Shown in pieces: positions 1 through 64,000 of a stretch of DNA of 64,000 nt. The stretch covers positions 1 to 64,000 of the IMG/VR virus record IMGVR_UViG_3300023117_002343; one strand, 5' to 3'. Below the pieces are notes generated by a model that was not told the DNA's origin, made no database searches, and worked only from the letters and a program-made list of their open reading frames with translations. The translations under genes were made by a program, and so were the position numbers. The stretch's first letter is position 1. Every line of letters begins with the position of its first letter. Source of the DNA: a virus.

Positions 1-228
1 GGCTGGTAACACACGCGATACATAGGGTAATTGCATCAGGATGCCTTTACGCGTGCCGTATGGTGCCATGGGCTTACCGCTAGTTCTCTGCTTGCCACAC
101 CAGTCGTCCGAATTAAGATAGACAAACACTTCACCCAGCTCTGCGGCAGACTTTAACAGAAATACTTGTTCGGTCGTCGGAGGATCGAATCCACCGCTGA
201 CTGCCACTACCGGTCTTTTTTCAGCCAA
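1..228 (-). CDS. Cytidylyltransferase-like nucleotidyltransferase, C-terminus cut off by window edge
   Basis: An open frame runs from a TTG codon at 228 to the window edge (76 codons), with AGGAG seven bases upstream of the TTG. The N-terminus reads VVAVSGGFDPPTTEQVFLL, the first strand and loop of the Rossmann-like cytidylyltransferase fold (consensus GxFDxxHxGH). The fold is recognisable, but the two catalytic histidines of HxGH are Thr and Gln here. It then reads VFVYLNSDDWCGKQR, like the second strand of this family. The gene overlaps the upstream gene by 8 bases. Substrate unknown; family members join CTP or ATP to phosphorylated alcohols or sugars. The odd motif makes activity uncertain. 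Confidence 0.6.
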   Translation of the reverse strand, partial: MAEKRPVVAVSGGFDPPTTEQVFLLKSAAELGEVFVYLNSDDWCGKQRTSGKPMAPYGTRKGILMQLPYVSRVLPA

Positions 229-430
229 CTTTTTTCTCCTCCTGCTCGATCAGGCGGTTGAGGTACCACCTGGCTTTTTGCAGGTCTTGCATTTTGCTGC
301 CCTTGTGCCCGGCTCGAGCCAAATATTTGATTACATTGCCGGCATGAAAGCCCAGTCGCCAGTCTTCGATGACATCGATCACTTCGATGGTTCCGTGATT
401 GTAGTGCCTTGGGTGATCGACAGTTGACAT
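221..430 (-). CDS. DUF3310-like small phage protein
   Basis: 69 residues. The pattern DHPRHYN near the N-terminus followed by VIKYLARAGHKG and a C-terminal DLQKARWYLNRLI helix is typical of the phage DUF3310 (SaV-like) family, often annotated loosely as nucleotide-kinase related. The frame extends further upstream, but tandem ATG codons at 433 and 430 follow a GGAGGTGGT ribosome site. The 430 ATG has the better 7-base spacing; the 433 ATG would give an ATGA overlap with the upstream gene. No enzymatic function is established for the family. Confidence 0.65.
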   Translation of the reverse strand: MSTVDHPRHYNHGTIEVIDVIEDWRLGFHAGNVIKYLARAGHKGSKMQDLQKARWYLNRLIEQEEKKVG

Positions 431-774
431 CATACCACCTCCAGGCTGCTGGTCACAATATGAGTCTCCACGTTGCCGGCTCGTGAGACTCGGGCTAGGG
501 CATGTTCCGGCTCCTTCTGGTTCGTTGCAAAAAAGTAAGCGCAGTCCCATTCTTCTTCTCGCAAGAGTTGCATCGCATTTTTCTTAAAATTTTCTTCTAG
601 GTCCACCACATCGACGTGAAAGGCCAGCTCTTCGCTGGCAATTCTTGCCACGGTAGTGTCGCCTCCAGTTCTCGAACTGACTACGATCGTGGAAGAAACA
701 GGAAGCATTGTCAGATTGTCTCTGATAGTATCGGCATCAAGCCAGTGAGGGCTGGCTGCCACAAAAACTTTCAT
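430..774 (-). CDS. YspA/YpsA-type SLOG-fold protein (DUF2493-like)
   Basis: 114 residues. It opens with the hydrophobic strand KVFVAAS, then an acidic DADTIRDNL helix, the strand STIVVSS, and a TGGDTTVARIASE stretch. This matches the layout of the DUF2493/SLOG family (strand, helix, strand, G-x-GxD-x-A), which is thought to bind nucleotides or nucleotide derivatives. The Gly-rich SRTGGD loop would be the ligand site. It lies in a compact run between ThyX and the DUF3310-like gene and overlaps the latter. A role in nucleotide sensing is inference; the family call is moderate. Confidence 0.45.
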   Translation of the reverse strand: MKVFVAASPHWLDADTIRDNLTMLPVSSTIVVSSRTGGDTTVARIASEELAFHVDVVDLEENFKKNAMQLLREEEWDCAYFFATNQKEPEHALARVSRAGNVETHIVTSSLEVV

Positions 775-1509
775 TTAGCTATGCCCCTTTCTTTCCGAAT
801 AGGCCTTAACCGCCTCCGGATAAAGATCGTTGACCATTTCTAACATTCCTTTTGCGAGTTGTTGAATTTCCCACTGCGCGCCATCATGAGTACGCAGATC
901 AATAAATTTCAAGATGTTGTTGAGATTTGCACTAGCATAATATTCGGTCAAGAGGTTTTGCGGTAGAACACCTCTGGCCTGCTCGCGACACACGCCTGCA
1001 GCCAACATTGCATCAAATAGCTTAAGCGCGTCAGAGTGAAATCTCTTCATCATTTGGGCGGCACTTCCCTTATAATAGCCTTTAATCTCTCCAGTACCCA
1101 CTCGAATTTCAATTTCGGGATTGATTGAATCAACATTGGATGCCTGCCGATTGGACTTGTGCTGCGTTCGAAAATCTTCTGGCTCGTAAAATTCCAGATT
1201 GAAATCGGTGTAGCGACGACTGATTTCGTTGTAGCTCCACGTGCGATGCCTGTGGTGTTGCGATCTAACAAACAGAGGCACCTTACATCTGAAAGTTACG
1301 TGGCAGTGCTCGAGCGTCGACGTGTGTCTATGATCGATCAGATATTTGATGAGCTTCTTATCTTTCTTGTCCAGCTCTGTTTTGTGCTTTCCAAAGCTGA
1401 CTCGAGCAGCATTGACAATGGTGAGATCGTCTCCCATGTGCTGCACGTATTCGACAAAACACTTGCTGTGACCGTACAGATCGATCTTTTTCTGGTAATC
1501 ATTTTTCAC
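775..1509 (-). CDS. thyX: Flavin-dependent thymidylate synthase ThyX
   Basis: Makes dTMP from dUMP using methylene-tetrahydrofolate and FAD/NADPH. The ThyX signature RHRTWSYNEISRRY (RHR-x7-S) is present at about residues 87-100. The C-terminal dUMP/FAD segment NLNNILKFIDLR followed by AQWEIQQLA is also canonical. About 244 residues, normal for the family. The frame is open to a TTG at 1533, but the GTG at 1509 is preferred: it follows an AAGG and overlaps the end of the glutamine synthetase gene by 11 bases. Sits downstream of glnA and a Nudix gene, probably one operon. All signature residues are intact, unlike the ThyX-like paralogue at 55689-56612. Confidence 0.95.
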   Translation of the reverse strand: MKNDYQKKIDLYGHSKCFVEYVQHMGDDLTIVNAARVSFGKHKTELDKKDKKLIKYLIDHRHTSTLEHCHVTFRCKVPLFVRSQHHRHRTWSYNEISRRYTDFNLEFYEPEDFRTQHKSNRQASNVDSINPEIEIRVGTGEIKGYYKGSAAQMMKRFHSDALKLFDAMLAAGVCREQARGVLPQNLLTEYYASANLNNILKFIDLRTHDGAQWEIQQLAKGMLEMVNDLYPEAVKAYSERKGHS

Positions 1510-2536
1510 GATTGCAAACCTTGACAGCTTCAACGATTAAGTTGGCGACCTTATAAGGATCGCAGTTTGATGCTGGTCGACGATCTTCAAGATAACCTGT
1601 CCACTTTTTGGCAGTATCAGCCGGCACCCGAATTGATGCACCGCGATCGGCCACGCCCCAACTAAATCTCGAAATGTGCTGCGTTTCGTGCAGGCCTGTC
1701 AGCCGCTGATCATTATCTTCCCCATAAGCATCGACGTGTTCAAAATGCCGATTTTCTAGCGACTTGAGAACCTGCTTGAAGTGTTTTTCGTTGCCGGCTC
1801 GCATAATGCCGTTGGAAAAATTGGTGTGACAGCCAGAACCGTTCCAGTCGCCTTTGACCGGCTTGGGCCTGATATCGGCATCCAGTCCGTGTGACTCTGC
1901 AATACGATAAAGCAGATATCTGCTGATCCAAAGATCGTCACATGCTTTGAGTGTGTCATCTCCAAAACACTGAAACTCCCACTGGCCCACGGCAACCTCG
2001 GCATTGATGCCTGTCAGCTCTATACCCATCTCGAGACATTTGTGCAGATGTTCCTCTACAACCTTACGACCTTTGACCTGATTGCCACCAACACCGCAGT
2101 AATAGAGGCCTTGCGGACCTGGATAGCCTCCCTCAGGAAAACCAAGCGGCTTGCGATCTTTGGTCAGAAAATATTCCTGCTCAAATCCCCACCAAAATGC
2201 TTGACCATCGGCAAAATCCTGATTCTCACGCAGCTTAGCACGATAGTTGGATTCATGAGGAGTACCGTCCGGATTAAAGACTTCGCATAGCACAATCAAG
2301 TGTGTATTGGTCTTGTCGTAAGGGTAGTATCGAACCGGCTTTAGAATTCTTTCGGAATTATCTCCAGGAGCCTGACGCGTAGAGGAGCCATCAAAGTTCC
2401 AGTCAGGTGCGGTGCCATTCCATCCGCCCGTGGGCTTTCCACTGTCTTTGTGGGCATTTATTACTTTAATTTTGCTGCGCAAATTGGGCGTCTTGTACCC
2501 ATCTAACCAAACATATTCAAGCAGAACCTTGTTCAC
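1499..2536 (-). CDS. glnA: Glutamine synthetase, eukaryotic-type GSII
   Basis: 345 residues. Catalyses ATP-dependent amidation of glutamate to glutamine. GSII landmarks occur in order: WNFDGSS at 46-52, GFEQEYFL at 117-124, NAEVAVGQWEFQ at 178-189, NGSGCHTNF at 232-240, the HETQHISRFSWGVADRG active-site run near 283-299, and YLEDRRPASNCDPY at 315-328. The length fits GSII (about 340-370) rather than bacterial GSI (about 470), and the adenylylation-loop Tyr region of GSI is absent. The acidic metal ligands and the HETQH segment are retained, so it looks active. It lies between Nudix and ThyX genes, so it is embedded in the phage operon, not a host flank. Glutamine is the amide donor for purines, CTP and amino sugars. 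Confidence 0.93.
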   Translation of the reverse strand: MNKVLLEYVWLDGYKTPNLRSKIKVINAHKDSGKPTGGWNGTAPDWNFDGSSTRQAPGDNSERILKPVRYYPYDKTNTHLIVLCEVFNPDGTPHESNYRAKLRENQDFADGQAFWWGFEQEYFLTKDRKPLGFPEGGYPGPQGLYYCGVGGNQVKGRKVVEEHLHKCLEMGIELTGINAEVAVGQWEFQCFGDDTLKACDDLWISRYLLYRIAESHGLDADIRPKPVKGDWNGSGCHTNFSNGIMRAGNEKHFKQVLKSLENRHFEHVDAYGEDNDQRLTGLHETQHISRFSWGVADRGASIRVPADTAKKWTGYLEDRRPASNCDPYKVANLIVEAVKVCNREK

Positions 2537-2544
2537 TTAATCTC

Positions 2545-2973
2545 CTAATCACTCTCGATCCAATCGTTAATGTACGCGACGACGGGCTGCAACCTAGCAG
2601 GCATCGTCTCAGATAAACGACTGACTGGAATCCATTCCCAAGCGTCATTCTCAGGATGGCCCAGTTCAGGACTTACAGGCAGAAACGGTTGCACATCAGA
2701 AGTTCGATCGGCCAAAAAGTATGTTGCCGTCTTTTTCTTTGAGCCTTTAGTTCGATAGGTGACCGGCGGGGCGTTGACGCCTACCAATGCAGCATCGCGT
2801 CCTACGTTGATGCCTGTCTCCTCTTCAAGTTCTCGACACGCTGCCTGAATGTGACTTTCACCGACATCTAATTTACCCTTAGGAAAGTCCCACTTGCCAT
2901 ATGAACGAACGCAAAGCACACAAGGTTCATCGCCTGCCCAATCAATAACCGCCACTCCAGCGCTGTGAATCAT
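2545..2973 (-). CDS. Nudix hydrolase
   Basis: 142 residues. The Nudix box (GX5EX7REUXEEXGU) is complete: GKLDVGE, seven residues, then RELEEETGI, at about residues 33-55. The N-terminal strand and the WDFPKGKLD lead-in resemble the diadenosine-polyphosphate or MutT-type subgroup. The substrate is probably a nucleoside diphosphate derivative but cannot be fixed from sequence. First gene of the Nudix-glnA-thyX run. Upstream on the minus strand a TATAAT (plus-strand 2994-2999) lies about 20 bases before the ATG and may be its promoter, without a clear -35. Ribosome site GGAGGAT is adjacent. Confidence 0.9.
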   Translation of the reverse strand: MIHSAGVAVIDWAGDEPCVLCVRSYGKWDFPKGKLDVGESHIQAACRELEEETGINVGRDAALVGVNAPPVTYRTKGSKKKTATYFLADRTSDVQPFLPVSPELGHPENDAWEWIPVSRLSETMPARLQPVVAYINDWIESD

Positions 2974-3018
2974 TTATCCTCCGTACAAGGGAGATTATAG
3001 TACGTAGTGACAATAAGT

Positions 3019-3216
3019 TTATTTTTTGAGCAGCTTTCCGGTCTTCCAGGCCGTGGCAATATCTGCAATGCCCTGAGAGCCAATATAGGCCAGAGCAATA
3101 GCCAGCCACTGTTCTCCGTCAATTTTGTCGACGGTCAAAAGCACCGTGGTCGTCACCCAGACCAGGAGTTTACGGCTCATGAATTTTTCGAGATTTCTGT
3201 CCAATATTGCTTTCAT
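3019..3216 (-). CDS. Small membrane protein, holin-like candidate
   Basis: 65 residues, starting at the ATG at 3216, one base after the sheath gene ends. A short charged N-terminus (MKAILDRNLEKFMSRK) precedes a hydrophobic segment LLVWVTTTVLLTV, then a second hydrophobic stretch WLAIALAYIGSQGIADIA and a basic tail. Two membrane passes in 65 residues fit a small phage holin or membrane accessory protein, and similar proteins are common in marine T4-like phages. No lysin gene is adjacent, so a lysis role is only a possibility. Confidence 0.5.
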   Translation of the reverse strand: MKAILDRNLEKFMSRKLLVWVTTTVLLTVDKIDGEQWLAIALAYIGSQGIADIATAWKTGKLLKK

Positions 3217-3217
3217 A

Positions 3218-6200
3218 TTACAAATCCTCCACTGATTCGTCGATGTCCAGCTGTATGATCTCCTCAGACTGAATAGGCTGAACAAAGACGCTGGCTCTTA
3301 TTGTTTTAAGTTCTGTCTCTGCGTTTCTTTGCTGATTGAGAAGATCGCCGAGGGGTCGAAACTTACCAACGTTAACCTGCACGTTATTGCTAATTGGCTG
3401 CTGGCTGCCGACAAAAGACGTTTGGTCAATACTGACTCGATAATCTGATATTACATTAGCAGCTGTAAGTCCATTTAAAAAAGAATTTACAGCTGCTTCA
3501 AATTGTCGTGCGGTAGAAGCTTTTGCTACTTCAAAAAGAAATAATCGTGCAATATTTCTGACTGTTCTTCTAATTTCAATCATTAAACGCCGAATATTGA
3601 TTCGCGAAAATCCTGTTTTTTGTTGCAGAGTTGTTTTTTGAGATACTGCGCAAATTACACCGTCAACATTTACATCATCAACAATAGGATTAATTGCTGC
3701 TGCTATAAGCCTTTCTACATCTGTCTCTTCATCAAAAGCTATAGTTGATTGCATTGCGTTTCCTATCGCACCGCGAGTATATCCCATGGGAGCCGTATGC
3801 GGACCAGCAATATTATCATTGAGTGCAATTGTCCCAATTTGGCCAACTGATGGTGGAGTTTTTATTATTAGATTTTCTAAATTTTCAGTTTCCGGAAAAT
3901 TTATGAGTACATCTGGAAAATAAAAAGCACCAAACGAACTACCTAAAGCTCTTTCTTCAAATTTATTTATCGTATTCGTTAAATCAGGTTCTTGTTCAGA
4001 ACCGGTTACGTAATTCTCATCTGAATCGTACTGTTCAACATCACCAATAAATAAAACGTTAAATTTGTCTTGCGATAACTGTACAGCCTTATTAGTGATT
4101 ACACGGTGCCTTATGCCAGGTATTGATAAAAGTTGCATATCAGCTTCGGATTTTTCTGATAAAATATCTAAAGCTTTACTGTAAGCAGCCGTAGTTGACT
4201 GGGACGGTCCATTTAAATTAGGATCAAAACGATTTCTAAAAACAGCAACATCTGTCATGTTGTTAGACTGTTCATCAAATATATTCAATCCATTAAATCC
4301 ACCCTGCATGGGAACGGTAAATGACAAATTTTTTCTGCTGGCCGGATCTTTAAAATCCGTATTGGGATCGACAAAACGAATTTTATCACTGATACCTGTG
4401 GCATCTGATTTATTTAATGCCGATGGCAGTTTTCCATTTCTTACATAAATTGCGGCCGGCCATTCTGAAGGATCAGGTGCCAAAAGAGATTTGCCATTGC
4501 CAGAAGAACCGGTTATAACTGCAATGCGCTCTAGGGTAAAAAGGTTGTTGTTAAAACGATCAGCATCTAAAATACAGCCAGCCACATCGGCAACTCCGGC
4601 ATTGTCTCCAATCCATGGATTTCTGAAGTCAGTATTGAAATCTGGGAAATACAAAAACATGTTTTGCATTGAACCGATATCGTGTCTAATATTTGGATTA
4701 TCGATATCATCTTTCCTGGAGTACTGAATACCCCAAGTTAATCCAGGCATGACTTTAAGTTGATCAGTACCAGGAACTCCTTCAGAAAGTCTTTCTCTAA
4801 ATTCTATGGGGGGCTGCACAACGCGGCGCAGGGTATCTGTTGAAATGCCTGATATATCAGTAGCGTCGCTACTAAAAGTGCCTGTTAAAACGGGTTCCCC
4901 TGTACGTAAAGCTGTACCGGATGTCACGAGGTGGTAAGGGCCTCTAAAACCAATAGGAACTGCAAAATTAGGTATATTACCATCTAAAAGTTCTTGAGAA
5001 ACTTCGACACGAATGAATTGATTGGTAAGCGGCCGGCCGCCGACAATGACAGTCTTTTGTGCGTTTGAATCTGTATCAAAATCATAATAAGCATATCTAT
5101 CGCCAATCTTATTAACAATGAAATTTTCAGAAACTGGATCTAGCGTACAGTCTAAAAAAGAAATTAGTGGTAACGTAGGCTCGTGTTCGCTAGCCGAAGC
5201 TGCAAAAACATCTAGATTAAATTTAGCCCAACCAGCTGGAGTTGAATCCGGAACAATATTGCTTATTATAAACTTTAAATCTTCTTTTAGTTTACCGTCA
5301 GAAAATGCATGCAATTTAAATAAGTCAAATCGTTTTCCATTTATCTTTTGCGAAACAACAAACGGCGAAAATGCTTTAGCAAATCTGTTCTGATAGTTTT
5401 CAAAATTAGGTATGCCAACATATTCAACCGTTCCATCAACTGCAGTATTTCTTGCTGCTGAAGATGTTAACAGTAATACGACTGGCTCTCTTTCATTGAA
5501 ATTAACTGTGTTGTCTGTAAGCCCCGAACCTGTTACTACAGCAAGATCAGAATAAACATCATAATGTAAATGCAAATAATGCCCAGCTTCTTGAATTTTG
5601 GTAGGATCAGTATTAAACACATCAGCAAAATACAATGAATCTCCCAAGCTCTTGTTGACAGGCAAATCAAATTCAGTTATCAAGCTGCTTTCAATCAAAT
5701 CTTGATAAGTTGCAACTGGATTCATTGAACAATAAATGGAACTAGGATAAGCATCAGTTGATACATGGCCATTTAAAAGCATTTGAAATGTCGATGTTCC
5801 AAACGAAGATACCATACTACCAATATTGCATCCACCATCGCCTGAATTTCCAAAAGTATCATACGCAGCAATCGACGTTGGCGTGTTATTGGGCTCAAGA
5901 TTAGAACTCAGAGAGAGAACAACGCCAGACGGAGCAAATAGCATGCCGCGAATAATTGGCGCAGCGGTATTTTGCCCGACAGTTTGAATGCCGGCATCGG
6001 AAAGGTAGGTGGAGCCAGCCGATTCCGACATAAAGGCCACCAAAAAATAGGCGCGACCCAAAACTCCCGGATTTGTTGCAGTAGATCCTGCATACGTATT
6101 GGGGCCTACAAGATTGGTGCCGGTATTGATTATTTCCTGCCCGACCACAAAACCAGCGTTGTTGACGCTGCCTGGATTATTCCCTGTTGTCAATCTTGCT

Positions 6201-6505
6201 TTACAATCTCCAGCACCCAAAGTACGAAAATAAACTATCGATCCTCCGCCATTTATAAAATAACGATTTGCTGCCAACATGCCGTTTTTTTGCTGTTCAA
6301 CAGCTTCTTCTAAGGTGCCAAAAACAGATTCAAAATCAGAATCACTAGCAATATCAAATGGTACAAAAGCAGGGCCAGAAATTGATGTTCCTATAAACGC
6401 AGCTGGAGCGGGTACAGCAGAAGGAGTATCTAGCGTATTTAAAACTTGCGTCGATACGCTATTTCCGACGACACTTGGTTTACTTGGTGATTGAAACTTT
6501 GGCAT
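3218..6505 (-). CDS. Tail sheath protein
   Basis: 1095 residues. Forms the contractile outer tube of a myovirus tail. The N-terminus has the sheath pattern: AFIGTSISGPAFVPF followed by SDFESVFG. The C-terminus carries the hallmark SRINIRRLMIEIRRTVRNI, which in the family lies in the inner, tube-contacting domain and is followed by the conserved end strand. It is much longer than T4 gp18 (659 residues), with the extra mass in the middle, presumably outward-facing insertion domains. Base composition is more AT-rich than neighbouring genes. A good ATG at 6505 follows an ATATTTAG octamer 14 bases upstream. Confidence 0.88.
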   Translation of the reverse strand: MPKFQSPSKPSVVGNSVSTQVLNTLDTPSAVPAPAAFIGTSISGPAFVPFDIASDSDFESVFGTLEEAVEQQKNGMLAANRYFINGGGSIVYFRTLGAGDCKARLTTGNNPGSVNNAGFVVGQEIINTGTNLVGPNTYAGSTATNPGVLGRAYFLVAFMSESAGSTYLSDAGIQTVGQNTAAPIIRGMLFAPSGVVLSLSSNLEPNNTPTSIAAYDTFGNSGDGGCNIGSMVSSFGTSTFQMLLNGHVSTDAYPSSIYCSMNPVATYQDLIESSLITEFDLPVNKSLGDSLYFADVFNTDPTKIQEAGHYLHLHYDVYSDLAVVTGSGLTDNTVNFNEREPVVLLLTSSAARNTAVDGTVEYVGIPNFENYQNRFAKAFSPFVVSQKINGKRFDLFKLHAFSDGKLKEDLKFIISNIVPDSTPAGWAKFNLDVFAASASEHEPTLPLISFLDCTLDPVSENFIVNKIGDRYAYYDFDTDSNAQKTVIVGGRPLTNQFIRVEVSQELLDGNIPNFAVPIGFRGPYHLVTSGTALRTGEPVLTGTFSSDATDISGISTDTLRRVVQPPIEFRERLSEGVPGTDQLKVMPGLTWGIQYSRKDDIDNPNIRHDIGSMQNMFLYFPDFNTDFRNPWIGDNAGVADVAGCILDADRFNNNLFTLERIAVITGSSGNGKSLLAPDPSEWPAAIYVRNGKLPSALNKSDATGISDKIRFVDPNTDFKDPASRKNLSFTVPMQGGFNGLNIFDEQSNNMTDVAVFRNRFDPNLNGPSQSTTAAYSKALDILSEKSEADMQLLSIPGIRHRVITNKAVQLSQDKFNVLFIGDVEQYDSDENYVTGSEQEPDLTNTINKFEERALGSSFGAFYFPDVLINFPETENLENLIIKTPPSVGQIGTIALNDNIAGPHTAPMGYTRGAIGNAMQSTIAFDEETDVERLIAAAINPIVDDVNVDGVICAVSQKTTLQQKTGFSRINIRRLMIEIRRTVRNIARLFLFEVAKASTARQFEAAVNSFLNGLTAANVISDYRVSIDQTSFVGSQQPISNNVQVNVGKFRPLGDLLNQQRNAETELKTIRASVFVQPIQSEEIIQLDIDESVEDL

Positions 6506-6518
6506 GACTTACTCAGAA

Positions 6519-6526
6519 CTAAATAT
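6519..6526 (-). promoter_or_regulatory. Candidate late-gene motif ATATTTAG before the sheath gene
   Basis: On the minus strand the intergenic spacer reads GATATTTAGTTC and lies 14-21 bases upstream of the sheath ATG. The same octamer precedes several other virion-type genes (7749, 41972, 43832, 48196). It could be an extended -10-like element used by the phage sigma factor, or part of a translation leader. Assigned by recurrence only. Confidence 0.3.
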
Positions 6527-6553
6527 CCCAGTAAGTAATTTTCCGAAGGGACA

Positions 6554-6841
6554 TTATGCCGGTTTCTTTATCACTTCAATTTCAATATCCGTTGCGCCTG
6601 AAGTTGCAATTAGACGGTGCCAAATAAATTGGGGAATATTGTAAGACTCTCCGCGCACTAATTTTATTGGCAGCTCATTATCCATCTGCAAAAGCCAACC
6701 GCTGCCGGCCAATAATTTTATCGTGCGATCTTCGGGATCCTGGTGCCACACCATTTTTTCTGCGGACGATGCCAAAAACTTGCGAACATAGTGGTTGGAT
6801 GCAATCTTTTTTTCGCTGAATGGCAGTGGGCCTAGCTCCAT
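6554..6841 (-). CDS. Small cupin-like protein
   Basis: 95 residues from the ATG at 6841, which overlaps the upstream stop codon (TAATG). The pattern VWHQDPEDRTIKLLAG, then GWLLQMD, then IPQFIWHRL looks like a single small beta-barrel of the cupin class, with paired His/Asp positions that could bind a metal. Such proteins recur in marine phages with no proven role. It sits between the DUF192 protein and the tail sheath, in a virion-type run. It could equally be a structural jelly-roll; no catalytic claim is made. Confidence 0.4.
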   Translation of the reverse strand: MELGPLPFSEKKIASNHYVRKFLASSAEKMVWHQDPEDRTIKLLAGSGWLLQMDNELPIKLVRGESYNIPQFIWHRLIATSGATDIEIEVIKKPA

Positions 6842-7743
6842 TACCACCACTGCTTGCCGGTCTTTTTGAGACCCAGAGACTTCCAGTAGCGAGGCAAACG
6901 ACAGGACCAGTATCCAGCTTTGGTCTTGTCATTTTTCTTTTTACACTGATGCCGTGACACAAATGACTTCACGCGGTCTGGATCGTCAATGCCCACTGTC
7001 ATGCCTTTAATACCAAACTGTACTTTTTTCACGTTTTTGGTCTTGGGATCTCTCACATATACGTGAAATTTCGAATTTCCACTGCCACCTCTTTTGGGCT
7101 TGTTAAGCTCCACGTCTTTGCCCTGATAGTCAGCTTCTTCCAAACCTTCGGGAATAGGAATGTCCAGAGGCACCTTACGCCCTTCATATAACGCAAATTC
7201 TCCGATGTCCGTCCCCAGCATTTCCTGCTCAAACCAGTTCAGCTTTTCTCCGCTTTCATGCATGCGAGACTTGATCTGCCTGACCTGTTCATAAAACTTA
7301 AGCGACCAGGGCCGATATACGATATCGCTAATTCTTTTTGGATTCTGCCAGGATTCTTGCAGAACTTCCATTACCATGTCTTTGAGTGCTTCTTCGCTTT
7401 TGATTTTCATTACATCACCCTGAATAATGCCGCATTGCTGACATGTTCCAGCAGGCAGTTCTAATACGTATCTTACATCTTTGTTACACCGACTGTGACC
7501 GATATGAGGCGCCATAGAATCAATCTTGACTGCCCTGCCCTGCGCGTCAAAAAACAAAATATCAAGAGGAACGTGTGTGTTCTTCATGTGAAACGAGGCT
7601 GGTCCGCCATCCATTACAAAAAACATGCCACGACCAACCGGCAAATGTCGTCGATGCATCAAGCCCTGAGCTCGTTCCTTTTCAGTTTCGGCAACTTCAA
7701 CATCAAAAACATCGTCGTTAATCTGTATTTTTTCTCTGCGCAT
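6841..7743 (-). CDS. DUF192 protein with phage-specific C-terminal domain
   Basis: 300 residues, two parts. Residues 1-115 are a DUF192 domain: VEVAETEKERAQGLMHR, then GRGMFFVMD, SFHMKNTHVPLDILFFD, and ending VLELPAGTCQQCGI. DUF192 proteins are small beta-barrel proteins of unknown biochemical role, often secreted in bacteria. After a linker, the C-terminal 75 residues (KFHVYVRDPKTKNVKKVQFG to SRHQC and KTKAGYWSCR) form a domain widespread in T4-like marine phages and probably virion-associated. The fusion puts the DUF192 barrel on a likely structural protein. No signal peptide. The ATG at 7743 is followed upstream by an ATATTTAG motif. Confidence 0.7.
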   Translation of the reverse strand: MRREKIQINDDVFDVEVAETEKERAQGLMHRRHLPVGRGMFFVMDGGPASFHMKNTHVPLDILFFDAQGRAVKIDSMAPHIGHSRCNKDVRYVLELPAGTCQQCGIIQGDVMKIKSEEALKDMVMEVLQESWQNPKRISDIVYRPWSLKFYEQVRQIKSRMHESGEKLNWFEQEMLGTDIGEFALYEGRKVPLDIPIPEGLEEADYQGKDVELNKPKRGGSGNSKFHVYVRDPKTKNVKKVQFGIKGMTVGIDDPDRVKSFVSRHQCKKKNDKTKAGYWSCRLPRYWKSLGLKKTGKQWW

Positions 7744-7748
7744 CGATA

Positions 7749-7756
7749 CTAAATAT
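7749..7756 (-). promoter_or_regulatory. Candidate late-gene motif ATATTTAG before the DUF192 gene
   Basis: The minus strand reads CTATATTTAGTATCG directly before the ATG at 7743, in the 25-base gap after the HNH gene. Same octamer as before the sheath gene; the spacing to the ATG is only 5 bases, too close for an ordinary promoter with a leader unless the transcript is nearly leaderless. Confidence 0.25.
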
Positions 7757-7768
7757 AGGCAAACGTCC

Positions 7769-8272
7769 TTAAAACTCCGGACTGGAATAACCCTTTTTAT
7801 TGAGCAATTTCATATTGGCTTCTCCAGGAGTTCGATTACCTTTTTTGTTATTGCATGTAGCACAGGACAATACTAAATTGGACCAAGTGTTTTTTCCGCC
7901 GCGGGATTTTGGCACCACGTGATCCATTGTGGCGCGAGAGAAAGAGATTCGGCTGGCACAGTATTGACAGGTGGCACTGTCTCGCTCGTATATGTTTCTG
8001 CGAGTGGGTCTGAGCTGCTTGGGCTTGAATTTTAGAGCGCCCAAAAAAACGCCGCGCGCAAAACGGACTACGGCAGGAAAAGGTTCTTGGCCAGAAGAAG
8101 TACCGATGCTGATGTCTGGATCATGCTCTACTACTTCAAAACGGCCAGAATAAAGATCTTTGATAGCATCCTGCCATCGAATTTTATAGAGAGGTTCAAA
8201 GCCTGTACTCAAAACTTTGACCAGAGGTTTTGCAGGGCGATCACTCACATAGATAAGTAATTCTGTGGGCAT
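7769..8272 (-). CDS. HNH endonuclease
   Basis: 167 residues. The C-terminal half is an HNH module with a structural zinc site: CQYC at 102-105, MDHVVPKSRGG at 116-126 (the catalytic His is H118), and CATCNNKKGN at 137-146. The N-terminal 90 residues resemble those fused to standalone phage HNH proteins of the DUF-HNH type (LYKIRWQDAIKDLYSGRFEVV). This arrangement occurs in free-standing homing endonucleases and in housekeeping HNH proteins of T4-like phages; no intron or intein boundary is visible nearby. First minus-strand gene beside the divergent plus-strand island at 8309. Confidence 0.88.
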   Translation of the reverse strand: MPTELLIYVSDRPAKPLVKVLSTGFEPLYKIRWQDAIKDLYSGRFEVVEHDPDISIGTSSGQEPFPAVVRFARGVFLGALKFKPKQLRPTRRNIYERDSATCQYCASRISFSRATMDHVVPKSRGGKNTWSNLVLSCATCNNKKGNRTPGEANMKLLNKKGYSSPEF

Positions 8273-8308
8273 TGATTCAGCTCATTATTGTGGACATCGG
8301 AAAATTAC

Positions 8309-8653
8309 ATGCAGATTCTTTTAATCATGGTCATCTTTGTGATCATGCACGTGACCATATGGTATGCATCGAATGCTCAGCTCATTATGCAAAACCAGCG
8401 CGCTGCTTTAATGATTGCTTTGGTTCTAAGCATACCCATATCGTTATTAACATTTTATGCAACAAAGGTCGGTTATTCATATTTTGACAACCTTTGGTCC
8501 GTACGGCTATTGGCTTTTGGCGCCTCATATTTAGTATTTCCAGCCATGACATATTTTTATCTGGACGAGTCGCCCTTTCGGACTAAAACTATGATCTGCA
8601 TTGCGTTGTCTATTGTCATCATGGCCATTCAAATTTTCTGGAGAGACCCGTGA
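8309..8653 (+). CDS. Four-helix integral membrane protein
   Basis: 114 residues if translation starts at the ATG at 8309; an in-frame ATG at 8288 would add seven residues. Hydrophobic stretches near 1-20, 32-50, 61-80 and 92-110 predict four membrane passes. Middle segments (LLTFYATKVGYSYFDNLWSV and AFGASYLVFPAMTYFYLDES) are conserved-looking and resemble uncharacterised membrane proteins of marine T4-like phages. First of only two genes on the plus strand here, divergent from the HNH gene with a short shared upstream region. Function unknown; remodelling of the host membrane is one possibility. Confidence 0.65.
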   Translation: MQILLIMVIFVIMHVTIWYASNAQLIMQNQRAALMIALVLSIPISLLTFYATKVGYSYFDNLWSVRLLAFGASYLVFPAMTYFYLDESPFRTKTMICIALSIVIMAIQIFWRDP

Positions 8654-8949
8654 CAAAAGACTTTTATTGGATACTCGCTATTATTTTTCTGGGTCTACTG
8701 AGTGTCATTGACGCAATGCTGACTTGGGAGGCTGTGACGTCTGGCGCCGCTGAAGAGCTCAATCCTCTCATGGACATGATGATAAAAATGGGGCCATGGC
8801 ACTTTTTTGTCTCTAAGCTGTCACTGACTTTTGCGGGTATGGTCCTGTTTTATTCCATGCGTAGACATATGTGGACCAAAGTTGCTATAGTGTTTTGCTG
8901 CTTAGTTTATACGATTGTCACTGGTATTCACTTGCAATTTGCCTTGTAA
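8650..8949 (+). CDS. Three-helix membrane protein, DUF5658-like
   Basis: 99 residues, starting with GTG at 8650 inside the end of the previous gene (GTGA overlap), so the two are translationally coupled. Three hydrophobic segments at about 6-25, 49-66 and 74-92. The motif DAMLTWEAVTSGAAEELNP is typical of DUF5658 membrane proteins (a short polar loop with E-x-NP after the first helix). The 3' end overlaps the convergent GIY-YIG gene by 32 bases, so no terminator separates them. Function unknown. Confidence 0.65.
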   Translation: MTKDFYWILAIIFLGLLSVIDAMLTWEAVTSGAAEELNPLMDMMIKMGPWHFFVSKLSLTFAGMVLFYSMRRHMWTKVAIVFCCLVYTIVTGIHLQFAL

Positions 8950-9202
8950 AGACCTCAAGACCACTTGACAGCGTTTCTAGTTTCTTTTTGCGTCGCAGTT
9001 TTTTAAATCGGTATTCTGCGCGCAAAGCTGCGCCTTTATTCTCTGATACCTCTGCACACTGCAAAAGCCTGACAGGCCGGCGAGCCCGGGTATACTTGGC
9101 ACCTTTGCCTCTATTGTGAGTAACAACTCGATCTGTTACATCTTTTGTTATGCCACAGTAAAGAGAGCCATCACAGCATTCAACAACGTATAGGTACCAC
9201 AC
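8918..9202 (-). CDS. GIY-YIG nuclease, UPF0213/YhbQ-like
   Basis: 94 residues, starting with GTG at 9202, one base into the stop codon of the upstream gene. The GIY-YIG core is clear: YLYVVECCDGSLYCGIT, then the Arg in DRVVTHN, and the acidic metal ligand in ALRAEYRFKKL. The single-domain size matches the YhbQ family rather than homing nucleases with DNA-binding tails. Likely cleaves branched or damaged DNA, or is a small phage-borne nuclease. It converges on the plus-strand membrane gene. Confidence 0.85.
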   Translation of the reverse strand: MWYLYVVECCDGSLYCGITKDVTDRVVTHNRGKGAKYTRARRPVRLLQCAEVSENKGAALRAEYRFKKLRRKKKLETLSSGLEVFTRQIASEYQ

Positions 9203-9411
9203 TATGGATTTTGAATGGACAGATCCGTGGTCTTGGCAACTCGAACCTGGCCATTGGGCAGTTGAACTTTGGCAAAGGCCTCAACGGGAGGCACGCCGCC
9301 TACCATCATGTATCCGCCTCCAACTTGCTTGTAAAATATCTCAACAACTTGTCCGTGCAGCGTCGGATCCAAAAAAGCCCGCACGGTGTCTCCAATTCGA
9401 ATTTGTCTCAT
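9202..9411 (-). CDS. Hypothetical small beta-rich protein
   Basis: 69 residues. Starts MRQIRIGDTVRAF and contains HGQVVEIFYKQVGGGYM and FAKVQLPNGQVRVAKTTDL. Alternating hydrophobics and turns suggest a single SH3- or KOW-like barrel. The start overlaps the upstream coiled-coil gene (ATGA). Sits between that gene and the GIY-YIG gene. No family recognised. Confidence 0.6.
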   Translation of the reverse strand: MRQIRIGDTVRAFLDPTLHGQVVEIFYKQVGGGYMMVGGVPPVEAFAKVQLPNGQVRVAKTTDLSIQNP

Positions 9412-9665
9412 GCTTTAGCAACCTTCGCCATCAAAAGAGACTGCGCCCTGCTGACAGCTTCGTCAATCGATTCTTTTTGGGCTGCGGCGTGATTTTTGAT
9501 ATCAGACGCTTTCATTTCGTCCAACAATTGCCACAGCGATTCTCTCTCTTCGTCCAGTTCGCAAAGCAGCTGAATAGCGTCCTCGAGGGCTTGTGCCATT
9601 CGATTGATATCTCCAGAAAGACTCTCTTTTTTCAGCTTTTCAATTTTATCTTTGCAGGACTGCAT
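9408..9665 (-). CDS. Hypothetical coiled-coil protein
   Basis: 85 residues, almost entirely helical by composition: KDKIEKLKKESL, then ALEDAIQLLCELDEERESLW with regular leucine spacing. No transmembrane or enzyme motif. Overlaps the downstream small gene by four bases. May be an oligomeric accessory or chaperone for neighbouring virion genes; no function can be assigned. Confidence 0.6.
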   Translation of the reverse strand: MQSCKDKIEKLKKESLSGDINRMAQALEDAIQLLCELDEERESLWQLLDEMKASDIKNHAAAQKESIDEAVSRAQSLLMAKVAKA

Positions 9666-9699
9666 GTCAATATAGTAATCACAATGACCAGTGAGTAAA

Positions 9700-10308
9700 T
9701 TAGATCAGGTCGTAGCTCTCCAGTAGCTTGAGAAATTCTTCGTCTTTAAGCTTTTTGCTAGCGGCCTTTTTCTTGGGTCTGCGCTTTGCCGATTCGGTCT
9801 TGGTCTTGGTCGGCTTTTTGGCCGCAGCTTTCTTTTGGGGCTCAGGCTTTTCTTGCTTGGCCGGCTCTTGTTTGACCTCAATCGGCTCTTCCTTTTCCGT
9901 CGGAGTCGGTTCGGGCTCGACAGGCACTGCCGCAGTCTGTTCCACGATCTTGGGTCGATTGATGACCGCGGCTGTCACGATGGGTTGGGAGCGGTTGATT
10001 GTCTTGACCGCAGCTTCAACTGTCACTGTGCGTCTCAGTTCGGTCTGGAGCTCGAGCGGCACAAAAACTCGGTCGTCGATGATCACCTCGAGTCGCGTAT
10101 TGTATTTGCCCTCTGATATCATGTTTTTCAGGGTGGGTATCTCGACGTGGATCTCTTTGCCTTCGCTTCGCCCCTTGAAGCAAAAGTTGATGCCATTGGG
10201 TCCTTCCATGACGAACTGGCTACGAACAGATGATCCAGCAGCTCCAGCAATGTCCACCGAAAAGGCCAGGCTGTTGTCTGTGTCTAGATAAATGTCAAAA
10301 TCACTCAT
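9700..10308 (-). CDS. Conserved phage virion-type protein with Lys/Ala/Pro-rich tail
   Basis: 202 residues. The first 105 residues (MSDFDIYLDTDNSLAFSVDI to LEVIIDDRVFVPLELQ) form a beta-rich domain that I recognise as common in T4-like marine phages, unnamed. Residues 125-190 are low-complexity: first Pro/Glu-rich, then strongly basic with repeated KKAAAKK-type patches. A short helix KDEEFLKLLESYDL ends the protein. The basic tail could contact DNA or an acidic partner inside the capsid. The start overlaps the end of the upstream gene (ATGA). Confidence 0.7.
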   Translation of the reverse strand: MSDFDIYLDTDNSLAFSVDIAGAAGSSVRSQFVMEGPNGINFCFKGRSEGKEIHVEIPTLKNMISEGKYNTRLEVIIDDRVFVPLELQTELRRTVTVEAAVKTINRSQPIVTAAVINRPKIVEQTAAVPVEPEPTPTEKEEPIEVKQEPAKQEKPEPQKKAAAKKPTKTKTESAKRRPKKKAASKKLKDEEFLKLLESYDLI

Positions 10309-10697
10309 GCGGATTCTCCGTCGTCGCTATCCTCTTTGGGCCGCCTCAACAGCTTTGCTTTGATAAATATCCCGCTTCTACTCCTTGCGACCGAATTGTT
10401 TTTGAGACGGGCTCGGATCATTGGGTCTCGAGTCTTAGGCGGCACAGTGCGTTTTTTAATGCCGCAGATTTCTTGGTGCACCATTTTGTCATTGACTTCT
10501 ACCAGGCAGGCCTTGACGGTGTAAAGAACGCTCTGAGGTTGGCGACCGATCTTGGTTCCACCGCCGCCAATTTCAATGGGGGGCGCAGGAGGAGTTGGCG
10601 CAATTTCGCCGCCATATCCCTGCGTGACGATCTTTTTGGTGAGAGTGGATGTGGCCGGATTGTTGCCAAAGCCTCTCGTGACGATGGAAGCGACCAT
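10305..10697 (-). CDS. Hypothetical virion-associated protein
   Basis: 130 residues. Starts MVASIVTRGFGNNPATS and repeats a related KKIVTQGYGGEIAP, a short S/T-RGYG pattern often found at the N-terminus of small phage tail or head-completion proteins. A central VLYTVKACLVEVNDKMV strand pair is followed by a basic, probably disordered C-terminus. Located in the virion-type block before the fiber. No named family. Confidence 0.6.
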   Translation of the reverse strand: MVASIVTRGFGNNPATSTLTKKIVTQGYGGEIAPTPPAPPIEIGGGGTKIGRQPQSVLYTVKACLVEVNDKMVHQEICGIKKRTVPPKTRDPMIRARLKNNSVARSRSGIFIKAKLLRRPKEDSDDGESA

Positions 10698-10700
10698 GCG

Positions 10701-11129
10701 CTAAGTCCTTGTGCGTGAGAAGACTTCGTTGACAGTTGGCGATCCAGCAGAATCTTTCATGTCGAAACGGGCAATTTCTGTGGTGTTATCTTCGGCAAAA
10801 AAGATCATCTGATTGAGGGTCGGATCCAGGATCCACTTGCCACCGGCAATGTCGTAATTGAACTTGAGTCGCTCGTCGGTCGGATTATATTCTTCTGAAG
10901 CGTATCTCGGATTGCCGCCTCCGGTGTCCCATAGGATCGAGCCGGAAAACTCTGTGGTAAAATTGATCTGCGATGCATAAATGCCTGTGTCAGTTCCAAC
11001 TTCGTGCACGCCTGTCGTCGATCTGGCTGCGGAGATATTTCCATCGCCGTCGATCAGAGTGAAGCCCACCGTGGCCAGTCCGCGCTGGGATCTGCCGAAA
11101 TTAACGCTCTTGACCAATTTAATTGTCAT
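10701..11129 (-). CDS. Hypothetical virion protein, beta-rich
   Basis: 142 residues. A beta-sandwich-like N-terminal part (ATVGFTLIDGDGNISAARST, then GVHEVGTDTGIYASQINF and GSILWDTGG) looks like an Ig-like or carbohydrate-facing accessory domain. The C-terminal half (NQMIFFAEDNTTEIARFDMK) is of the type found in phage structural proteins. Overlaps the SET-domain gene by 4 bases, so the genes are expressed together. Role unknown. Confidence 0.6.
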   Translation of the reverse strand: MTIKLVKSVNFGRSQRGLATVGFTLIDGDGNISAARSTTGVHEVGTDTGIYASQINFTTEFSGSILWDTGGGNPRYASEEYNPTDERLKFNYDIAGGKWILDPTLNQMIFFAEDNTTEIARFDMKDSAGSPTVNEVFSRTRT

Positions 11130-11749
11130 GAAAACTCCAGAAGTTTTTTGCGGTTAATCACGGCCAGAATCTTTCCGCGGCCGGATGTTTGCCCTATCAC
11201 ATTTTTGTTTTCGTCCAAAACTAAAAGCGTAGGAAATTGCTTGACATTATAATAATCAAAATCCATCGGATTGGAAATCAGATTGTAGCAGGGAATGCCG
11301 GCTTCGGAAAGCTGTTTAGCCATGTCGTCGGGAGAAAGACTGAAATAGGCGTAGCTTCTTTCGGGCTCCACGACTTCCACGTGATCGCGACCATTTTGCC
11401 AATATGGAGTGCCGCCGTAGTTTATCAACAGCTCTTCACCCGAGTGAATATCGCGTAGCGCATAATACTCAAAACCTCGAAATTCAGGATGGTTTCTCCA
11501 GCAGCAATTGGGCTCGGAACTGTGATTGTAGAGCGAGCCGTAGCCCCAAGCCAGCACCTGTTCTCGATAATTTAGAGACTTGGGATAGCAGAACTGATAG
11601 TCGCGGAGGGATTCGTCTTCTGAACTGAGAGAGTGAATAGGCGTGCACTCGATGACTTCTCCGGCCGAAATAGCTTCGGTGGCAAATACACCTAGGCCCT
11701 TTCCAGGAGATTGCGCCACTTTGATCTTGGTGGGAGGATAAAATTCCAA
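11126..11749 (-). CDS. SET-domain protein fused to a thioredoxin-like domain
   Basis: 207 residues from the TTG at 11749. An AGGAAGG lies six bases upstream and the TTG directly follows the upstream stop, which favours it over the longer open frame reaching 11833. SET-domain marks: GKGLGVFA at 16-23 (cofactor loop), SLYNHSSEPNC at 72-82 (the NHS-x-PN catalytic motif) and GEELLINYG at 104-112. Such domains transfer methyl groups from S-adenosylmethionine to protein lysines. Residues about 140-207 look thioredoxin-like, with a cis-proline site QFPTLLVLDENKNVIG, but no CxxC redox pair. A methyltransferase among virion genes suggests modification of a phage structural or host protein (inference). 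Confidence 0.8.
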   Translation of the reverse strand: MEFYPPTKIKVAQSPGKGLGVFATEAISAGEVIECTPIHSLSSEDESLRDYQFCYPKSLNYREQVLAWGYGSLYNHSSEPNCCWRNHPEFRGFEYYALRDIHSGEELLINYGGTPYWQNGRDHVEVVEPERSYAYFSLSPDDMAKQLSEAGIPCYNLISNPMDFDYYNVKQFPTLLVLDENKNVIGQTSGRGKILAVINRKKLLEFS

Positions 11750-11750
11750 A

Positions 11751-12416
11751 TCAGCCTTCCTTGCGCTCAAAGCCGTAAGCAATTGCATCGAACTGAGCGC
11801 CGGCGCCAACAGTGCCTGCTGTGAGATCGTCATTGATTTCGACGACCAGGCGGTGATTGGTATTTTTGGCCAACTTCAAACCGTACTGAAAGCCAAATAC
11901 GCCTTTGAAATCCAAAACAGGCAAATAACCGTCAGAGACGTTCTTACCGCTACCTGAAATTGACGGAGCCAAAAAAGCATTAGCGGCATCGCCAAAGGCT
12001 GGATTACCCTGGCACAACCGAATAAAACTGAAGTTAACGATCAGATCCGTGGCAATATTTGTTTCGCCATTGTTGTCTTCGTAATATATTCGCACCCCGT
12101 TAGTCAATGCCGAGCCAATGCCCAAAAAATCATTGCCAAGTGACACGCCAGTTGCAGCTATCAAAAAAGATACGCTGGTAATATAAATGTCCAGATTTGG
12201 CACGGCTTGAATATAAAAAAGCTGCGAAGTTGTGGAGCCGTCAACAAGCATGCTTGATGTTGTGCCATCCCCATCCAGAGTCAAAAAATCACGGAAGACC
12301 TTCTGAATATCTCTTTCGTCATCTGGCGGAAATGGTGCAGGAGACACGCGCAGATATCCGCCGTCCTCAATCAGAGCTTGCTGGTTATCATCGATAATAG
12401 AAGTTCTGCGCGCCAT
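11751..12416 (-). CDS. Hypothetical virion protein, beta-rich
   Basis: 221 residues. An N-terminal disordered arm (MARRTSIIDDNQQALIEDGG) leads to a beta-rich body with SQLFYIQAVPNLDIYITSV and SLGNDFLGIG. The style matches the four paralogues just upstream (12419-14805), as an ordered receptor- or decoration-type fold with few Cys and no enzyme motif. Followed two bases later by the SET-domain gene. No named family. Confidence 0.6.
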   Translation of the reverse strand: MARRTSIIDDNQQALIEDGGYLRVSPAPFPPDDERDIQKVFRDFLTLDGDGTTSSMLVDGSTTSQLFYIQAVPNLDIYITSVSFLIAATGVSLGNDFLGIGSALTNGVRIYYEDNNGETNIATDLIVNFSFIRLCQGNPAFGDAANAFLAPSISGSGKNVSDGYLPVLDFKGVFGFQYGLKLAKNTNHRLVVEINDDLTAGTVGAGAQFDAIAYGFERKEG

Positions 12417-12418
12417 TA

Positions 12419-13000
12419 TTACCTCTCAGTAAACAAAAAGGTTCTGGCGCCAAACTGAACGTCCATAGATGTATTGCCGGTCGGAGGAGTAACAGTAATG
12501 GCAAATGAATTGCCTTTTTTCAAAACCAATCTTGCAGGTTGCAAATTATTAAATTGGCCAATTGGAAAGCTAAGTAATGCCACATTAGTGCCTCCCGTGA
12601 CAGTCGAACCTTGAGCACCATATTGCAGTGTCACATCTAATTCTTTGGAGGAACCAAAATTTTGATTAAGAGATGTAGTTGCTGTTGGGGAAGAAATAGA
12701 AGTCGGATTTTTATACCAGTTCACTCTGAACATATCAGGCGAACCGCCAGTTGTGGCTTCAGCAACAAAAAAGAAGTTTTCAAAAATGAGATCTTTGTCT
12801 TCATTATTTTCACAGAAAAATATAGCGCTTTCTGCTGCATTCGTTAGATTAACTAGAGGAGTGCCTAGGAAAAACGCCTCTCCACTTGCAGCTGCCTCTG
12901 TAAATTCAGGCTCAATAACGCTTCTAACTTGAAGTTTATTAGATGAGTCGATTTTAGCTTTCTTTCCAGAACCTGTGCCGTCTAATAGTTGAAATCCCAT
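12419..13000 (-). CDS. Tandem virion paralogue 4 of 4
   Basis: 193 residues. Shares with the next three genes upstream the opening MGF-x-LLDGTGSGKKAKID, the phrase ENNEDKDLIFENFFFVAEAT, a KNPTSIS segment, and an ending KKGNSFAITVTPPTGNTSMD. The whole reads as one beta-sandwich domain, possibly a decoration, fiber-adapter or receptor-binding subunit. Four divergent copies in a row beside a giant fiber gene suggest diversification of surface-exposed parts. Confidence 0.65.
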   Translation of the reverse strand: MGFQLLDGTGSGKKAKIDSSNKLQVRSVIEPEFTEAAASGEAFFLGTPLVNLTNAAESAIFFCENNEDKDLIFENFFFVAEATTGGSPDMFRVNWYKNPTSISSPTATTSLNQNFGSSKELDVTLQYGAQGSTVTGGTNVALLSFPIGQFNNLQPARLVLKKGNSFAITVTPPTGNTSMDVQFGARTFLFTER

Positions 13001-13003
13001 TTC

Positions 13004-13597
13004 TTAAGCTCCATTATTGTTTGGTAGTCTATGCGCATTAATCCCCACGGAGACTTGCAGAGACGTATTGGATGGCGGAGGTATGATATTAACCCCAATG
13101 GAAGACCCTTTGGGCAAAATTGTCGCTGCAGTTTCCGTAGTTAGCGATTCGACCGGGGCAACCAAGGCTGCATATGTAGATCCGCCCGTCAATGAAGCGG
13201 CCTCAGCGCCTATTTCGCTGGTGAGCGTGAGTGTGTTAGAAGATCCAAAATTAATGTTGGGAGCCAAAAGAGCAGTGCTTGAACCGCCACTCATAGCCGT
13301 CGGATTTTTAATGATGATGCCTCTGACGTGGTTCTCTGTACCACCGGTACTGGCTCTGACCCCGACCAAAAATCTGGTGATAACCAGGTCAAAATCATTA
13401 TCATTTTGAAAATAAAGCACTGCACTTTGATTTGCCGATGTGAGAGTTACAAATCCAGATCCGATCAGGTAAGCATCGCCGGAAATTGCTGCCTCTTCCC
13501 GCTCAGTTCTCTGCACTGCATCTGTCTTAAGTCTGTTGACATCAGTGACTTGCGCAAGATAACCGTTGCCTGTTCCATCTTCAATATTAAATCCCAT
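13004..13597 (-). CDS. Tandem virion paralogue 3 of 4
   Basis: 197 residues. Opens MGFNIEDGTGNGYLAQV, then FQNDNDFDLVITRFLVGV, IKNPTAMSGG and PKGSSIGVNIIPPPSNTSLQ. These align position by position with the adjacent paralogues at 12419, 13606 and 14209. Three bases separate it from the downstream copy. No enzymatic residues; a structural role is inferred from the gene neighbourhood. Confidence 0.65.
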   Translation of the reverse strand: MGFNIEDGTGNGYLAQVTDVNRLKTDAVQRTEREEAAISGDAYLIGSGFVTLTSANQSAVLYFQNDNDFDLVITRFLVGVRASTGGTENHVRGIIIKNPTAMSGGSSTALLAPNINFGSSNTLTLTSEIGAEAASLTGGSTYAALVAPVESLTTETAATILPKGSSIGVNIIPPPSNTSLQVSVGINAHRLPNNNGA

Positions 13598-13605
13598 ATT
13601 TTTTC

Positions 13606-14202
13606 CTAGCTGTTATTTGCAAGCAAGAAACCTTGAAAGCCTGTATAGATGTTAATAGGCTGCTGACCATTGGGCTCGTAAGAGACGCCCAGTGATCCTC
13701 CCTTTGGTACTACCAAATAAACATTGCCAAAAACTCTAGAAGCAGCATTTTGAGTCTGATAAAGTACAGGAGTGTTTGATCCTGTTGGATTCATCCAAAA
13801 GCCGTCACCGCCTTTTTTGACATCAACTTCAAAAGTCACTGCACTGCTAATTTTTCTGTTGACGACTGTAATATCTGTACCAGCAGAAACAATAGAGCCC
13901 GTAGTAATATTTGGGTAGACTCTCATTAAAGCCTTTTCAGTTTCGGATCCGCCACTGAGTCCAGTGCCGATAAACCAAGCTGCAATCACGATATCTTTAT
14001 CTTCATTATTTTTAAAATAAAGTAGAGGAGTTTCAATCGATGCCGAAACTGCCAAAAATTCAGTATTAATATTGAATGCGTTGCCTCTTCCAACGGCATC
14101 TTCAAAAAAAGTTTCGCTTTTAACAGAGGCTAGAGCTCTGTTTTCACTATCAATTTTTAGCGAAAAACCTTGACCCGTTCCGTCTTCAATTGTTGTTGCC
14201 AT
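13606..14202 (-). CDS. Tandem virion paralogue 2 of 4
   Basis: 198 residues. Family pattern: MATTIEDGTGQGFSLKIDSE, FKNNEDKDIVIAAWFIGT, YPNITTGSIVSAG, and VPKGGSLGVSYEPNGQQPIN. It is about as divergent from each neighbour as they are from one another, so the duplications are old. Probable surface or adapter subunit of the virion. Confidence 0.65.
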   Translation of the reverse strand: MATTIEDGTGQGFSLKIDSENRALASVKSETFFEDAVGRGNAFNINTEFLAVSASIETPLLYFKNNEDKDIVIAAWFIGTGLSGGSETEKALMRVYPNITTGSIVSAGTDITVVNRKISSAVTFEVDVKKGGDGFWMNPTGSNTPVLYQTQNAASRVFGNVYLVVPKGGSLGVSYEPNGQQPINIYTGFQGFLLANNS

Positions 14203-14208
14203 TTTTAA

Positions 14209-14805
14209 TCACCCGAGTGTATCATTGTCGTACCACCAATGTGTGACGACAAGAGCTGTAGCTGTAACCGTCCCATTTGGAGGTGTAAGTTTAAAGCCAA
14301 TGCTAGTGCCCTTAGGAAGCCGCCGCCCAAGCGGCAAAATAATTCTGTCAATTGATTGCTTGATCTTCTGTGGAGCGCCGGTACCATCCACTAGTGTGTC
14401 ACCCTCTACTCCTTTAAAATTATCTCCGTTTGGAATATTCGCAGAGCCGTGATTGGAGTTTGAGATGCCGGCTGATACTGCATTATCGATAATGGTTCCC
14501 GACGTTGGATTTCGCAGAACTCTGAAGGTCCAGTCCTGATCGGAACTAGCACTGACAGCCGTGCCTAAAATCAAAACAGCCCGGTCCAGCACGAAGTCTC
14601 TATCGTCTGTATTTTTGGTATATAGCACTGCTGTCTCATTAGCGCCGGTAAAACTGACCGGAGTCGAAGCGATCTGATAACCGTCTCCCACTACAATAGC
14701 ATTATCTTCTTCAGTAATAATAACAGCCTGCGACAGTAATCGATTTTGACCGGTCACTCTCAGCCGGTTTCTGGTTCCTGTTCCATCTTGAATTGTTGTC
14801 GACAT
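14209..14805 (-). CDS. Tandem virion paralogue 1 of 4
   Basis: 198 residues. Opens MSTTIQDGTGTRNRLRVT; the DGTG-x-x-NRLRV opening is frequent in marine jumbo-phage virion proteins. Continues with TKNTDDRDFVLDRAVLILGT, LRNPTSGTII and LPKGTSIGFKLTPPNGT, matching the three following copies. First copy in the transcription direction. Function unassigned beyond virion structure. Confidence 0.65.
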   Translation of the reverse strand: MSTTIQDGTGTRNRLRVTGQNRLLSQAVIITEEDNAIVVGDGYQIASTPVSFTGANETAVLYTKNTDDRDFVLDRAVLILGTAVSASSDQDWTFRVLRNPTSGTIIDNAVSAGISNSNHGSANIPNGDNFKGVEGDTLVDGTGAPQKIKQSIDRIILPLGRRLPKGTSIGFKLTPPNGTVTATALVVTHWWYDNDTLG

Positions 14806-14806
14806 A

Positions 14807-15013
14807 TCAATCTAACTCGTCATTTTCGAAAATATTAGGATCAATGACAAAATCGTTTTCGTGCACTTTATACATGTTTGCAATTCGACTTTGATGCAAG
14901 TTCTTTTTAGTGATCAGATTCAAGTCATTGATCAGTATTATTTGCTGCGCTAATTTTGCGGTCAGCACCTGAATGTCGTCCTCGACAGAATCAATTGTAA
15001 TTACTTTGCCCAT
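14807..15013 (-). CDS. Hypothetical small helical protein
   Basis: 68 residues. Contains a likely amphipathic helix DDIQVLTAKLAQQIILINDL and an acidic end PNIFENDELD. Lies between the 113-residue gene and the paralogue array with 1-6 base spacings, so it is cotranscribed. No family recognised. Confidence 0.55.
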   Translation of the reverse strand: MGKVITIDSVEDDIQVLTAKLAQQIILINDLNLITKKNLHQSRIANMYKVHENDFVIDPNIFENDELD

Positions 15014-15018
15014 TTCGT

Positions 15019-15360
15019 TTATCTCTTTGCAACTAAGTATATTGACAGCGTGCCTCGATCCGTAATGTCCAAGGAAACACGCAAAAATTTGCCTGTAAAG
15101 ACAGTGCGCTCCAAAGTGAAAGCGCTATTGGAAGGGGTGACAAGTATAGAACCATTTTCCATATCATCGTAGTTAGTTCCGTCGTTTGACTGTTGTAGCG
15201 TAACTTCGGTGTCGCCTTGAATACTTGAGCCGACAAATTGGACCGAAATCCTATTGTAATCGGAAATGTCAGAGGATGTAAAGGTGGTTGGACCGACGGT
15301 GAGATCATAGGACGTCGCCAGGGTTTCCTCAAATGCAAGAAGTTCGGGTATGTATGCCAT
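15019..15360 (-). CDS. Hypothetical beta-sandwich virion protein
   Basis: 113 residues. The pattern ISVQFVGSSIQGDTEVTLQQ, SNDGTNYDDM, then KFLRVSLDITDRGTLSIYLV resembles a small discoidin-like beta-sandwich domain seen in phage tail accessory proteins (comparing a measured deviation, SNDGTNY). It is placed directly downstream of the giant fiber gene, 5 bases away. Likely a fiber-associated subunit; low functional certainty. Confidence 0.6.
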   Translation of the reverse strand: MAYIPELLAFEETLATSYDLTVGPTTFTSSDISDYNRISVQFVGSSIQGDTEVTLQQSNDGTNYDDMENGSILVTPSNSAFTLERTVFTGKFLRVSLDITDRGTLSIYLVAKR

Positions 15361-15365
15361 AATGT

Positions 15366-18300
15366 CTACTCGATGAACCAGTTGGATGTGCCATCGTTAT
15401 AAAGACTGATGGCAATGTAATTTCTATTTAATATCGCGGTCGAATCGCCGTCGATCAGATCTGAGCCGGATGCCACGATCGTGATGTTGTTTTTCTTGGC
15501 ATTGCCGTCTTCGTCTTTGAATCTCAGATCTCTCTCGCCCACGTCTGAAATTTTAGGAAGCTGAATGGTCACTTCATCGGTCGCTGTGTATCTCACGCCG
15601 ATTCGATAGTCGTTGATTGTCGCTGTATAGACCGGTTGTGTGATGCGAGTTGTGGGTGTGGTGATGCTATTGTAATAGCGGACAGAACCAGAAACTGAAA
15701 CATCGCCGCCAAATACCGAAACGCCTTCAGAAGCTCCGCCCGCCGAATTTATGGCGCCAGAAACATAGAAGAAGACATCCGTTCCTTTATCGCTTGGTGC
15801 ATCTACGGTACCAGCTTCAGCTCCAGGAATTGCTACAGAGCCAGTTGTGAATATAGATCCGTTAGTCGTCGAATCCCAGTAGGTATCCGCTTGAACTGAA
15901 CTGACAGTGACTGAACCATTTGACTGTGAAGTAATGATGACATTATCGCCAGAAATCAAATAAGAGGTGCCGTCTGTTAATTGCGTGAGAGAGCCGGATA
16001 GACCAAGCAAACCATTGACAGAACCAGAAGCCGTAACATCGCCACCAAACAGAGCAGTCTGAGTCTTGTCTAGAGCGCCTGAGACGTAAAAGAAAACATC
16101 AGTGCCTTTATCCGTCGGATCATCTATTGTTCCAGAGTCACCTCCTGGAATTGCGACTGAACCCGTAGTGAATATAGCACCATTGGTTGTTGAATCCCAG
16201 TAGGTAGAAACAGATGCAGCTGTAGAAGATATCGTAACAGGGCCATTTGACGCAGACGTAATTGTTACGCCTGGACCAGCAATCAAATAAGAAGTACCAT
16301 CGGCCAGCTGTGTAAGAGAGCCGGATAAGCCCCCTAGGTGGACAGAAGTGCCGGTCACAAACAGATCGCTCTCAATAGAAGTATCGCCGGTGACGTTAAG
16401 AGTGCCTGATACGTCTGTGGATCCTGTGATGGTCAGTTGGTTGTTTGTTCCCCAATCGACGGCATCAACGCCATTAGGATATTCCAGAATACGATTACCC
16501 CAATCAAGGGAGATCACACCGGTGCCATCGTAAGCATATCGAGCAACTAGAGCTAGAGTTGCTGTATTAGTTGCATCAACAAGGTTATGAGTAAACTCAG
16601 AAATACCACTGCCGTTAACAGCAAGGACTTCGCCGACTGTGCCGCCTTCAATAACCGAAGAGGAAACGTAGGAGGCAGTCACGTTTGTTAGAGCGCTGCC
16701 GTCTCCTGTAAAAGATCCGCTAAAAGATCCGGAAAAGCCGGCCAAAGCCGTAATTGAGCCGGAAATAACAACATCGCCACCAAACAGTGAGACTCCTGGA
16801 AAAGCACCATTTGCTGACCCGATTGCCCCTGAAACGTAAAAGAAGACATCAGCGCCTTTATCATCTGGAGAATCAACTGACTCAGAGCCGGGAATGGCAA
16901 CCGAACCTGTTGTGAAAATAGATCCGTTAGTTGTTGAATCCCAGTAGGTATCAGCCTGCGTTGAACTGATGGTTACTGCGCCATTTGACTCCGAGGTGAT
17001 AGTAACATTGTCGCCGGCAATCAAATAAGATGTACCGTCTGCTAGCTGAGTCAACGAACCAGAGAGGCCAGCTTGGTGAATTGTTGCGCCGGTGAATGTT
17101 GTACCTGAGACGGTTGCAACAATAGAATCATCAATCTCAAGAGTAACATCGCCTGAAGTACCGCCACCCAATAGACCATTACCAGCATTGACCGATGTAA
17201 TATCGCCAACAGTTCCATCATTGGTAATGGTAACAGAACCATTTGAGCCGGTCGTAATTGCAATACCAGATCCAGCAACAAGATAAGAAGAGCCATCCAG
17301 GAGCTGGGTTAGGGATCCTGACAATCCTTGCTCAAAGTAACCCGTACCAGACACATAAATGTCACCACCGAACAAAGATCGATTGGTATTGTCTAAAGCG
17401 CCAGAAACGTAGAAAAAGACATCCGTTCCTTTGTCACTGGGAGAATCTACACTCTCAACTCCAGGTATTGCAACCGATCCAGTCGTGAATATAGATCCAT
17501 TTGTAGTAGATTCCCAGTAAGTATCAGCCTGAGTATCTATAGAGCTTATGGTTACTGCGCCATTGGACTCTGAGGTAATAGTAACATTGGTACCCGCAAT
17601 GAGATAAGAAGTGCCATCGGCCAACTGAGTTAATGATCCGGAAAGGCCGGCTTGGTGAATAGTGGCGCCAGTAAATGTGGTTCCGCTGACAGTCGCCACA
17701 ACTGAATCATCGATATTCAGAGTTACGTTGCTATTTGCCCCTCCGTCGACAATATCGATGCCTGTTCCACCGGTTAAAACTCTTTCATCAGTCAATTCAG
17801 CATTGAGTGCCAGGGTGACATATTGGGCATTTGCAGGAGTGTTGCTGGAGACTGTAACTTGACCATTTGATTCTGAAACGATTGTTACATTGGATCCAGC
17901 GACCAAATAAGATCGTCCGTCTGTTAATTGCGTGAGTGAGCCGCTAAGTCCTAACAGGCCATTTACTGATCCAGACGCTGTAATGTCACCGCCAAACAAA
18001 GCTGTCTGTGTTTTATCTAGCGCGCCAGATACATAAAAGAAAACGTCTGTGCCTTTATCGCTTGGCGCATCGACAGATTCAGCGCCAGGTATCGCAACTG
18101 AACCTGTTGTAAAGATAGATCCGTTGGTGGTGGAATCCCAATATGTGTCGGCTTGCGTGTCTATCGAAGAAATTGTGATGGCACCGTTGGATTCCGAAGT
18201 AATCGTAACATTTGTACCAGCAATCAGGTAAGAGGTGCCATCAGCCAGCTGAGTTAAAGAACCAGAAAGTCCGGCTTGGTGAACAGTAGCGCCTGTGAAT

Positions 18301-21300
18301 GTTGTGCCAGATACTGTTGCAACAATAGAATCGTCAATCTCAAGGGTGACATCACCTGAAGATCCTCCACCAAGAAGACCGTTTCCAGCCGTTACTGACG
18401 TGATGTCTCCCACTGTGCCGTCATTTGTGATTGTTACGGCGCCATTTGATCCTGTCGTAATTGCAATTCCATCGCCGGCAATTAGATAGGAAGTACCATC
18501 GAGAAGTTGAGTTAGCGATCCAGACAATCCCTGCTCAAAATAACCTGTTCCCGATACATAGACATCGCCACCAAAAAGAGAGCGGTTGGTATTATTTAAA
18601 GCTCCCGATACGTAAAAAAAGACGTCTGCGCCTTTATCACTTGGCGAGTCAACAGACTCAGAACCTGGAATTGCAACAGATCCAGTTGTAAAAATTGAAC
18701 CATTGGTCGTCGAGTCCCAGTAAGTATCAGCCTGAGTATCAACTGAAGAAATTGTTACAGCGCCATTTGACTCACTGGTGATTGTGACGTTGGTTCCAGC
18801 AATGAGATAAGAAGTGCCATCGGCCAGCTGTGTCAACGAACCAGAAAGACCAGCCTGATGGATTGTTGCTCCGGTAAAAGTTGTACCAGATACAGTGGCC
18901 ACAATTGAATCGTCAATGTTTAGAGTTACGTTGTTGTTTGCTCCTCCGTCGACAATATCAATGCCTGTTCCACCTGTCAGAACTCTTTCGTTAGATAGCT
19001 CTGCATTGAGGGCCAGAGTCACGTACTGAGCGTCAGCAGGAGTATCACTTGAAATTGTGATTTGACCATTAGACTCAGAGACGATAGTCGTGTTCGATCC
19101 GGCAACTAAATATGATCGACCATCGGTTAATTGAGTCAAAGAGCCACTAAGGCCCAACAAGCCGTTAACAGAACCGGAAGCTGTTATATCCCCACCAAAC
19201 AACGATGTCTGAGTTTTGTCTAGTGCACCAGAAACATAAAAGAAGACATCGGTTCCCTTGTCCAGCGGGGAATCTACAGACTCAGCACCCGGAATAGCGA
19301 CTGATCCCGTCGTAAAGATCGAACCGTTGGTTGTCGAGTCCCAGTAAGTATCAGCCTGAGTATCGACTGAAGAAATTGTTACGGCGCCGTTGGACTCACT
19401 AGCGATTGTGACGTTGGCTCCAGCAATCAGATAAGATGTTCCATCAGCTAGTTGAGTCAGCGATCCAGACAAACCGGCTTGGTGAATTGTAGCACCGGTA
19501 AATGTAGTGCCAGAAACGGTAGCAACAATTGAATCGTCAATCTCCAGCGTAACATCACCTGATGAACCACCCCCTAACAGTCCGTTTCCGGCAGTGACTG
19601 AGGTAATATCACCAACAGTGCCGTCATTGGTGATTGTAACTGATCCATTCGAACCGGTAGTAATTGCAATTCCATCGCCGGCAACAAGATAAGAGGTGCC
19701 ATCTAATAGCTGCGTAAGAGAGCCTGATAGGCCTTGTTCAAAATATCCCGTTCCGGATACATAAACATCACCGCCGAATAAAGAACGATTGGTATTGTCT
19801 AACGCACCTGAAACGTAGAAGAAAACATCAGTGCCTTTATCACTTGGCGAATCTACGCTTTCCTCGCCCGGGATCGCTACGGATCCAGTCGTGAATATGG
19901 ATCCATTGGTTGTTGATTCCCAGTAGGTATCGGCTTGTGTATCGACTGACGAAATTGTTACTGCACCATTAGACTCGGATGTTATAGTAACATTTGTGCC
20001 GGCAATCAAATAAGAAGTGCCATCAGCTAGTTGAGTTAGCGAACCTGACAAACCAGCCTGATGAATCGTAGCGCCTGTAAACGTAGTGCCAGAAACTGTA
20101 GCAACAACTGAATCGTCAATATTGAGAGTTACATTGCTGTTGGCGCCTCCGTCGACAATATCGATGCCTGTTCCGCCAGTCAGTACTCTTTCGTCGGTCA
20201 GGGTTGCATTTAACGCTAGTGTTACGTACTGCGCATTTGTTGGAGCTCCGCCGCCAGCAGTCGGCGCTGATATCGTAACAGCTCCATTCGATGCTGATGT
20301 AATTTCAACATTGCTGCCGGCAATGAGATAAGAGGTACCGTCTGTTAGTTGTGTAAGAGAGCCACTCAGTCCTAACAGGCCTGAAACAGAACCCGAGGTA
20401 ATGACATCTCCACCAAACAACGATACATCAGAAGAATTCAAAGAGCCCGACACGTAGAAGAAGACGTCAGTGCCCTTATCGCTTGGAGAATCTACAGATT
20501 CAGAGCCTGGAATTGCAACCGATCCAGTCGTAAAGATTGAGCCGTTCGTTGTTGAGTCCCAGTAGGTATCGGCCTGAGTGTCAACTGAGCTGATTGTTAT
20601 CGAGCCGTTAGACTGTGACGTAATGGTTACATTGTCGCCTGCTACCAAATAAGACGTACCATCGGATAACTGTGTCAGGGAACCTGAAAGGCCGGCTTGA
20701 TGAATAGTAGCACCGGTGAATGTCGTGCCCGAGACAGTTGCAACGATCGAATCATTGATTTCTAGCGTGACATCGCCCGAGGTGCCACCACCCAACAAGC
20801 CGTTCCCAGCTATGACTGCAGTAATATCGCCAACAGTTCCGTCGTTGGTAATCGTAACTGCTCCATTCGAACCGGTGGTAATTGCAATGCCAGATCCAGC
20901 AATTAGATAGGACGTTCCGTCTACTAGCTGTGTGAGAGAACCTGATAGTCCCTGTTCGAAGTATCCAGTGCCAGAAACATATGTATCACCGCCAAACAGC
21001 GACCGGTTTGTATTGTCTAGAGCACCAGAAACGTAAAAGAAGACGTCAGTGCCTTTATCGGATGGAGAATCTACACTTTCAGATCCAGGTATTGCAACTG
21101 ATCCCGTCGTAAAGATCGAGCCGTTGGTCGTTGAATCCCAGTAGGTATCGGCCTGGGTGTCAATCGATGAAATAGTAATAGCACCATTGGACTGCGAAAC
21201 AATTGTTATATTGTCTCCCGCAATCAAATAGGAGGTACCATCGGACAATTGAGTCAAAGAACCTGACAGACCGGCCTGATGAATTGTTGCACCGGTAAAA

Positions 21301-23234
21301 GTTGTGCCTGAGACGGTCGCAACAACGGAGTCGTCGATGCTTAAGGTGACCGTGCTATTGGCACCTCCGTCAGTAATATCAATGCCGGTACCAGCGGTTA
21401 AGACTCTTTCGTCGGTGAGATTTGGATCGCTAGCCAGTGTTACATACTGCGCATTGGTCGGAGTGGTACCGGCAATCGTCACTTGCCCGTTAGAGGACGA
21501 TGCAATAGTCACATTATCGCCGGCAACCAAATAGCTAGACCCGTCAGTCAAACGCGTCAGAGAGCCGCTTAAACCCAGCTGAGCGGTGACAGCACCGGAA
21601 GCCAAAAGATCGCCGCCAAAAAGCGAAACAGAGTCTCCACTTAGACTCCCTGAGACATAAAAGAAGACGTCGGTGCCTTTATCACTTGGAGCATCGATGT
21701 TTTCTGCGCCCGGAATTGCAACTGATCCAGTCGTGAATATGGATCCATTGGTGGTCGAGTCCCAATAGGTATCGGCCTGTGTGTCTACGGAAGATATCGT
21801 TACGGAGCCATTTGATTCCGACGTGATGGTCACGTTGGTGCCGGCAACGAGATACGATGTGCCGTCTGTCAATTGAGTCAGAGATCCGCTTAAGCCCTCG
21901 GTGGCAAAAAATGATCCCGTGAAAGCATTCGTAAAAGAGACTATTTCTGTAGTATCATCGTAACACAGATAAGATTTGCCGCCAGCAATGACTCCGGATC
22001 CCGTAATCTGGGCTATGTCAGTTATGAACGTGGGCTCTTGGGGCCTTACCAGTACAACGCCTTCAGTGGCATTAGAAACCTGAACAACTCCCACTCTGGC
22101 CGCAAAATTTGGCGCAGCCGGCCTAGAATTTGTGTACGTTCCGGAAGTAACTGACGACAGATACAGAATGTCGCCGGCTGCAAAAGTCGAAGTATTTAGA
22201 TCCCGTACGGCACCGAATGTAGTAATGTATCCCGACTGATTGAGGCCGATTTGCTCCGTTGCCACGCCCAGAATTTGATCTTGCTCGATTTCTTTCTTGA
22301 AAGACTTGACGGAAGCAATTGCCTTTTCGACGGTGACATTGCCGCCATTTGCGCCAGATATTCTAACTGCATCGCCATTATTAATAACGACGCCTGAATC
22401 GTTGAAGGCATAGACATGTTCTTCTTGGCCCAGCTGCAATCTGACATCAGAACCTTGCATATCGAGAGAGACAGTCTTATTGCCGTCGTCCCAAAACATT
22501 CGGCCGGTAGAATGACCAGTTACAGTTGCCTCAGTGTCAAACTGAAGCTCAGGAACATAGTGAACACCAGAAACCAAAACGTCGCCGGCAAAAACCGAAA
22601 CGCCTCTGGCGTTATCTTCCTTAGCTCCAATGATGCCGGTGACAAAAAGAAAAGTATCGGTAGGAGAATAGTTTTGAGTGCCGCTGGTGATCTGTATGGA
22701 ATTGTCGCCAGAGCTTGGCACAACTATCGAAGCGGAAAGCGAAAGGTTGGCGTCTATGTGGGTTGCTGCAACCCTCTGATTCGCGTCATCGTAGGTAAAT
22801 CCAGCATTGCCACCAAACAGGCCGCCATCGTTGTACTGAACATTTGTATCAGCGCCGCCCGGTGAAGTACCGCCTCCCGTCGAACTAATCGTGATTGATC
22901 CATTAGACTGCGAGGAGATTGCGATATTGCTGCCGGCAATAAGATAAGAGGTGCCGTCCGTTAATTGAGTGAGCGAACCGGACAAGCCCTGAAAAGCAGA
23001 AACTGGATTAGCAAATTCAGCAGAACCCGTAATCTGATGCAGGTCCGTGAGCTGACCGCCGATAATGGTGCTGCCCGACACGTGAAGCTTGGCAAGAGGG
23101 TCAGATACCCCAATGCCCATTCTTTCAGAGCCAGTTGTAAAAACAAAATTCGGACTCGAATCAAAATCACCGTCAGTGCTAAACTGTATGACTCCGTTCG
23201 AACCCGAAGCTTCTATAACCCTAAATGCTGTCAC
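15366..23234 (-). CDS. Giant repetitive tail fiber protein
   Basis: 2622 residues from a GTG at 23234 with GAAGG six bases upstream. The protein has a short N-terminal region with AFRVIEASGSNGVIQFS and an RMGIGVSDPLAKLHVSGST element typical of bacterial and phage fiber-type proteins. It then carries twenty copies of a GLSGSLTQLxDGTSYL module, eleven of which are followed by a TYWDSTTNGSIFTTG block. Modules run in an A-B-A'-C cycle of about 400 residues. The C-terminus (TIQLPKISDVGERDLRFKDE to SLYNDGTSNWFIE) looks like a fiber tip. Expected to form a long trimeric beta-structured fiber for host adsorption. No intramolecular chaperone peptidase domain is seen. Confidence 0.88.
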   Translation of the reverse strand: MTAFRVIEASGSNGVIQFSTDGDFDSSPNFVFTTGSERMGIGVSDPLAKLHVSGSTIIGGQLTDLHQITGSAEFANPVSAFQGLSGSLTQLTDGTSYLIAGSNIAISSQSNGSITISSTGGGTSPGGADTNVQYNDGGLFGGNAGFTYDDANQRVAATHIDANLSLSASIVVPSSGDNSIQITSGTQNYSPTDTFLFVTGIIGAKEDNARGVSVFAGDVLVSGVHYVPELQFDTEATVTGHSTGRMFWDDGNKTVSLDMQGSDVRLQLGQEEHVYAFNDSGVVINNGDAVRISGANGGNVTVEKAIASVKSFKKEIEQDQILGVATEQIGLNQSGYITTFGAVRDLNTSTFAAGDILYLSSVTSGTYTNSRPAAPNFAARVGVVQVSNATEGVVLVRPQEPTFITDIAQITGSGVIAGGKSYLCYDDTTEIVSFTNAFTGSFFATEGLSGSLTQLTDGTSYLVAGTNVTITSESNGSVTISSVDTQADTYWDSTTNGSIFTTGSVAIPGAENIDAPSDKGTDVFFYVSGSLSGDSVSLFGGDLLASGAVTAQLGLSGSLTRLTDGSSYLVAGDNVTIASSSNGQVTIAGTTPTNAQYVTLASDPNLTDERVLTAGTGIDITDGGANSTVTLSIDDSVVATVSGTTFTGATIHQAGLSGSLTQLSDGTSYLIAGDNITIVSQSNGAITISSIDTQADTYWDSTTNGSIFTTGSVAIPGSESVDSPSDKGTDVFFYVSGALDNTNRSLFGGDTYVSGTGYFEQGLSGSLTQLVDGTSYLIAGSGIAITTGSNGAVTITNDGTVGDITAVIAGNGLLGGGTSGDVTLEINDSIVATVSGTTFTGATIHQAGLSGSLTQLSDGTSYLVAGDNVTITSQSNGSITISSVDTQADTYWDSTTNGSIFTTGSVAIPGSESVDSPSDKGTDVFFYVSGSLNSSDVSLFGGDVITSGSVSGLLGLSGSLTQLTDGTSYLIAGSNVEITSASNGAVTISAPTAGGGAPTNAQYVTLALNATLTDERVLTGGTGIDIVDGGANSNVTLNIDDSVVATVSGTTFTGATIHQAGLSGSLTQLADGTSYLIAGTNVTITSESNGAVTISSVDTQADTYWESTTNGSIFTTGSVAIPGEESVDSPSDKGTDVFFYVSGALDNTNRSLFGGDVYVSGTGYFEQGLSGSLTQLLDGTSYLVAGDGIAITTGSNGSVTITNDGTVGDITSVTAGNGLLGGGSSGDVTLEIDDSIVATVSGTTFTGATIHQAGLSGSLTQLADGTSYLIAGANVTIASESNGAVTISSVDTQADTYWDSTTNGSIFTTGSVAIPGAESVDSPLDKGTDVFFYVSGALDKTQTSLFGGDITASGSVNGLLGLSGSLTQLTDGRSYLVAGSNTTIVSESNGQITISSDTPADAQYVTLALNAELSNERVLTGGTGIDIVDGGANNNVTLNIDDSIVATVSGTTFTGATIHQAGLSGSLTQLADGTSYLIAGTNVTITSESNGAVTISSVDTQADTYWDSTTNGSIFTTGSVAIPGSESVDSPSDKGADVFFYVSGALNNTNRSLFGGDVYVSGTGYFEQGLSGSLTQLLDGTSYLIAGDGIAITTGSNGAVTITNDGTVGDITSVTAGNGLLGGGSSGDVTLEIDDSIVATVSGTTFTGATVHQAGLSGSLTQLADGTSYLIAGTNVTITSESNGAITISSIDTQADTYWDSTTNGSIFTTGSVAIPGAESVDAPSDKGTDVFFYVSGALDKTQTALFGGDITASGSVNGLLGLSGSLTQLTDGRSYLVAGSNVTIVSESNGQVTVSSNTPANAQYVTLALNAELTDERVLTGGTGIDIVDGGANSNVTLNIDDSVVATVSGTTFTGATIHQAGLSGSLTQLADGTSYLIAGTNVTITSESNGAVTISSIDTQADTYWESTTNGSIFTTGSVAIPGVESVDSPSDKGTDVFFYVSGALDNTNRSLFGGDIYVSGTGYFEQGLSGSLTQLLDGSSYLVAGSGIAITTGSNGSVTITNDGTVGDITSVNAGNGLLGGGTSGDVTLEIDDSIVATVSGTTFTGATIHQAGLSGSLTQLADGTSYLIAGDNVTITSESNGAVTISSTQADTYWDSTTNGSIFTTGSVAIPGSESVDSPDDKGADVFFYVSGAIGSANGAFPGVSLFGGDVVISGSITALAGFSGSFSGSFTGDGSALTNVTASYVSSSVIEGGTVGEVLAVNGSGISEFTHNLVDATNTATLALVARYAYDGTGVISLDWGNRILEYPNGVDAVDWGTNNQLTITGSTDVSGTLNVTGDTSIESDLFVTGTSVHLGGLSGSLTQLADGTSYLIAGPGVTITSASNGPVTISSTAASVSTYWDSTTNGAIFTTGSVAIPGGDSGTIDDPTDKGTDVFFYVSGALDKTQTALFGGDVTASGSVNGLLGLSGSLTQLTDGTSYLISGDNVIITSQSNGSVTVSSVQADTYWDSTTNGSIFTTGSVAIPGAEAGTVDAPSDKGTDVFFYVSGAINSAGGASEGVSVFGGDVSVSGSVRYYNSITTPTTRITQPVYTATINDYRIGVRYTATDEVTIQLPKISDVGERDLRFKDEDGNAKKNNITIVASGSDLIDGDSTAILNRNYIAISLYNDGTSNWFIE
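17050..21900 (-). repeat. About 1.2 kb higher-order tandem repeat within the fiber gene
   Basis: The EQGLSGSLTQL module recurs with its DNA landmark (plus strand CCTTGCTCAAAGTAA and variants) near 17326, 18528, 19731 and 20950, giving spacings of about 1203, 1203 and 1219 bases. Between landmarks the other modules recur in the same order. Silent third-position changes separate the copies while the amino acids are nearly fixed, so the repeat is kept by selection and not very recent. Borders are approximate. Confidence 0.85.
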
Positions 23235-23268
23235 GTTTTGCCTTCAGAACTATCTCATGTTTCATTAC

Positions 23269-23296
23269 CTTATAGCAATTTTTGAGACGTTGTAAA
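23269..23296 (-). promoter_or_regulatory. Possible sigma-70-like promoter of the fiber gene
   Basis: The minus strand reads TTTACA, 16 bases, TATAAG, in the 76-base gap between the HEXXH gene and the fiber gene, giving a leader of about 30 bases before the GTG at 23234. Unlike the GTGTAA promoters elsewhere, this is closer to the ordinary bacterial consensus. Not supported by anything beyond the match. Confidence 0.3.
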
Positions 23297-23310
23297 TGTT
23301 TGCTTGGCGA

Positions 23311-24177
23311 TTAGCGCCCTGATCTAATGATCTCTCTAATGATTTTTTTCAGCTGCCTTTTGGCGCTTTTTATCTCTGCGCGTCGCGCATTCTCATATAT
23401 GCCCTGCTCGCCAAAACGACGCAGGTATTTTTTGATCTTCTTGCGAAGACGCTCGGTGAACTCTGAGTCTGGATGGTCTCTGAAATACTGCGGAAAGTTG
23501 TAGCCTAGATCAATTTCATCGGCCAGCCTTGCCAGCTCAGAGACGTCTCCCTTTCTCGCCACCATTTGCTGCGCGGCAGACAGGCCAAATTCCTGCGCCA
23601 ATCGCTCGGCAAACTCGTGGCCGAAAGCGTCGATTTCAATGCGAGACTTGAGATAATCAGTGACCGGAGCAGTTTCCTCTGGAATATCGTTCCACTTTTC
23701 ATACTGCTTTTTGGCTTGGTATTTGGTGATACCCTTATCTCTTGCCAAAGAATCATACTGCCGCAGATGAATCAGTTCGTGACGTACCTTGATGGCCACG
23801 TCTTCCACCACTTTTTTGGCGTTGATCAGCTCCGGATCAAAACCTTCTTCAGCCATCACGATCTTGAGATAGATCTGGCCCTTACTGCGAGTCGACATGC
23901 GCGCTTCGGCGCCGATCAGATATCGATTGGGTTTTTCATCCGACTGCATCTCGACACCGTGATCTTCCTCGCTCAAGCTTTCGGCCACCACTTTGATGTT
24001 TAGACCGTGCTTTTTAAAAAATTTCTGCAGTGTCTTTTTAAGAAGATCAGCTGATTCTGTCAGAGCCTCTCGCCCAAATCGATCCTCATTGTCGTGCAGC
24101 CAAAAGCCCGAAGAGTAAAGAGTCGAGGTCAGGTCCTTGTACAAAAAAGAATCAAGGGGTGCTTCAAAAAGTTTCAT
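23311..24177 (-). CDS. Putative zinc metallopeptidase-like protein (HEXXH)
   Basis: 288 residues. VRHELIHLRQYDSL at about 131-144 holds an HEXXH motif (H133, E134, H137), typical of zincin peptidases. A third ligand could be in the ETAPVTDYLKSRIEIDAFGHE region that follows. The N-terminus starts MKLFEAPLDS and the C-terminus ends in a basic helix RQLKKIIREIIRS, resembling the short helices on several neighbours (24824, 27150, 27755). No signal peptide. It could be a virion protease or a structural protein with a zincin fold. Overlaps the SodC gene by four bases. Confidence 0.6.
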   Translation of the reverse strand: MKLFEAPLDSFLYKDLTSTLYSSGFWLHDNEDRFGREALTESADLLKKTLQKFFKKHGLNIKVVAESLSEEDHGVEMQSDEKPNRYLIGAEARMSTRSKGQIYLKIVMAEEGFDPELINAKKVVEDVAIKVRHELIHLRQYDSLARDKGITKYQAKKQYEKWNDIPEETAPVTDYLKSRIEIDAFGHEFAERLAQEFGLSAAQQMVARKGDVSELARLADEIDLGYNFPQYFRDHPDSEFTERLRKKIKKYLRRFGEQGIYENARRAEIKSAKRQLKKIIREIIRSGR

Positions 24178-24824
24178 TCTATCACACCTCCTAGCATTCG
24201 AGATTTGCCGCCACCCATCGGATCTGGCTTGTAAGAATAGTTATCGCCGCCAGAGTGCACAATAATGGACCTGCCTCTTACGTCTTCTAGAGTTAGCCTA
24301 GGCGCCAAAAGAATGGCGTCGATTGTGCCATCTTCGAGTGCATAAGCTCGAGGCAGATCGCCCAAGTGTCCATCGCCATAAGGTCCCAGATGCTTGCCTG
24401 TTCCCATTGGATCATAGTGTCCTCCGGCAGCCATTCCAGGCTGGATCTTGCCGTCTTTTTTTCCCGGGCCCACATCTGGATTTTCATGGATGTGAATGCC
24501 ATGTTCGCCCGGTGGTACTCCTTCAGCCTTCAGTTTCACTATGAGACCTAGGTCGGTCTGTTCAAACTGAGCCGAGCCGACAGCTTCTCCCACTCCATCT
24601 TTTGTCAGTCGTCGCAAAATTGCCATGGCATCCACAAAATCGCCCTCTTCAGACTGCTCAAAGAGATGACCGTAGGACTCCCGAATCAATCCCATTTTTT
24701 TGTAGTAGTCACTGATCTTCTGAAGATATTCGGGCTCCCACTCGTTTTCGTTGCCGATTCGATCTAGAAAGAGACTGCTGGACGTGGCATCGTCGTAAGT
24801 CTGACCCGACTTTCTTTTTTTCAT
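24174..24824 (-). CDS. sodC: Cu/Zn superoxide dismutase with N-terminal extension
   Basis: 216 residues. The dismutase domain begins near residue 75. Copper ligands H111, H113, H136, H190 and zinc ligands H136, H145, H153, D156 are all present (HGIHIHE, AAGGHYDP, KHLGP, GHLGDLP, IIVHSGGDN), as is the guiding Arg (R209). Both disulfide cysteines of bacterial SodC are lost (Val118 and Gly212 in their places) and there is no signal peptide. The protein therefore seems made for a reducing compartment or the virion interior, unlike periplasmic SodC. The N-terminal 70 residues are unrelated to SOD and end GHLFEQSEE. Would convert superoxide to peroxide and oxygen. Confidence 0.92.
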   Translation of the reverse strand: MKKRKSGQTYDDATSSSLFLDRIGNENEWEPEYLQKISDYYKKMGLIRESYGHLFEQSEEGDFVDAMAILRRLTKDGVGEAVGSAQFEQTDLGLIVKLKAEGVPPGEHGIHIHENPDVGPGKKDGKIQPGMAAGGHYDPMGTGKHLGPYGDGHLGDLPRAYALEDGTIDAILLAPRLTLEDVRGRSIIVHSGGDNYSYKPDPMGGGKSRMLGGVIE

Positions 24825-25135
24825 TATGCTTCCGTTTCTTCGTCTGGAGCTGCAGCCAAAGCTTGTTTGAGCTTTGTCAAATCAACATTTTGACCTTTGT
24901 CCATCAGTTTAATAAAAAAATCAGCAACCAACTCATTCTGTGCTGTATTGCGTCGATCTTTTTTAAGAGCAGCAATCAATTTTTGAGGCTCGTCAGCACC
25001 GATCTGATTTGCTAACTGCTTTAACTTTTGAAGCTGTTGACCTTCAATTGAAGCATCATCTTGTTCTTGAAGCAAACGTTTTTTAAGCTCGGTGCGAATC
25101 ATCGCTCTCAGTTTGGATTCTTTGATAGGGGGCAT
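24824..25135 (-). CDS. Hypothetical helical protein
   Basis: 103 residues. Opens with a basic amphipathic helix (ESKLRAMIRTELKKRLLQEQ) ending in a LLQE box, then a Gln/Leu-rich helical body and the acidic tail PDEETEA. The opening helix resembles those at 27150 and 27755. A GTAAATAT motif lies about 27 bases upstream (25162-25169), and the 48-base gap before it holds nothing else recognisable. The start overlaps nothing; the end overlaps the SodC start by one base. No family known. Confidence 0.55.
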   Translation of the reverse strand: MPPIKESKLRAMIRTELKKRLLQEQDDASIEGQQLQKLKQLANQIGADEPQKLIAALKKDRRNTAQNELVADFFIKLMDKGQNVDLTKLKQALAAAPDEETEA

Positions 25136-25183
25136 GGTTTTCTCCTAACAGGTTACTGCAGGTAAATATCCCCCGCCAGATCT

Positions 25184-26122
25184 TTATGCAACCAAACGTT
25201 CCGGTCCGCCCTCAAATTTTTGGAGGTAATCAAAGACGGCCAGCTCCTTGGCCTTGGCTTCCATGGCAACATCGACCGATTTGCCACACGAATCGAAAGG
25301 CTCGTAGTAGTAGTCTGAGTGTGCTGCCAAGGATCTACAGGATGAATCCTCGTACTTTTTGCGGCTGTTGGAGTGGTGGCAGACAGGCCGAATGCCTTTG
25401 GGCCATGTCTCGTAAGCCATCAGAAACGCTTCCTCGTAGGTCGAATCCTGAGGTCCGCACGCAGCGTGGTGAGAATCAAAAACGATGGGAATTCCCAGGC
25501 GCTTGTAGACCGATTCGTAAAGCATCTTGGTGGAGTAGAGATTGGCCCTGTCGTCGTTTTCTACCGTCAGCCGACAGCGCACATTTTCGGGCAGCCTCTC
25601 GAAATTGCGGCACCAGGTGTCCAGGGCCTTTTCTCGATCGCCGTAAGCTGCGCCGATGTGGATGTTGATCTTGGCTTCATGTGTTCGTGGCATGCCGAGC
25701 ATGTCCATCTGATCGCCATGAATCGAAAGATCCTTCACACAGTTGAGAACGACGTCTTCTTTGGGAGATGCCAAGCAATTGAAAGGCCCCGGGTGAAACG
25801 AGAGCCGCTGTCCTGTGTCTCGTGCCAATTGGCCGGCATGTCGCAAGTTCTCTCGGATGGCATCAATATCCGGCAGGTCGCTCCAGTCGTATTCGCTGGC
25901 CCAGGGAAACATGGTGGAAGTGATGCGAAACACTTCGAAACCGTTCTCAGAATTCCACTGAATAATCTCTTTTAAGTCCGTGGTGTTCTTTAGGGACAGC
26001 TCTGATACATAACCCAGGCCCTTAGCGTCAAATGTCTTACGACGCATCGTGCGATTGGTCATGATGCCGCGGGATTTTTGCAGCGTAAGATTGATGCAGC
26101 AGTAACCGTATCGGTTTGTCAT
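25184..26122 (-). CDS. uvdE: UV damage endonuclease UvdE/UvsE
   Basis: 312 residues from the ATG at 26122; GGAG lies six bases upstream, so the longer open frame to 26356 is not used. Nicks DNA 5' of UV photoproducts to start alternative excision repair. TIM-barrel metal-site segments are present: RLSFHPGPFNCLAS, KINIHIGAAYGDREKA, RLTVENDDRAN, IPIVFDSHHAACGP and VCHHSNSRKK with AAHSDYY. The length is normal for the family. Preceded by its own GTGTAA-type promoter at 26149-26178. It is the only repair nuclease of this class in the window. Confidence 0.92.
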   Translation of the reverse strand: MTNRYGYCCINLTLQKSRGIMTNRTMRRKTFDAKGLGYVSELSLKNTTDLKEIIQWNSENGFEVFRITSTMFPWASEYDWSDLPDIDAIRENLRHAGQLARDTGQRLSFHPGPFNCLASPKEDVVLNCVKDLSIHGDQMDMLGMPRTHEAKINIHIGAAYGDREKALDTWCRNFERLPENVRCRLTVENDDRANLYSTKMLYESVYKRLGIPIVFDSHHAACGPQDSTYEEAFLMAYETWPKGIRPVCHHSNSRKKYEDSSCRSLAAHSDYYYEPFDSCGKSVDVAMEAKAKELAVFDYLQKFEGGPERLVA

Positions 26123-26148
26123 TGCTTTCTCCATGGGCAGTTTATTAG

Positions 26149-26178
26149 ATTTTATCACACTTTGGACCATAATTACAC
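26149..26178 (-). promoter_or_regulatory. GTGTAA-type promoter of the UV endonuclease gene
   Basis: The minus strand reads GTGTAA (26178-26173), 18 bases, TAAAAT (26154-26149). Transcription would start near 26142, giving about 20 bases of leader containing the GGAG ribosome site. One of five matches to this unusual promoter form in the window; the -10 differs from TATAAT at one base. Confidence 0.55.
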
Positions 26179-26198
26179 GTAACATCGGAGATTTATAA

Positions 26199-26897
26199 AT
26201 GAAGCTAGAAGACGTTCTCAATGAATCGCTTGACGACCTGCTGCGCGAGGCTCTGCAGGAAGACAAAGACCAAAACAAAGACGGCAAAAATGATTTTGAT
26301 GACGTTAAAATTGCCAGAATGAAAGCTTCTGGAATGTCTGATAAAGAAATTCGCAAGAAGCACCCTGATCTATTTGCTGAGTCTGATGAGCTGCCGGCAA
26401 GTTACAAAGCTAAGAAGGGCACCAAAAGAGGCGACAAGCTTCGAAAACTTACCGATCGATACAAAAATGCCAAGACAGAAAAAGAAAAAGAAGCTGCTCG
26501 CAAGGCTCGAGACAAGTATGAAGAAGAAATCGCTAAAAAGAACACTTACGGTAAACCAAAAAAGAGTAAGTACTCAGAATCTGTTTTAGATGATTTGTTA
26601 GATGACTTGTTGACAGAAATCGCCGTGGAAGAGGCTAAGAAAAAGAAGCCAAAAAAGATCAGTAAGAAAGTTGATGCAGCTCTGAAGAAAAAAGCAAAGA
26701 AGCACAATGCGCCTTTGGGGGCACTTAAAGCAGTCTATAGAAAAGGTATGGGCGCATTTTACACCTCCGGAGCACGGCCGGGGCAGAGCGCCCACTCTTG
26801 GGCCATGGGAAGAGTCAACTCCTTCCTCAAAGGCGGTAAGGCAAGAAAGGTCGATTCTGCGCAGTGGAACCAAGTCAAGAAGCATAGGAAAAAATAG
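26199..26897 (+). CDS. Basic protein with DUF5824-like C-terminal domain
   Basis: 232 residues on the plus strand, ATG at 26199 after a CGGAG. An acidic amphipathic opening (MKLEDVLNESLDDLLREAL) is followed by an EF-hand-like acidic loop DQNKDGKNDFDDV, a highly charged Lys/Glu region to about 175, and a conserved C-terminal domain (HNAPLGALKAVYRKGMGAF, SAHSWAMGRVNSFLKGGKA) common in large phages and resembling DUF5824. The loop has Asp/Asn at calcium-ligand positions (D-N-D-K-N-D). Probably a virion or packaged protein. First of two plus-strand genes. Confidence 0.65.
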   Translation: MKLEDVLNESLDDLLREALQEDKDQNKDGKNDFDDVKIARMKASGMSDKEIRKKHPDLFAESDELPASYKAKKGTKRGDKLRKLTDRYKNAKTEKEKEAARKARDKYEEEIAKKNTYGKPKKSKYSESVLDDLLDDLLTEIAVEEAKKKKPKKISKKVDAALKKKAKKHNAPLGALKAVYRKGMGAFYTSGARPGQSAHSWAMGRVNSFLKGGKARKVDSAQWNQVKKHRKK

Positions 26898-27157
26898 TGA
26901 TTAATAAGACAAAGTTGGCTGCGCTGTCTACTGTGATTTTTTTCTTGACGGGATTTTCAGGTGTTTCCAGTGGCAAACTACCTGCTCGATCAAAGTTCTA
27001 CGACTTCTCTGACACTCTGATAGACGGCGAGATCAAGAAGCCGACCGCACTGTACACGGATGTTCGGCAGCAGGTCAAGTTCGAAAGGCTTCTCAAGATT
27101 CGGAAGTCCTTTCTGCGCAATCTCTTTGACACGGCAAAAGAGAGAGTCTTTAAGTAA
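26897..27157 (+). CDS. Small exported protein
   Basis: 86 residues, starting with GTG at 26897 inside the upstream stop codon (TAGTG). The first 26 residues look like a signal peptide: KTKLAALSTVIFFLTGFSG with a likely cleavage after VSSG. The mature part is basic and helical (KFERLLKIRKSFLRNLF). The 3' end overlaps the convergent minus-strand gene by 8 bases. Exported by the host Sec system; function unknown. Confidence 0.55.
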   Translation: MINKTKLAALSTVIFFLTGFSGVSSGKLPARSKFYDFSDTLIDGEIKKPTALYTDVRQQVKFERLLKIRKSFLRNLFDTAKERVFK

Positions 27158-27365
27158 GGCTTGATCCCTTGATAAATTCTTCAACGAATAGCCGAAGTTG
27201 TTTTTCAGCACTTTCCTGCATGCTGGTCGTGTCTGTCAGTTTTTGCCAGTGTTTTTGAGAAATGCCCATAGGCACTCCGCCGCGGCGTCTTGCAAGGTCT
27301 TCAGGCGTGAGATACATGGCCTGCTCACGAATAAGATTTCGAATTTGCCTTAGGCTAACTTTCAC
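27150..27365 (-). CDS. Hypothetical small protein with LxxIR helix at its N-terminus
   Basis: 71 residues. Opens MKVSLRQIRNLIREQAMYL, the same kind of basic helix with an LIRE box as in 24824 and 27755. The rest (TPEDLARRRGGVPMGISQKH) is basic and then helical. Overlaps the upstream gene by four bases. No family. Confidence 0.55.
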   Translation of the reverse strand: MKVSLRQIRNLIREQAMYLTPEDLARRRGGVPMGISQKHWQKLTDTTSMQESAEKQLRLFVEEFIKGSSLT

Positions 27366-27751
27366 TTATTGCCCTCGGCAACCTCGTTCATCGTCTCTAG
27401 CGTCTTCTGAATCACTAGCTGCTCGATGCGCTTAGGATCCACCAACTCGGTCAGTTTTCTGAAGGTATCAACGAAGGAGGCCATCTCTTCCAGTTGCTCA
27501 CTCAGCTTTTGAATGGTATCATCGACAGCAAACTCGCCGGAAACTGCGGACGTCTTCAGTTCCAAAAAGCCCTGCGTGCTAATGTTTCTCAGGCCATCGA
27601 GCTGAGTTGGTTGATTTGCTGCAGGCTCTTCTTTCTGCGCGACCTGATTTGATTGAACCGGTTGATTCTGAGATTCTTCGATGCGCTGTGTCGACCCTGA
27701 AGGTTGGGCCGACAGCCGATAAGGCATGTTAAGCGGCGCATCGATTCTCAT
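27362..27751 (-). CDS. Hypothetical Gln-rich, helical protein
   Basis: 129 residues. The N-terminal 55 residues are Gln/Pro-rich and probably disordered; the C-terminal part is helical (IQKLSEQLEEMASFVDTFRK, then ELVDPKRIEQLVIQKTLETM). Lies in a row of three small minus-strand genes. No recognisable family. Confidence 0.55.
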   Translation of the reverse strand: MRIDAPLNMPYRLSAQPSGSTQRIEESQNQPVQSNQVAQKEEPAANQPTQLDGLRNISTQGFLELKTSAVSGEFAVDDTIQKLSEQLEEMASFVDTFRKLTELVDPKRIEQLVIQKTLETMNEVAEGNK

Positions 27752-27754
27752 CTA

Positions 27755-28042
27755 TCAATAACCAGAAGCATCTTCTAATGCTTGTAAAGCCGCCTCAAAC
27801 TGATCAAGTGCTGCCATAGCGTCGTTCATAAGCTCATGAGCACCAGACATTTTATTCCAAAGCTGACCTTCAGCAGGAAGCGCCATACCACGACTTAAAA
27901 TTCTATCCGCGCGATCACGAAGAGACTGTTCTCTGTCGCGGATATGACTCCGAAGTTGAAACCTTGTCATGGGTTGTTCCGATAAGATTCGGGCTTTTTC
28001 TTCTTGAATAATTCTTCTTAGTTGTTGTTTTGTGATCTTCAT
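27755..28042 (-). CDS. Hypothetical protein with KITKxxLRRII opening helix
   Basis: 95 residues. Starts MKITKQQLRRIIQEEKARIL, a motif I recognise as very frequent at the start of small proteins in marine jumbo-type phages, followed by SEQ and an Arg-rich helix. The C-terminus is an Ala/Leu helix (MAALDQFEAALQALEDA). The 109-base gap before it (28043-28151) holds a GGTGGAG ribosome site and a weak GGAG/CTCC hairpin but no gene. The opening helix may be a capsid-targeting peptide (inference). Confidence 0.55.
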   Translation of the reverse strand: MKITKQQLRRIIQEEKARILSEQPMTRFQLRSHIRDREQSLRDRADRILSRGMALPAEGQLWNKMSGAHELMNDAMAALDQFEAALQALEDASGY

Positions 28043-28151
28043 TGCTCCACCTCTAGCTTTTTGTCGAAAAGGATGAGGAGTACTACCTCCATTCCCCTGC
28101 TTGGTTACCCTGCGGCGTGATTCGTTCTATATCCAACCCTCAGACATTTCT

Positions 28152-31100
28152 TCAGCTGCATTCACGAATTATTTTTGCAAAAAATTTGGGATTTACATCA
28201 ACTATTGCAATTTTATTTTTTTGATATGCAAAAGCCTCGGCTAAACTAGCCGACTTTAAAGCTTTTTCAATATTTTCGTCGTCAATGTTCAGGTCAGCTA
28301 TTTTGGGTCGATTACCACTTTTAGCCCAGCGAAAAATAATATTTTTCACTAAAGATTTTGCTTTGTCGTCCTTCAGTCCAGCCGCCTTTAAGGCAGCAAT
28401 AGTATTGGAACCAACCAGGTAAATAACGGTCATTTTTGATTGATTTTTTGGCCGTTTAGCCCCCGGGGCACCTTTGATATTTTTACGAATATCGGAAATG
28501 TCTTTAACTGGGCCGGCATTAGTAAATCCTCCAGTGGAGGATTTTCTTTTTTTATCGCCTCTTGTTCGCGTATAAGAAATTCGATATTGATCGCCATCAA
28601 CACCGCTGGAAATTTTTGCCAGCTCAGACTCTAAGCCATCAGAATTAACAAATACACCGTCAGCTTTTAATTTGGCCAATATTGAATCGTATCTAGCATG
28701 ACGGTCAGCAAATTCCGGCGCGTCTTTATCGCCCGATCGTCGGGCATCGGAAGCGTATTTTTGAAACGTTTTCTTTTTTAAAATTCGAAATACCTTGGCG
28801 CCTTCAGGGTCAAAAACAACCACCGCATTATCGCCTTTGGCAATCTGGGCCGGCTCAACTGCAACCGGTGGAATTTCTGATCGCTGCGGCGCAGTTGGAA
28901 TTTTTACCTTCTTTCTTTTGTCGACAATCATTACATTGACATTTGGCGCCGTTAAATCAAAATCAGGAAGTTTTTCTTTGATTGCCTGAATAACATATGG
29001 AATTTGACTGGCTTTTGTAATTTTGGGTGGTACGTCTGAAGAAACTGAATTAACTGTAAATTTAGCAACTCCACCCGTTTTTTCCAATTCTTCCGTGCCG
29101 CTGAGTCCGGTGATTTCGATTTCAGTTCGTTCAAAAAGATGATTATACAAACGTTTTAAATTTTCATTGACACCTTCTTCATCATAAAGCGTAATTGTTA
29201 CATTTGATTCAGATTCGGGTTCTGGAGCGACATTTTCTGCCGGCGGAGTGTCAATTAAATTTAATTGTTGCAACAGCGTATTTAAAGTCCCCATTCGAGA
29301 TGCCGACTTTGCGCGCTTTCTAATCAATGCTAAAGTACCGCCGGCGGCAACTGTTGAAATTCCAATGCCGGCAAGTACTGGCGCAGCGCCTGTCATTAAT
29401 GCAACAGTTGATGCAGCTTTTGCAGATCCAACTTTTTTTAAAGTTTTAACGGTTATTTTTTTAGGTACCGATTTTGTGATAGTTTTTAACGCTGCATTCA
29501 TCACAAATTGATTTAATTTATTTCCGACGCCAACGCTAAAAACATCTTTTCCGGGAAATTTAAGTCTTGCTGCAACATCGCCGCCCCTTGCTGTGCCGCC
29601 AGAAAAAAGATTCCAAAGGGAACCGTCCTGCCCTATATTTTTGACTCCAATATCCTCGGGGTTATTAATCGCTGTCTTCATCCACTCAAAAGCTTTTCCA
29701 GGATTGCCGCGGCCTTGCGTGAGAGAGGCAATATTTTTCAACCCGGTGTCTAAATCACCACCACCAACTTTAAGAGCTGCATTTTTTAAATCTTCTATAG
29801 AGGCATCAGCTCCAAGTAAATTTTCACCAGAGTCTAGCCCCATAATCCTAGAAACTTGCTGGGTTAAACCTCCGCCACCAGCTTTAACACTTCCCAAATT
29901 TTTCATTTCCGGATTTGCTTCGAAGTAAGAAGTTTTCATTTTTTCCATAACTTCTTTTGTTGAAGTATCCGTTATATCAGTTGTTTTGGGTATATCTAAA
30001 GTGTCCAAAACAAAATCGTGAAACCATGGTTGATTAGCAATCCAACCTAAAGCGCCCAAAGCCGCGCCAGTACCGGCAATAACCACCGGTGCCTTAAGAC
30101 TGGTCATTCTTTGAAAAACAGGCGAAGATTTACCACGCATAATTTTTTCATATTCAGCGTCCGGATCAATTTCTTCGCCAGAATTCCGTTGTTTTTCGGC
30201 CTCTTCTTCAGCGTTTATTTTTTCTACTTCGGCTGCCCAATCTTTTTCCAAAAGAAGATTTAAATTTAAATTTTTACTTTCAACCATTTCGGATGACATG
30301 CCGTGAGCATCCGGATCTATATCGCCTTCTATGCGATCTCCGCCTCCAAATGAAGCGTACATGCCTCCCTTTTCACGTTCAGTGTCAGCCATATATTTTT
30401 GCACGACAATACGAAGTTGCTCGATAATGTCATTGGCAACTTCGGGAGGCAAGTAGCCGTCTTGACCTGACTTCTTTTGTGTAGCAGCCACAATTGAATC
30501 GTAAGTCGATGCGATGGTATTGACGCCTGAAAAGAAAACATTAGCATGTTTATTGACCGGAAATTTTCGATCTTTTTCTTTAGAACCCAATCCTGTTTCT
30601 AATTCTTGAGTTTCTTGCTCTATGGCCTTAACCAGATCTTTTACCGTGTCGTGCCCTTCTTTTTCTGAAATTTTTGCAAATATTCGTTGCGCTTCTTCCC
30701 ATCCTTTGGGTTCTTTTTTAAGCTTAATTTTTTTGAGAATATTGTCAATTCCGCCGGCAAAAGAACCAATGCCGGCTTGAACAGAATCCCAAAAACCCTC
30801 TGTTAGCAGAGGCGATTCTGATTCTATCAGACCGCTTTCTTTAAGTTCTGCTATAGTCTTTTTAACAATTCTGGAATAGAGATCGTTTTTTGTGGAGCGA
30901 TAAGCCAAGTAAAACGGATGCAAAACTTCGTTTAATTGAATTAATTCAATTTTTTCTTCTAAGATTAATCTTTTTTGAGACGATTCAAAAAGCAAAGATA
31001 GCGATTTTCTATTTTTAGCATGCTTTTGTATTAAAGCTTTTCTTTCAAAAAAAAGTTCTTGAGTTAAAAAAGCTCCACATTGATAATTGGATTTTACTTT

Positions 31101-31388
31101 ATTTTCGCTTAACCACCCTTTTAAAGGCATACCAGGCATGCCGCGGTGGTCACCTATGCCATAAGATGGAGAAAAATATCCCTTTTGGCCCGTGGCAACA
31201 TCTTCAAAAACTGGCTCATCAGGACCCCAATCTCCCGGCTTTATTCCGACAAAGCGCAACTCTGTTCCAACTGGCAAATCGCGCTTGCCTTCCCAACCGC
31301 CTACTGATAATGCACCGTCACCCCAAAGCCTAGCTGAACGTTTACCTGAATGAATAACGCGATATACTTTACCAGTTTTTAATTCCAC
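28152..31388 (-). CDS. Large helical protein with two hydrophobic segments, putative packaged protein
   Basis: 1078 residues from GTG at 31388 with GGAG seven bases upstream. The first 95 residues are beta-rich (KVYRVIHSGKRSARLWGDG); the remainder is mainly helical with Lys/Glu-rich stretches. Two glycine/alanine-rich hydrophobic segments lie near residue 440 (VVIAGTGAALGALGW) and near 670 (ALMTGAAPVLAGIGISTVAA), the kind seen in membrane-interacting or ejected internal proteins. Repeated boxes such as SLLFESS, LLTEGF and LLLEKDW resemble prohead-protease sites. AT-rich in composition compared with neighbours. No enzyme motif recognised; an internal virion protein ejected with the DNA is a reasonable guess only. 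Confidence 0.6.
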   Translation of the reverse strand: MELKTGKVYRVIHSGKRSARLWGDGALSVGGWEGKRDLPVGTELRFVGIKPGDWGPDEPVFEDVATGQKGYFSPSYGIGDHRGMPGMPLKGWLSENKVKSNYQCGAFLTQELFFERKALIQKHAKNRKSLSLLFESSQKRLILEEKIELIQLNEVLHPFYLAYRSTKNDLYSRIVKKTIAELKESGLIESESPLLTEGFWDSVQAGIGSFAGGIDNILKKIKLKKEPKGWEEAQRIFAKISEKEGHDTVKDLVKAIEQETQELETGLGSKEKDRKFPVNKHANVFFSGVNTIASTYDSIVAATQKKSGQDGYLPPEVANDIIEQLRIVVQKYMADTEREKGGMYASFGGGDRIEGDIDPDAHGMSSEMVESKNLNLNLLLEKDWAAEVEKINAEEEAEKQRNSGEEIDPDAEYEKIMRGKSSPVFQRMTSLKAPVVIAGTGAALGALGWIANQPWFHDFVLDTLDIPKTTDITDTSTKEVMEKMKTSYFEANPEMKNLGSVKAGGGGLTQQVSRIMGLDSGENLLGADASIEDLKNAALKVGGGDLDTGLKNIASLTQGRGNPGKAFEWMKTAINNPEDIGVKNIGQDGSLWNLFSGGTARGGDVAARLKFPGKDVFSVGVGNKLNQFVMNAALKTITKSVPKKITVKTLKKVGSAKAASTVALMTGAAPVLAGIGISTVAAGGTLALIRKRAKSASRMGTLNTLLQQLNLIDTPPAENVAPEPESESNVTITLYDEEGVNENLKRLYNHLFERTEIEITGLSGTEELEKTGGVAKFTVNSVSSDVPPKITKASQIPYVIQAIKEKLPDFDLTAPNVNVMIVDKRKKVKIPTAPQRSEIPPVAVEPAQIAKGDNAVVVFDPEGAKVFRILKKKTFQKYASDARRSGDKDAPEFADRHARYDSILAKLKADGVFVNSDGLESELAKISSGVDGDQYRISYTRTRGDKKRKSSTGGFTNAGPVKDISDIRKNIKGAPGAKRPKNQSKMTVIYLVGSNTIAALKAAGLKDDKAKSLVKNIIFRWAKSGNRPKIADLNIDDENIEKALKSASLAEAFAYQKNKIAIVDVNPKFFAKIIRECS

Positions 31389-31389
31389 T

Positions 31390-31956
31390 TTAGTTCTCCA
31401 GTTCTGTCTTCACGCGTTGTTGAAGCAAATAGCTGTGTCCCTCGTGCACATTGGCCGAGGCAGCCAGCATATCATTGAGCCCAAGGGAGAGCATGTCTGC
31501 CTCTTCCAGTTCCGCAAACATCTGCTCGACGAGCTCCACATAGTTGCGTTCGATCTCCAGGCCGACTGCTGCCATGGCCAGCGAGGAAATGGCCGGGGGC
31601 GATGGATAGCTCTGTAGAACCTGCAGCGCCATCTTGGTGATGTGCATCGGACATGCAATGCCTTCATCGCCGGTGACCCCAACAGCTTTCTCCACAGCAC
31701 CGTCAATTTCGTCCTGTATGGCCACGTAAATTCTGCCAAAGATATCTACATGGTCTCCAGCGAAAGAAGCGCCACGTGTGACGTGGTGCGCACCGTGAAA
31801 CCACAGCTGCATGCCGCGAAGCATGCCGAGCCACTGGCTGAGCCTCCTGGAGAGCAGTGTATTGTCGACGGGCTGTTTAACCGACCCTATCGCTTTGGCA
31901 ACCAGCTGTGCTTCAACAGCATCGTCTGCTGGACATTCGCGAATCAGATCACTCAT
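31390..31956 (-). CDS. Dps/ferritin-like protein
   Basis: 188 residues from the ATG at 31956. The segment MQLWFHGAHHVTRGASFAGD and the following HVDIFGRIYVAIQDEID and AVEKAVGV match the Dps four-helix pattern (W-x-H in helix A, then H-x3-D and D-x3-E ferroxidase ligands). The C-terminal helix (LAASANVHEGHSYLLQQR) fits the last Dps helix. Dps proteins bind iron, detoxify peroxide and may coat DNA. This version has the candidate ligands, but subunit assembly cannot be judged. Similar genes occur in marine T4-like phages. Overlaps the next gene by eight bases. Confidence 0.6.
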   Translation of the reverse strand: MSDLIRECPADDAVEAQLVAKAIGSVKQPVDNTLLSRRLSQWLGMLRGMQLWFHGAHHVTRGASFAGDHVDIFGRIYVAIQDEIDGAVEKAVGVTGDEGIACPMHITKMALQVLQSYPSPPAISSLAMAAVGLEIERNYVELVEQMFAELEEADMLSLGLNDMLAASANVHEGHSYLLQQRVKTELEN

Positions 31957-32524
31957 GAAAGTCACCTCCAACAAAAACTTCAAGCTCGCCAGGCATGTCC
32001 TCGCCTTTGGACTCCAACTTGTACTCCAGGTATTCACGCACCGAGTTCATCATCAGTTGCGCCTGAGCAATCTTATACTCGCACCACTGCGGCAGGTCGT
32101 CTTCATCGTTGAGCAGCTGATAGAGCCTGTAAGCATCGACCGCAATATTTCTCAGAGCGCCACGAGCCATTCTGCCCTCTCTCGAATCGGAAGCCGTGTG
32201 ACCGTAGTCCAGCATTCTGCCTTCGTGCGATTCGTTGATGGGCGAAGTTCTTGTGTAGGGCTTTTCAGGATAAAGATCGCTTGTGTCTTCTGTCCTCGTA
32301 AAGTGGTTCTGAGCTCTCATTCGGTACTGCTCTCTCTTGGCATGCTGCTTGACCTGCTCAGCCATGTAGAGATCGCAGCCGTGATCTCGCATCAGATCCG
32401 CTTCGCTAACGGCCAAAAGCTCAGTAAGCTCCACCGGGCGGAGGGGAGCGTGAGACAAACATTTGACAATGGCCAGTTCCAAGTCTCGTTTGGCCTCAGA
32501 AAGAATTCTTTTATTGGTGTGCAT
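31949..32524 (-). CDS. Conserved phage protein, function unknown
   Basis: 191 residues from the ATG at 32524; GAGG is seven bases upstream, so the longer open frame is not used. The N-terminal half is a basic helical region with a possible winged-helix look (LELAIVKCLSHAPLRPVELT). The C-terminal half carries a phage-conserved stretch: GRMARGALRNIAVDAYRLYQ, then WCEYKIAQAQLMMNSVREYL. I recognise this arrangement as common in marine T4-like phages but unnamed. Confidence 0.65.
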   Translation of the reverse strand: MHTNKRILSEAKRDLELAIVKCLSHAPLRPVELTELLAVSEADLMRDHGCDLYMAEQVKQHAKREQYRMRAQNHFTRTEDTSDLYPEKPYTRTSPINESHEGRMLDYGHTASDSREGRMARGALRNIAVDAYRLYQLLNDEDDLPQWCEYKIAQAQLMMNSVREYLEYKLESKGEDMPGELEVFVGGDFHE

Positions 32525-32550
32525 GTGACTACCTCGCTTGGTTGTAAATA

Positions 32551-33180
32551 TCACCGACGCGAGTAGTTTGCACTCCTGTATCCCAAAGATCGCAAAGTTT
32601 GAGCGTCGAGCCTGCACAACTCTCTGGTCGCCGCAACTTTGCGTTTGGGAATGTAAAAGCCCTGGTCGTCTCGCCAGACTTCTACCGGTCCTTTTGTCGA
32701 AGCCGCCACAGCAAGCCTTGAACAGCCCTGAAGCACTGCTGCTTTTTCTGCAGACATCTTTTTGGGCGGCGCTTCGCCTCGCCTTGCTGACGAGATTGCC
32801 GCAGGAGAGAAAGCAGTGTAAGTCCGACCGGATCCATTTCTCACCTCCACAGTTATTGCAGCTTCGTTGTCTCGGCCAAGATTAAATAAGCCTCGACGAA
32901 AGGGAACGCCTGAAGATTTTGCATCGCCGTCTCCCTCTCGGCGCCTGGAACGCTCCTTGACCTCTTTGATGAGTTTGAGGCCTCGATTGTAGCGGCCATC
33001 TTTTAGTGTTTCCAGCGATTTTTTACTGGCGTGGATCTCCATTACCGGAGCGGTCTTGTGGTCCCATATCATGTGGCCCACATATTTTTCGACGTCTTTT
33101 GCACACAGGCGGCACTCGTCGATGGCGCCGATTTCTCGGTCCGCCGCGGTAATTTTTGCTTCACAGTGTTTGCATTGCAT
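32551..33180 (-). CDS. Small zinc-finger protein
   Basis: 209 residues from the ATG at 33180, following a textbook GGAGG seven bases upstream. N-terminal CKHC and then CRLC twenty-five residues later form a four-cysteine zinc site (C3, C6 and the CRLC pair). After a basic patch (KERSRRREGDGDAKS) a C-terminal domain (PVEVWRDDQGFYIPKRKVAA) suggests DNA or RNA contact. Own GTGTAA-type promoter at 33200-33229. Possibly a transcription factor or host-directed protein; no family recognised. Confidence 0.6.
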   Translation of the reverse strand: MQCKHCEAKITAADREIGAIDECRLCAKDVEKYVGHMIWDHKTAPVMEIHASKKSLETLKDGRYNRGLKLIKEVKERSRRREGDGDAKSSGVPFRRGLFNLGRDNEAAITVEVRNGSGRTYTAFSPAAISSARRGEAPPKKMSAEKAAVLQGCSRLAVAASTKGPVEVWRDDQGFYIPKRKVAATRELCRLDAQTLRSLGYRSANYSRR

Positions 33181-33199
33181 GTTGCTTCCTCCTGACGAC

Positions 33200-33229
33200 A
33201 TTATACCACAGCAGACCGAGAGATTACAC
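33200..33229 (-). promoter_or_regulatory. GTGTAA-type promoter of the zinc-finger gene
   Basis: The minus strand reads GTGTAA (33229-33224), 18 bases, TATAAT (33205-33200). Transcription would start near 33193, so the leader is about 13 bases and holds the GGAGG site. It lies in the 50-base gap behind the small coiled-coil gene. Confidence 0.6.
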
Positions 33230-33230
33230 T

Positions 33231-33476
33231 TTAATCAAGATGATCGATGCAGAGTTCAGACTCGAGCACATGAACCACCTGATCGTATTCAGTTGCTTCG
33301 TGCGATTTGAGCTTGGCTTTCTTTTTGGCGGCAGAAAGAGCAGCTTTGAAAACCTTGGGATCAACGCGATCTTTAAATTCGGCCAACACCTGTTTTTTAT
33401 CCTCTTGCAGAAGTTTGATTTCATTTTCAAGGTTCATGTAGCGCTCAAAAAGTTCTTTTACGTCTTTGTTAGTCAT
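33231..33476 (-). CDS. Small coiled-coil protein, faintly DUF2312/GapR-like
   Basis: 81 residues. KELFERYMNLENEIKLLQED and KKQVLAEFKDRVDPKVFKAA read as a long coiled helix followed by a second basic helix, an arrangement reminiscent of GapR/DUF2312 proteins that bind overtwisted DNA. The likeness is weak: the diagnostic C-terminal motif is not evident. Overlaps the downstream end of its upstream neighbour by eight bases. Confidence 0.5.
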   Translation of the reverse strand: MTNKDVKELFERYMNLENEIKLLQEDKKQVLAEFKDRVDPKVFKAALSAAKKKAKLKSHEATEYDQVVHVLESELCIDHLD

Positions 33477-33645
33477 TTTTTTTATCTTCCTGTTTTTCTA
33501 ATATAGCAGTGAGAATAAATGCACTGACCACATTGATCAGTGCAAATCCGTAATTTTCGATGATGAGATTATTAAGCAGCATCACCAGGTTGAGAGAGAT
33601 GCCGGCAGGCAGTACCAGGTGCCAGATCGTTTCAGATCTTTTCAC
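33469..33645 (-). CDS. Small two-helix membrane protein
   Basis: 58 residues if the GTG at 33645 is used (an open frame extends to 33684 but would run further into the upstream gene). Two hydrophobic segments: TIWHLVLPAGISLNLVMLL and FALINVVSAFILTAI, with a short polar loop and an acidic tail. Typical of small phage membrane proteins (holin-like or superinfection-exclusion-like) with no functional evidence. The start is uncertain. Confidence 0.45.
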   Translation of the reverse strand: MKRSETIWHLVLPAGISLNLVMLLNNLIIENYGFALINVVSAFILTAILEKQEDKKND

Positions 33646-33847
33646 AGTACTTTTTGTGTGCCATGATAATCGTTCCGTTATCAAGGCTCACCCAGTAATG
33701 ACTGCCGATACCTCCAATGATTATGCCCAGATCGTTTTTTGCCACGCGCACTCGATTTCCGTTGACAGCCATATTAATATATACGCCTTCAGTCATAGAA
33801 ACCAGAGGACCCGCTTCGACGGGCAAATCGTAAGTTTCAGCCTTCAT
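33632..33847 (-). CDS. Hypothetical small beta-rich protein
   Basis: 71 residues. EGVYINMAVNGNRVRVAKND and GIIIGGIGSHYWVSLDNGTI suggest one small beta-barrel. Overlaps the next gene at both ends, as do its neighbours. No family recognised. Confidence 0.5.
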   Translation of the reverse strand: MKAETYDLPVEAGPLVSMTEGVYINMAVNGNRVRVAKNDLGIIIGGIGSHYWVSLDNGTIIMAHKKYCEKI

Positions 33848-34187
33848 CGCTCGCTTTTGTCGACTTTTTCTTGGTAGCTTTCTTCTTGCGAGTCGTCTTC
33901 TTGGCCGGCTTAGCTTCTTCTACTACAGCTGCCTTAGTAACAACTACCGGCTCTTTGACTTCGACTTGCATGCCGCCCGTATAACTAACGTTGTTTTCTG
34001 CTTTCGGTTTTTCAGCCTTTTTGACTGGTACTGGTTTGGCAAAAAGTTTTTCCAGCGAGCCGTCGACGGGCAGATCAACTTTTTTGCGCTCAAAGACAGC
34101 CTTGGCCTCTTCCAGAGTTTTTGCACCCTTGACGAAATCTTCGAGCTTCATCCTTCTTCTCTTCGATAAAAATTCCCATGTTGCCAT
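33837..34187 (-). CDS. Hypothetical protein with basic Lys-rich tail
   Basis: 116 residues. The N-terminal third is helical (MKLEDFVKGAKTLEEAKAVF); the C-terminus is a 25-residue lysine/threonine-rich tail (KKTTRKKKATKKKSTKAS), likely to bind nucleic acid. Lies directly after the sigma-factor gene pair. Could be a nucleoid-type or transcription accessory protein. Confidence 0.5.
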   Translation of the reverse strand: MATWEFLSKRRRMKLEDFVKGAKTLEEAKAVFERKKVDLPVDGSLEKLFAKPVPVKKAEKPKAENNVSYTGGMQVEVKEPVVVTKAAVVEEAKPAKKTTRKKKATKKKSTKASDEG

Positions 34188-34188
34188 T

Positions 34189-34470
34189 TTATTCGACCTC
34201 CGTAATCAGAGCTGCTACGCTCATCTGAAATGTGGGATTCTTGGCAATTTTCATGATGTTGTCTTCGTTGGTCTCAATGCCGCGCTCTTCGCAGATGGGC
34301 TTGGCAATCTTGCACATTGCTGACAGCAACACGTTGCGAACATTGGAGGGACCGATCTTGATCCCATTTTTCTTGCACTCCACCGAAATTTGCCTGTAAT
34401 TTTTGGCACCGGGCATTTTTGAAACTGAACAGTACCCGTTGTCAAACGTTTTGCCTTTTGGCATTGCCAT
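34189..34470 (-). CDS. Hypothetical protein coupled to the sigma factor
   Basis: 93 residues. ATG at 34470 sits in the sigma-factor stop codon (TAATG) with AAGGAG seven bases upstream, so the two are translationally coupled. The sequence (KNYRQISVECKKNGIKIGPS, NVRNVLLSAMCKIAKPICEE) is mixed alpha-beta without a known domain. Given the coupling to a sigma factor that lacks region 4.2, a co-activator role like that of T4 gp33 is a possibility only. Confidence 0.55.
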   Translation of the reverse strand: MAMPKGKTFDNGYCSVSKMPGAKNYRQISVECKKNGIKIGPSNVRNVLLSAMCKIAKPICEERGIETNEDNIMKIAKNPTFQMSVAALITEVE

Positions 34471-35183
34471 TAAATATCTCCTTGCTCTTCTTCGAGGCCA
34501 AATCGCATTTTGATGATAATTTTTTCGCGCTCCGTCAGAGTCTGCAGCGCCTCTTGAATCTTGGCCTGCAGTCGATCACCGTCGATTTTTTCCTCTGCCG
34601 AAATATCTTCTGATGGGATCATTTCAGACAAGGGTGCCAGACCAGCATCATCTGAATTAGTATAGCGCGGCTGATCAAGCGAAACGGAAGAGGCAGCAGA
34701 CTGTCGCAGCGATGCCAGCGTCTTCGTCGTCGTATTGAACATGTTAGCCACTTCTTTGTCTGTCGGACGCCGACCGAACTGCTTCTGATAGTCTTTTTCG
34801 AACTGTGAAATTTTATACAGCTTGAAAAAAGTGTTAGAAGGCAGATCGATCGGGCCGCAGTTAGCAGCCAGATACTGACGCACTGACTGCTGAATCCACC
34901 AGTAAGCATAGGTGGAAAACTTGAATCCCTTGGTCCAGTCAAAGCGATCAACTGCATGCGTCAGACCAATGATAGACTCTTGGAAAAGGTCTTCTAGGTC
35001 AACGCCTTTGTTGATGTACTTTTTGGCCACACTCATTGCCAGGCGCAGATTGGCTTTGATCATCTTGTCTCGCGCCCGTTTGTCTCCTTTTTCAATTCGC
35101 TTTGAAAGCTCTTGTTCTTCTTCTTTCGTAAGCAGCTTTGTTTTGCCAATAGAATCAATCAACGAAAATGAAGTTGATTTCAT
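34470..35183 (-). CDS. Sigma-70 family factor lacking region 4.2
   Basis: 237 residues. Directs RNA polymerase to phage promoters. Visible regions: 1.2 (about 14-35), 2.1 (KANLRLAMSVAKKY, 43-56), 2.2 (VDLEDLFQESIIGLTHAVDR), 2.3-2.4 (FKFSTYAYWWIQQSVRQYLA, 87-106), 3 (to about 170) and 4.1 (LTEREKIIIKMRFGL, 216-230). It stops seven residues later, so the region 4.2 helix-turn-helix for the -35 element is missing; no frameshifted continuation is visible. Core-binding and -10 melting parts are intact, as in T4 gp55, which also lacks -35 recognition. GAGGAG lies nine bases upstream of the ATG. Confidence 0.9.
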   Translation of the reverse strand: MKSTSFSLIDSIGKTKLLTKEEEQELSKRIEKGDKRARDKMIKANLRLAMSVAKKYINKGVDLEDLFQESIIGLTHAVDRFDWTKGFKFSTYAYWWIQQSVRQYLAANCGPIDLPSNTFFKLYKISQFEKDYQKQFGRRPTDKEVANMFNTTTKTLASLRQSAASSVSLDQPRYTNSDDAGLAPLSEMIPSEDISAEEKIDGDRLQAKIQEALQTLTEREKIIIKMRFGLEEEQGDI

Positions 35184-35209
35184 ATTTTTGATCTCCTCGA
35201 GATCTTAAG

Positions 35210-35401
35210 TTAAACCTTATGTCCGCGATTTTGTGCTTCGGCCTGCAGGTAACACACCTCGACTTCAGCTTCCTGCGTAGACTCGCCAGCTTTGCGCTTC
35301 TTGGAAATAATGCGCTTGAGCCTTTTGATAGAGCCAAAGAGCTCGTCATCTGACATGGACAAGACGTCCTCATATTGGAATTTGGGAACTGTGTATGCCA
35401 T
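35210..35401 (-). CDS. Hypothetical small charged protein
   Basis: 63 residues. FQYEDVLSMSDDELFGSIKR forms an amphipathic helix, followed by a basic stretch and a second helix. Its start is downstream of a GTGTAA-type promoter at 35469-35498 (inside groEL), so it may lead a transcript that also carries the sigma factor. No family recognised. Confidence 0.5.
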   Translation of the reverse strand: MAYTVPKFQYEDVLSMSDDELFGSIKRLKRIISKKRKAGESTQEAEVEVCYLQAEAQNRGHKV

Positions 35402-35412
35402 CTTAAATCTCC

Positions 35413-37023
35413 TTAAATACTGTTAAAGTAGGCAATTTCGTTGTTCTCACTCGAGAATTCCTCTGTTATTATACACCCAATTGACAATAAATTACACGCA
35501 ACTGACAAACTATGTTCCACTGCAGACACAACGACTGCATGTGGATCAAGTATGCCAAGTTCAAACATGTTTCCATATCTATTATTTTTACCGTCATAGC
35601 CGAAATTTACAGCCACACGATTAATTTTTTGTACTACCAAATCGGCAGAGACTCCGCAGTTTTCAGCAATCTGCCTCAGAGGCGACTCCAAAGCGTCTAG
35701 AAATGCAAGAGCCCCAATACCGTAAGAGTTTTTAGGCTTGAACTGTTTTGCTGCGCGCTTTTTGGCTCGAGCCAGAGCTACACCGCCGCCCGGCTGTACC
35801 CCTTCTCTCAGAGCTGCTCGGGCCGCATGCAAAGCATCGTCGACTCGATCGCGCCTCTCAAACATTTCTGCCTCGGTTGCCCCACCGACTTGAATGACAG
35901 CAATGCCGTCACTGAGCCTCTTGAGTCGCCTCTCTGCGATCTTTTTATCGTCTGAGCCTATTGCAGGATCGTCCAGAACTTCTCGCGCGGATTTTGCGCG
36001 GCTCTGCACGTCGTCATTTTGCTGCGTGCCAAAAAGTAGCGTGGTGCGATTGGTGACAGTCGCTTTTTTGACGCTGCCTAGTATTTCATCTAGCTCTTCA
36101 GCTTTCAGTGCCTGTTTTGCGTCGGTGACCACTGTGGCACCAACCAAAGCCGCCAGGTCTTGCAGAGCTGTGACTCGAGCTCCAGCAAATTCCGGCGACT
36201 TGATGACGCAGACTTTTAAGCCGGCTTTTACGCGATTCAGAACCAGTGCCTGAAGCGCTTCTCCACTCACACCGTTGCAAACTATCAGCAGACTGCCGCC
36301 CGATGCCGCAATGCGCTCCAGGGCAGGCACCAGAGGCGCCAGAACAGTCAGCTCATCGTTTACCACTAGCACATCAGGAGAATCGAGCTCAGCGACCTGT
36401 TTTGCGGTATCTGTTACAAAATAAGGCGACTCATATCCTCTGTCGATATAAGTGCCGTCAACAATGGTTAATGTGGTATCATAACCTTTTGCATCCTGTA
36501 CTGAAACAGCACCATCAACACCGACTCGATTAATTGCTCTGCTGATAATCTCACCTAGGTCGCGATCTCCGTTGGCTGAAATGGTTGCAACATTGATAAG
36601 CTCGTCCTCGCCAATTGTGACGCGCGTTGACTCAAGTTCTTTAGTCACTTCTTCCGCCGCGGCTCTCATGCCGTCCAGCACGTCGACAACGCTGTGTCCA
36701 GCCGCTAACAATTTATCGCCGTTATGAATGATTTCGCTGGCCAGCACAGTCGACGTGGTTGTGCCATCTCCTGCCACAGCAGCGCTGCGTTGCGCTGCCT
36801 CACGTACCAGGCTGGCACCAACATTTTCGTAAGCATCTTCTAGAAAAACAGAACTGGCTACAGTCACGCCGTCTTTGGTCAAGTGCGGTACTTCTCCGTT
36901 GCGACAGATTGCCACGGTTTTGCCCATAGGACCCAGAGTGACTTTGACAGCCGCAGCCAGCTTTTCAACACCGGTAATCAGCTTGGCTCGAGCTTCTTCG
37001 TCAAATAACAGAGAAGAGCTCAT
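35413..37023 (-). CDS. groEL: GroEL-family chaperonin
   Basis: 536 residues, close to the 548 of E. coli GroEL. ATP-driven folding chamber for proteins. Nucleotide-site motifs intact: TLGPMGKTV at 29-37, KDGVTVA at 50-56, GDGTTTSTVLA at 85-95, and the second-half RVDDALHAARAALREG with PGGGVALARA. ISANGDRDLG replaces the bacterial ISANSD. No GGM tail at the end; the last residues are IAYFNSI. Many substitutions in the apical domain region. No groES gene is in the window, so it may use the host co-chaperonin or another phage gene. The start overlaps the upstream gene by four bases. Confidence 0.93.
   Translation of the reverse strand: MSSSLLFDEEARAKLITGVEKLAAAVKVTLGPMGKTVAICRNGEVPHLTKDGVTVASSVFLEDAYENVGASLVREAAQRSAAVAGDGTTTSTVLASEIIHNGDKLLAAGHSVVDVLDGMRAAAEEVTKELESTRVTIGEDELINVATISANGDRDLGEIISRAINRVGVDGAVSVQDAKGYDTTLTIVDGTYIDRGYESPYFVTDTAKQVAELDSPDVLVVNDELTVLAPLVPALERIAASGGSLLIVCNGVSGEALQALVLNRVKAGLKVCVIKSPEFAGARVTALQDLAALVGATVVTDAKQALKAEELDEILGSVKKATVTNRTTLLFGTQQNDDVQSRAKSAREVLDDPAIGSDDKKIAERRLKRLSDGIAVIQVGGATEAEMFERRDRVDDALHAARAALREGVQPGGGVALARAKKRAAKQFKPKNSYGIGALAFLDALESPLRQIAENCGVSADLVVQKINRVAVNFGYDGKNNRYGNMFELGILDPHAVVVSAVEHSLSVACNLLSIGCIITEEFSSENNEIAYFNSI
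35469..35498 (-). promoter_or_regulatory. GTGTAA-type promoter within the end of groEL
   Basis: The minus strand reads GTGTAA (35498-35493), 18 bases, TATAAT (35474-35469), inside the last codons of groEL. Transcription would start near 35462 and reach the small gene at 35401 and the sigma-factor gene beyond. The match lies in coding sequence, so chance is harder to exclude. Confidence 0.5.
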
Positions 37024-37220
37024 CCCTTGAGGACTCGCTTATTTCCCTCTGCCAAAACGGTAGCCTTGTATCCCAAGACTCTTTTTTCTCCTGACTTCAC
37101 ATTTTCTGCTACTACCAAATCGCCAGCAACATAAGCATATTCTTCGCTGGTGATCGTCTGTGCATTGCGCAGCGATTGAAGCTGCTGGGCGCTTAAAAGC
37201 ACTTTTGTGTCAAACTGCAT
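37020..37220 (-). CDS. Hypothetical small protein upstream of groEL
   Basis: 66 residues from the ATG at 37220, GGAGG directly upstream. Beta-rich: EYAYVAGDLVVAENVKSGEK and RVLGYKATVLAEGNKRVLKG. It overlaps the groEL start by four bases, so they are cotranslated. I considered GroES and rejected it: too short, and no mobile-loop pattern. Function unknown. Confidence 0.55.
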   Translation of the reverse strand: MQFDTKVLLSAQQLQSLRNAQTITSEEYAYVAGDLVVAENVKSGEKRVLGYKATVLAEGNKRVLKG

Positions 37221-38019
37221 ATTTTCCTCCTGCGGCCGTAAATTGATCAATCCATTTTGGCCACGCTTTTCCAATAATAGACTTACAGTTGCGTTTTGTG
37301 AATTCTTCTTTTAAAGAATCTGCCGCAAAATCGCTCTGTATACAAATTAGGTCTGATTCTTCCACGTCTTTCAGCGTAATAACCTGTCTGGCCACTTCAA
37401 ACTGCTGCCTTCGTTCGGGCTTGGCATCTAAAAATTCGTTGAGTGCTTCAGGTGATGCCGAAAGAACGTCGGCGCGCTTGGCTCCCACACCTGCTACCCC
37501 TGGCACATTATCAGCAGAGTCCCCTTTGAGAGACTTCCATGTGATATAGTCTGTGTGCCATGGTTCCAAGAATTTTTTCTTTTTTGGATGCCAGAGCCCA
37601 ACTCTGTCAGAAATAAGCTGAATAAAGTCGCTGTCGGTAGAAACAATAACGACTTGATCCTCTGCATGCACTTTTGTCGCCAGATAACCAATGACATCAT
37701 CACACTCGTATCTGGGATGTTTAATATAGACGAAACCGCTCAATTGCTTGATCGTCTCGAATATCTCGTCTTTTTCCCGATAAAAGTCTTCAGGCGGCTT
37801 ATTGGTGCGATTGGCCTTGTAGGAATCAAGCAATACAATGGATTGCACCGGTTTGCCTTCATCGACAATATAAACTAGGCCTGACTGGTGATTCTTGAGC
37901 TCTCCCATTAACATGCGAAAGAAATTGAAATAAATCTTGTGAGGCCCAGATCCAAAGCCGAACCTGGCTCGATGCATAAGATTATGAGAATCAATTAGCA
38001 GGACTTTTTTGCTTGTCAT
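37210..38019 (-). CDS. 5'-3' exonuclease / flap endonuclease
   Basis: 269 residues. Removes RNA primers and 5' flaps during lagging-strand synthesis, as T4 RNase H and the PolA N-terminal domain do. Metal-site motifs in order: VLLIDSHNLMHRARF near the start, the SYKANRTNKP arch region, YECDDVIGYLA, VIVSTDSDFIQLI, and the helix-3-turn-helix SADNVPGVAGVGAKRA at about 165-185. Length fits the stand-alone family. The gene overlaps the upstream gene by four bases and its end overlaps the small gene before groEL. Confidence 0.92.
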   Translation of the reverse strand: MTSKKVLLIDSHNLMHRARFGFGSGPHKIYFNFFRMLMGELKNHQSGLVYIVDEGKPVQSIVLLDSYKANRTNKPPEDFYREKDEIFETIKQLSGFVYIKHPRYECDDVIGYLATKVHAEDQVVIVSTDSDFIQLISDRVGLWHPKKKKFLEPWHTDYITWKSLKGDSADNVPGVAGVGAKRADVLSASPEALNEFLDAKPERRQQFEVARQVITLKDVEESDLICIQSDFAADSLKEEFTKRNCKSIIGKAWPKWIDQFTAAGGKYAV

Positions 38020-38438
38020 GATTGCAACTCGGGCGGCAAGTGTACGCGGGCTCTGGTACCATCATCCAAAATTATGGTGTCAGTTGTTGATGAAAAAGAA
38101 CCCGACAATATAGAATTTGTCGGCTGCGGAAATTCCTGAACATCAAATCGCTCTTGAGCTTTTGCTGCAGCTTTTTCCACCAGGCGATCTACCATTTCAG
38201 TGGCCAGTTGCAACAAGTGACTTCGGGCATCATCGATCCTTTCAAAGACGCCAGCCAGCATATTTTTTTGCTGCCATGACTCCAAAGAAAAAGTCTCGCC
38301 TTCAGCATTTTCACAAACGTGTTGGATTGTCACGCCGTCGATGGTCTCGTCGGTCTGCTTTCGTACCACCTTGCAGGGCTCGACCGTCTTCGACTTGCCC
38401 ACAATAACATAAAGCACCTGTCCAATTCTATACATCAA
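38016..38438 (-). CDS. Hypothetical protein
   Basis: 140 residues. Beta-rich N-terminus (YRIGQVLYVIVGKSKTVEP, CKVVRKQTDETIDGVTIQHV) like a small barrel, then a helical middle and an Asp-rich C-terminal strand pair (TTDTIILDDGTRARVHLPPE). Overlaps the exonuclease gene by four bases at the 3' end and the next gene at the 5' end. No family recognised. Confidence 0.55.
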   Translation of the reverse strand: MMYRIGQVLYVIVGKSKTVEPCKVVRKQTDETIDGVTIQHVCENAEGETFSLESWQQKNMLAGVFERIDDARSHLLQLATEMVDRLVEKAAAKAQERFDVQEFPQPTNSILSGSFSSTTDTIILDDGTRARVHLPPELQS

Positions 38439-39094
38439 TTCACCGCTCCATATTCAAAGGTGTATTTGGTTGGAGTTGTTTGCCAGTATTTGATTGATTT
38501 TTCAATCTTAGCTTTTTTCTTCTGAGCATTTGACGAACATGCTGCGAGTCTTTTGTGCAGCTTGTCGAGTTCCATTTCGTTCTTGCTCAGCATTTTACCC
38601 CAGAGCACATTGCATTTTGCCGCGGCTTTATGTTTGATCATACGTGACTTGCCACGAGAACCTGATGCCGGTGGGGCAAAATCTTCCTTTGTAAGATCAG
38701 TATAGTGCAACACCACAAATTTTTCAAATTGTTCATCGGCTACAATATACAGATAATCTAAGCTGCCTTTATTGCAAAGGGTAGCCCAGTCAGTCTGAAA
38801 GGAAATTGCGCCAGACTGATGTGGACTGGTGATCTTGCATTCTAGCTCTTTTTGTAGCTGTTTAATTACAATGTCTGGCTCGCCTGTTTTGCCTGAATTA
38901 TCAACACCTTTAAAGTCTTGACTTAGCGCTCGAGCAAAAAATTCTTCTTGAGCAGAAGACATCAAGATGTTGCGTCGCCCCCTGTTCTCTTCCAGCTGTA
39001 AGCCAAAATTTTCGTGAAGATCACGCAGCTGATCGTAAAACTGCAGCATGCCCTTAAGAGCTTTTGACACGTGATCTTTTGTAATATAACTCAT
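38435..39094 (-). CDS. Putative PD-(D/E)XK endonuclease
   Basis: 219 residues. GEPDIVIKQLQKELECKITS gives D74, then E85-x-K87, the PD-(D/E)XK core in correct order and spacing. The following AISFQTDWATLCNKG and SLDYLYIVADE are typical strand-helix continuations of restriction-type nucleases. The N-terminal helix has a conserved-looking SSAQEEFFARAL. Stand-alone nuclease without a methyltransferase neighbour, so degradation of host DNA or branch cleavage is more likely than restriction. Own GTGTAA-type promoter at 39126-39154. Confidence 0.65.
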   Translation of the reverse strand: MSYITKDHVSKALKGMLQFYDQLRDLHENFGLQLEENRGRRNILMSSAQEEFFARALSQDFKGVDNSGKTGEPDIVIKQLQKELECKITSPHQSGAISFQTDWATLCNKGSLDYLYIVADEQFEKFVVLHYTDLTKEDFAPPASGSRGKSRMIKHKAAAKCNVLWGKMLSKNEMELDKLHKRLAACSSNAQKKKAKIEKSIKYWQTTPTKYTFEYGAVN

Positions 39095-39125
39095 AATAAC
39101 CTCTTAATAAAGGTAGTACAAATGA

Positions 39126-39154
39126 ATTATAACAACGAATTGGGAGCTTTACAC
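39126..39154 (-). promoter_or_regulatory. GTGTAA-type promoter of the putative nuclease gene
   Basis: The minus strand reads GTGTAA (39154-39149), exactly 17 bases, TATAAT (39131-39126). The TAA of GTGTAA doubles as the stop codon of the upstream gene at 39149. Transcription would start near 39119, about 25 bases before the ATG at 39094. Confidence 0.65.
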
Positions 39155-39499
39155 TTTTGTGACTGAATCTCTCACTCTTTGAGTGATTTTTTTGCCGGCT
39201 TCAACAGCTTTTGCCATTGGCTCGAGGCCCAATGCAGCACGGACTTGATCGTAGACAGGTCCGTCCAGTTTTTCTTTAAGGACTGCCATGTCGGCATACT
39301 GATGCAGATTCATTTCTATCACTGGCAGCTCTTCACCGTCTTGTCCCGGTTCAAATTCGCCCGTTTCACGCGACTCAAAAATGAATAGCATGCGTGGCAT
39401 CTCTTCATCTTCCGGAACTGTAATAAACGGAATATGACTTGACAGACCGTCGCCGTCAGCATCTTCATAAAAAATTTCAGGAACCCAACGTTGCTTCAT
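39149..39499 (-). CDS. Hypothetical conserved phage protein
   Basis: 116 residues. Starts MKQRWVPEIFYEDADGDGLS, then SHIPFITVPEDEEMPRMLFI and PVIEMNLHQYADMAVLKEKL. I recognise this opening (KQRWVPEI-Y) from other phage genomes as a conserved small protein without assigned function. The DADGDGLSS stretch has a calcium-loop look. Ends just before the nuclease promoter. Confidence 0.6.
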   Translation of the reverse strand: MKQRWVPEIFYEDADGDGLSSHIPFITVPEDEEMPRMLFIFESRETGEFEPGQDGEELPVIEMNLHQYADMAVLKEKLDGPVYDQVRAALGLEPMAKAVEAGKKITQRVRDSVTKV

Positions 39500-39514
39500 G
39501 ATTTTCCTTTGCTA

Positions 39515-40837
39515 TCATTGCTTGCGAAGTTTCTTGAAATCATCATAAACGCCTGCATACTCTTCGTAAACTTCAATAAATTCGTCTGCTAATTCCCCAA
39601 GTCTTTGCTTGCCAGTAGGGCTTATAATATCTTGAACAACTGGATCGTTTTTAGATTTGGGTAAAGCTTTAACTGCATCTTGAACTATGGGATTAGCCTT
39701 TTCTAGACTTTCATTAAATTTTTCTTTGATTTGTTTTGTTGCCATTTCAAAAGCACTTTTAGCTGCCATAAAAGCTAATTCTTTGTCACTTATTGCATTT
39801 TGTTTATTGTTTTGGCGCGCTTTTTTGAATTCAGGGTCGTTTATAAGATCTTTGACTTTTTGTTCAGCTTGGTCTAAAAGATCGGTCATTTCTTTAATTT
39901 TTTCTGGCGGTATTTCTTTCTGTTGCGCCATTTTTTTAATGGCCGCTTGAAATTCACTAAAGCTTTTTGCATCGACTATTTGCTTAGTTGCAATACTTAA
40001 TTTCATAGGTTCTATAGTGTTTTTCATTAAATTTATGTCAGCGCTGATCAATTCTTTCGCCGCTGGAATCAATTGATCTTGCATAATGCCATAATATTCT
40101 AAAACTTCTTCGATCCATTTTTCAGCACTCATATTTGAAAATTTTGCTTGTTCAAGCAAAGCAACTTTACGTTGTTTATTTTCATTTTTTTCGTTGTCTT
40201 TTGAACCTAAAAATAATTTTGCTAATTTAGCATTGATTGTATTAAGTTGGGATAACTGATCATTAAGAGAACCTAGGCCCAAATTTTGCGCGTCGCGAAA
40301 CCTTCTTTCATCTTCTTCTTTATCACCAGTTCCCATAAAGCCACCAAAATCAGATGATTTACGCATAATTGATGCCCAGGGCTCGCCAAAAATAATTTCT
40401 GCTGCATTTTTGCCGGCTCTCAATGAAGCTTCAATTCCCTTAGTTGCCAAATAATTGCCGGGTGCTATAGCCAAACCAATCAGAGGGTCAAAAGAGCTTA
40501 TGGCATCAAGATTTTTTTGCACTAAAGGACGCCATTCGTTGTAAATGACATCATGTTTTTTCTTATAAGAATCATAAGCCTTTTGCATTTTCTCAATGCT
40601 TTTAGCATCAGATTTTCCAGAATACAAAAATTTTGCCACATTAAATTGTAGCTGATTCGACATGTCCATGAATGCTAGTTTAAAATTTTTTAATATGTCT
40701 TTAAAAGCATCTCCAACACTGGCAAAAAAATCTTCTCCGTCATATTCATTAAGCGCTTTGTTTTCTCTCAGGATTCTTTCGTATCTGGTCTTTGCCTCTA
40801 AATAACGAATTTTTTCTGCGACTTTTTTGGATACCAT
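39515..40837 (-). CDS. Long helical protein, putative packaged or structural
   Basis: 440 residues, ATG at 40837 with GAGG five bases upstream. Nearly all alpha-helical with charged repeats (KEIPPEKIKEMTDLLDQAEQ, KAFEMATKQIKEKFNESLEK). A short hydrophobic stretch SFDPLIGLAIAPGNYLATKG lies near 115-135. RILRENKALNEYD near the N-terminus resembles prohead-protease boxes. Composition is AT-rich, like 28152-31388 and 46625-48169. No domain recognised. Confidence 0.55.
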   Translation of the reverse strand: MVSKKVAEKIRYLEAKTRYERILRENKALNEYDGEDFFASVGDAFKDILKNFKLAFMDMSNQLQFNVAKFLYSGKSDAKSIEKMQKAYDSYKKKHDVIYNEWRPLVQKNLDAISSFDPLIGLAIAPGNYLATKGIEASLRAGKNAAEIIFGEPWASIMRKSSDFGGFMGTGDKEEDERRFRDAQNLGLGSLNDQLSQLNTINAKLAKLFLGSKDNEKNENKQRKVALLEQAKFSNMSAEKWIEEVLEYYGIMQDQLIPAAKELISADINLMKNTIEPMKLSIATKQIVDAKSFSEFQAAIKKMAQQKEIPPEKIKEMTDLLDQAEQKVKDLINDPEFKKARQNNKQNAISDKELAFMAAKSAFEMATKQIKEKFNESLEKANPIVQDAVKALPKSKNDPVVQDIISPTGKQRLGELADEFIEVYEEYAGVYDDFKKLRKQ

Positions 40838-40844
40838 GTCAACC

Positions 40845-41183
40845 TCACAAGATGCCGGACATCTGCATAGCTCTTATGGAAGACCGACCGGTTCTGCGCG
40901 TGATTCTCTGTCGCGTTTCGGTCAGTGCTTCCTTCTTTCTCAGTTCTTTTTCTACAGCGCGAATTTTGCGGCGCAGGACTCTCAGAACGCCGTTATAATA
41001 TATTCTCTCGTCTGATCTCGTACTGGATAGGTCTCGAGTACGCTTGGCGTCTTCCATTCTCGCATGTAAGTCGTCCAGACATGCCTGGCTGTGACAGTCC
41101 ACCAATCGGCCTCGCATGGTCAAGTGCTTGCCGTCGTTTTTGGCCTCTGACAGCAAAATGTCTAGGTGATGCACATCTTGCAT
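40845..41183 (-). CDS. Hypothetical basic coiled-coil protein
   Basis: 112 residues. CLDDLHARMEDAKRTRDLSS and RRKIRAVEKELRKKEALTET form charged helices; the C-terminal RQRITRRTGRSSIRAM is strongly basic. One base overlap with the upstream gene. No family recognised. Confidence 0.5.
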   Translation of the reverse strand: MQDVHHLDILLSEAKNDGKHLTMRGRLVDCHSQACLDDLHARMEDAKRTRDLSSTRSDERIYYNGVLRVLRRKIRAVEKELRKKEALTETRQRITRRTGRSSIRAMQMSGIL

Positions 41184-41794
41184 TATGCACCTACGACAAT
41201 AACACCAGACGGCTTGGAGCTGTTGATTTTTGGCTCTTTTTTCTTTTTTGCGGCCGGCTTAGCTTCTTTTTCGGCCTGAGCTGGATCTAGAGCTGCAGAA
41301 CCGGACTTGACTCCGGCCATCACTTGAGCCAGACTGTTAAGATAGACCAGCACCTGTTGCCGTTCTTCTCTGCCAAGCTTATCGAGATAATCCTTGAGGT
41401 TCTTTCTGACTTCCGGATCCTTGACTGACTTTCCGCCGCGCAAAAGATTGATGTTGTTGGCTATGGCTTTAAAGTCAGGATTCTTGAGTTGCTTGGCCGT
41501 CGGATCCTTCATTTTTTTCGAAGTGGGAGTACCTGGCATCTCTTTGCTTTCTTCTTCGCCTGACTCTTTAGATGTCGTCTTTTTGGGTTTGGGAGCATCG
41601 CCTTTAAGTTTGGCTTCCTCTTCCTGATCCTCTTCGTCAGCTTCTTCAACTTCATCGGTTGACTTATTGTCTCCTGCGCGCAAATCGAGCTTGTCGACCA
41701 CGGCTGCCTGCTTTTTCTGCCTGGCTCTCTCGTCGCCCATTGTCTCATTGATTGCTGCTTCAATGATGCTGTCTAGCTGATCAAAAAGGTTCAT
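41183..41794 (-). CDS. Hypothetical acidic/basic low-complexity protein
   Basis: 203 residues from the ATG at 41794, which forms an ATGA overlap with the stop of the upstream gene; the longer open frame is therefore not used. An acidic run (VEEADEEDQEEEAKLKG) leads to a helical core (PDFKAIANNINLLRGGKSVK, LKDYLDKLGREERQQVLVYL) and a Lys/Ala-rich tail. Mixed acidic and basic tracts occur in prohead scaffold and core proteins; this is only a likeness. Confidence 0.5.
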   Translation of the reverse strand: MNLFDQLDSIIEAAINETMGDERARQKKQAAVVDKLDLRAGDNKSTDEVEEADEEDQEEEAKLKGDAPKPKKTTSKESGEEESKEMPGTPTSKKMKDPTAKQLKNPDFKAIANNINLLRGGKSVKDPEVRKNLKDYLDKLGREERQQVLVYLNSLAQVMAGVKSGSAALDPAQAEKEAKPAAKKKKEPKINSSKPSGVIVVGA

Positions 41795-41967
41795 TTTCCG
41801 TACCTGACCCTCTGCCTGGCATGTTCGCGATATTTTCGGTCCAGCTCCTGACGCTTTTGCCACATCTCATTGGCTTGATGTAGTTTCTGTAGCTGTTCTA
41901 GACGCAATCGGTCGCGATCTGCCAGATCGTCCATGAATTTATCAAAGTAGTTTTTTTGCTCTTCCAT
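41791..41967 (-). CDS. Hypothetical small coiled-coil protein
   Basis: 58 residues from the ATG at 41967, five bases after the upstream stop. EEQKNYFDKFMDDLADRDRL then RLEQLQKLHQANEMWQKRQE make one continuous charged helix. An ATATTTAG motif overlaps the stop codon of the upstream gene just before the start. No function assigned. Confidence 0.5.
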   Translation of the reverse strand: MEEQKNYFDKFMDDLADRDRLRLEQLQKLHQANEMWQKRQELDRKYREHARQRVRYGK

Positions 41968-41971
41968 GCAA

Positions 41972-42328
41972 CTAAATATCTCGAAAAACAACAGTTACCT
42001 GCCAGGCTCCGTCTTTTTTAATTGCACTGGTGCTTTTGCAGTTTTTTGCTGCGCCAAAAAGGGTCAGATAGGCGTCGGGAGGCAAAGGATTGGCAAAGTG
42101 ATGGAGATGCAACACAGGAACTTCTAAAGTGGCTGAGTAGTCGCTCCAGGCTGTTATGTCGTAGGCATATGTCGAATCGCCTAAGGAAAACTGAGCTTCG
42201 TCATTGGCGGTTAGGTCGACTTTGCGGGGCTTTTTTTCAGCGCAAGACTCGTCGAATCTCTCTTTTAATTGATCGCTGACAAAAAAGCTCTCGGCGTTGA
42301 GATCACTGTTGGGAGGTGACGTCGGCAT
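41972..42328 (-). CDS. Hypothetical virion-type protein
   Basis: 118 residues. After a disordered start (MPTSPPNSDLNAESFFVSDQ) it is beta-rich: DEAQFSLGDSTYAYDITAWS, LHLHHFANPLPPDAYLTLFG. It overlaps the PCD-like gene by 26 bases at its 5' end. The last codons overlap the ATATTTAG motif. No family recognised. Confidence 0.5.
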   Translation of the reverse strand: MPTSPPNSDLNAESFFVSDQLKERFDESCAEKKPRKVDLTANDEAQFSLGDSTYAYDITAWSDYSATLEVPVLHLHHFANPLPPDAYLTLFGAAKNCKSTSAIKKDGAWQVTVVFRDI

Positions 42329-42644
42329 AAATCTCGTCCACCTTTTGAGCCCATTCGACGTCCAAGTCCGTCACGCGCTCCATCACTTTGGTATTGATTC
42401 GAATGAGCACCTTTGAGCCGTCAACTAACAGTTTTCCGTGATGCTTCATTGCCTCTTGTAGTTGAATGACGTCTTCCAGAAAGTAAATGAGCTGCTGAGA
42501 GTTTTTGAAAGTGAAGAGCTTCTGCAGTTCCTCTTCCGGATCTTTAATGTGCTCCCAGGTCTGTTCGCTGGGGGTAATCGGCACTTGTCGACCCGGCGCC
42601 TCTCTCAGAATTCTTCGAGGGCGCTCAGAAAAATAGTCGCTCAT
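42303..42644 (-). CDS. PCD/DCoH-fold protein, probably non-catalytic
   Basis: 113 residues from ATG at 42644 (a GTG at 42665 is the alternative start). LFTFKNSQQLIYFLEDVIQL followed by EAMKHHGKLLVDGSKVLIRI and VTDLDVEWAQKVDEIYADV follows the layout of pterin-4a-carbinolamine dehydratase (helix with E-x2-HH, strand, then T-x-LD-x-A-x-x-ID). The paired HH is kept, but the later conserved TH of the enzyme reads TK, and the HHP proline is Gly. So it has the fold, perhaps used structurally, and is unlikely to recycle pterin cofactors. Confidence 0.5.
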   Translation of the reverse strand: MSDYFSERPRRILREAPGRQVPITPSEQTWEHIKDPEEELQKLFTFKNSQQLIYFLEDVIQLQEAMKHHGKLLVDGSKVLIRINTKVMERVTDLDVEWAQKVDEIYADVTSQQ

Positions 42645-42666
42645 GAGTTCTTTCAAAATGGTCACT

Positions 42667-43827
42667 TCACACCTTTTCGGCCACGTAAGGATCCCCTGCA
42701 GCCTTTTTAACAATGCCTGCCAGTTTAGACTTTGACATCTTAGAATATCTTTGCAGCGCCGTCTCGATAAAGTCGTCTCCTGAAGTCGCCAGGTCTTTCA
42801 TGGCTTCAAAAGAAGAAGCAATTTTTCTCTTAGCCCTCTCGCCTTCTTCTGCCGTCATTTTGCCGCTAGCCACATCTGCATTAATTCTCCTATCAACCAG
42901 GCTTAATTTGCGAGGCATTTGGCCCATGAGCTGATTGGTGAGAGTAACTTTGGTTTCATCTGAGACGCCCAGATCGTTCATGAAAGCATCCAGCTCTTTA
43001 CGGCCACCTCTCTCCAATTCTTTGACTGCCGGCAAAACGATGGCATTGCCTAAAAAATATTTGAAAGAGGGCAGATTCATCACGTGATTTTTGTTAGCAC
43101 GTAGCATTGCCAGCTCGTCTTCTTCCAGAACATTGGCCTGATCCAGCACGTCGACGTATTCTCCCGCGGCAAATTCGATCAAAGCGTCTAGGTCACTTCG
43201 GCGCACGTCGCTCAGTCTCGCAATTCTGGCCAACATGCGATACAGGAAATTTTTAACGCCGGATGGCCCTGAAAAGCCGGTCTCTTTTGCGATATCTCCC
43301 AGGGTCATTTCGTCGGGAGTACTCGTCGGCATGGCTTTAAAATCGCTCGGCCCAAATTCTTCTTCGAAGTCTTTTTGCATTCTGGCGATTTCTTCGGGCG
43401 GCAACTGTTCTTCGTCCTCCATTGCCTCAACGATCATCTTTTTAATCTTTGCTCTCAGCTTGGATTCCATCACTTCTTCTCCTGCTCCAATACCTGCATC
43501 TTTCAGTAGTCCCTGATCAACCATCTTTTCAATCTTGTTTCTAACCAGTACGTAAAACTTATCGATTTCTTCGTCTGGTACATATGAGGCCAGAGTGGCC
43601 ATGGCTAACTCTAAAGCCTTTTTGCTATTAGGCCTGAAATCTGGATCGTCGACCGGGGGTCGATCCGCTGTCAACTGAGTCGCAACTTGCTCTCTGGGCA
43701 CAATAGGCTCAAAGTCAGGCAGTGGTTCATTGGTAATATCTGGGCCTGGTCGATCATAGATGCCGTATGCAACATCGATGTGGCCCCCAGCAGATGACTC
43801 TACGATTTTTTTCCGGGAGTTTGCCAT
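42667..43827 (-). CDS. Helical phage protein with an HTH-like segment
   Basis: 386 residues. Helical throughout, with an acidic-basic alternation. An internal segment MTLGDIAKETGFSGPSGVKN (about 175-195) resembles a helix-turn-helix like sigma region 4 and is found in related proteins of marine phages. ESKLRAKIKKMIVEAMEDEE near 120-140 repeats the LxxKI helix seen at 24824. The C-terminal RYSKMSKSKLAGIVKKAAG is basic. Could contact DNA or polymerase, or be a structural protein; function unassigned. Preceded by the ATATTTAG motif at 43832. Confidence 0.6.
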   Translation of the reverse strand: MANSRKKIVESSAGGHIDVAYGIYDRPGPDITNEPLPDFEPIVPREQVATQLTADRPPVDDPDFRPNSKKALELAMATLASYVPDEEIDKFYVLVRNKIEKMVDQGLLKDAGIGAGEEVMESKLRAKIKKMIVEAMEDEEQLPPEEIARMQKDFEEEFGPSDFKAMPTSTPDEMTLGDIAKETGFSGPSGVKNFLYRMLARIARLSDVRRSDLDALIEFAAGEYVDVLDQANVLEEDELAMLRANKNHVMNLPSFKYFLGNAIVLPAVKELERGGRKELDAFMNDLGVSDETKVTLTNQLMGQMPRKLSLVDRRINADVASGKMTAEEGERAKRKIASSFEAMKDLATSGDDFIETALQRYSKMSKSKLAGIVKKAAGDPYVAEKV

Positions 43828-43831
43828 GCCT

Positions 43832-43839
43832 CTAAATAT
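43832..43839 (-). promoter_or_regulatory. Candidate late-gene motif ATATTTAG before the 386-residue protein
   Basis: The 15-base gap on the minus strand reads AACAATATTTAGAGGC directly before the ATG, so the octamer is followed by AGG, a weak ribosome site. Same octamer as at 6519, 7749, 41972 and 48196. Confidence 0.25.
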
Positions 43840-43842
43840 TGT

Positions 43843-44322
43843 TCAGTCGACAGTTTTGACAATGTGAGCTGCGCCAATTGCCAGGCCGATTCCCAATGCG
43901 ATTCCAAGCGGCACCAGAAAGCCGGCTTCTTCGTACCAGGGTTTTGGCATGTAGTTTTCTCTTAGAAAATCAATCTGTTCCCGATTGATGTCTGAAATCT
44001 TTTTATGCTTTTCTTCTAAGGCCTGCAGTTTGCCATTTGCGATGTCTAACTTTAGCTGCACTTTGCTGACAGCAATTTTAATTTCCGCCGCGGCTCGAGC
44101 TTCTGCTAGCTTCAGGGAGATCATGGTCTTTCGCTCGGCCTCGATTCGTGCTGCCAAGTCTTTACTAAACAAGATGCCTTCGAACGGAGCCCTGTCGCCT
44201 TTGGACAAGGGTGAGACAGCCTCAAAAACGGATCTGGACTTTTCAGGCTCAGCTGCCAGAGCTGCTTGATGCCATGTGGAAAACGTCAAGCAAAAAATGC
44301 ACAGCAGAGAAAACTTAGTCAT
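43843..44322 (-). CDS. Exported coiled-coil protein with C-terminal membrane segment
   Basis: 159 residues from the ATG at 44322 (the upstream open frame is not used). Signal-peptide-like start MTKFSLLCIFCLTFSTWHQA ending in ALAA, then SPLSKGDRAPFEGILFS, a long coiled coil (QLKLDIANGKLQALEEKHKK) and a C-terminal hydrophobic segment FLVPLGIALGIGLAIG. The phrase PLSKGDRAPFEGILFS is characteristic of a conserved unnamed phage family. The layout suits a periplasm-spanning or inner-membrane lysis accessory (spanin-like). Overlaps the next upstream gene by eight bases. Confidence 0.6.
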   Translation of the reverse strand: MTKFSLLCIFCLTFSTWHQAALAAEPEKSRSVFEAVSPLSKGDRAPFEGILFSKDLAARIEAERKTMISLKLAEARAAAEIKIAVSKVQLKLDIANGKLQALEEKHKKISDINREQIDFLRENYMPKPWYEEAGFLVPLGIALGIGLAIGAAHIVKTVD

Positions 44323-44713
44323 TCTCGCTGTCCTGCTCAGGTAAGACAACGTTGACTCCCAGGGTACTACCGATTTTTTCGGCCAGGTCCTCATTGCTAG
44401 CATTTCGATTGTCTTCAGTTCGGTCCTGCACATCTTTCTTTGCCGCGGCAATCTCTTCGTCTTGTACTTTTTTGGCGTCATCGACTCGATCCTCGTGCTG
44501 CTGGTTTGCATTGGTTATAGCGTTAGAAACTTGGGTGTTGAAATCCTGCTCTGCCTGTTGCGTCTTGTCGGCGGCCTGCACTGTATTTTGCAATACAGCA
44601 TTTCTTTTTCGACGATCCAGTATACTCCAAACGAAGACACCGGCTGCAACTAAAAATCCGATTAGAAGCTGCCAGTATTTTTTGACGAATGCAGTAAATT
44701 TGACCCAAGCCAT
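44315..44713 (-). CDS. Membrane-anchored coiled-coil protein
   Basis: 132 residues. An N-terminal membrane anchor (YWQLLIGFLVAAGVFVWSIL) after a short basic start, then a long charged helix (DRVDDAKKVQDEEIAAAKKD). The pairing with the overlapping exported coiled-coil gene is reminiscent of two-component spanins (inner membrane anchor plus periplasmic partner), but the outer-membrane lipoprotein partner is not seen. Role inferred only from layout. Confidence 0.6.
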   Translation of the reverse strand: MAWVKFTAFVKKYWQLLIGFLVAAGVFVWSILDRRKRNAVLQNTVQAADKTQQAEQDFNTQVSNAITNANQQHEDRVDDAKKVQDEEIAAAKKDVQDRTEDNRNASNEDLAEKIGSTLGVNVVLPEQDSEND

Positions 44714-44715
44714 TA

Positions 44716-45081
44716 TCAGTCTCCAAATGGGTTGTCATGCCCAATAGCCTCGTAGAGATTTTCAGTGTATTTTTCTTCTAGCTGACTTATGAGCTTTTCT
44801 TTCTTTGCTTCGCAATAATCATCGATAATTTTTACCAGTGCTGGATGGCCTTCTGCATACAGACCGGCTAAATGCTCGAATATTTCCTGCATAGACAAAT
44901 CTTTGGACACAGCAGCTTTTTTAAAATCAATATGTGTCTTGGCAAATAGAGCTACGTGAACAGATTTTTTACGCTTAGCATTAAGCAGAGCCTTGACTCT
45001 AGCCTCCGCCTTCACCTCTTGCTCCGACCGCGATCGGCGCCGGGGGGAGCTCTTCTTCTTTGCCTTGTTTTGCGATGTCAT
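44716..45081 (-). CDS. Ribbon-helix-helix-like protein
   Basis: 121 residues from the ATG at 45081, GGAAGA five bases upstream. After a basic arm (KKKSSPRRRSRSEQEVK), SVHVALFAKTHIDFKKAAVS followed by KDLSMQEIFEHLAGLYAEG matches the ribbon-helix-helix layout of phage DNA-binding proteins (strand, T-H-x-x-F-K-x-A, LSMQEVFE helix). Overlaps the upstream gene by 83 bases. A transcription or partition-type regulator is likely. Confidence 0.55.
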   Translation of the reverse strand: MTSQNKAKKKSSPRRRSRSEQEVKAEARVKALLNAKRKKSVHVALFAKTHIDFKKAAVSKDLSMQEIFEHLAGLYAEGHPALVKIIDDYCEAKKEKLISQLEEKYTENLYEAIGHDNPFGD

Positions 45082-45598
45082 AATCGTCTTCCAGGATGTC
45101 CAGTAAAACGCGCGCAGTGTCCTCACCATAATGATTATTGATAAAAGACTCAGCTTTGTTCAAAATTACTGACTCCCAATCGATTAAATTCTGATAGTTT
45201 TTGACCAGACGCGCAACGTTGCCGGCAAAAGAATTGAGATCGATGTCTTCAGCCGCGGCTTCAAAGAGCCTTCTGTACACCGTCTCTTCTAGTTCCTCAG
45301 GCCGATTAACGACTGCAGACTTTCTAGCTTCCTCTTCAAAGTCAACTAATAGAGCATTGAGTTCTTGATCAATAGAATCGCTAAGAGCGTACTCTTCTTC
45401 AGGAGTTACATCGACTTCTTCCTCTTCCTGCTCCTCTTCAGCTTCATCTTCGGCTTCGCCGGCTCCTTCAGCTTCTTCCTCTTCGCCCTCTTCTTCTCCA
45501 CCGGGTGCATCTTCTTCTGTTTCTTCTGCTTCTTCGTCCTGCTCAAAAAGCATTCGATAAGCCGTCTCTCTAAGAGTGAATCTTCTATTCTTTCTCAT
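44999..45598 (-). CDS. Acidic protein with a prohead-core look
   Basis: 199 residues from ATG at 45598 (ATGA overlap with the upstream stop). Opens RFTLRETAYRMLFEQDEEAE, where the MLFEQ(D)EE box resembles that at the end of the SodC extension (HLFEQSEE). A 50-residue Glu-rich, nearly poly-acidic tract follows, then a helical C-terminus (VARLVKNYQNLIDWESVILN). Acidic, helical, early-processed proteins are typical prohead core components; no domain is recognised. Confidence 0.55.
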   Translation of the reverse strand: MRKNRRFTLRETAYRMLFEQDEEAEETEEDAPGGEEEGEEEEAEGAGEAEDEAEEEQEEEEVDVTPEEEYALSDSIDQELNALLVDFEEEARKSAVVNRPEELEETVYRRLFEAAAEDIDLNSFAGNVARLVKNYQNLIDWESVILNKAESFINNHYGEDTARVLLDILEDDYDIAKQGKEEELPPAPIAVGARGEGGG

Positions 45599-46284
45599 TT
45601 CATCACCCGAGCAATTTTTTCGCACTTTTTAAATCTGTTTTCGATGACGTCCCAATTAAGTTCTCTCATCATGTTTTTGACGTAGCCTTCGAGGTTGGCA
45701 ACGTAATCTCGATAGTAACAACCTTCACTGACGTCTATCACAATAACGGGGATGGCCGAAAAGGGCACACCAGCATCAGCAGTATCAACCACTAGATTAA
45801 TGTAGCGCTGCAAGTAAATGCTGTAAGCCGTCACTGCATATCCATCCCGCGAGCTTTTGGCGCAGCCAATAAAGTCCTTTTGCCAATCGTCAAAGGTACC
45901 AAAGTCCCGTGCCAATCTCATATAACACAGCATGTCCATTGTAATAGAGCTGTTGAGATCGCTAATATTGTCCAGAAATTGACCCTGCAGAAAAGCGTCG
46001 TTGATTGCAAAGGACTCAGCAGTTTTGAGATTTCGAAACTTGCTGCTGACCTTATTGGCATTTTCGGGATCTGCACCTTCCAGTTCGGCGCTGATCTTGT
46101 TGAGTTGTTCGACTGTGTTCTCAAAGTGCTTGATTCTGGCCGACTTGACTTTAGGAGACAGCTTTTCAGTGCTGAGCGAAAACTTTTTAGGCTCGACCAC
46201 GTAAGCTTCATTGAGAGCTTGTCTCTTCGGAAGTACGTCGTCAATCGCCTTCAGTACATCATTTTTCAGGTTGGGTTTGCTCAT
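45595..46284 (-). CDS. Fe/Mn superoxide dismutase-like protein with lost metal ligands
   Basis: 229 residues. AFLQGQFLDNISDL, MLCYMRLARDFGTFDDWQKD and GYAVTAYSIYLQRYINLVVD follow the Fe/Mn-SOD chain order, and VIVIDVSEGCYYRDY matches the DVWEHAYYLDY ligand box. In the box Trp is Ser and the ligand His is Gly (G188), while Asp (D184) remains; the NH ligand of the second helix reads ND (D96). Only H53 could serve as the first ligand. The fold is probably kept without dismutase activity. Similar proteins occur in marine phages. Overlaps both neighbours by four bases. Confidence 0.65.
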   Translation of the reverse strand: MSKPNLKNDVLKAIDDVLPKRQALNEAYVVEPKKFSLSTEKLSPKVKSARIKHFENTVEQLNKISAELEGADPENANKVSSKFRNLKTAESFAINDAFLQGQFLDNISDLNSSITMDMLCYMRLARDFGTFDDWQKDFIGCAKSSRDGYAVTAYSIYLQRYINLVVDTADAGVPFSAIPVIVIDVSEGCYYRDYVANLEGYVKNMMRELNWDVIENRFKKCEKIARVMK

Positions 46285-46628
46285 TTGACTTCGTACTCCT
46301 TTTCAAATTCTTTGGCCGACACTGCCATCAGGTCTTCTTCGCTTTCCTCTTCTTCCGGCGCCGGAAAATAATAGAGTGACTCCAGGGAAGAAACAGGATC
46401 GACCTCATAAAGCACTTTAGACTTTCTCTTGTCGGCCAAGACTGCTTCCTCGCCGGCCGGCTCAAATCTGGGCTTTTCTGGCGCTGCTAACATGACCGTG
46501 ATTTCTCCATCGGGTTCCTGTAGCACTTGATCGACTGTATATTCAAACTGCGAACCTTTGTGGCGGACTTTGAGACCCGGAGAAATAATGATATTGCCGC
46601 GTTTGTCCTTAATGTCTGTTTCGTTCAT
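46281..46628 (-). CDS. Hypothetical small beta-rich protein with acidic tail
   Basis: 115 residues from ATG at 46628, which overlaps the upstream stop. A KRGNIIISPGLKVRHKGSQF, TVDQVLQEPDGEITVMLAAP pattern suggests an SH3- or KOW-like barrel; the C-terminus is acidic (PEEEESEEDLMAVSAKEFEK). No family recognised. Confidence 0.55.
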   Translation of the reverse strand: MNETDIKDKRGNIIISPGLKVRHKGSQFEYTVDQVLQEPDGEITVMLAAPEKPRFEPAGEEAVLADKRKSKVLYEVDPVSSLESLYYFPAPEEEESEEDLMAVSAKEFEKEYEVK

Positions 46629-48169
46629 TTTAAACCTGCGAGTAATTGCCAACGTTGCAATCGTTTAGATTCAGAAATTATGCGTCCGTATTTTCTGTTC
46701 AAATATGAATGCACAATTTTTTCAATAGAAGCATAGGAATAATTTATTTTTCCTTCTTGTTTTTTCTTGGCAATATGATCAACTAGCTTCGGAATAATCT
46801 TAATAAGATCATTTTGTAATTCTAGTGTGATTCCCATATTGGAACCCTTTCTTGATAGCATTTCTTTATGCGTTTTAAACCAGCTTACAATGGCTGCCTT
46901 AACTTTTTGTTCAATATTGTCTCGGTCCGAATCTTTTACAACTTTTTTCAAGCCATCTTCCAGATCGCTTACTATTTCGTCCGTCAAAGCATATTGTCTA
47001 GTAAGAGGATCAGCACTATTTTTCCAACGAGTCAACATGTCTGATATGACGTCACCAATGGGTTCATCGAGTTTTGATGCTTCAACTGCTGAATCTTTTA
47101 GTGCTTCTCTCGCTTTACTCTCAAGCTCTTGAGATTCTTGCTCAGATACTTCAGGTGTTTTGTCTGCATCTTCAGCTTTATCTTTTAATTCTTTTGCGGC
47201 TTCTTCGGCATCTTTAACTGCTTCTACAGATTCTTGAGCATCTTGTTTTTCAAGCTTAGGATTAAAAAACTTAGGATCCATTAAATTTTCAATCTTAACT
47301 TTCATTAAAGCAGCGGCCATTTCTTCTGGCATTTTATCTATCTGTCTAGACTGCGCTTGAACTGGTGCCATTAATTGCTTTTGAAGCCCCGGTAATATTT
47401 TAATGTTCTTGAAAAAATTGAACATATTTTTAATTTTAGTGCCATCTATTTCTCTTCGAATATCAGCTGCTGCCTTTTTTTGTTCTTCTTCTGTATTTTT
47501 TCCAGCAAGATTAAAAATTTGTTCGATTGTTGAATCTTTACCAGTTTTTAAAGCTTTTAACGCTTCTTCAGATTGAGCATTTATGTTTCCCTGTTTGGCA
47601 GCATCTTCTGCTTTTTTTATTATCGGATTTAAAGATCGACCAACACGCTGCTGGAATGTTTTCATCCCATTGACAATGCCACCGGCGAATGTTTGAGATT
47701 TCAAAGCTAATTCGCTGGCTGCATTCACCAAAGGAATATAATCCCTAAATTTTTCGAAAGTTTTGCCAATTTGCGGCAATTTAACCCACTTGTTAAAACC
47801 ATCAGAACTTGTATCTAATTTTTCTAACTTGGCCAATGTTGCATCGGTCTGTTGTTGCAATACTTCAAGATATTTTTGAACTTCCGGAACAGCATCAAGA
47901 AACTCTTCAGGCGAAGATAATCCTTTATCAGCCTCAAAGTCATAAACTTTAAATTGTTTTAAATATTTTTCAACTGTTTCTAAATTTTTTGCTGCAGCAT
48001 TTAAATTATCATTAACATTTTTAAAATCAGCTGCATCTAATTTTTCCACAAGCAAATATCGTATGGACATTTCGTGCAAGGATCGATCTGCATATTGCGG
48101 CAAAGATTGAATTTTGCGCAGCATGTCTAAGCTTTCTGCAATAATTTTATCATGATTCTTTAGTTGCAT
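46625..48169 (-). CDS. Long coiled-coil protein, putative packaged or structural
   Basis: 514 residues of almost pure helix. MQLKNHDKIIAESLDMLRKI opens it; long charged heptads (AVKDAEEAAKELKDKAEDAD) fill the middle. SIRYLLVEKLDAADFKN near residue 35-50 resembles a protease box. AT-rich in composition, as in 28152-31388 and 39515-40837. No enzyme motif. An ATATTTAG octamer lies 27 bases upstream (48196-48203). A scaffold or core role in the prohead is a guess. Confidence 0.55.
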   Translation of the reverse strand: MQLKNHDKIIAESLDMLRKIQSLPQYADRSLHEMSIRYLLVEKLDAADFKNVNDNLNAAAKNLETVEKYLKQFKVYDFEADKGLSSPEEFLDAVPEVQKYLEVLQQQTDATLAKLEKLDTSSDGFNKWVKLPQIGKTFEKFRDYIPLVNAASELALKSQTFAGGIVNGMKTFQQRVGRSLNPIIKKAEDAAKQGNINAQSEEALKALKTGKDSTIEQIFNLAGKNTEEEQKKAAADIRREIDGTKIKNMFNFFKNIKILPGLQKQLMAPVQAQSRQIDKMPEEMAAALMKVKIENLMDPKFFNPKLEKQDAQESVEAVKDAEEAAKELKDKAEDADKTPEVSEQESQELESKAREALKDSAVEASKLDEPIGDVISDMLTRWKNSADPLTRQYALTDEIVSDLEDGLKKVVKDSDRDNIEQKVKAAIVSWFKTHKEMLSRKGSNMGITLELQNDLIKIIPKLVDHIAKKKQEGKINYSYASIEKIVHSYLNRKYGRIISESKRLQRWQLLAGLK

Positions 48170-48195
48170 AGATTATAAGCCAGGTAAAGCTTTTA

Positions 48196-48203
48196 CTAAA
48201 TAT
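48196..48203 (-). promoter_or_regulatory. Candidate late-gene motif ATATTTAG before the 514-residue protein
   Basis: The minus strand reads GGCCATATTTAGTAAAAGC in the 45-base gap, 27-34 bases from the ATG. It is followed by an imperfect inverted repeat (GTAAAAGCTTTAC). Same octamer as at other virion-type genes. Confidence 0.3.
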
Positions 48204-48214
48204 GGCCTACTGAT

Positions 48215-48646
48215 TCAGTCTGAAGAATCTAATGACACTTTTCGAACCTGTCGTTTGGCTCTTGCAAGCATGTCCAAACCCGAAGTATCTCGATAGGTCT
48301 CACAGTAGACGAGCTCGTCTATGCCGGCATTGATAATGGCCTTAGCACACATTTTGCACGGAGACAAGGTGACATACATTCGCTTTCTTTGCGGATTGTT
48401 ATAGTCCATCTTGATCAGGGCATTGACCTCTGCGTGAATGCATCCACTCTGGCCGGGCTCTGCAGACTCAACTTCATTGGGTCCGCCGGCTTGATCACCA
48501 TTGTATCCCATAGCCAAGACCTGAGTGTTATCATTGGAAACCACCACAGCTCCAACTTTGTGTCTCTGGTCAATGCTTCTCTCGGCAATAGACTGGGCAA
48601 AGCGCATCCAGATAGTGTCCCAATCGGGTCTTTTATTTATTCCCAT
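48215..48646 (-). CDS. dcd: Deoxycytidylate deaminase
   Basis: 143 residues from ATG at 48646. Deaminates dCMP to dUMP, the substrate of ThyX. Zinc-site motifs: HAEVNAL (His ligand and catalytic Glu) and PCKMCAKAI (two Cys ligands). GYNGDQAGGPNEVE and the C-terminal ETYRDTSGLDMLARA fit the phage dCMP deaminase family. Overlaps the DHH gene by ten bases. Works with thymidine kinase and ThyX to raise the dTTP supply. The symbol is a family label; strict dCMP specificity is not proven. Confidence 0.92.
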   Translation of the reverse strand: MGINKRPDWDTIWMRFAQSIAERSIDQRHKVGAVVVSNDNTQVLAMGYNGDQAGGPNEVESAEPGQSGCIHAEVNALIKMDYNNPQRKRMYVTLSPCKMCAKAIINAGIDELVYCETYRDTSGLDMLARAKRQVRKVSLDSSD

Positions 48647-49482
48647 GGCCAAAACAACTTTTCTACGCTTTCTGATGGTCCCAAAGTAAACCCAGCAGCT
48701 TTTTTATGTCCACCGCCGCCAAAGCGCGCAGCAATTTTTGATACATCGACTTCGTTCTTTTGGGTTCTTAGGCTGACTTTATGCTTCATATTTTTGTGAT
48801 CGTAGTACCAAATAACAACGAAATCACAAGTAGGAGCCAATTGAGATCCAATTTCGCTTTGTAAGATTGAGCTATTTACCACGCAAACTTCATAGCTTCT
48901 CCATAAATTTTTTCGAGCACTTTGGCATATTTTCTTCATAACAATATTATTATAATGAAGAATAGTATAACCATCGCTCACAAGCTCCTCGAACTGCGAG
49001 AGATTATTCATGGCATCAAACGACTCAAAAGTAAAGTCGATCAATGAGGTTAGCGCGGCAGACACAGCTTTACTGTCTTCCAGCTCAAAACGCCATAGGT
49101 CTCTGTCCTCAATATAACGCAAAAAAATCGGAGGATCTTCAGAGCCATGAAAGAATTGCCAGGACAATATTGCGCCACTTCTACTCATGTCTAATTGAGC
49201 TTCAGGGATGCCGGCTAAATTTTCTTGGGCAGTTTTATGATGATCTAACACAATCAAAGAATTAGCTTTTTCTATCATTTTCTTAATATCATAACGCGAA
49301 TAAGAAAAATCCAGAATGGCTACATTTTTACCTGTAACATTTGGTATCGGATCGCCATAGGATGCCGGCAAATACTGAGCTCGATCGCCCAGAAGCTTCC
49401 AAGCGGCCCAAGCTGCACCGAATCCATCAGGACAATTTGCGTGATAAATAACTAGGTCGACGTCTTGCGGATTGGGTCTCAT
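48637..49482 (-). CDS. DHH-family phosphoesterase
   Basis: 281 residues. DHH-family motifs: HANCPDGFGAAWAAW near the N-terminus, AILDFSY and VLDHHKTA in the middle, and the DHHA1 glycine motif GGGGHKKAAGF near the C-terminus. These enzymes hydrolyse short oligonucleotides or cyclic dinucleotides. Two metal-binding centres appear intact. It could degrade nanoRNA from host decay or a cyclic-nucleotide defence signal; both are inference. In the nucleotide block beside dCMP deaminase and thymidine kinase. Confidence 0.88.
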   Translation of the reverse strand: MRPNPQDVDLVIYHANCPDGFGAAWAAWKLLGDRAQYLPASYGDPIPNVTGKNVAILDFSYSRYDIKKMIEKANSLIVLDHHKTAQENLAGIPEAQLDMSRSGAILSWQFFHGSEDPPIFLRYIEDRDLWRFELEDSKAVSAALTSLIDFTFESFDAMNNLSQFEELVSDGYTILHYNNIVMKKICQSARKNLWRSYEVCVVNSSILQSEIGSQLAPTCDFVVIWYYDHKNMKHKVSLRTQKNEVDVSKIAARFGGGGHKKAAGFTLGPSESVEKLFWPWE

Positions 49483-49483
49483 G

Positions 49484-50026
49484 CTACCTCAAAAATGTTG
49501 TGTGCTGGTGGCATCTGGGCTCATATTTTTCTGAGCCTCCTACGTCAATGTAATTCAGACCTTCAACGCGAGCCACAGTGTAATAAGCATCATGATAACA
49601 CATGGTGCAAACTGCCGGACACACTTTGATCTCGGTGGCCCATGGCAGCATGGCTTGCACTTCCGGAAATACTTCGCCGCGAGCGGAAAGTTGAATGGTG
49701 GAGACGTATATGGACTTGCCCATCTTAAAAAGCGAAATGAGGGCCTCAGCCGAATCATCGATCATAAATGCTTCGTCGACTGCCACTACATCGCATTCCT
49801 GTGCTGCCTCAAAAATCTCGCGACCATTGGAAACCCCGATGGCCTCTGTAGCGTCTCCAGAATGGGTCACGATTGATTCGTCTGCATATCTATGGTCTAA
49901 CTTAGGTTTGAATGTCAGAACGTTTCTGGACTGGTATCCGGATCGATCTATAACGTTCAGCAGCTGACGAGACTTTCCTCCAAACATTGGTCCCGTGTAA
50001 ATTACGAATTCTGGATTACTTTTCAT
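49484..50026 (-). CDS. tdk: Thymidine kinase, type II
   Basis: 180 residues from the ATG at 50026; a GTG directly before it at 50029 is the alternative. Phosphorylates thymidine and deoxyuridine. The P-loop GPMFGGKS is at 12-19, the metal-site DEAF (VAVDEAFMI) follows, and a Cys-rich zinc lasso (VCPAVCTMC) sits near the C-terminus with a late CHQH. The length fits bacterial and phage TKs. Overlaps the epimerase gene by eleven bases. Confidence 0.95.
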   Translation of the reverse strand: MKSNPEFVIYTGPMFGGKSRQLLNVIDRSGYQSRNVLTFKPKLDHRYADESIVTHSGDATEAIGVSNGREIFEAAQECDVVAVDEAFMIDDSAEALISLFKMGKSIYVSTIQLSARGEVFPEVQAMLPWATEIKVCPAVCTMCYHDAYYTVARVEGLNYIDVGGSEKYEPRCHQHTTFLR

Positions 50027-51056
50027 CACTTTCCTTTTGTGATTTTTTAGGCGTCAGTTCCCACCAGGCCAAAGTGGATTCCAGGCCAGTTTCAAAATCA
50101 GTCTGTGGCTTCCAGCTGGTCTCTTCTGTGATGGCCTCAATACTTGCCTTGGTGTGCTTGACATCGCCAGGTCTTTCAGGCGCATGTGTAATTTCAATGT
50201 CACCAAATCGATCTTTGAGCATTTGAAGGATCTGATTGTTAGACAGACTCTTGCCGTAGCCCACATTGTAGGCCGCAAAGTCGCCTGTGTCTTCTGATGC
50301 CACTGTCACCAGAGCGTTAACCACATCGCCTACGTAAACCATGTCTCTTGTCTGCTCACCGTCGCCATCAGAGCGCAGAGGTTGATTCTGTTTGAGCTTA
50401 TCGCACCAGGCTGCTACGGCTGTAGCGTAGGGATTATTGCCATAACAGCCCGGACCGTACACGTTAAAAAATCTCAGTGCTGCACTTTTGAGTCCGTAGA
50501 GATCAGCAAACTGTTTTAAAAACATTTCAGAGCACAGTTTTTGTAGGCCATATGGGCTTCTGGGCTCTTTGTGAAAACTTTCTTCTGTGGCTATTTCGTC
50601 TGGATGTGACGTAAAAGAGCCGTAAATTGCAGAAGAAGAAGCAAAGACGAACTTTTCAACTCCACTTTTTACAGCCATCTCTGCTAGGGCCACCGTCTTA
50701 AAGAGGTTGGTGTCGGTGGAGACAGTGGGATTTTCGACTGAGTACTCAACGCGTGGATTGGCTGCAAGATGAAAGACGTGTGTATATCCTCCCTGCATGA
50801 TGTGCTTAATAACGTCGGGATCTGACATGTCAGCTGTGATGACCAGAGTCTGATCGCTGCCCAGATTTTCGCGCGCAAAAAGTATGTCGACCAATCCTGG
50901 TAAGACCGTTCGAGGCACCACGTCTTTTTCTATCAGGTTCTGAAGATAGCCTGAGCTCAAGTCATCAATAACTGTAACCTTCCAGCCTTCTTCCAATAGT
51001 TTTTTCACTAGGTGTGATCCAATAAAACCGCAACCCCCTGTCACTAGTGCTTTCAT
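50016..51056 (-). CDS. NAD-dependent sugar epimerase/dehydratase (extended SDR)
   Basis: 346 residues. Nucleotide-sugar epimerase of the UDP-glucose 4-epimerase type. The Rossmann motif GGCGFIG is at 7-13, SSSAIYG and EPRSPYGLQK hold the catalytic Ser/Thr and YxxxK (Y-G-L-Q-K), and LRFFNVYGPG follows. All residues for NAD-dependent sugar oxidation are visible. In phages this is likely for sugar precursor supply: glycosylated DNA bases, virion glycans or host surface change. No glycosyltransferase is present in the window to decide which. Confidence 0.85.
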   Translation of the reverse strand: MKALVTGGCGFIGSHLVKKLLEEGWKVTVIDDLSSGYLQNLIEKDVVPRTVLPGLVDILFARENLGSDQTLVITADMSDPDVIKHIMQGGYTHVFHLAANPRVEYSVENPTVSTDTNLFKTVALAEMAVKSGVEKFVFASSSAIYGSFTSHPDEIATEESFHKEPRSPYGLQKLCSEMFLKQFADLYGLKSAALRFFNVYGPGCYGNNPYATAVAAWCDKLKQNQPLRSDGDGEQTRDMVYVGDVVNALVTVASEDTGDFAAYNVGYGKSLSNNQILQMLKDRFGDIEITHAPERPGDVKHTKASIEAITEETSWKPQTDFETGLESTLAWWELTPKKSQKESDEK

Positions 51057-54000
51057 TAAGCAATTCTCCTTAGTTTTGTCACTGAGGTAGAGAAACCCCA
51101 GTTTGAATCATTTGATGCATGTGCCATCCAAAGTGAAAATCTTTCAGGCGGAACATTGTTTTCAAACTTACCCCATACACGTAACCAAGTCGCATTATGT
51201 TCATTGTCAATTGCCCGAATCCGATAAAACGTTTTTCCATTTTTCGTTTTCTTTTGGATTACATCTTGCACACAAAACCAACCAATACCTGCGGTTCCTG
51301 ATTGTATTTTATGCAAGGAACTCACATTTTTCTCACCAAGTCTGTTCATTAGCTTGCTTGAGAAAAGTAGTTCCGGATCAACTGATGACGTTAGATCAAA
51401 TTGTAAATTTATTTTTTGAGTTCGAGTCCAATCTTCCAAATTGGCATATTTTTGTAATAACACATCTACAATTGGTTCAGGTTCTATTTCTTCTTTTGCC
51501 AATTTCTTAAGCTGTGTAGTGGTCTTTCCATATCGACCTTTTTTCAAAAGAACATAGTTGTTTTCATCAGTAAATGTATACAACAGCTGATTATAGTTGA
51601 TGTCACTTTGTTCAAAATCTTTAAGTGATGAAAGGGCTTCAATTTTGCACAGGGCTGATAGACATGTCTTGTTAATTTTAGACAATCTCCACTTGCCGTC
51701 TTCATTATAAAGAAAATCATCAATGCTGGCAAATGGGCGTAAATTCAAGATTTCATCTACGGCAGTCGCACCAATGCCTTTGACAGATGCAAGTGAAGGC
51801 ACAAAAGCATCAATATCATCTGAAAATGCCCACTCTTTTTCGGAGTAATTAACATCAATTTGAGCAAATTCATAGCCCATTTTACGAATTTCGTTAATGA
51901 CTTTTGTGAGTTTTTCCTGACTTCCACTCTCAGCCTGCAACACAGTGGACAACCAGTGTTTAGGATAATACGTTGACAACCAGGCACCGTAATAAGATAC
52001 GATTGCATAAGAAACAGCATGGCTCAAGTTAAAACCGTAAAGCGAGAAAAAAGCAATCTTGTCAAAAAGCTCTTGCGCTTTTCTTCTTTCCAGCCCGCTA
52101 ACACTGACACAGCCCTCAACGAACTTCTTTTCCAGCTCTTCCTTTTCTTTAGCTTTCTTTCCTAGTGATGTCAGGTCTTTCTTCACAAGAGTTTTTCGCA
52201 TCTTGTCCGAATCACCAGGTGAAAATCCTGCCAATTGCTGAGCCAAAAGCATGAATTGTTCCTGGAATGCGATAAAGCCGTATGTGGATCCCAGTACATT
52301 CTTGATTGCAGGATGATCGTATTTAATATTTTCTGCATCACGCTTAGCTTTTACGTACAACTTGTGAACGTTAGCCTTGAGTGGCCCGGGCCGATAGATG
52401 GCTGTAATTGCCGCGAGGTCAGTAATGTTATCAGGTTGTGCCTCCAAGCAGAACTTTCGAGCACCAGGTGATGTAAACTGAAAAATGCCAGGCCAGTTAC
52501 CGCCTTTGAAAACGTGATCAAAAACTTTTGAATCGCTTGGCTCAACATAACGACAATTTAGTTTTTCATCATAGAACTTTTTGATTTCTTCAAACTGCGG
52601 TTCTTTGGAATTTTGACTCTTAAGAATGCGACGAATACAATCTTCGACCATCTTCATTTGAGACAGTCCTAAAAAGTCAAACTTTAGAAAACCATTCTCT
52701 TCAAGGTTTCGGATGTTGACGCCCTCGGTCCAAGGTGTCTGTAGTTCACCACGAACCTTAATGAGCGGCATATGCTTTTCAAGCTCAGGACAGATAAGCA
52801 CACCACCCGCATGTCGACCAATCGATCGATTCATCATGAAAAGCTTTTTAACCTTATCCTCAACCTGAGGATATTTTTCCATGAAGTTTTGATAGCGTTC
52901 TGAATACTTCATGCAATCTTCATGCTTCAGGACAAACATTGATTTTTCCATGTTTGGATCCTGTGCCCGGATTGAAACCTCGGCCTCCAGCGGACCCGTC
53001 ACCGCATTTACCTCACTAAAGGGAATTTGATATAACTTGCTAATGTCCTTTACCAGGGATTTGAGCTTTAAGGTGTTGAAGTTGGAAACCGGAACCACAG
53101 CATCCTCACCAAAAATTTCCCTAGCGGCATTGATTAGCTCATCACGATCACCAACATCAGTATCGATGTCGGGCCACGATGCCTTTTGCTTATTGAGAAA
53201 TCTCTCAAACAGAAGGCCGTACTTAACGGGATCAACGTGTGTAATGCCTAGCAGATAGTTGACAAGGCTACCGGCGCCGGAACCTCGACCGGCACCTGGA
53301 AGAGTTCGATTTTCGGCAAGCTTAAAAACCTTCTGAAGGGTCAAGAAGTAATCCGAAAAATTCAAGTACTTAATATCGCCAAGCTCCATCTTGGCTCGTT
53401 CAACATACTCAGGTTTTTCATGCAGTCCTTCGGCAACCAAACCGTCCTTGACCAATTGCGACAACTGTTGAAACGCGGTTTTCTTTTCATTGGTAAATCT
53501 TGGAAGTTTTGCAGTCGTATCAAACCAAACTTCATTACAAAGCTGCCAAGCAATATCATGACCGGTTTCGATTGACCGCCTGACAAGGTCTTCGGTTCCT
53601 TCGTACCAAGAAAATTCCTGCCGACGAAGAAGATACTCATCCCACATTTGTACTGCATTTTTTGGATACAGCTTTGCCTTTAGTTCATGTTCTAGCGGAA
53701 CTTTTGGACCAGTGCCATCATCCTTAATGCGACCAGGCATTAATAGACGATAAACCTCACGTGCCTCCCATAGATCTGGCCCTGGAAAGTGTGAATCTGC
53801 TGTGGCCACCATTGGAATGCCTGTTTTCTTTGAGGTCTCAATGATGACTCGGTTAGTAAGATCCTGCGCGTTCATTGCATGAAACTGTGTTTCTAAAAAA
53901 AAGTTCTCACGTCCCACAGCATCAATAAACATGTCACAGGCGTTTTCAATCTTACCAACGCACTTTGACATGATTGCAGGATCATCAACCAACGATGGGT

Positions 54001-54616
54001 GTAGTTGGTCAAATTTGAGACCAACAAATTCATCGTAAATGAGACCTGATGGGTATCCCCCCACGCATGCCGTTGATACAGCTAAGCCTTCGCCGTGTTG
54101 CTTAAGCATCTCAAAATCAATACGAGGAAAACGGAAAAAACCCTCAGCAAAGGAGCGTTTTACCAATGTAAAAAGATTTGCTAGGCCTACTTCATTTTTT
54201 GCAATAACGACAAGGTGATACCTTCTATTGACATTGCTAACGGCAGCCTTGGTTCGTGTTTCATCTGCGTCTTCCAAAACCAACCCAGCGTCTTTATCAC
54301 TTACACCTTTTTTGCTTTTGGCATCTTTTGACTCGGTGTATGCTATGCGCCAGTCCTTTAGTGAAGGCACAAAGTAAAATTCAACGCCATAAATCTGTCG
54401 AAACTTTCTACCCTTTCCGGATAGCTTTTTCATGTGTGCATGAGCATGTGCCAAACCGTTACCGTTACCATGATCAGTCAGAGTCCAGCCATCCAGCTGA
54501 TTCTTCAAGCAAAATTCAATATGCTCATGTGGTTGACCTAGGCCATCATAAGGAGAAAAAGTTGAATGACCATGAATAGAAACGAAACGATCAGGTGGAC
54601 GTAAAATATGACTCAT
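51056..54616 (-). CDS. dnaE: DNA polymerase III alpha-type (family C) replicative polymerase
   Basis: 1186 residues from the ATG at 54616 after AAGGA. Order: a PHP domain with SIHGHSTFSPYDG at 13-25 and TDHGNGNG; the palm with GRGSGAGSLVNYLLG and WPDIDTDVGDRDEL (catalytic aspartates), FDFLGLSQ later (third Asp); a fingers region with the TAIYRPGP motif and GFIAFQEQFM; a tandem HhH region (VKGIGATAVDEIL); and an OB-fold tail. No inteins or breaks. PHP metal residues seem present, so a proofreading-like activity is possible. Most T4-like phages use a family B polymerase instead. It has its own promoter at 54648. Confidence 0.95.
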   Translation of the reverse strand: MSHILRPPDRFVSIHGHSTFSPYDGLGQPHEHIEFCLKNQLDGWTLTDHGNGNGLAHAHAHMKKLSGKGRKFRQIYGVEFYFVPSLKDWRIAYTESKDAKSKKGVSDKDAGLVLEDADETRTKAAVSNVNRRYHLVVIAKNEVGLANLFTLVKRSFAEGFFRFPRIDFEMLKQHGEGLAVSTACVGGYPSGLIYDEFVGLKFDQLHPSLVDDPAIMSKCVGKIENACDMFIDAVGRENFFLETQFHAMNAQDLTNRVIIETSKKTGIPMVATADSHFPGPDLWEAREVYRLLMPGRIKDDGTGPKVPLEHELKAKLYPKNAVQMWDEYLLRRQEFSWYEGTEDLVRRSIETGHDIAWQLCNEVWFDTTAKLPRFTNEKKTAFQQLSQLVKDGLVAEGLHEKPEYVERAKMELGDIKYLNFSDYFLTLQKVFKLAENRTLPGAGRGSGAGSLVNYLLGITHVDPVKYGLLFERFLNKQKASWPDIDTDVGDRDELINAAREIFGEDAVVPVSNFNTLKLKSLVKDISKLYQIPFSEVNAVTGPLEAEVSIRAQDPNMEKSMFVLKHEDCMKYSERYQNFMEKYPQVEDKVKKLFMMNRSIGRHAGGVLICPELEKHMPLIKVRGELQTPWTEGVNIRNLEENGFLKFDFLGLSQMKMVEDCIRRILKSQNSKEPQFEEIKKFYDEKLNCRYVEPSDSKVFDHVFKGGNWPGIFQFTSPGARKFCLEAQPDNITDLAAITAIYRPGPLKANVHKLYVKAKRDAENIKYDHPAIKNVLGSTYGFIAFQEQFMLLAQQLAGFSPGDSDKMRKTLVKKDLTSLGKKAKEKEELEKKFVEGCVSVSGLERRKAQELFDKIAFFSLYGFNLSHAVSYAIVSYYGAWLSTYYPKHWLSTVLQAESGSQEKLTKVINEIRKMGYEFAQIDVNYSEKEWAFSDDIDAFVPSLASVKGIGATAVDEILNLRPFASIDDFLYNEDGKWRLSKINKTCLSALCKIEALSSLKDFEQSDINYNQLLYTFTDENNYVLLKKGRYGKTTTQLKKLAKEEIEPEPIVDVLLQKYANLEDWTRTQKINLQFDLTSSVDPELLFSSKLMNRLGEKNVSSLHKIQSGTAGIGWFCVQDVIQKKTKNGKTFYRIRAIDNEHNATWLRVWGKFENNVPPERFSLWMAHASNDSNWGFSTSVTKLRRIA

Positions 54617-54628
54617 GATATAATCCTT

Positions 54629-54669
54629 AAAAAAGTGTGCCTCCACAATTATATCATCATGGAGGCACA
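54629..54669 (-). terminator. Inverted repeat with T run overlapping the dnaE promoter
   Basis: Perfect 10-bp arms TGTGCCTCCA at 54636-54645 and TGGAGGCACA at 54660-54669 flank a 14-base loop. On the minus strand the stem is followed by C and six Ts (54634-54629), the shape of an intrinsic terminator for the gene at 54707-55165. The -10 of the dnaE promoter lies in the loop, so the same arms could be an operator. Both readings are open. Confidence 0.55.
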
Positions 54670-54676
54670 TTTACAC
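54648..54676 (-). promoter_or_regulatory. GTGTAA-type promoter of dnaE
   Basis: The minus strand reads GTGTAA (54676-54671), exactly 17 bases, TATAAT (54653-54648). Transcription would start near 54641, leaving a leader of about 25 bases to the ATG at 54616. It lies within the perfect 10-bp inverted repeat described separately. Confidence 0.65.
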
Positions 54677-54706
54677 GTTTTTAATGGATGAAAACGTGAT
54701 GATTTT

Positions 54707-55165
54707 TTACTCGATGCTGTCAGAGTAAGGCTCTAGGAGCATCTCACCGGCTTCATGACAACGATCCAAGTAATCTTCCAACTGCTCAAAAGTCGTGCAA
54801 ACCTTGACACCGCTTCTTGCCAGCATCAAATTGAATGGTGCTCCCTTTGGGAGACCCGCGCAAAAGTAAATAATGGCCTTATCAAATGCCGTGGCATAAC
54901 CGCATTCCATGATAGTGCCAAGATCTTTATCACGGGTATTGACAACCAAAAAGTCAGCTTCTCGAATGTGCTTTAGGTTTCCTTGGTAGGTCGCATCCTG
55001 CACATCTTTTGGCGCATTTGGTGGACATACAAAAATTCTACGTGGGGAAGCCAGCTCAACCCAAGAATCACGCTCATCCAAGATCTGCTCAAGGCGATCA
55101 AGTTCGGCGGCCTGCGTGGGGTTAAACCAGCCGGCTGCCAAATAACACTTCTTTCTATCACTCAT
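54707..55165 (-). CDS. Nucleoside 2-deoxyribosyltransferase-like protein
   Basis: 152 residues from the ATG at 55165 after GGAGA. KKCYLAAGWFNPTQAAELDR and DKDLGTIMECGYATAFDK match the family pattern (YLAGPxF near the start, DxGT-x-x-E-x-GYA in the middle, where the Glu is the nucleophile). FNLMLARSGVKVCTTFEQLE resembles the C-terminal NxML segment. These enzymes swap bases on deoxynucleosides or hydrolyse deoxynucleotides. Sits one base after a dNMP kinase and next to a ThyX-like gene. Confidence 0.75.
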   Translation of the reverse strand: MSDRKKCYLAAGWFNPTQAAELDRLEQILDERDSWVELASPRRIFVCPPNAPKDVQDATYQGNLKHIREADFLVVNTRDKDLGTIMECGYATAFDKAIIYFCAGLPKGAPFNLMLARSGVKVCTTFEQLEDYLDRCHEAGEMLLEPYSDSIE

Positions 55166-55166
55166 A

Positions 55167-55688
55167 TTATTTCTCCAAAAATTGCTTAATATCGGAAAGC
55201 TCTCTTTCCAGATTTTCGTCATCAACATTCATAACCAAAACATCACACTTTGACCACTCGGCAAACTCGAGATAGCGTTCATGAATTTTTTCAATATTAT
55301 CATTAATCGCCTCATATTCATCACTCGAGTTTTCGTAATTTGATCGTACCGGTATTATTATTTTTGTCCCTAATCGTGCATGGCGTGAATCCAGTTCTCG
55401 TAAAACTTCAAAATCCACTTTTCGACCAAGCACAGAACCGTAAATCCACTCGGACGGCCATGCACGATCTAGAATAACTGAGGCACCTGATTGCTCTAAA
55501 AATGAAGTAAAATAGGTGTCGACATATCTGACAGCATGCAAAAAATAAGAAGGATCCTGTAAAAAGTATCGATGCTCATCACAATTTTTGAAATACGGAA
55601 TTTCAAGCTCATTTGCAAGTGCCTGAGACATTTGTGTTTTTCCACAACCATCAGGTCCATCAAAAATAATCACATGCTGTTTTGTCAT
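55167..55688 (-). CDS. Deoxynucleotide kinase, thymidylate-kinase-like
   Basis: 173 residues. P-loop FDGPDGCGKTQMSQALA at 9-25 and a DR-x motif (VILDRAWPSEW) fit P-loop kinases of dTMP or deoxynucleoside type. The lid region is Arg-poor compared with host Tmk, so the substrate may be non-standard. Directly downstream of the ThyX-like gene and one base upstream of the deoxyribosyltransferase-like gene. Could phosphorylate the ThyX-like product. Confidence 0.8.
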   Translation of the reverse strand: MTKQHVIIFDGPDGCGKTQMSQALANELEIPYFKNCDEHRYFLQDPSYFLHAVRYVDTYFTSFLEQSGASVILDRAWPSEWIYGSVLGRKVDFEVLRELDSRHARLGTKIIIPVRSNYENSSDEYEAINDNIEKIHERYLEFAEWSKCDVLVMNVDDENLERELSDIKQFLEK

Positions 55689-56612
55689 TTACTTGAAGCC
55701 AACTTTTCGGAGTCGACCCTCATATCCAATAGTACGCCAATCCTTAATCATTTCCTTTTCACCTGAAAACAAAAGATTTTCAGGAAGTTCTTGTAACTCC
55801 AGATACCATGCCGACTTATCAAACTTCCAATCAGCAGGATTCTCATCATTAACCGATGACGGAATATGAGCACCAGCACTAGGAGCACGACCTGTATTAC
55901 CGAACACCTTGTCAACGTTCAGGCATACATTGTCATTTCCCATAGCGTCCAACTTCGTCATCAGGTGTGACCATCCGGACCCCTTAATCTTGTCGGTACC
56001 ATCCTCATTGAGATGAGCTCGACGAAGCTCACGATGAATCAGGCGACCAATATAGTTCAGCTCATCAGTCAGGCCATTCTCACAACGACGAGCAAAATAT
56101 CCTCGCAAGGCCATGAAATTTACAACACAAACCAAGTTTGTGTGCTGGCCATGTAGTGTCAGATAACGACAGTCTTGGGGAGGAACACCAGCATCGACCA
56201 TATCATCATACAATGACTGGGACATTTCCGCCAATTGATTAGCGCGGTCACCAAACTCAGATTGATAAATGTTCTTAGGAACTGTTACAGCATGCTCAAT
56301 TCTTTCAGGCATTTGTGAAGTTACCACATAAGCCCAACCAACACGACCTCGAGTAAACTGCGCCAAACCGACACGACTAATTCCCTCAATTCTAACTTGA
56401 AACTGAAGTGCTTCCTGCGGAATTGGAAGAGCACGCGCGGCAATTACATCCATTGCCGCCTGAATATGCTCAGGATTATCAGGATCATACTCGTCATTGC
56501 GAAGAGAATACCATGTCTCACGAAACCATTCCCAAAACATTTTGAATGGCATGGGGTTGCCCTGCTCAAGCAGAGTTACATTAATGTGTTGAAAACCGTT
56601 AAAAGTGCTCAT
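55689..56612 (-). CDS. Divergent ThyX-family protein
   Basis: 307 residues. SRVGLAQFTRGRVGWAYVV then TSQMPERI aligns with the ThyX segment around RHR-x7-S, but the motif reads RGR-x7-T: the His is Gly and the Ser is Thr. PPQDCRYLTLHGQHTNLVCV and NFMALRGYFARRC with LTDELNYIGRLIHREL match the C-terminal ThyX helices, with NxR replaced by NFM but the later Arg and Glu kept. The fold is clear, the reaction changed or lost. The canonical ThyX is separate at 775-1509. Lies beside a dNMP kinase, so a dUMP or dCMP modification such as hydroxymethylation is possible (inference). Confidence 0.7.
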   Translation of the reverse strand: MSTFNGFQHINVTLLEQGNPMPFKMFWEWFRETWYSLRNDEYDPDNPEHIQAAMDVIAARALPIPQEALQFQVRIEGISRVGLAQFTRGRVGWAYVVTSQMPERIEHAVTVPKNIYQSEFGDRANQLAEMSQSLYDDMVDAGVPPQDCRYLTLHGQHTNLVCVVNFMALRGYFARRCENGLTDELNYIGRLIHRELRRAHLNEDGTDKIKGSGWSHLMTKLDAMGNDNVCLNVDKVFGNTGRAPSAGAHIPSSVNDENPADWKFDKSAWYLELQELPENLLFSGEKEMIKDWRTIGYEGRLRKVGFK

Positions 56613-56654
56613 TTCTACTCCTTTGTGTGAGCCTCAGAATACCCTTGAATAATA

Positions 56655-56912
56655 TTACTGGGTGCGAAGATGTTCAATAAGTTTATCTGTCGCATTACGC
56701 AATCCACTACGATTAAATTCTGTGTCACCGATTTGCAACCAGATATCCTCAAGAAATGAATCCATTTCAACTCGATACTGTTGCATGTCTTCGTAGGAAA
56801 TTTTTGTCAATTCTGCGGTTGGATTATCAAGCAGTCTTAGTACTTGTCTCGATATTTTTGACGAGTGTTGTAATGTTGCCTGTCTCCCAGTCAAACATTT
56901 GAATACCTTCAT
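56655..56912 (-). CDS. Hypothetical small helical protein
   Basis: 85 residues if translation starts at the ATG at 56912 (AAGGAG nine bases upstream), which overlaps the MazG-HAD gene by 86 bases; other starts are possible. The non-overlapping part (ELTKISYEDMQQYRVEMDSF, LEDIWLQIGDTEFNRSGLRN) is helical and has no known domain. Start uncertain. Confidence 0.4.
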   Translation of the reverse strand: MKVFKCLTGRQATLQHSSKISRQVLRLLDNPTAELTKISYEDMQQYRVEMDSFLEDIWLQIGDTEFNRSGLRNATDKLIEHLRTQ

Positions 56913-57774
56913 AGCCCTTGACTCCTTGATTATATGAACGTGAGGGAACAAGACATGTTACACCATGCATCGCGTATTCTGCTGCATGTTTAGGTGAATC
57001 ATCAATAGCACAAACAACTTTACCTTGTTTGTATGCATCGAGTGAGGCCACGGCAATATACTTTTCTGAGCTCAGTTGAACCGAATCAAACTCACCCACA
57101 TAGGTTTCGAGCCATTCATAGGTTTCATTCATACACTTGAGCTCAGACGCAGGACGTGCCGTTAAAATGTGAATCCAGTAACCTTCATCTCGAAGGCGAC
57201 CTAGATTACTAACAACGTTTTGACATGTGTCAAGTTTTCTAACTTCTCCCGAATCGATAAACTCCTGCAATAGTTCATCGCCGGCTTTACCAGCAATCGG
57301 TTTGCTCAGAAAATACTCGGAAGAAGTATGATCGACATTTTCATCATAAGTTCGATTGACCCATTCATAAAAATTTTGCCTGAATCTCGCTAGAACATCA
57401 TCGACATCAACTACCACTACGGGTTGCCCTTGCCATTTTGACCAATTCTTCTTAGACCGAACATTTAGATGAGAGTCTCTAGACGCAAACGCCTGCAAGG
57501 CATCGTTCTCATCGTAACCCCATAGATTAAGAATCGCTAGACAATATCGATAAACGTCCATTGTTTCAAACAGAATATTCTGCCTGTGTGTAGGGGTAAA
57601 AGTCTGGCGATGACCCCTGTAGTCAACAGCATCAGCTAGTTTCGCCACTTCTCCATGCATTGCCAAACACAGTGTCTTGTGCTTTTCTATTTTTTCCAAC
57701 TCTGACATCTCAGCCGCATCATAGAAAATTCTGGCAAACTGTGCCTGTTTTTCCAAAAGTTCTTTCAATGTCAT
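56827..57774 (-). CDS. Fusion of MazG-like NTP pyrophosphatase and HAD phosphatase
   Basis: 315 residues. Residues 1-100 are an all-alpha MazG/dUTPase-like domain: CLAMHGEVAKLADAVDYRGH and ILFETMDVYRYCLAILNLWG give the metal-binding acidic helices. Residues 118-315 are a HAD domain of the 5'(3')-deoxyribonucleotidase type: VVVVDVDDVLARF (D123, D125 nucleophile pair), HILTARP (motif II) and VVCAIDDSPKHAAEYA (motif IV). The pair would turn dNTPs into nucleosides. In phages this often blocks incorporation of an unwanted base. Joined to the ThyX-like gene cluster. Confidence 0.8.
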   Translation of the reverse strand: MTLKELLEKQAQFARIFYDAAEMSELEKIEKHKTLCLAMHGEVAKLADAVDYRGHRQTFTPTHRQNILFETMDVYRYCLAILNLWGYDENDALQAFASRDSHLNVRSKKNWSKWQGQPVVVVDVDDVLARFRQNFYEWVNRTYDENVDHTSSEYFLSKPIAGKAGDELLQEFIDSGEVRKLDTCQNVVSNLGRLRDEGYWIHILTARPASELKCMNETYEWLETYVGEFDSVQLSSEKYIAVASLDAYKQGKVVCAIDDSPKHAAEYAMHGVTCLVPSRSYNQGVKGYEGIQMFDWETGNITTLVKNIETSTKTA

Positions 57775-57779
57775 ATCTT

Positions 57780-58004
57780 TTACTTTGGGTTGTTTACAAG
57801 ATAGCTGATGTGATCGAGAATTTCCTCGACCTGATCATCGCCACATTCCTTGTAGGATTGCCCCATTTTCTCCTTGACACTACGCCAAATATGCGCATAG
57901 GGATTTCTTGAGGAATGTTCTGGGTGAGGAGGTAAATTTCCATCCAGGGCTTTACCCCCTAGGGCAACGGCTTCACGAATTTTCTGCATATTTTCAGGCG
58001 ACAC
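57780..58004 (-). CDS. Hypothetical small protein
   Basis: 74 residues. MSPENMQKIREAVALGGKAL is helical, SSRNPYAHIWRSVKEKMGQS has an aromatic core, and a C-terminal helix follows. Five bases before the MazG-HAD gene and one base overlap with the dUTPase-like gene. No family recognised; the position suggests a role in nucleotide turnover. Confidence 0.55.
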   Translation of the reverse strand: MSPENMQKIREAVALGGKALDGNLPPHPEHSSRNPYAHIWRSVKEKMGQSYKECGDDQVEEILDHISYLVNNPK

Positions 58005-58369
58005 TAATAGCCTCCATTGATCCTGCCTAAGTTGACTTGACCCTTTTTCATGTAGGCTTCAAATATTTCTTCGACAGAAATACCTGAATAGATCAAAATC
58101 CCTACAAGGTAATGAAGTACATCGCTCAATTCTTCCATATAAGAATCACGATCAAAGTCTTTAAACTCTGTGGTTCGATGCTTTTTGGAATTCTTAAGCA
58201 GCATATTTGACTCAAAAAGCTCATGCATACATTCATGAGAAAGGTGCTTTAAAAACTGTTGGTTTTCCTTCTCAGCAAGATCTAAGGGGAAATCTGGATG
58301 ATCCCTTTTATCTCGTAAGAGCTCCAAGAAATCTTGTTGCTGTTTATACATTTGCTCAAATTTGTCCAC
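58004..58369 (-). CDS. All-alpha dUTPase/MazG-like protein
   Basis: 121 residues. HECMHELFESNMLLKNSKKH and SYMEELSDVLHYLVGILIYS carry the acidic metal-binding residues (E-x-x-E and E-x-x-D) of the all-alpha dUTPase/dCTPase family. KGQVNLGRINGGY at the end matches the C-terminal K-x-x-N-x-x-R-x-x-x-GY motif of phage dUTPases. Hydrolyses dUTP or related dNTPs, which would keep uracil out of DNA and feed dUMP to ThyX. Confidence 0.75.
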   Translation of the reverse strand: MDKFEQMYKQQQDFLELLRDKRDHPDFPLDLAEKENQQFLKHLSHECMHELFESNMLLKNSKKHRTTEFKDFDRDSYMEELSDVLHYLVGILIYSGISVEEIFEAYMKKGQVNLGRINGGY

Positions 58370-58371
58370 AA

Positions 58372-58572
58372 CTACTCTCCTGGTGCTACTTCATCTTGCA
58401 TTTTTACAAGGTTTTTTTCAAAGTTCTCGACGTAATCCGGATCCAAATCAAGAACGCCATCGTTCTCAACAAATTGAACCATGCGAATATTATCAGAAAT
58501 ATCGGTACCCGTCAAAATCGCAAGTTGCAAAAGCTTTACCAGTTGTGCAATACTATTATCAGAAAGTCTCAT
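58372..58572 (-). CDS. Conserved small phage protein
   Basis: 66 residues. MRLSDNSIAQLVKLLQLAIL with TGTDISDNIRMVQF is a compact helical protein of a type I recognise from marine phages (S-D-x-x-I-A-Q-L-V-x-L-L-Q-L-A), unnamed. Two bases upstream of the dUTPase-like gene. No function known. Confidence 0.6.
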   Translation of the reverse strand: MRLSDNSIAQLVKLLQLAILTGTDISDNIRMVQFVENDGVLDLDPDYVENFEKNLVKMQDEVAPGE

Positions 58573-58619
58573 ATTTTCCTCCAGGTTTGATTCAATTTTA
58601 TTAGTTTTATTGATTTTGT

Positions 58620-59417
58620 TCAGCGCTGAATTTGTGGAACCCAGTGCGTGGAACGGCCGTCTCCAGCATCCTCTTTAACCACTTCGTGGCCGTGAGGATC
58701 TGTCTTTCTTCCGTAAACCTGGAAGAAGTCTACCGCTTTGGCGTCTCCCTCAGGTGCACGATAATTCCTAATTGAAGCGCCTTGTCTTTCGTAACTTTCT
58801 TTAAGAACATTTTCTATGGCCTCCTTGAGGTTTTTCATGTCTTCTGTCGACAGAGATCCGACCAATCGGTACGGCGACAGTCGAGCTCGATATAGAGCTT
58901 CAGCTTTCACATAATTGCCAACACCGCATATAACACTCTGATCCATGATCGCTTTGGTCACGGTCCAGTGTTGCTTGACATCGAGTGCAGCATTAAACCT
59001 TTCACTCGACACATCTTCGCTCAGCATGTCTGGACCCAAACTGTTGAGCTTATCAAAAAATGCTTTTTTGGTCCGAATAACTTTCAGCGTGCCAAAATTT
59101 CTGATGTCAGAGAAGAATACTGGCGGGCCTGAGTCAAAATTAAACTTGACGCGATTGTGCTTGTTGCTCGAGTCAAGAGTCCAATGTCCAGTCATTCCCA
59201 GGGTATTCAACAGAAACTGGTCATTTTCCAGGATCCAAAATATGAGCTTGCCCTTGACGCCCACTCCAACAACTTTGGTCGGCTCAAACATTTCTATGCC
59301 TGTAATAGGCTTTTTGCAATATCTGCCAGAAATGGGCTGAATAGACAGGCATCTTCTAATACCAACCATTTGAGCCAATGACTCCCCAATCAGTTTTACT
59401 TCTGCTCCCTCTGGCAA
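58620..59417 (-). CDS. Fpg/Nei-family DNA glycosylase with degenerate zinc finger
   Basis: 265 residues. Base-excision glycosylase/lyase. MPEGAEVKLIGE provides the P2 and E3 active-site residues, LGMTGHWTLD the void-filling and damage-site loop, and a helix-2-turn-helix region with VICGVGNYVKAEALYRARL. The C-terminal zinc finger reads VYGRKTDPHGHEVV ... STHWVPQIQR: all four Cys are replaced, as in zincless Nei-like enzymes, with the catalytic-side Arg kept in RSTHW. Probably active on oxidised pyrimidines or purines. Follows the MazG gene. Confidence 0.85.
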   Translation of the reverse strand: MPEGAEVKLIGESLAQMVGIRRCLSIQPISGRYCKKPITGIEMFEPTKVVGVGVKGKLIFWILENDQFLLNTLGMTGHWTLDSSNKHNRVKFNFDSGPPVFFSDIRNFGTLKVIRTKKAFFDKLNSLGPDMLSEDVSSERFNAALDVKQHWTVTKAIMDQSVICGVGNYVKAEALYRARLSPYRLVGSLSTEDMKNLKEAIENVLKESYERQGASIRNYRAPEGDAKAVDFFQVYGRKTDPHGHEVVKEDAGDGRSTHWVPQIQR

Positions 59418-59419
59418 TT

Positions 59420-60007
59420 TTATTCCTCCCTGTTTACGCTTTTTTCAGTTTCAAATCCATTGGGGTATCTCTTGCGTAATTTTTCTACATTTACATGCAT
59501 TGCAATGGCCATTCCGCCTTCACGCCCAGACTGAATAGGACCGTGAATCTTTTTCAGAATATGCACGATATCTTTGATGACATTAGAAATACCATGACAA
59601 ATTAGAGCTGGATTAAGTTTATGTCCGTGACCTACAACTTTTTTGACATGCTCGGTTACTTCCTTGGCATTTCGGATGATCCTGAATTTTTTTCTGAAGG
59701 ATGCTGCGCAAGAATTGTTGTAATTGTCAATGTTGCCATAACTTTGCCACATGTGAAAAGGCACATCAAGCACATCCATGATTCGCGCAGCATACCATAG
59801 AACGTCACCAGCCTCTTTTGTCACTAAATCTATAGTATCAGCCAGGCTAATTTCGTTACGAGGATCGTAAATCTGGTCTACACAATCAATAAATTCCGCA
59901 CACTCGCCTATGAGGCCCAGAGCCAAAATGGCTAGATCGTCAGTAGCCGATGTTTCTCGGGTGATTTTTTGATATTCGTCGTAGGTGTATCTTTTAATGC
60001 CTGACAT
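59420..60007 (-). CDS. MazG-like nucleotide pyrophosphatase
   Basis: 195 residues. LALGLIGECAEFIDCVDQ and DLVTKEAGDVLWYAARIMDV hold the MazG acidic pairs (E-x2-E and E-x2-D). The spacing between the two helices is short (about 25 residues). A C-terminal helical part (SGREGGMAIAMHVNVEKLRK) ends the protein. Hydrolyses dNTPs or alarmones; in phages MazG has been proposed to alter (p)ppGpp. One of three such domains within 4 kb. Two bases separate it from the Fpg gene. Confidence 0.8.
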   Translation of the reverse strand: MSGIKRYTYDEYQKITRETSATDDLAILALGLIGECAEFIDCVDQIYDPRNEISLADTIDLVTKEAGDVLWYAARIMDVLDVPFHMWQSYGNIDNYNNSCAASFRKKFRIIRNAKEVTEHVKKVVGHGHKLNPALICHGISNVIKDIVHILKKIHGPIQSGREGGMAIAMHVNVEKLRKRYPNGFETEKSVNREE

Positions 60008-61357
60008 CTAAGCAACCTCCTTTTTGAGTAGTGTTTTAAGATCAGTTTCGTACATTTTTTCAGGTGTGGTCTTTTTTGTAGCTTCGAGCTCTGCCACTTT
60101 CGCTTTTTTGATCTTTCTGAGTTCTTCAGCTTTTTCTTTGGTGAGAGAGTGAATGGCCATATTGAGCAAATAGTTGTAACTGCCAGATTCTCGATCGAAG
60201 TTCATCGCCTTGAGATCCCCTTCGATGGCTTTTTTGGGTCGATTGTTGATGACCAACCGGCCGGCAAGAATCTCTTCAATGAATTGGGCTTTATTGTCTG
60301 CAACTCTTAGCTCCTTTTCCAGTCTTTTGATGTTGTTCTTTTTACGTAGATTATAGTATTTCAGCCTGAAATTAACAAAATATTCTACGATTTCTTCTGG
60401 CTTCTCAAATATCTTAAGCTTGCCGTGCTCGTCAAGCGTTGTGTAGTTCTCTCCGATTCGCTCTTTGATCTTAAGCAGCGCCGGAAGGCGGTTTCTCTTG
60501 ACCATCTTGGCCAGATCTGCACGCTTAAATTTCAGAATGTAGTGTGGTGTCTCAGACGAGTGATCGTCGTAAGAGACTAAATCGCCCTTTTCAATTAGTT
60601 TTTCCAGGAGCGCTTCGTATTTTTCGTAGGTGAATCCCGGCGGAATTTCGGTGACTTCAACTGTCGAAGTATTTTTGACGCGAAAATTGCCGCTCATGAT
60701 CCAGGATTTTGGATTATCGGTAGCTCTCTCAAACTGGCCTGTGAAGCCATTGATCCAAGGCTTGATTTCCGGGCACTCTTTTCCTTTAAGAACCGATAGA
60801 CACGCCTTGATGAGATCGACAGGGTGACGATTGAGAATATTGGTGGCAAAGCCCACTGCGATACCGCTTCCACCGTTTAACAAGACTGTCGGAATAATAG
60901 GCAGAAAAAACCTAGGCTCGATCTTTTCGCCTTCTTCTTCCTGAGACTCACACAAGTCAAAGTCTTGATAGAGCTGTCGAAAGTTTTCGTTAAATTTGAC
61001 GCCAACATAGCGAGGAGCTCCAGCTTCCGGAGATCGCAGCGAGCCAAACTGGCCAATGCCTTGAAATATAGGCATGGAGTTTTTGAAATTCTGAGTCATG
61101 CCGATGATAGTGGCATCCAGAGAGCCATGATGAAACATGGTCATGCTGGCAGCCAGGCCGCCAAGCTGAAAGACCTTCATAGGCTTTTCTTTGCCAGTCT
61201 TCCAAACTTGATTGGCCGTGTGAGCAATTTTTCGCTGTGAAGGCTTAAAGCCGTCGATCAAGCTCGGTATGGCTCGGTTTTCCACTGTGTACAGCGCATA
61301 GTCTCTTAGCTCCCTATCAAAAAAGTCTGAGACTGTTCTTTCGGCAACTTTATCCAT
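60008..61357 (-). CDS. 52: DNA topoisomerase II, small (breakage-reunion) subunit
   Basis: 449 residues, close to T4 gp52 (442). The GyrA/ParC-type core has GFKPSQRKIAHT at 36-47, MFHHGSLDAT (winged-helix DNA-contact region) and the catalytic tyrosine Y117 in GAPRYVGVK. VGFATNIL and EYFVNFRLKYYNLRKKNN also match. Ends without the GyrA C-terminal supercoiling wrap, so it decatenates or relaxes rather than supercoils. Overlaps the large-subunit gene by eight bases, so the two are cotranslated. Confidence 0.95.
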   Translation of the reverse strand: MDKVAERTVSDFFDRELRDYALYTVENRAIPSLIDGFKPSQRKIAHTANQVWKTGKEKPMKVFQLGGLAASMTMFHHGSLDATIIGMTQNFKNSMPIFQGIGQFGSLRSPEAGAPRYVGVKFNENFRQLYQDFDLCESQEEEGEKIEPRFFLPIIPTVLLNGGSGIAVGFATNILNRHPVDLIKACLSVLKGKECPEIKPWINGFTGQFERATDNPKSWIMSGNFRVKNTSTVEVTEIPPGFTYEKYEALLEKLIEKGDLVSYDDHSSETPHYILKFKRADLAKMVKRNRLPALLKIKERIGENYTTLDEHGKLKIFEKPEEIVEYFVNFRLKYYNLRKKNNIKRLEKELRVADNKAQFIEEILAGRLVINNRPKKAIEGDLKAMNFDRESGSYNYLLNMAIHSLTKEKAEELRKIKKAKVAELEATKKTTPEKMYETDLKTLLKKEVA

Positions 61358-63206
61358 TGGAAACTCCGTCTAGCATCTTCTTCTTTCTTACGTCCGAATC
61401 ACTTCCAAACCAGTCTTCAAGCGACTGATTCAGATCTTGTCCTGGCACCAATGCAAACATCTTCGGGCTCTTAATAATATCTTTATACTCCGGATCTTCC
61501 AGAGCAGCCAGCCCCTTTTTGTAGGAGACGTTCCAGCCGGAAGACTTGTTGTTTTTGGCCCAGGCCTCAAATTCCTCATTGGTATAAAACATCAGCTTCT
61601 GATCTTTCTTGTCGGCGACAACAAGCGGCGTCATGACCCTCAGCAACTTCTTTTGCTCGAGCAGTTCCGGCCAATAACGACCAAAGAAATTGACAAGCAG
61701 TCCCGCAATGTTGTCTCCGTCCGGATCGGCATCGGAATATATCAATATCTTGCCATAACGCAAATTTTTAGGCTCCTCGCCCAAACGCAATCCAATGGCA
61801 TTCAACAGAGCCTGGACCTCTTTGTTCTGAATGACTTTGGAGGCAGGCAGTCCCGCCACGTTCAGAAACTTGCCGCGAAGCGGAAAGGCACCTTGTGTCA
61901 TTGGATCGCGATACTTTCTAAAGGCACTAGAGGCTGAGTCTCCCTCGAAAAGAGACAGAGTGCACTTTTCTCTCTTGCGCCCCTTAGCATCGATGAGCTT
62001 CAGGACCTTTTGCTTTGACAGTTTCTTGTTAAGCTGGCGAAGGGCCTTTCTCTCGTCGGCCTTCTTTTTCTGCTGCGCCCAGTCCAATATGCGCTGAATA
62101 ACCTCAGAGGCACACACGGCTTTCAGAAACTTGTCAGACAGTTCGTGCTTGGAACCAAAATCTCGAGGGTCTGTAATGAGTTTCTCTTTGGTCTGCGAAG
62201 AAAAACTGGAATTGATGATGTCGGCAGAGACAAACACAAACAGGTGATTTTTAATCTCTGATGGCCTCAGATCGACCTTGTGCTTCTTTTTTAGCCGCGC
62301 GCGAATGGCATTGACAATCTGTGTTGCGATAAAATCGACGTGAGTGCCTCCGTCCGACGTAAAAACGCCATTGACAAAAGAGACGTGCTGCAGACCTCCG
62401 TCTGATGCTCCCACAGCAATTTTCCAGCGCTCCGAGGCCTCAAACTGAATATCGTCGACGTACATGCGACAATAGGAGGCGAATGAGGGATAGCTGTAAC
62501 GCTTGCCATTGAAGTAAACTTTGAGAGTGGGATTGCAGGCTGCCACGTCAATACAGCGCTTTTTCATCAGAGTGACGTGATGATCATCCAGTCCCGACAT
62601 GCCAAACTGTTTAAAGTCGGGCAGATATGTTATCTGTGTGAAGCCGGCACCCCTCTTCTTTGAGACTTTGGGCTCTTCGCGCTCTCTCATGTTGCTGCGA
62701 AATTTTTGCGAGAAGAACTTTTTTCCGTCGCAGGTCTCAATGTGAAACTCTGAGGAAAATATATTGGTCAGGGTGGCACCGACGCCATTGGTTCCCGCTA
62801 GCAATCGATCTTCTGTGTCATCAAAATTTGATCCGGCTTTGAGATTGGAGAAGATCATCTCCGGTATCCACTCTTGATGTTCTGAGTGCTTTGCAACTGG
62901 AATGCCACCATTGTCTTTCACAGCAATCTTGCCCGTCTTTTGATCGACTGCCACATCGATTCGATTAAGCTTGGGATTGCGGCGATGCTCATCAGCGGCA
63001 TTAGAAACAATCTCGTCAAAAATCTTGAGAAAGCCCGGATTTTGCTGAACCGACTGCATCTCGAAACGGCCTTCTTCATTGAGCGCATAGCACTGATCGA
63101 CTCGAGTTTTAGTGGAGCCAATGTACATTCCGGGCCTGGCGATACAGTGACTTATATCATCTAGCTTTTTATACTGTTCTTCAATGGTTTTCTTAGTTTT
63201 TGCCAT
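61350..63206 (-). CDS. 39: DNA topoisomerase II, ATPase/TOPRIM subunit
   Basis: 618 residues from the ATG at 63206. The GHKL ATPase has E65 in FDEIVSNAADEH, the DNGGIPV loop at 98-104 and GTNGVGA at 138-144, with the QTK transducer loop near 338. The TOPRIM domain carries EGDSA at 421-425 and SDADPDGD at 491-498 (metal aspartates). T4 splits this chain into gp39 and gp60; here it is one gene, as in many other T4-like phages. Located between the pentapeptide-repeat and small-subunit genes. Confidence 0.95.
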   Translation of the reverse strand: MAKTKKTIEEQYKKLDDISHCIARPGMYIGSTKTRVDQCYALNEEGRFEMQSVQQNPGFLKIFDEIVSNAADEHRRNPKLNRIDVAVDQKTGKIAVKDNGGIPVAKHSEHQEWIPEMIFSNLKAGSNFDDTEDRLLAGTNGVGATLTNIFSSEFHIETCDGKKFFSQKFRSNMREREEPKVSKKRGAGFTQITYLPDFKQFGMSGLDDHHVTLMKKRCIDVAACNPTLKVYFNGKRYSYPSFASYCRMYVDDIQFEASERWKIAVGASDGGLQHVSFVNGVFTSDGGTHVDFIATQIVNAIRARLKKKHKVDLRPSEIKNHLFVFVSADIINSSFSSQTKEKLITDPRDFGSKHELSDKFLKAVCASEVIQRILDWAQQKKKADERKALRQLNKKLSKQKVLKLIDAKGRKREKCTLSLFEGDSASSAFRKYRDPMTQGAFPLRGKFLNVAGLPASKVIQNKEVQALLNAIGLRLGEEPKNLRYGKILIYSDADPDGDNIAGLLVNFFGRYWPELLEQKKLLRVMTPLVVADKKDQKLMFYTNEEFEAWAKNNKSSGWNVSYKKGLAALEDPEYKDIIKSPKMFALVPGQDLNQSLEDWFGSDSDVRKKKMLDGVSNG

Positions 63207-63248
63207 TATTTTTTCGCCAACTAGACCATGCATGTATATCGGTTATAT

Positions 63249-63812
63249 TTATGCTGCTTCTTTTTTCACATCTAACTGATCTACCCAATCATAAAAATTG
63301 GGATCAGTGGCCAGCCAAGACAGTTGGGATTGATCTACTCGCGCATAGGCCATATATTTTGAATTCAAGATAGAATCGGTCAGATTCGCTCTGTGCAGAT
63401 TCGCTCTGTACAGATTCGCATCGGTCAGATCCGCATTGGTCAGATTCGCATTGGTCAGATACGCAGCGGTCAGATTCGCACCGGACAGATTCGCATCGGT
63501 CAGATTCGCTTCGGTCAGATCCGCACCCCACAGATCCGCATTGGTCAGATTCGCTTCGGCCAGTTTCGCTTCTGTCAGATTCGCATCGGTCAGTTTCGCT
63601 TCGGTCAGATTCGCACCGGACAGATTCGCATCGGTCAGATTCGCAGCGGTCAGATTCGCACCGGACAGATTCGCATCGGTCAGATTCGCTTCGGTCAGAT
63701 CCGCACCCCACAGATCCGCATTGGTCAGATCTGCCTTTTTTCCTTTGTTGCCATTAGACTCTAGCCACAATTTGTGCTGCTTCAGAATGTGATTGAGTTC
63801 AGACTGTTTCAT
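63249..63812 (-). CDS. Pentapeptide-repeat protein, first copy
   Basis: 187 residues. Residues about 28-150 are A(D/N)Lxx repeats, with cores such as NLTDANLSGANLTAANL. Such proteins fold as a right-handed quadrilateral beta-helix, sometimes mimicking DNA; Qnr and MfpA bind gyrase this way. The tail NSKYMAYARVDQSQLSWLAT ends DPNFYDWVDQLDVKKEAA. The ATG overlaps the stop of the second copy upstream (ATGA). Next to the topoisomerase genes, so protection or modulation of the phage enzyme or inhibition of host gyrase is possible (inference). Confidence 0.9.
   Translation of the reverse strand: MKQSELNHILKQHKLWLESNGNKGKKADLTNADLWGADLTEANLTDANLSGANLTAANLTDANLSGANLTEAKLTDANLTEAKLAEANLTNADLWGADLTEANLTDANLSGANLTAAYLTNANLTNADLTDANLYRANLHRANLTDSILNSKYMAYARVDQSQLSWLATDPNFYDWVDQLDVKKEAA
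63462..63730. repeat. 89-base direct duplication within pentapeptide repeats
   Basis: Positions 63462-63550 and 63642-63730 are identical over 89 bases, with a 180-base offset equal to twelve pentapeptides. This suggests recent unequal crossing-over or slippage inside the gene. Flanking bases 63461/63641 and 63551/63731 differ, which marks the borders. Antisense reading of the same array gives long artificial frames. Confidence 0.85.
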
Positions 63813-64000
63813 GCTGCTTCTTTTTTCACATCTAATTTATCTACCCAATCACAAAAATTGGGATCAGTGGCCAGCCAAGACAGTTGGAACTGACTCACTT
63901 TTGCATTGGACATCCATTTTGAATTCAAGATAGAATCGGACAGATTCGCATTAGTCAGATTCGCTTCGGTCAGATTCGCTTCGGTCAGATTCGTACCGGA
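63809..64000 (-). CDS. Pentapeptide-repeat protein, second copy, N-terminus outside window
   Basis: 64 codons including the stop. The visible end reads SGTNLTEANLTEANLTNANL, then NSKWMSNAKVSQFQLSWLAT and DPNFCDWVDKLDVKKEAA. The tail is nearly identical to that of the first copy in protein and DNA, so the genes are a recent tandem duplication. Transcribed first. Its start and the promoter are beyond the window. Confidence 0.85.
   Translation of the reverse strand, partial: SGTNLTEANLTEANLTNANLSDSILNSKWMSNAKVSQFQLSWLATDPNFCDWVDKLDVKKEAA

Follow-up and report, generated by a model that had tools for sequence, protein, structure and literature searches.

A divergent ThyX-fold protein paired with its own kinase in uncultured phages: a possible route to a modified deoxypyrimidine

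The window analysed here, a stretch of 64,000 nucleotides of viral DNA, encodes besides an ordinary ThyX (ThyX1) a second, divergent ThyX-fold protein, ThyX2, followed by a dTMP-kinase-like gene (Table 1). We consider it somewhat probable that ThyX2 founds a route, specific to phages, to a non-canonical deoxypyrimidine nucleotide, and the constant pairing of ThyX2 and kinase genes, with an ordinary ThyX besides in many of the genomes, suggests that an unusual DNA base is produced in these viruses through an undescribed route. The more specific proposal, that the family makes a modified base by passing a flavin-borne carbon unit to C5 of dUMP or dCMP in the absence of the residues that normally stack folate and act as general acid, served by a dedicated kinase and, in certain phages, also by a PyrK-like reductase, is put forward with slightly more doubt than confidence.

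Table 1. Features of the window discussed in the text
Feature	Position	Strand	Basis
Canonical ThyX (ThyX1)	775..1533	-	TIGR02170 171 bits; Pfam Thy1 E=3e-48
dCMP-deaminase-like protein	48215..48652	-	Motifs HAE, PCxxC; relatives in L004, L007
DnaE-type DNA polymerase III alpha	51056..54670	-	tblastn against DnaE polymerases of phages, lowest E 7e-111
Nucleoside 2-deoxyribosyltransferase-like, possible dNMP N-glycosidase	54707..55165	-	PF05014 E=1.5e-13
dTMP-kinase-like P-loop kinase	55167..55688	-	phrog_761 thymidylate kinase E=1.7e-12
ThyX2, divergent ThyX-fold protein, 307 aa	55689..56612	-	Pfam Thy1, AlphaFold model, clade
Extra C-terminal segment of ThyX2, residues 201-307	55692..56012	-	Alignments
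Altered ThyX2 signature RGRVGWAYVVTSQMP, residues 88-102	56307..56351	-	Mapping and 67-sequence alignment
All-alpha NTP-pyrophosphohydrolase-like (MazG/dUTPase_2) domain fused to NT5C-type HAD phosphatase	56827..57774	-	PF06941 E=3.8e-8, PF08761 E=0.0067
Small conserved ORF, 74 aa	57780..58004	-	Relatives in 3 other loci
dUTPase_2/MazG-like all-alpha pyrophosphohydrolase	58004..58369	-	PF08761 E=2.5e-5, phrog_12184 E=9.9e-15
Small conserved ORF, 66 aa	58372..58572	-	7 loci
Fpg/Nei-family H2TH DNA glycosylase	58620..59417	-	PF06831 E=4e-18
MazG-like pyrophosphohydrolase	59420..60007	-	phrog_229 E=1.8e-21

ThyX2 and its altered active site

A preliminary description had placed a canonical ThyX at position 775 and a second ThyX-fold protein at 55689, and both assignments hold. 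ThyX1 lies above the 87.9-bit cut-off of the NCBIfam equivalog TIGR02170 (thyX), whereas ThyX2 scores 35 bits and L011, a member of clade B of the same family, 50.3 bits; ThyX2 nevertheless exceeds the gathering cut-off of Pfam Thy1 (PF02511; E=9.8e-17, 61.8 bits against 24.8). Structure prediction and alignment with ThyX structures, which the description had proposed for positions 55689-56612, gave a ThyX fold: the AlphaFold model built on a 67-sequence alignment (pLDDT 84.2, pTM 0.86), which superseded a poor five-sequence model (pLDDT 40), matches the Thermotoga ThyX 1o26 with a VIA Z score of 13.8 over 202 residues at 2.9 A. By Pfam score and predicted fold ThyX2 is a member of the Thy1/ThyX superfamily; a PDB profile search with ThyX2 alone as query returned nothing but repeat-protein noise. 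The gene has an AAGGAG ribosome-binding site upstream of its ATG, and the additional C-terminal segment of about 100 residues, absent from canonical ThyX in the alignments, carries a conserved CLNxDKVFGNTGR motif.

In the numbering of T. maritima ThyX, residue mapping shows that H53, H59, H79, R90 and Y91 are lost in all 14 full-length ThyX2 members, and that Q75, R78, R80, S88, R147, N163 and R174 are retained in all of them; E58 and E182 are also common to ThyX2 and canonical ThyX. The substitutions are H53L, H59A/V, H79G, R90M, Y91P and Q180T, and the H-x-S/T-x-x-E-H motif has given way to L-P-x-P-x-E-A/V. Arg78, Arg147 and Arg174 correspond to R88, R149 and R176 of ThyX2 and are invariant across the 67 aligned sequences. 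In ThyX, R78 binds the reduced flavin and R174 activates the pyrimidine, H53 stacks the folate, and R90 and Y91 displace water from the flavin carbinolamine (PMC8316439, PMC11940539); the role of S88 is taken from the same papers, and Q75, S88 and R147 were assigned as binders of the dNMP phosphate by mapping of PolB (PMC5003785).

At the signature site, close canonical ThyX enzymes read RHR-x8-S-Q-R-Y and all 14 ThyX2 members RGR-x8-S-Q-M-P, a departure from the pattern of RHR-x7/8-S followed by x-R-Y. The earlier reading of RGR-x7-T was out of register, as alignment with the RHR-x8-S phage enzymes gives RGR-x8-S; what is lost is His79 (to Gly), Arg90 (to Met) and Tyr91 (to Pro), whereas the catalytic serine is retained, since canonical phage ThyX (phi18-2, MMB025, SRB7757 and MTATph1) share the one-residue insertion. 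The reading of NxR as NFM applies to clade A, clade B having N-x-A, and since some canonical ThyX likewise lack the arginine (NLT in phi18-2, NLN in the window's ThyX1) this position is weak evidence. The later helix residues are kept as had been described (R147, N163, R174 and E182). Overall the preliminary description was largely right on genes and neighbours and wrong on the motif register; the loss of the H-x-S/T-x-x-E-H motif, the C-terminal segment and the Fpg/Nei-type glycosylase had been overlooked.

The ThyX2 relatives form a single clade (100% SH-aLRT support) found on viral contigs only. A pattern scan found ThyX2 encoded by no bacterial genome contig, and a scan with a different part of the protein returned identical contigs; the carriers are an uncultured group of bacterial viruses. 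With dN/dS of about 0.05-0.16, ThyX2 is under strong purifying selection, and it is the most conserved gene of its cluster.

The kinase and the surrounding genes

The stop codon of ThyX2 directly abuts the start codon of the kinase (TAAATG), and the kinase lies downstream of ThyX2 in 14 of 14 members, an adjacency that exceeds chance. Described earlier as a dNMP kinase, it is TMPK-like and scores 29.1 bits against TIGR00041, under the cut-off. A search for co-occurrence, also proposed earlier, recovered the MazG-HAD fusion in 8 of the 14 members beside the invariable kinase; neither had a tblastn match among cultured phages. The other neighbours named at that stage (deoxyribosyltransferase, MazG-HAD, dUTPase-like and MazG-like genes) were likewise recognised by Pfam and PHROG profiles. 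The deoxyribosyltransferase, with the motif DxGTxxExG, is present in 13 of 15 records and starts at about 55165, the longer listed ORF overrunning into the kinase. The dUTPase_2/MazG-like gene at 58004 occurs in nine of the 14 members and the Fpg/Nei glycosylase (TIGR00577 141 bits, under the cut-off) in six. Genes for nucleoside deoxyribosyltransferases, MazG and dUTPase-like proteins are also widespread among phages whose DNA has no modified base. The DnaE-type polymerase, which adjoins the cluster in nine loci, is presumed to use the modified nucleotide.

In 7 of 15 records a further gene always adjoins the kinase, and its profile match (1ep1_B, E=3.5e-5) and motif GPxGkGFP identify a putative PyrK/FNR-type electron-transfer protein; it is not essential, being absent from the window and from every member of clade B. 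An ordinary ThyX accompanies ThyX2 in 7 of 16 records, the window's included, and was not found in the other nine, most of which are short fragments. In two of the seven (G007 and G009) the ordinary ThyX adjoins a canonical dTMP kinase, so that each of these phages has two parallel ThyX-kinase pairs. HMUDK_hel, the downstream hypermodification kinase, was found in none of the records searched and GT-1 glycosyltransferases only in G003; an ORF at 8758-9948 of L005, taken by eye for a glycosyltransferase, had no Pfam or PHROG match and was discarded.

Proposed function and competing explanations

The combination of an altered ThyX2, a kinase in every member, partners of the pyrophosphohydrolase and nucleotidase kinds and, in seven records, an ordinary ThyX elsewhere fits a dedicated second pyrimidine nucleotide. 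It lends partial support to the modified-pyrimidine route as earlier suggested, hydroxymethylation being one option among several for the putative reaction. With reduced flavin as carrier, ThyX2 would deliver a one-carbon unit or some other aldehyde to the C5 position of dUMP or dCMP, and the product released would not be dTMP; 5-hydroxymethyl-dUMP or -dCMP could arise by hydration of the exocyclic-methylene intermediate. The neighbouring kinase would then commit the modified dNMP to triphosphate formation, while competitors would be kept low by the deoxyribosyltransferase together with the MazG/dUTPase-like and NT5C-like proteins. Incorporation would fall to the phage's DnaE polymerase, probably to counter host restriction.

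The most likely products would be 5-hydroxymethyl-dUMP or -dCMP, and next 5-methyl-dCMP or another 5-alkyl-dUMP. Within this model hydroxymethylation is possible although somewhat doubtful, another substituent is more doubtful, and dCMP methylation is rather unlikely. The loss of H53 and of R90/Y91, together with the PyrK-like gene of seven records, would equally suit a reductive methylation of dCMP, or an alkylation from another donor. Several points count against the model: simple hydroxymethylation involves no net redox change and so requires no reductase of its own, HMUDK_hel is missing and GT-1 glycosyltransferases are confined to one record, the PyrK-like gene is dispensable, no canonical ThyX was found in nine records, and the accompanying nucleotide-metabolism genes also occur in phages with unmodified DNA.

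That ThyX2 is instead a very divergent thymidylate synthase making dTMP, with a matching dTMP kinase, is unlikely. The ThyX fold, the retention of R78, S88, R147 and R174, the kinase's likeness to dTMP kinase and the several short records in which ThyX2 is the sole ThyX seen all agree with it, but a canonical ThyX stands alongside in seven records (in two of them next to a canonical dTMP kinase), ThyX2 falls under the thyX equivalog cut-off, and it has lost R90 and Y91, residues whose mutation in T. maritima ThyX makes the reaction step much slower (PMC8316439). Conversion of dCMP to 5-methyl-dCMP by flavin-dependent methylation at C5, with 5mC replacing cytosine, is a sub-case of the preferred explanation, in whose probability its own is contained, and taken alone it is distinctly improbable: ThyX1 already supplies dTMP, the PyrK-like gene suggests net reduction, and phage XP-12, listed with complete 5mC replacement (PMC5977210), offers a precedent as product analogue only, while there is no residue evidence favouring cytosine over uracil and the loss of R90/Y91 and H53 suggests changed chemistry beyond mere base choice. 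Less credible still is that ThyX2 acts purely as a regulator, binding a nucleotide or flavin without catalysis, for instance as a dUMP/dTMP sensor controlling the kinase; this would account for the catalytic residues lost in all members and for the co-conservation with the kinase, but the residues that bind flavin and phosphate and activate the pyrimidine are almost all retained, and ThyX2 tops its cluster in conservation.

If the route to a non-canonical deoxypyrimidine nucleotide is real, ThyX2 would be the first demonstrated ThyX-fold enzyme making a modified DNA base, and with the conserved clade and its kinase, phages would have arrived at modified DNA independently, by way of flavin chemistry. 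The authors of the SP-15/PhiW-14 work noted that sequence alone poorly separates thymidylate synthases from base-modifying synthases, a distinction that the ThyX2 clade would help to draw in phage genomes. The clade also offers a natural experiment for separating the ThyX residues that methyl transfer requires from those that serve substrate binding only.

Comparison with known systems

Canonical ThyX (T. maritima TM0449 and the Bacillus phage phi18-2 type) shares with ThyX2 the fold and E58, Q75, R78, R80, S88, R147, N163, R174 and E182, and the phi18-2-type RHR-x8-S phage branch also shares the one-residue insertion; the substitutions listed above, the longer C-terminus and the sub-cut-off TIGR02170 score set ThyX2 apart. 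PolB (4p5b; PMC5003785), a UMP/dUMP C5-methylase of polyoxin biosynthesis, matches ThyX2 in fold and shows that paralogues with the ThyX fold can act on a different nucleotide. However, PolB has the phosphate-binding R98 (= R90) and Y99 (= Y91), both missing from ThyX2, and works in antibiotic synthesis without a phage kinase cluster.

A ThyX-type synthase devoted to base modification has a precedent that makes the suggested route not entirely novel: gp130 of phage SP-15, which has hypermodified thymine, was proposed in 2018 as a hydroxymethyluridylate (hmdUMP) synthase (PMC5977210). This protein has no sequence match to the ThyX2 family. SP-15 (KT624200) encodes two ThyX proteins, the second of which, gp130, lies three genes from a deoxyribosyltransferase and is a BFVD structure match of ThyX2. 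Its segment order appears by eye to be permuted, and no TMPK-like kinase is annotated beside this putative synthase. A close evolutionary link was rejected, as the ThyX2 profile scores gp130 at only 0.5 bits, and any resemblance between the two deoxyribosyltransferases outside their catalytic motif was likewise tested and not upheld. The protein A0A8S5SHX2 of Phage sp. ctqZP6 (BFVD), annotated merely as a thymidylate synthase complementing protein, has 33% identity and a full-length TM of 0.81 to ThyX2 and is likely a deeper member of the family.

To our knowledge, the phage dUMP and dCMP hydroxymethylases described so far are ThyA-fold enzymes. By its predicted ThyX fold, which is not that of PF00303, ThyX2 would not belong to the T4 gp42/SPO1 hydroxymethylase type: gp42 is ThyA-fold, and a search of 15 ThyX2 records gave no match to PF00303. 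The T4 dCMP hydroxymethylase module (gp42, dCTPase and dNMP kinase; PMC6400193) nevertheless follows a logic similar to that of the ThyX2 cluster, in which a modifying synthase is combined with a pyrophosphohydrolase against the normal nucleotide and a dedicated kinase.

Two ThyX genes and the ThyX2 family

The window (64000 bases of a virus record of 75693) carries two ThyX genes: the canonical ThyX1, which scores 171 bits against the NCBI thyX equivalog model (cut-off 87.9 bits), and the divergent ThyX2, which matches Pfam Thy1 (E=9.8e-17) and falls below the equivalog cut-off (35 vs 87.9 bits). ThyX2 has a good ribosome-binding site, and its stop runs straight into the kinase start (TAAATG). 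The ThyX fold assigned in the preliminary description was borne out by an AlphaFold model from an alignment of 67 sequences (pLDDT 84, pTM 0.86; residues 224-241 uncertain), whose best solved matches are ThyX structures (1o26: Z 13.8, 202 residues, 2.9 A, identity 12%); the closest predicted viral structure is that of Phage sp. ctqZP6, with 33% identity over its full length.

Scans of viral contigs placed ThyX2 in 16 contigs beyond the window's own record, one of them (L006) encoding an identical protein, and a scan of genome contigs gave no match. The 14 full-length proteins, the window's included, form a single clade (SH-aLRT 100%) on a very long branch, with a lowest identity of 55% and a dN/dS of ~0.05-0.16 in comparable pairs. 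ThyX2 is the best-conserved protein of the cluster, mean identities over the same pairs being 51% for the kinase vs 66% for ThyX2, 59% for the deoxyribosyltransferase vs 69%, and 41% for MazG-HAD vs 71%. As judged from these sequences, ThyX2 is not a gene in decay.

Features of the window and of related ThyX2-bearing records (L numbers)
Feature	Position	Strand	Remark
ThyX1	775-1533	-	
Glutamine-synthetase-like ORF (by eye)	1499-2536		similar ORF just upstream of ThyX2 in L023
Cu/Zn superoxide-dismutase-like protein	24174-24824		phrog_1975, E=4e-43
Deoxyribosyltransferase	54707-55165	-	start directly behind kinase end
dTMP-kinase-like P-loop kinase	55167-55688	-	
ThyX2	55689-56612	-	307 aa
Open stretch, may encode small gene	56655-56826		between MazG-HAD and ThyX2; 88-aa ORF at matching position in L026
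MazG-HAD fusion	56827-57774	-	
Fpg/Nei-type H2TH DNA glycosylase	58620-59417		starts MPEG; within nucleotide cluster
Tandem pentapeptide-repeat proteins	63249-63812; 63809-64408		long A-N-L-T/A-D-L runs; second partly past window (L010, tail of its record)
PyrK/FNR-like protein	L004 11456-12049; L002 11424-11975; L005 11438-12034; L007 12332-12901; others		
S-adenosylmethionine decarboxylase	L011 5119-5496; L022, L025 (same order)		two ORFs past ThyX2 kinase
Homing-endonuclease-like ORFs	L007 11005-11784; L017		between ThyX2 and kinase
Deoxyribosyltransferase in-frame behind GIY-YIG-endonuclease-like domain (by reading)	L017 12629-13771; L019 11766-12944		
DnaE polymerase gene split by intein-like sequence	L005 ~12602-17428; L019 ~12959-19500		TYDLEVDHPDHQFYLANG...TSNS

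Active site of ThyX2

By T. maritima numbering, all 14 proteins retain E58, Q75, R78, R80, S88, R147, N163, R174 and E182, and all carry H53->L, H59->A/V, H79->G, R90->M, Y91->P and Q180->T. The motif previously read as RGR-x7-T contained a one-residue slip and is RGR-x8-S; canonical phage ThyX of the phi18-2 type has RHR-x8-S, and the catalytic-motif Ser is therefore retained. The T. maritima enzyme uses R174 to activate dUMP and H53 to stabilise folate; its R78 is turned towards the reduced flavin, and S88, R90 and Y91 help the flavin carbinolamine to lose water, a step slowed in S88A, R90A and Y91A (PMC8316439, PMC11940539); the phosphate-holding residues of the fold are known from PolB, the polyoxin-pathway methylase (PMC5003785). 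Given what is kept and lost, ThyX2 seems capable of binding a pyrimidine dNMP and activating it beside reduced flavin, and appears to be without the usual folate and acid side. The uniformity of the pattern suggests altered chemistry, not loss of function.

Gene neighbourhood and proposed reaction

The kinase is present in 14/14 ThyX2 loci, the deoxyribosyltransferase in 13/15 records (Pfam count), a dUTPase/MazG-like protein in 9/14 loci, the MazG-HAD fusion in 8/14 and the Fpg/Nei-like glycosylase, whose role could be repair or base exclusion, in 6/14; the phages counted are related and their co-occurrences are not independent of one another, and several records are fragments, making absences weak. 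The ThyX2-kinase pair is retained despite the homing-endonuclease-like insertions. In three clade B loci, an S-adenosylmethionine decarboxylase follows the kinase, a hint of polyamine chemistry. Canonical ThyX also occurs in 7/16 records, in two of which (G007, G009) a canonical dTMP kinase directly follows it, so that these phages hold two parallel ThyX-kinase pairs; no record holds a ThyA-fold enzyme.

Given these parallel pairs, a second kinase in every locus and the changed ThyX2 active site, the most likely outcome is a second pyrimidine deoxynucleotide, produced alongside dTMP. The ThyX route passes through an exocyclic-methylene pyrimidine, normally reduced to dTMP by reduced flavin; addition of water instead would yield a 5-hydroxymethyl-dNMP, while a reductive step could give 5-methyl-dCMP or another 5-alkyl pyrimidine. 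Since hydroxymethylation is redox-neutral, the PyrK-like gene found in half of the records mildly argues for a reductive product, or for slow flavin re-reduction. In dihydroorotate dehydrogenase B, PyrK is the subunit for NAD-linked electron transfer; its compact relative here (183-198 aa), without a Pfam or PHROG assignment above cut-off, is limited to the window's relatives, always adjoins the kinase (7 records) and is absent from the window. ThyX can use formaldehyde directly (PMC8316439), so the missing folate-stacking His leaves one-carbon transfer possible. ThyX1 and a dCMP-deaminase-like gene are compatible with either substrate, dUMP or dCMP.

Comparison with known systems

To our knowledge, phage hydroxymethylases for dUMP and dCMP are of the ThyA fold. 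The T4 enzyme is one such (PMC6400193). For the two Thy1 proteins of Bacillus phage SP-15, it has been proposed that gp9 is a thymidylate synthase and gp130 a hydroxymethyluridylate synthase (PMC5977210), the latter encoded three genes from a deoxyribosyltransferase. A close relationship of gp130 to ThyX2 was rejected, as the two have no profile similarity and gp130 segments look reordered. The ThyX2 family is thus distinct from gp130 and, as far as open-licence PMC papers show, undescribed; the idea of a modified-base synthase of the ThyX type has its precedent in SP-15 (PMC5977210).
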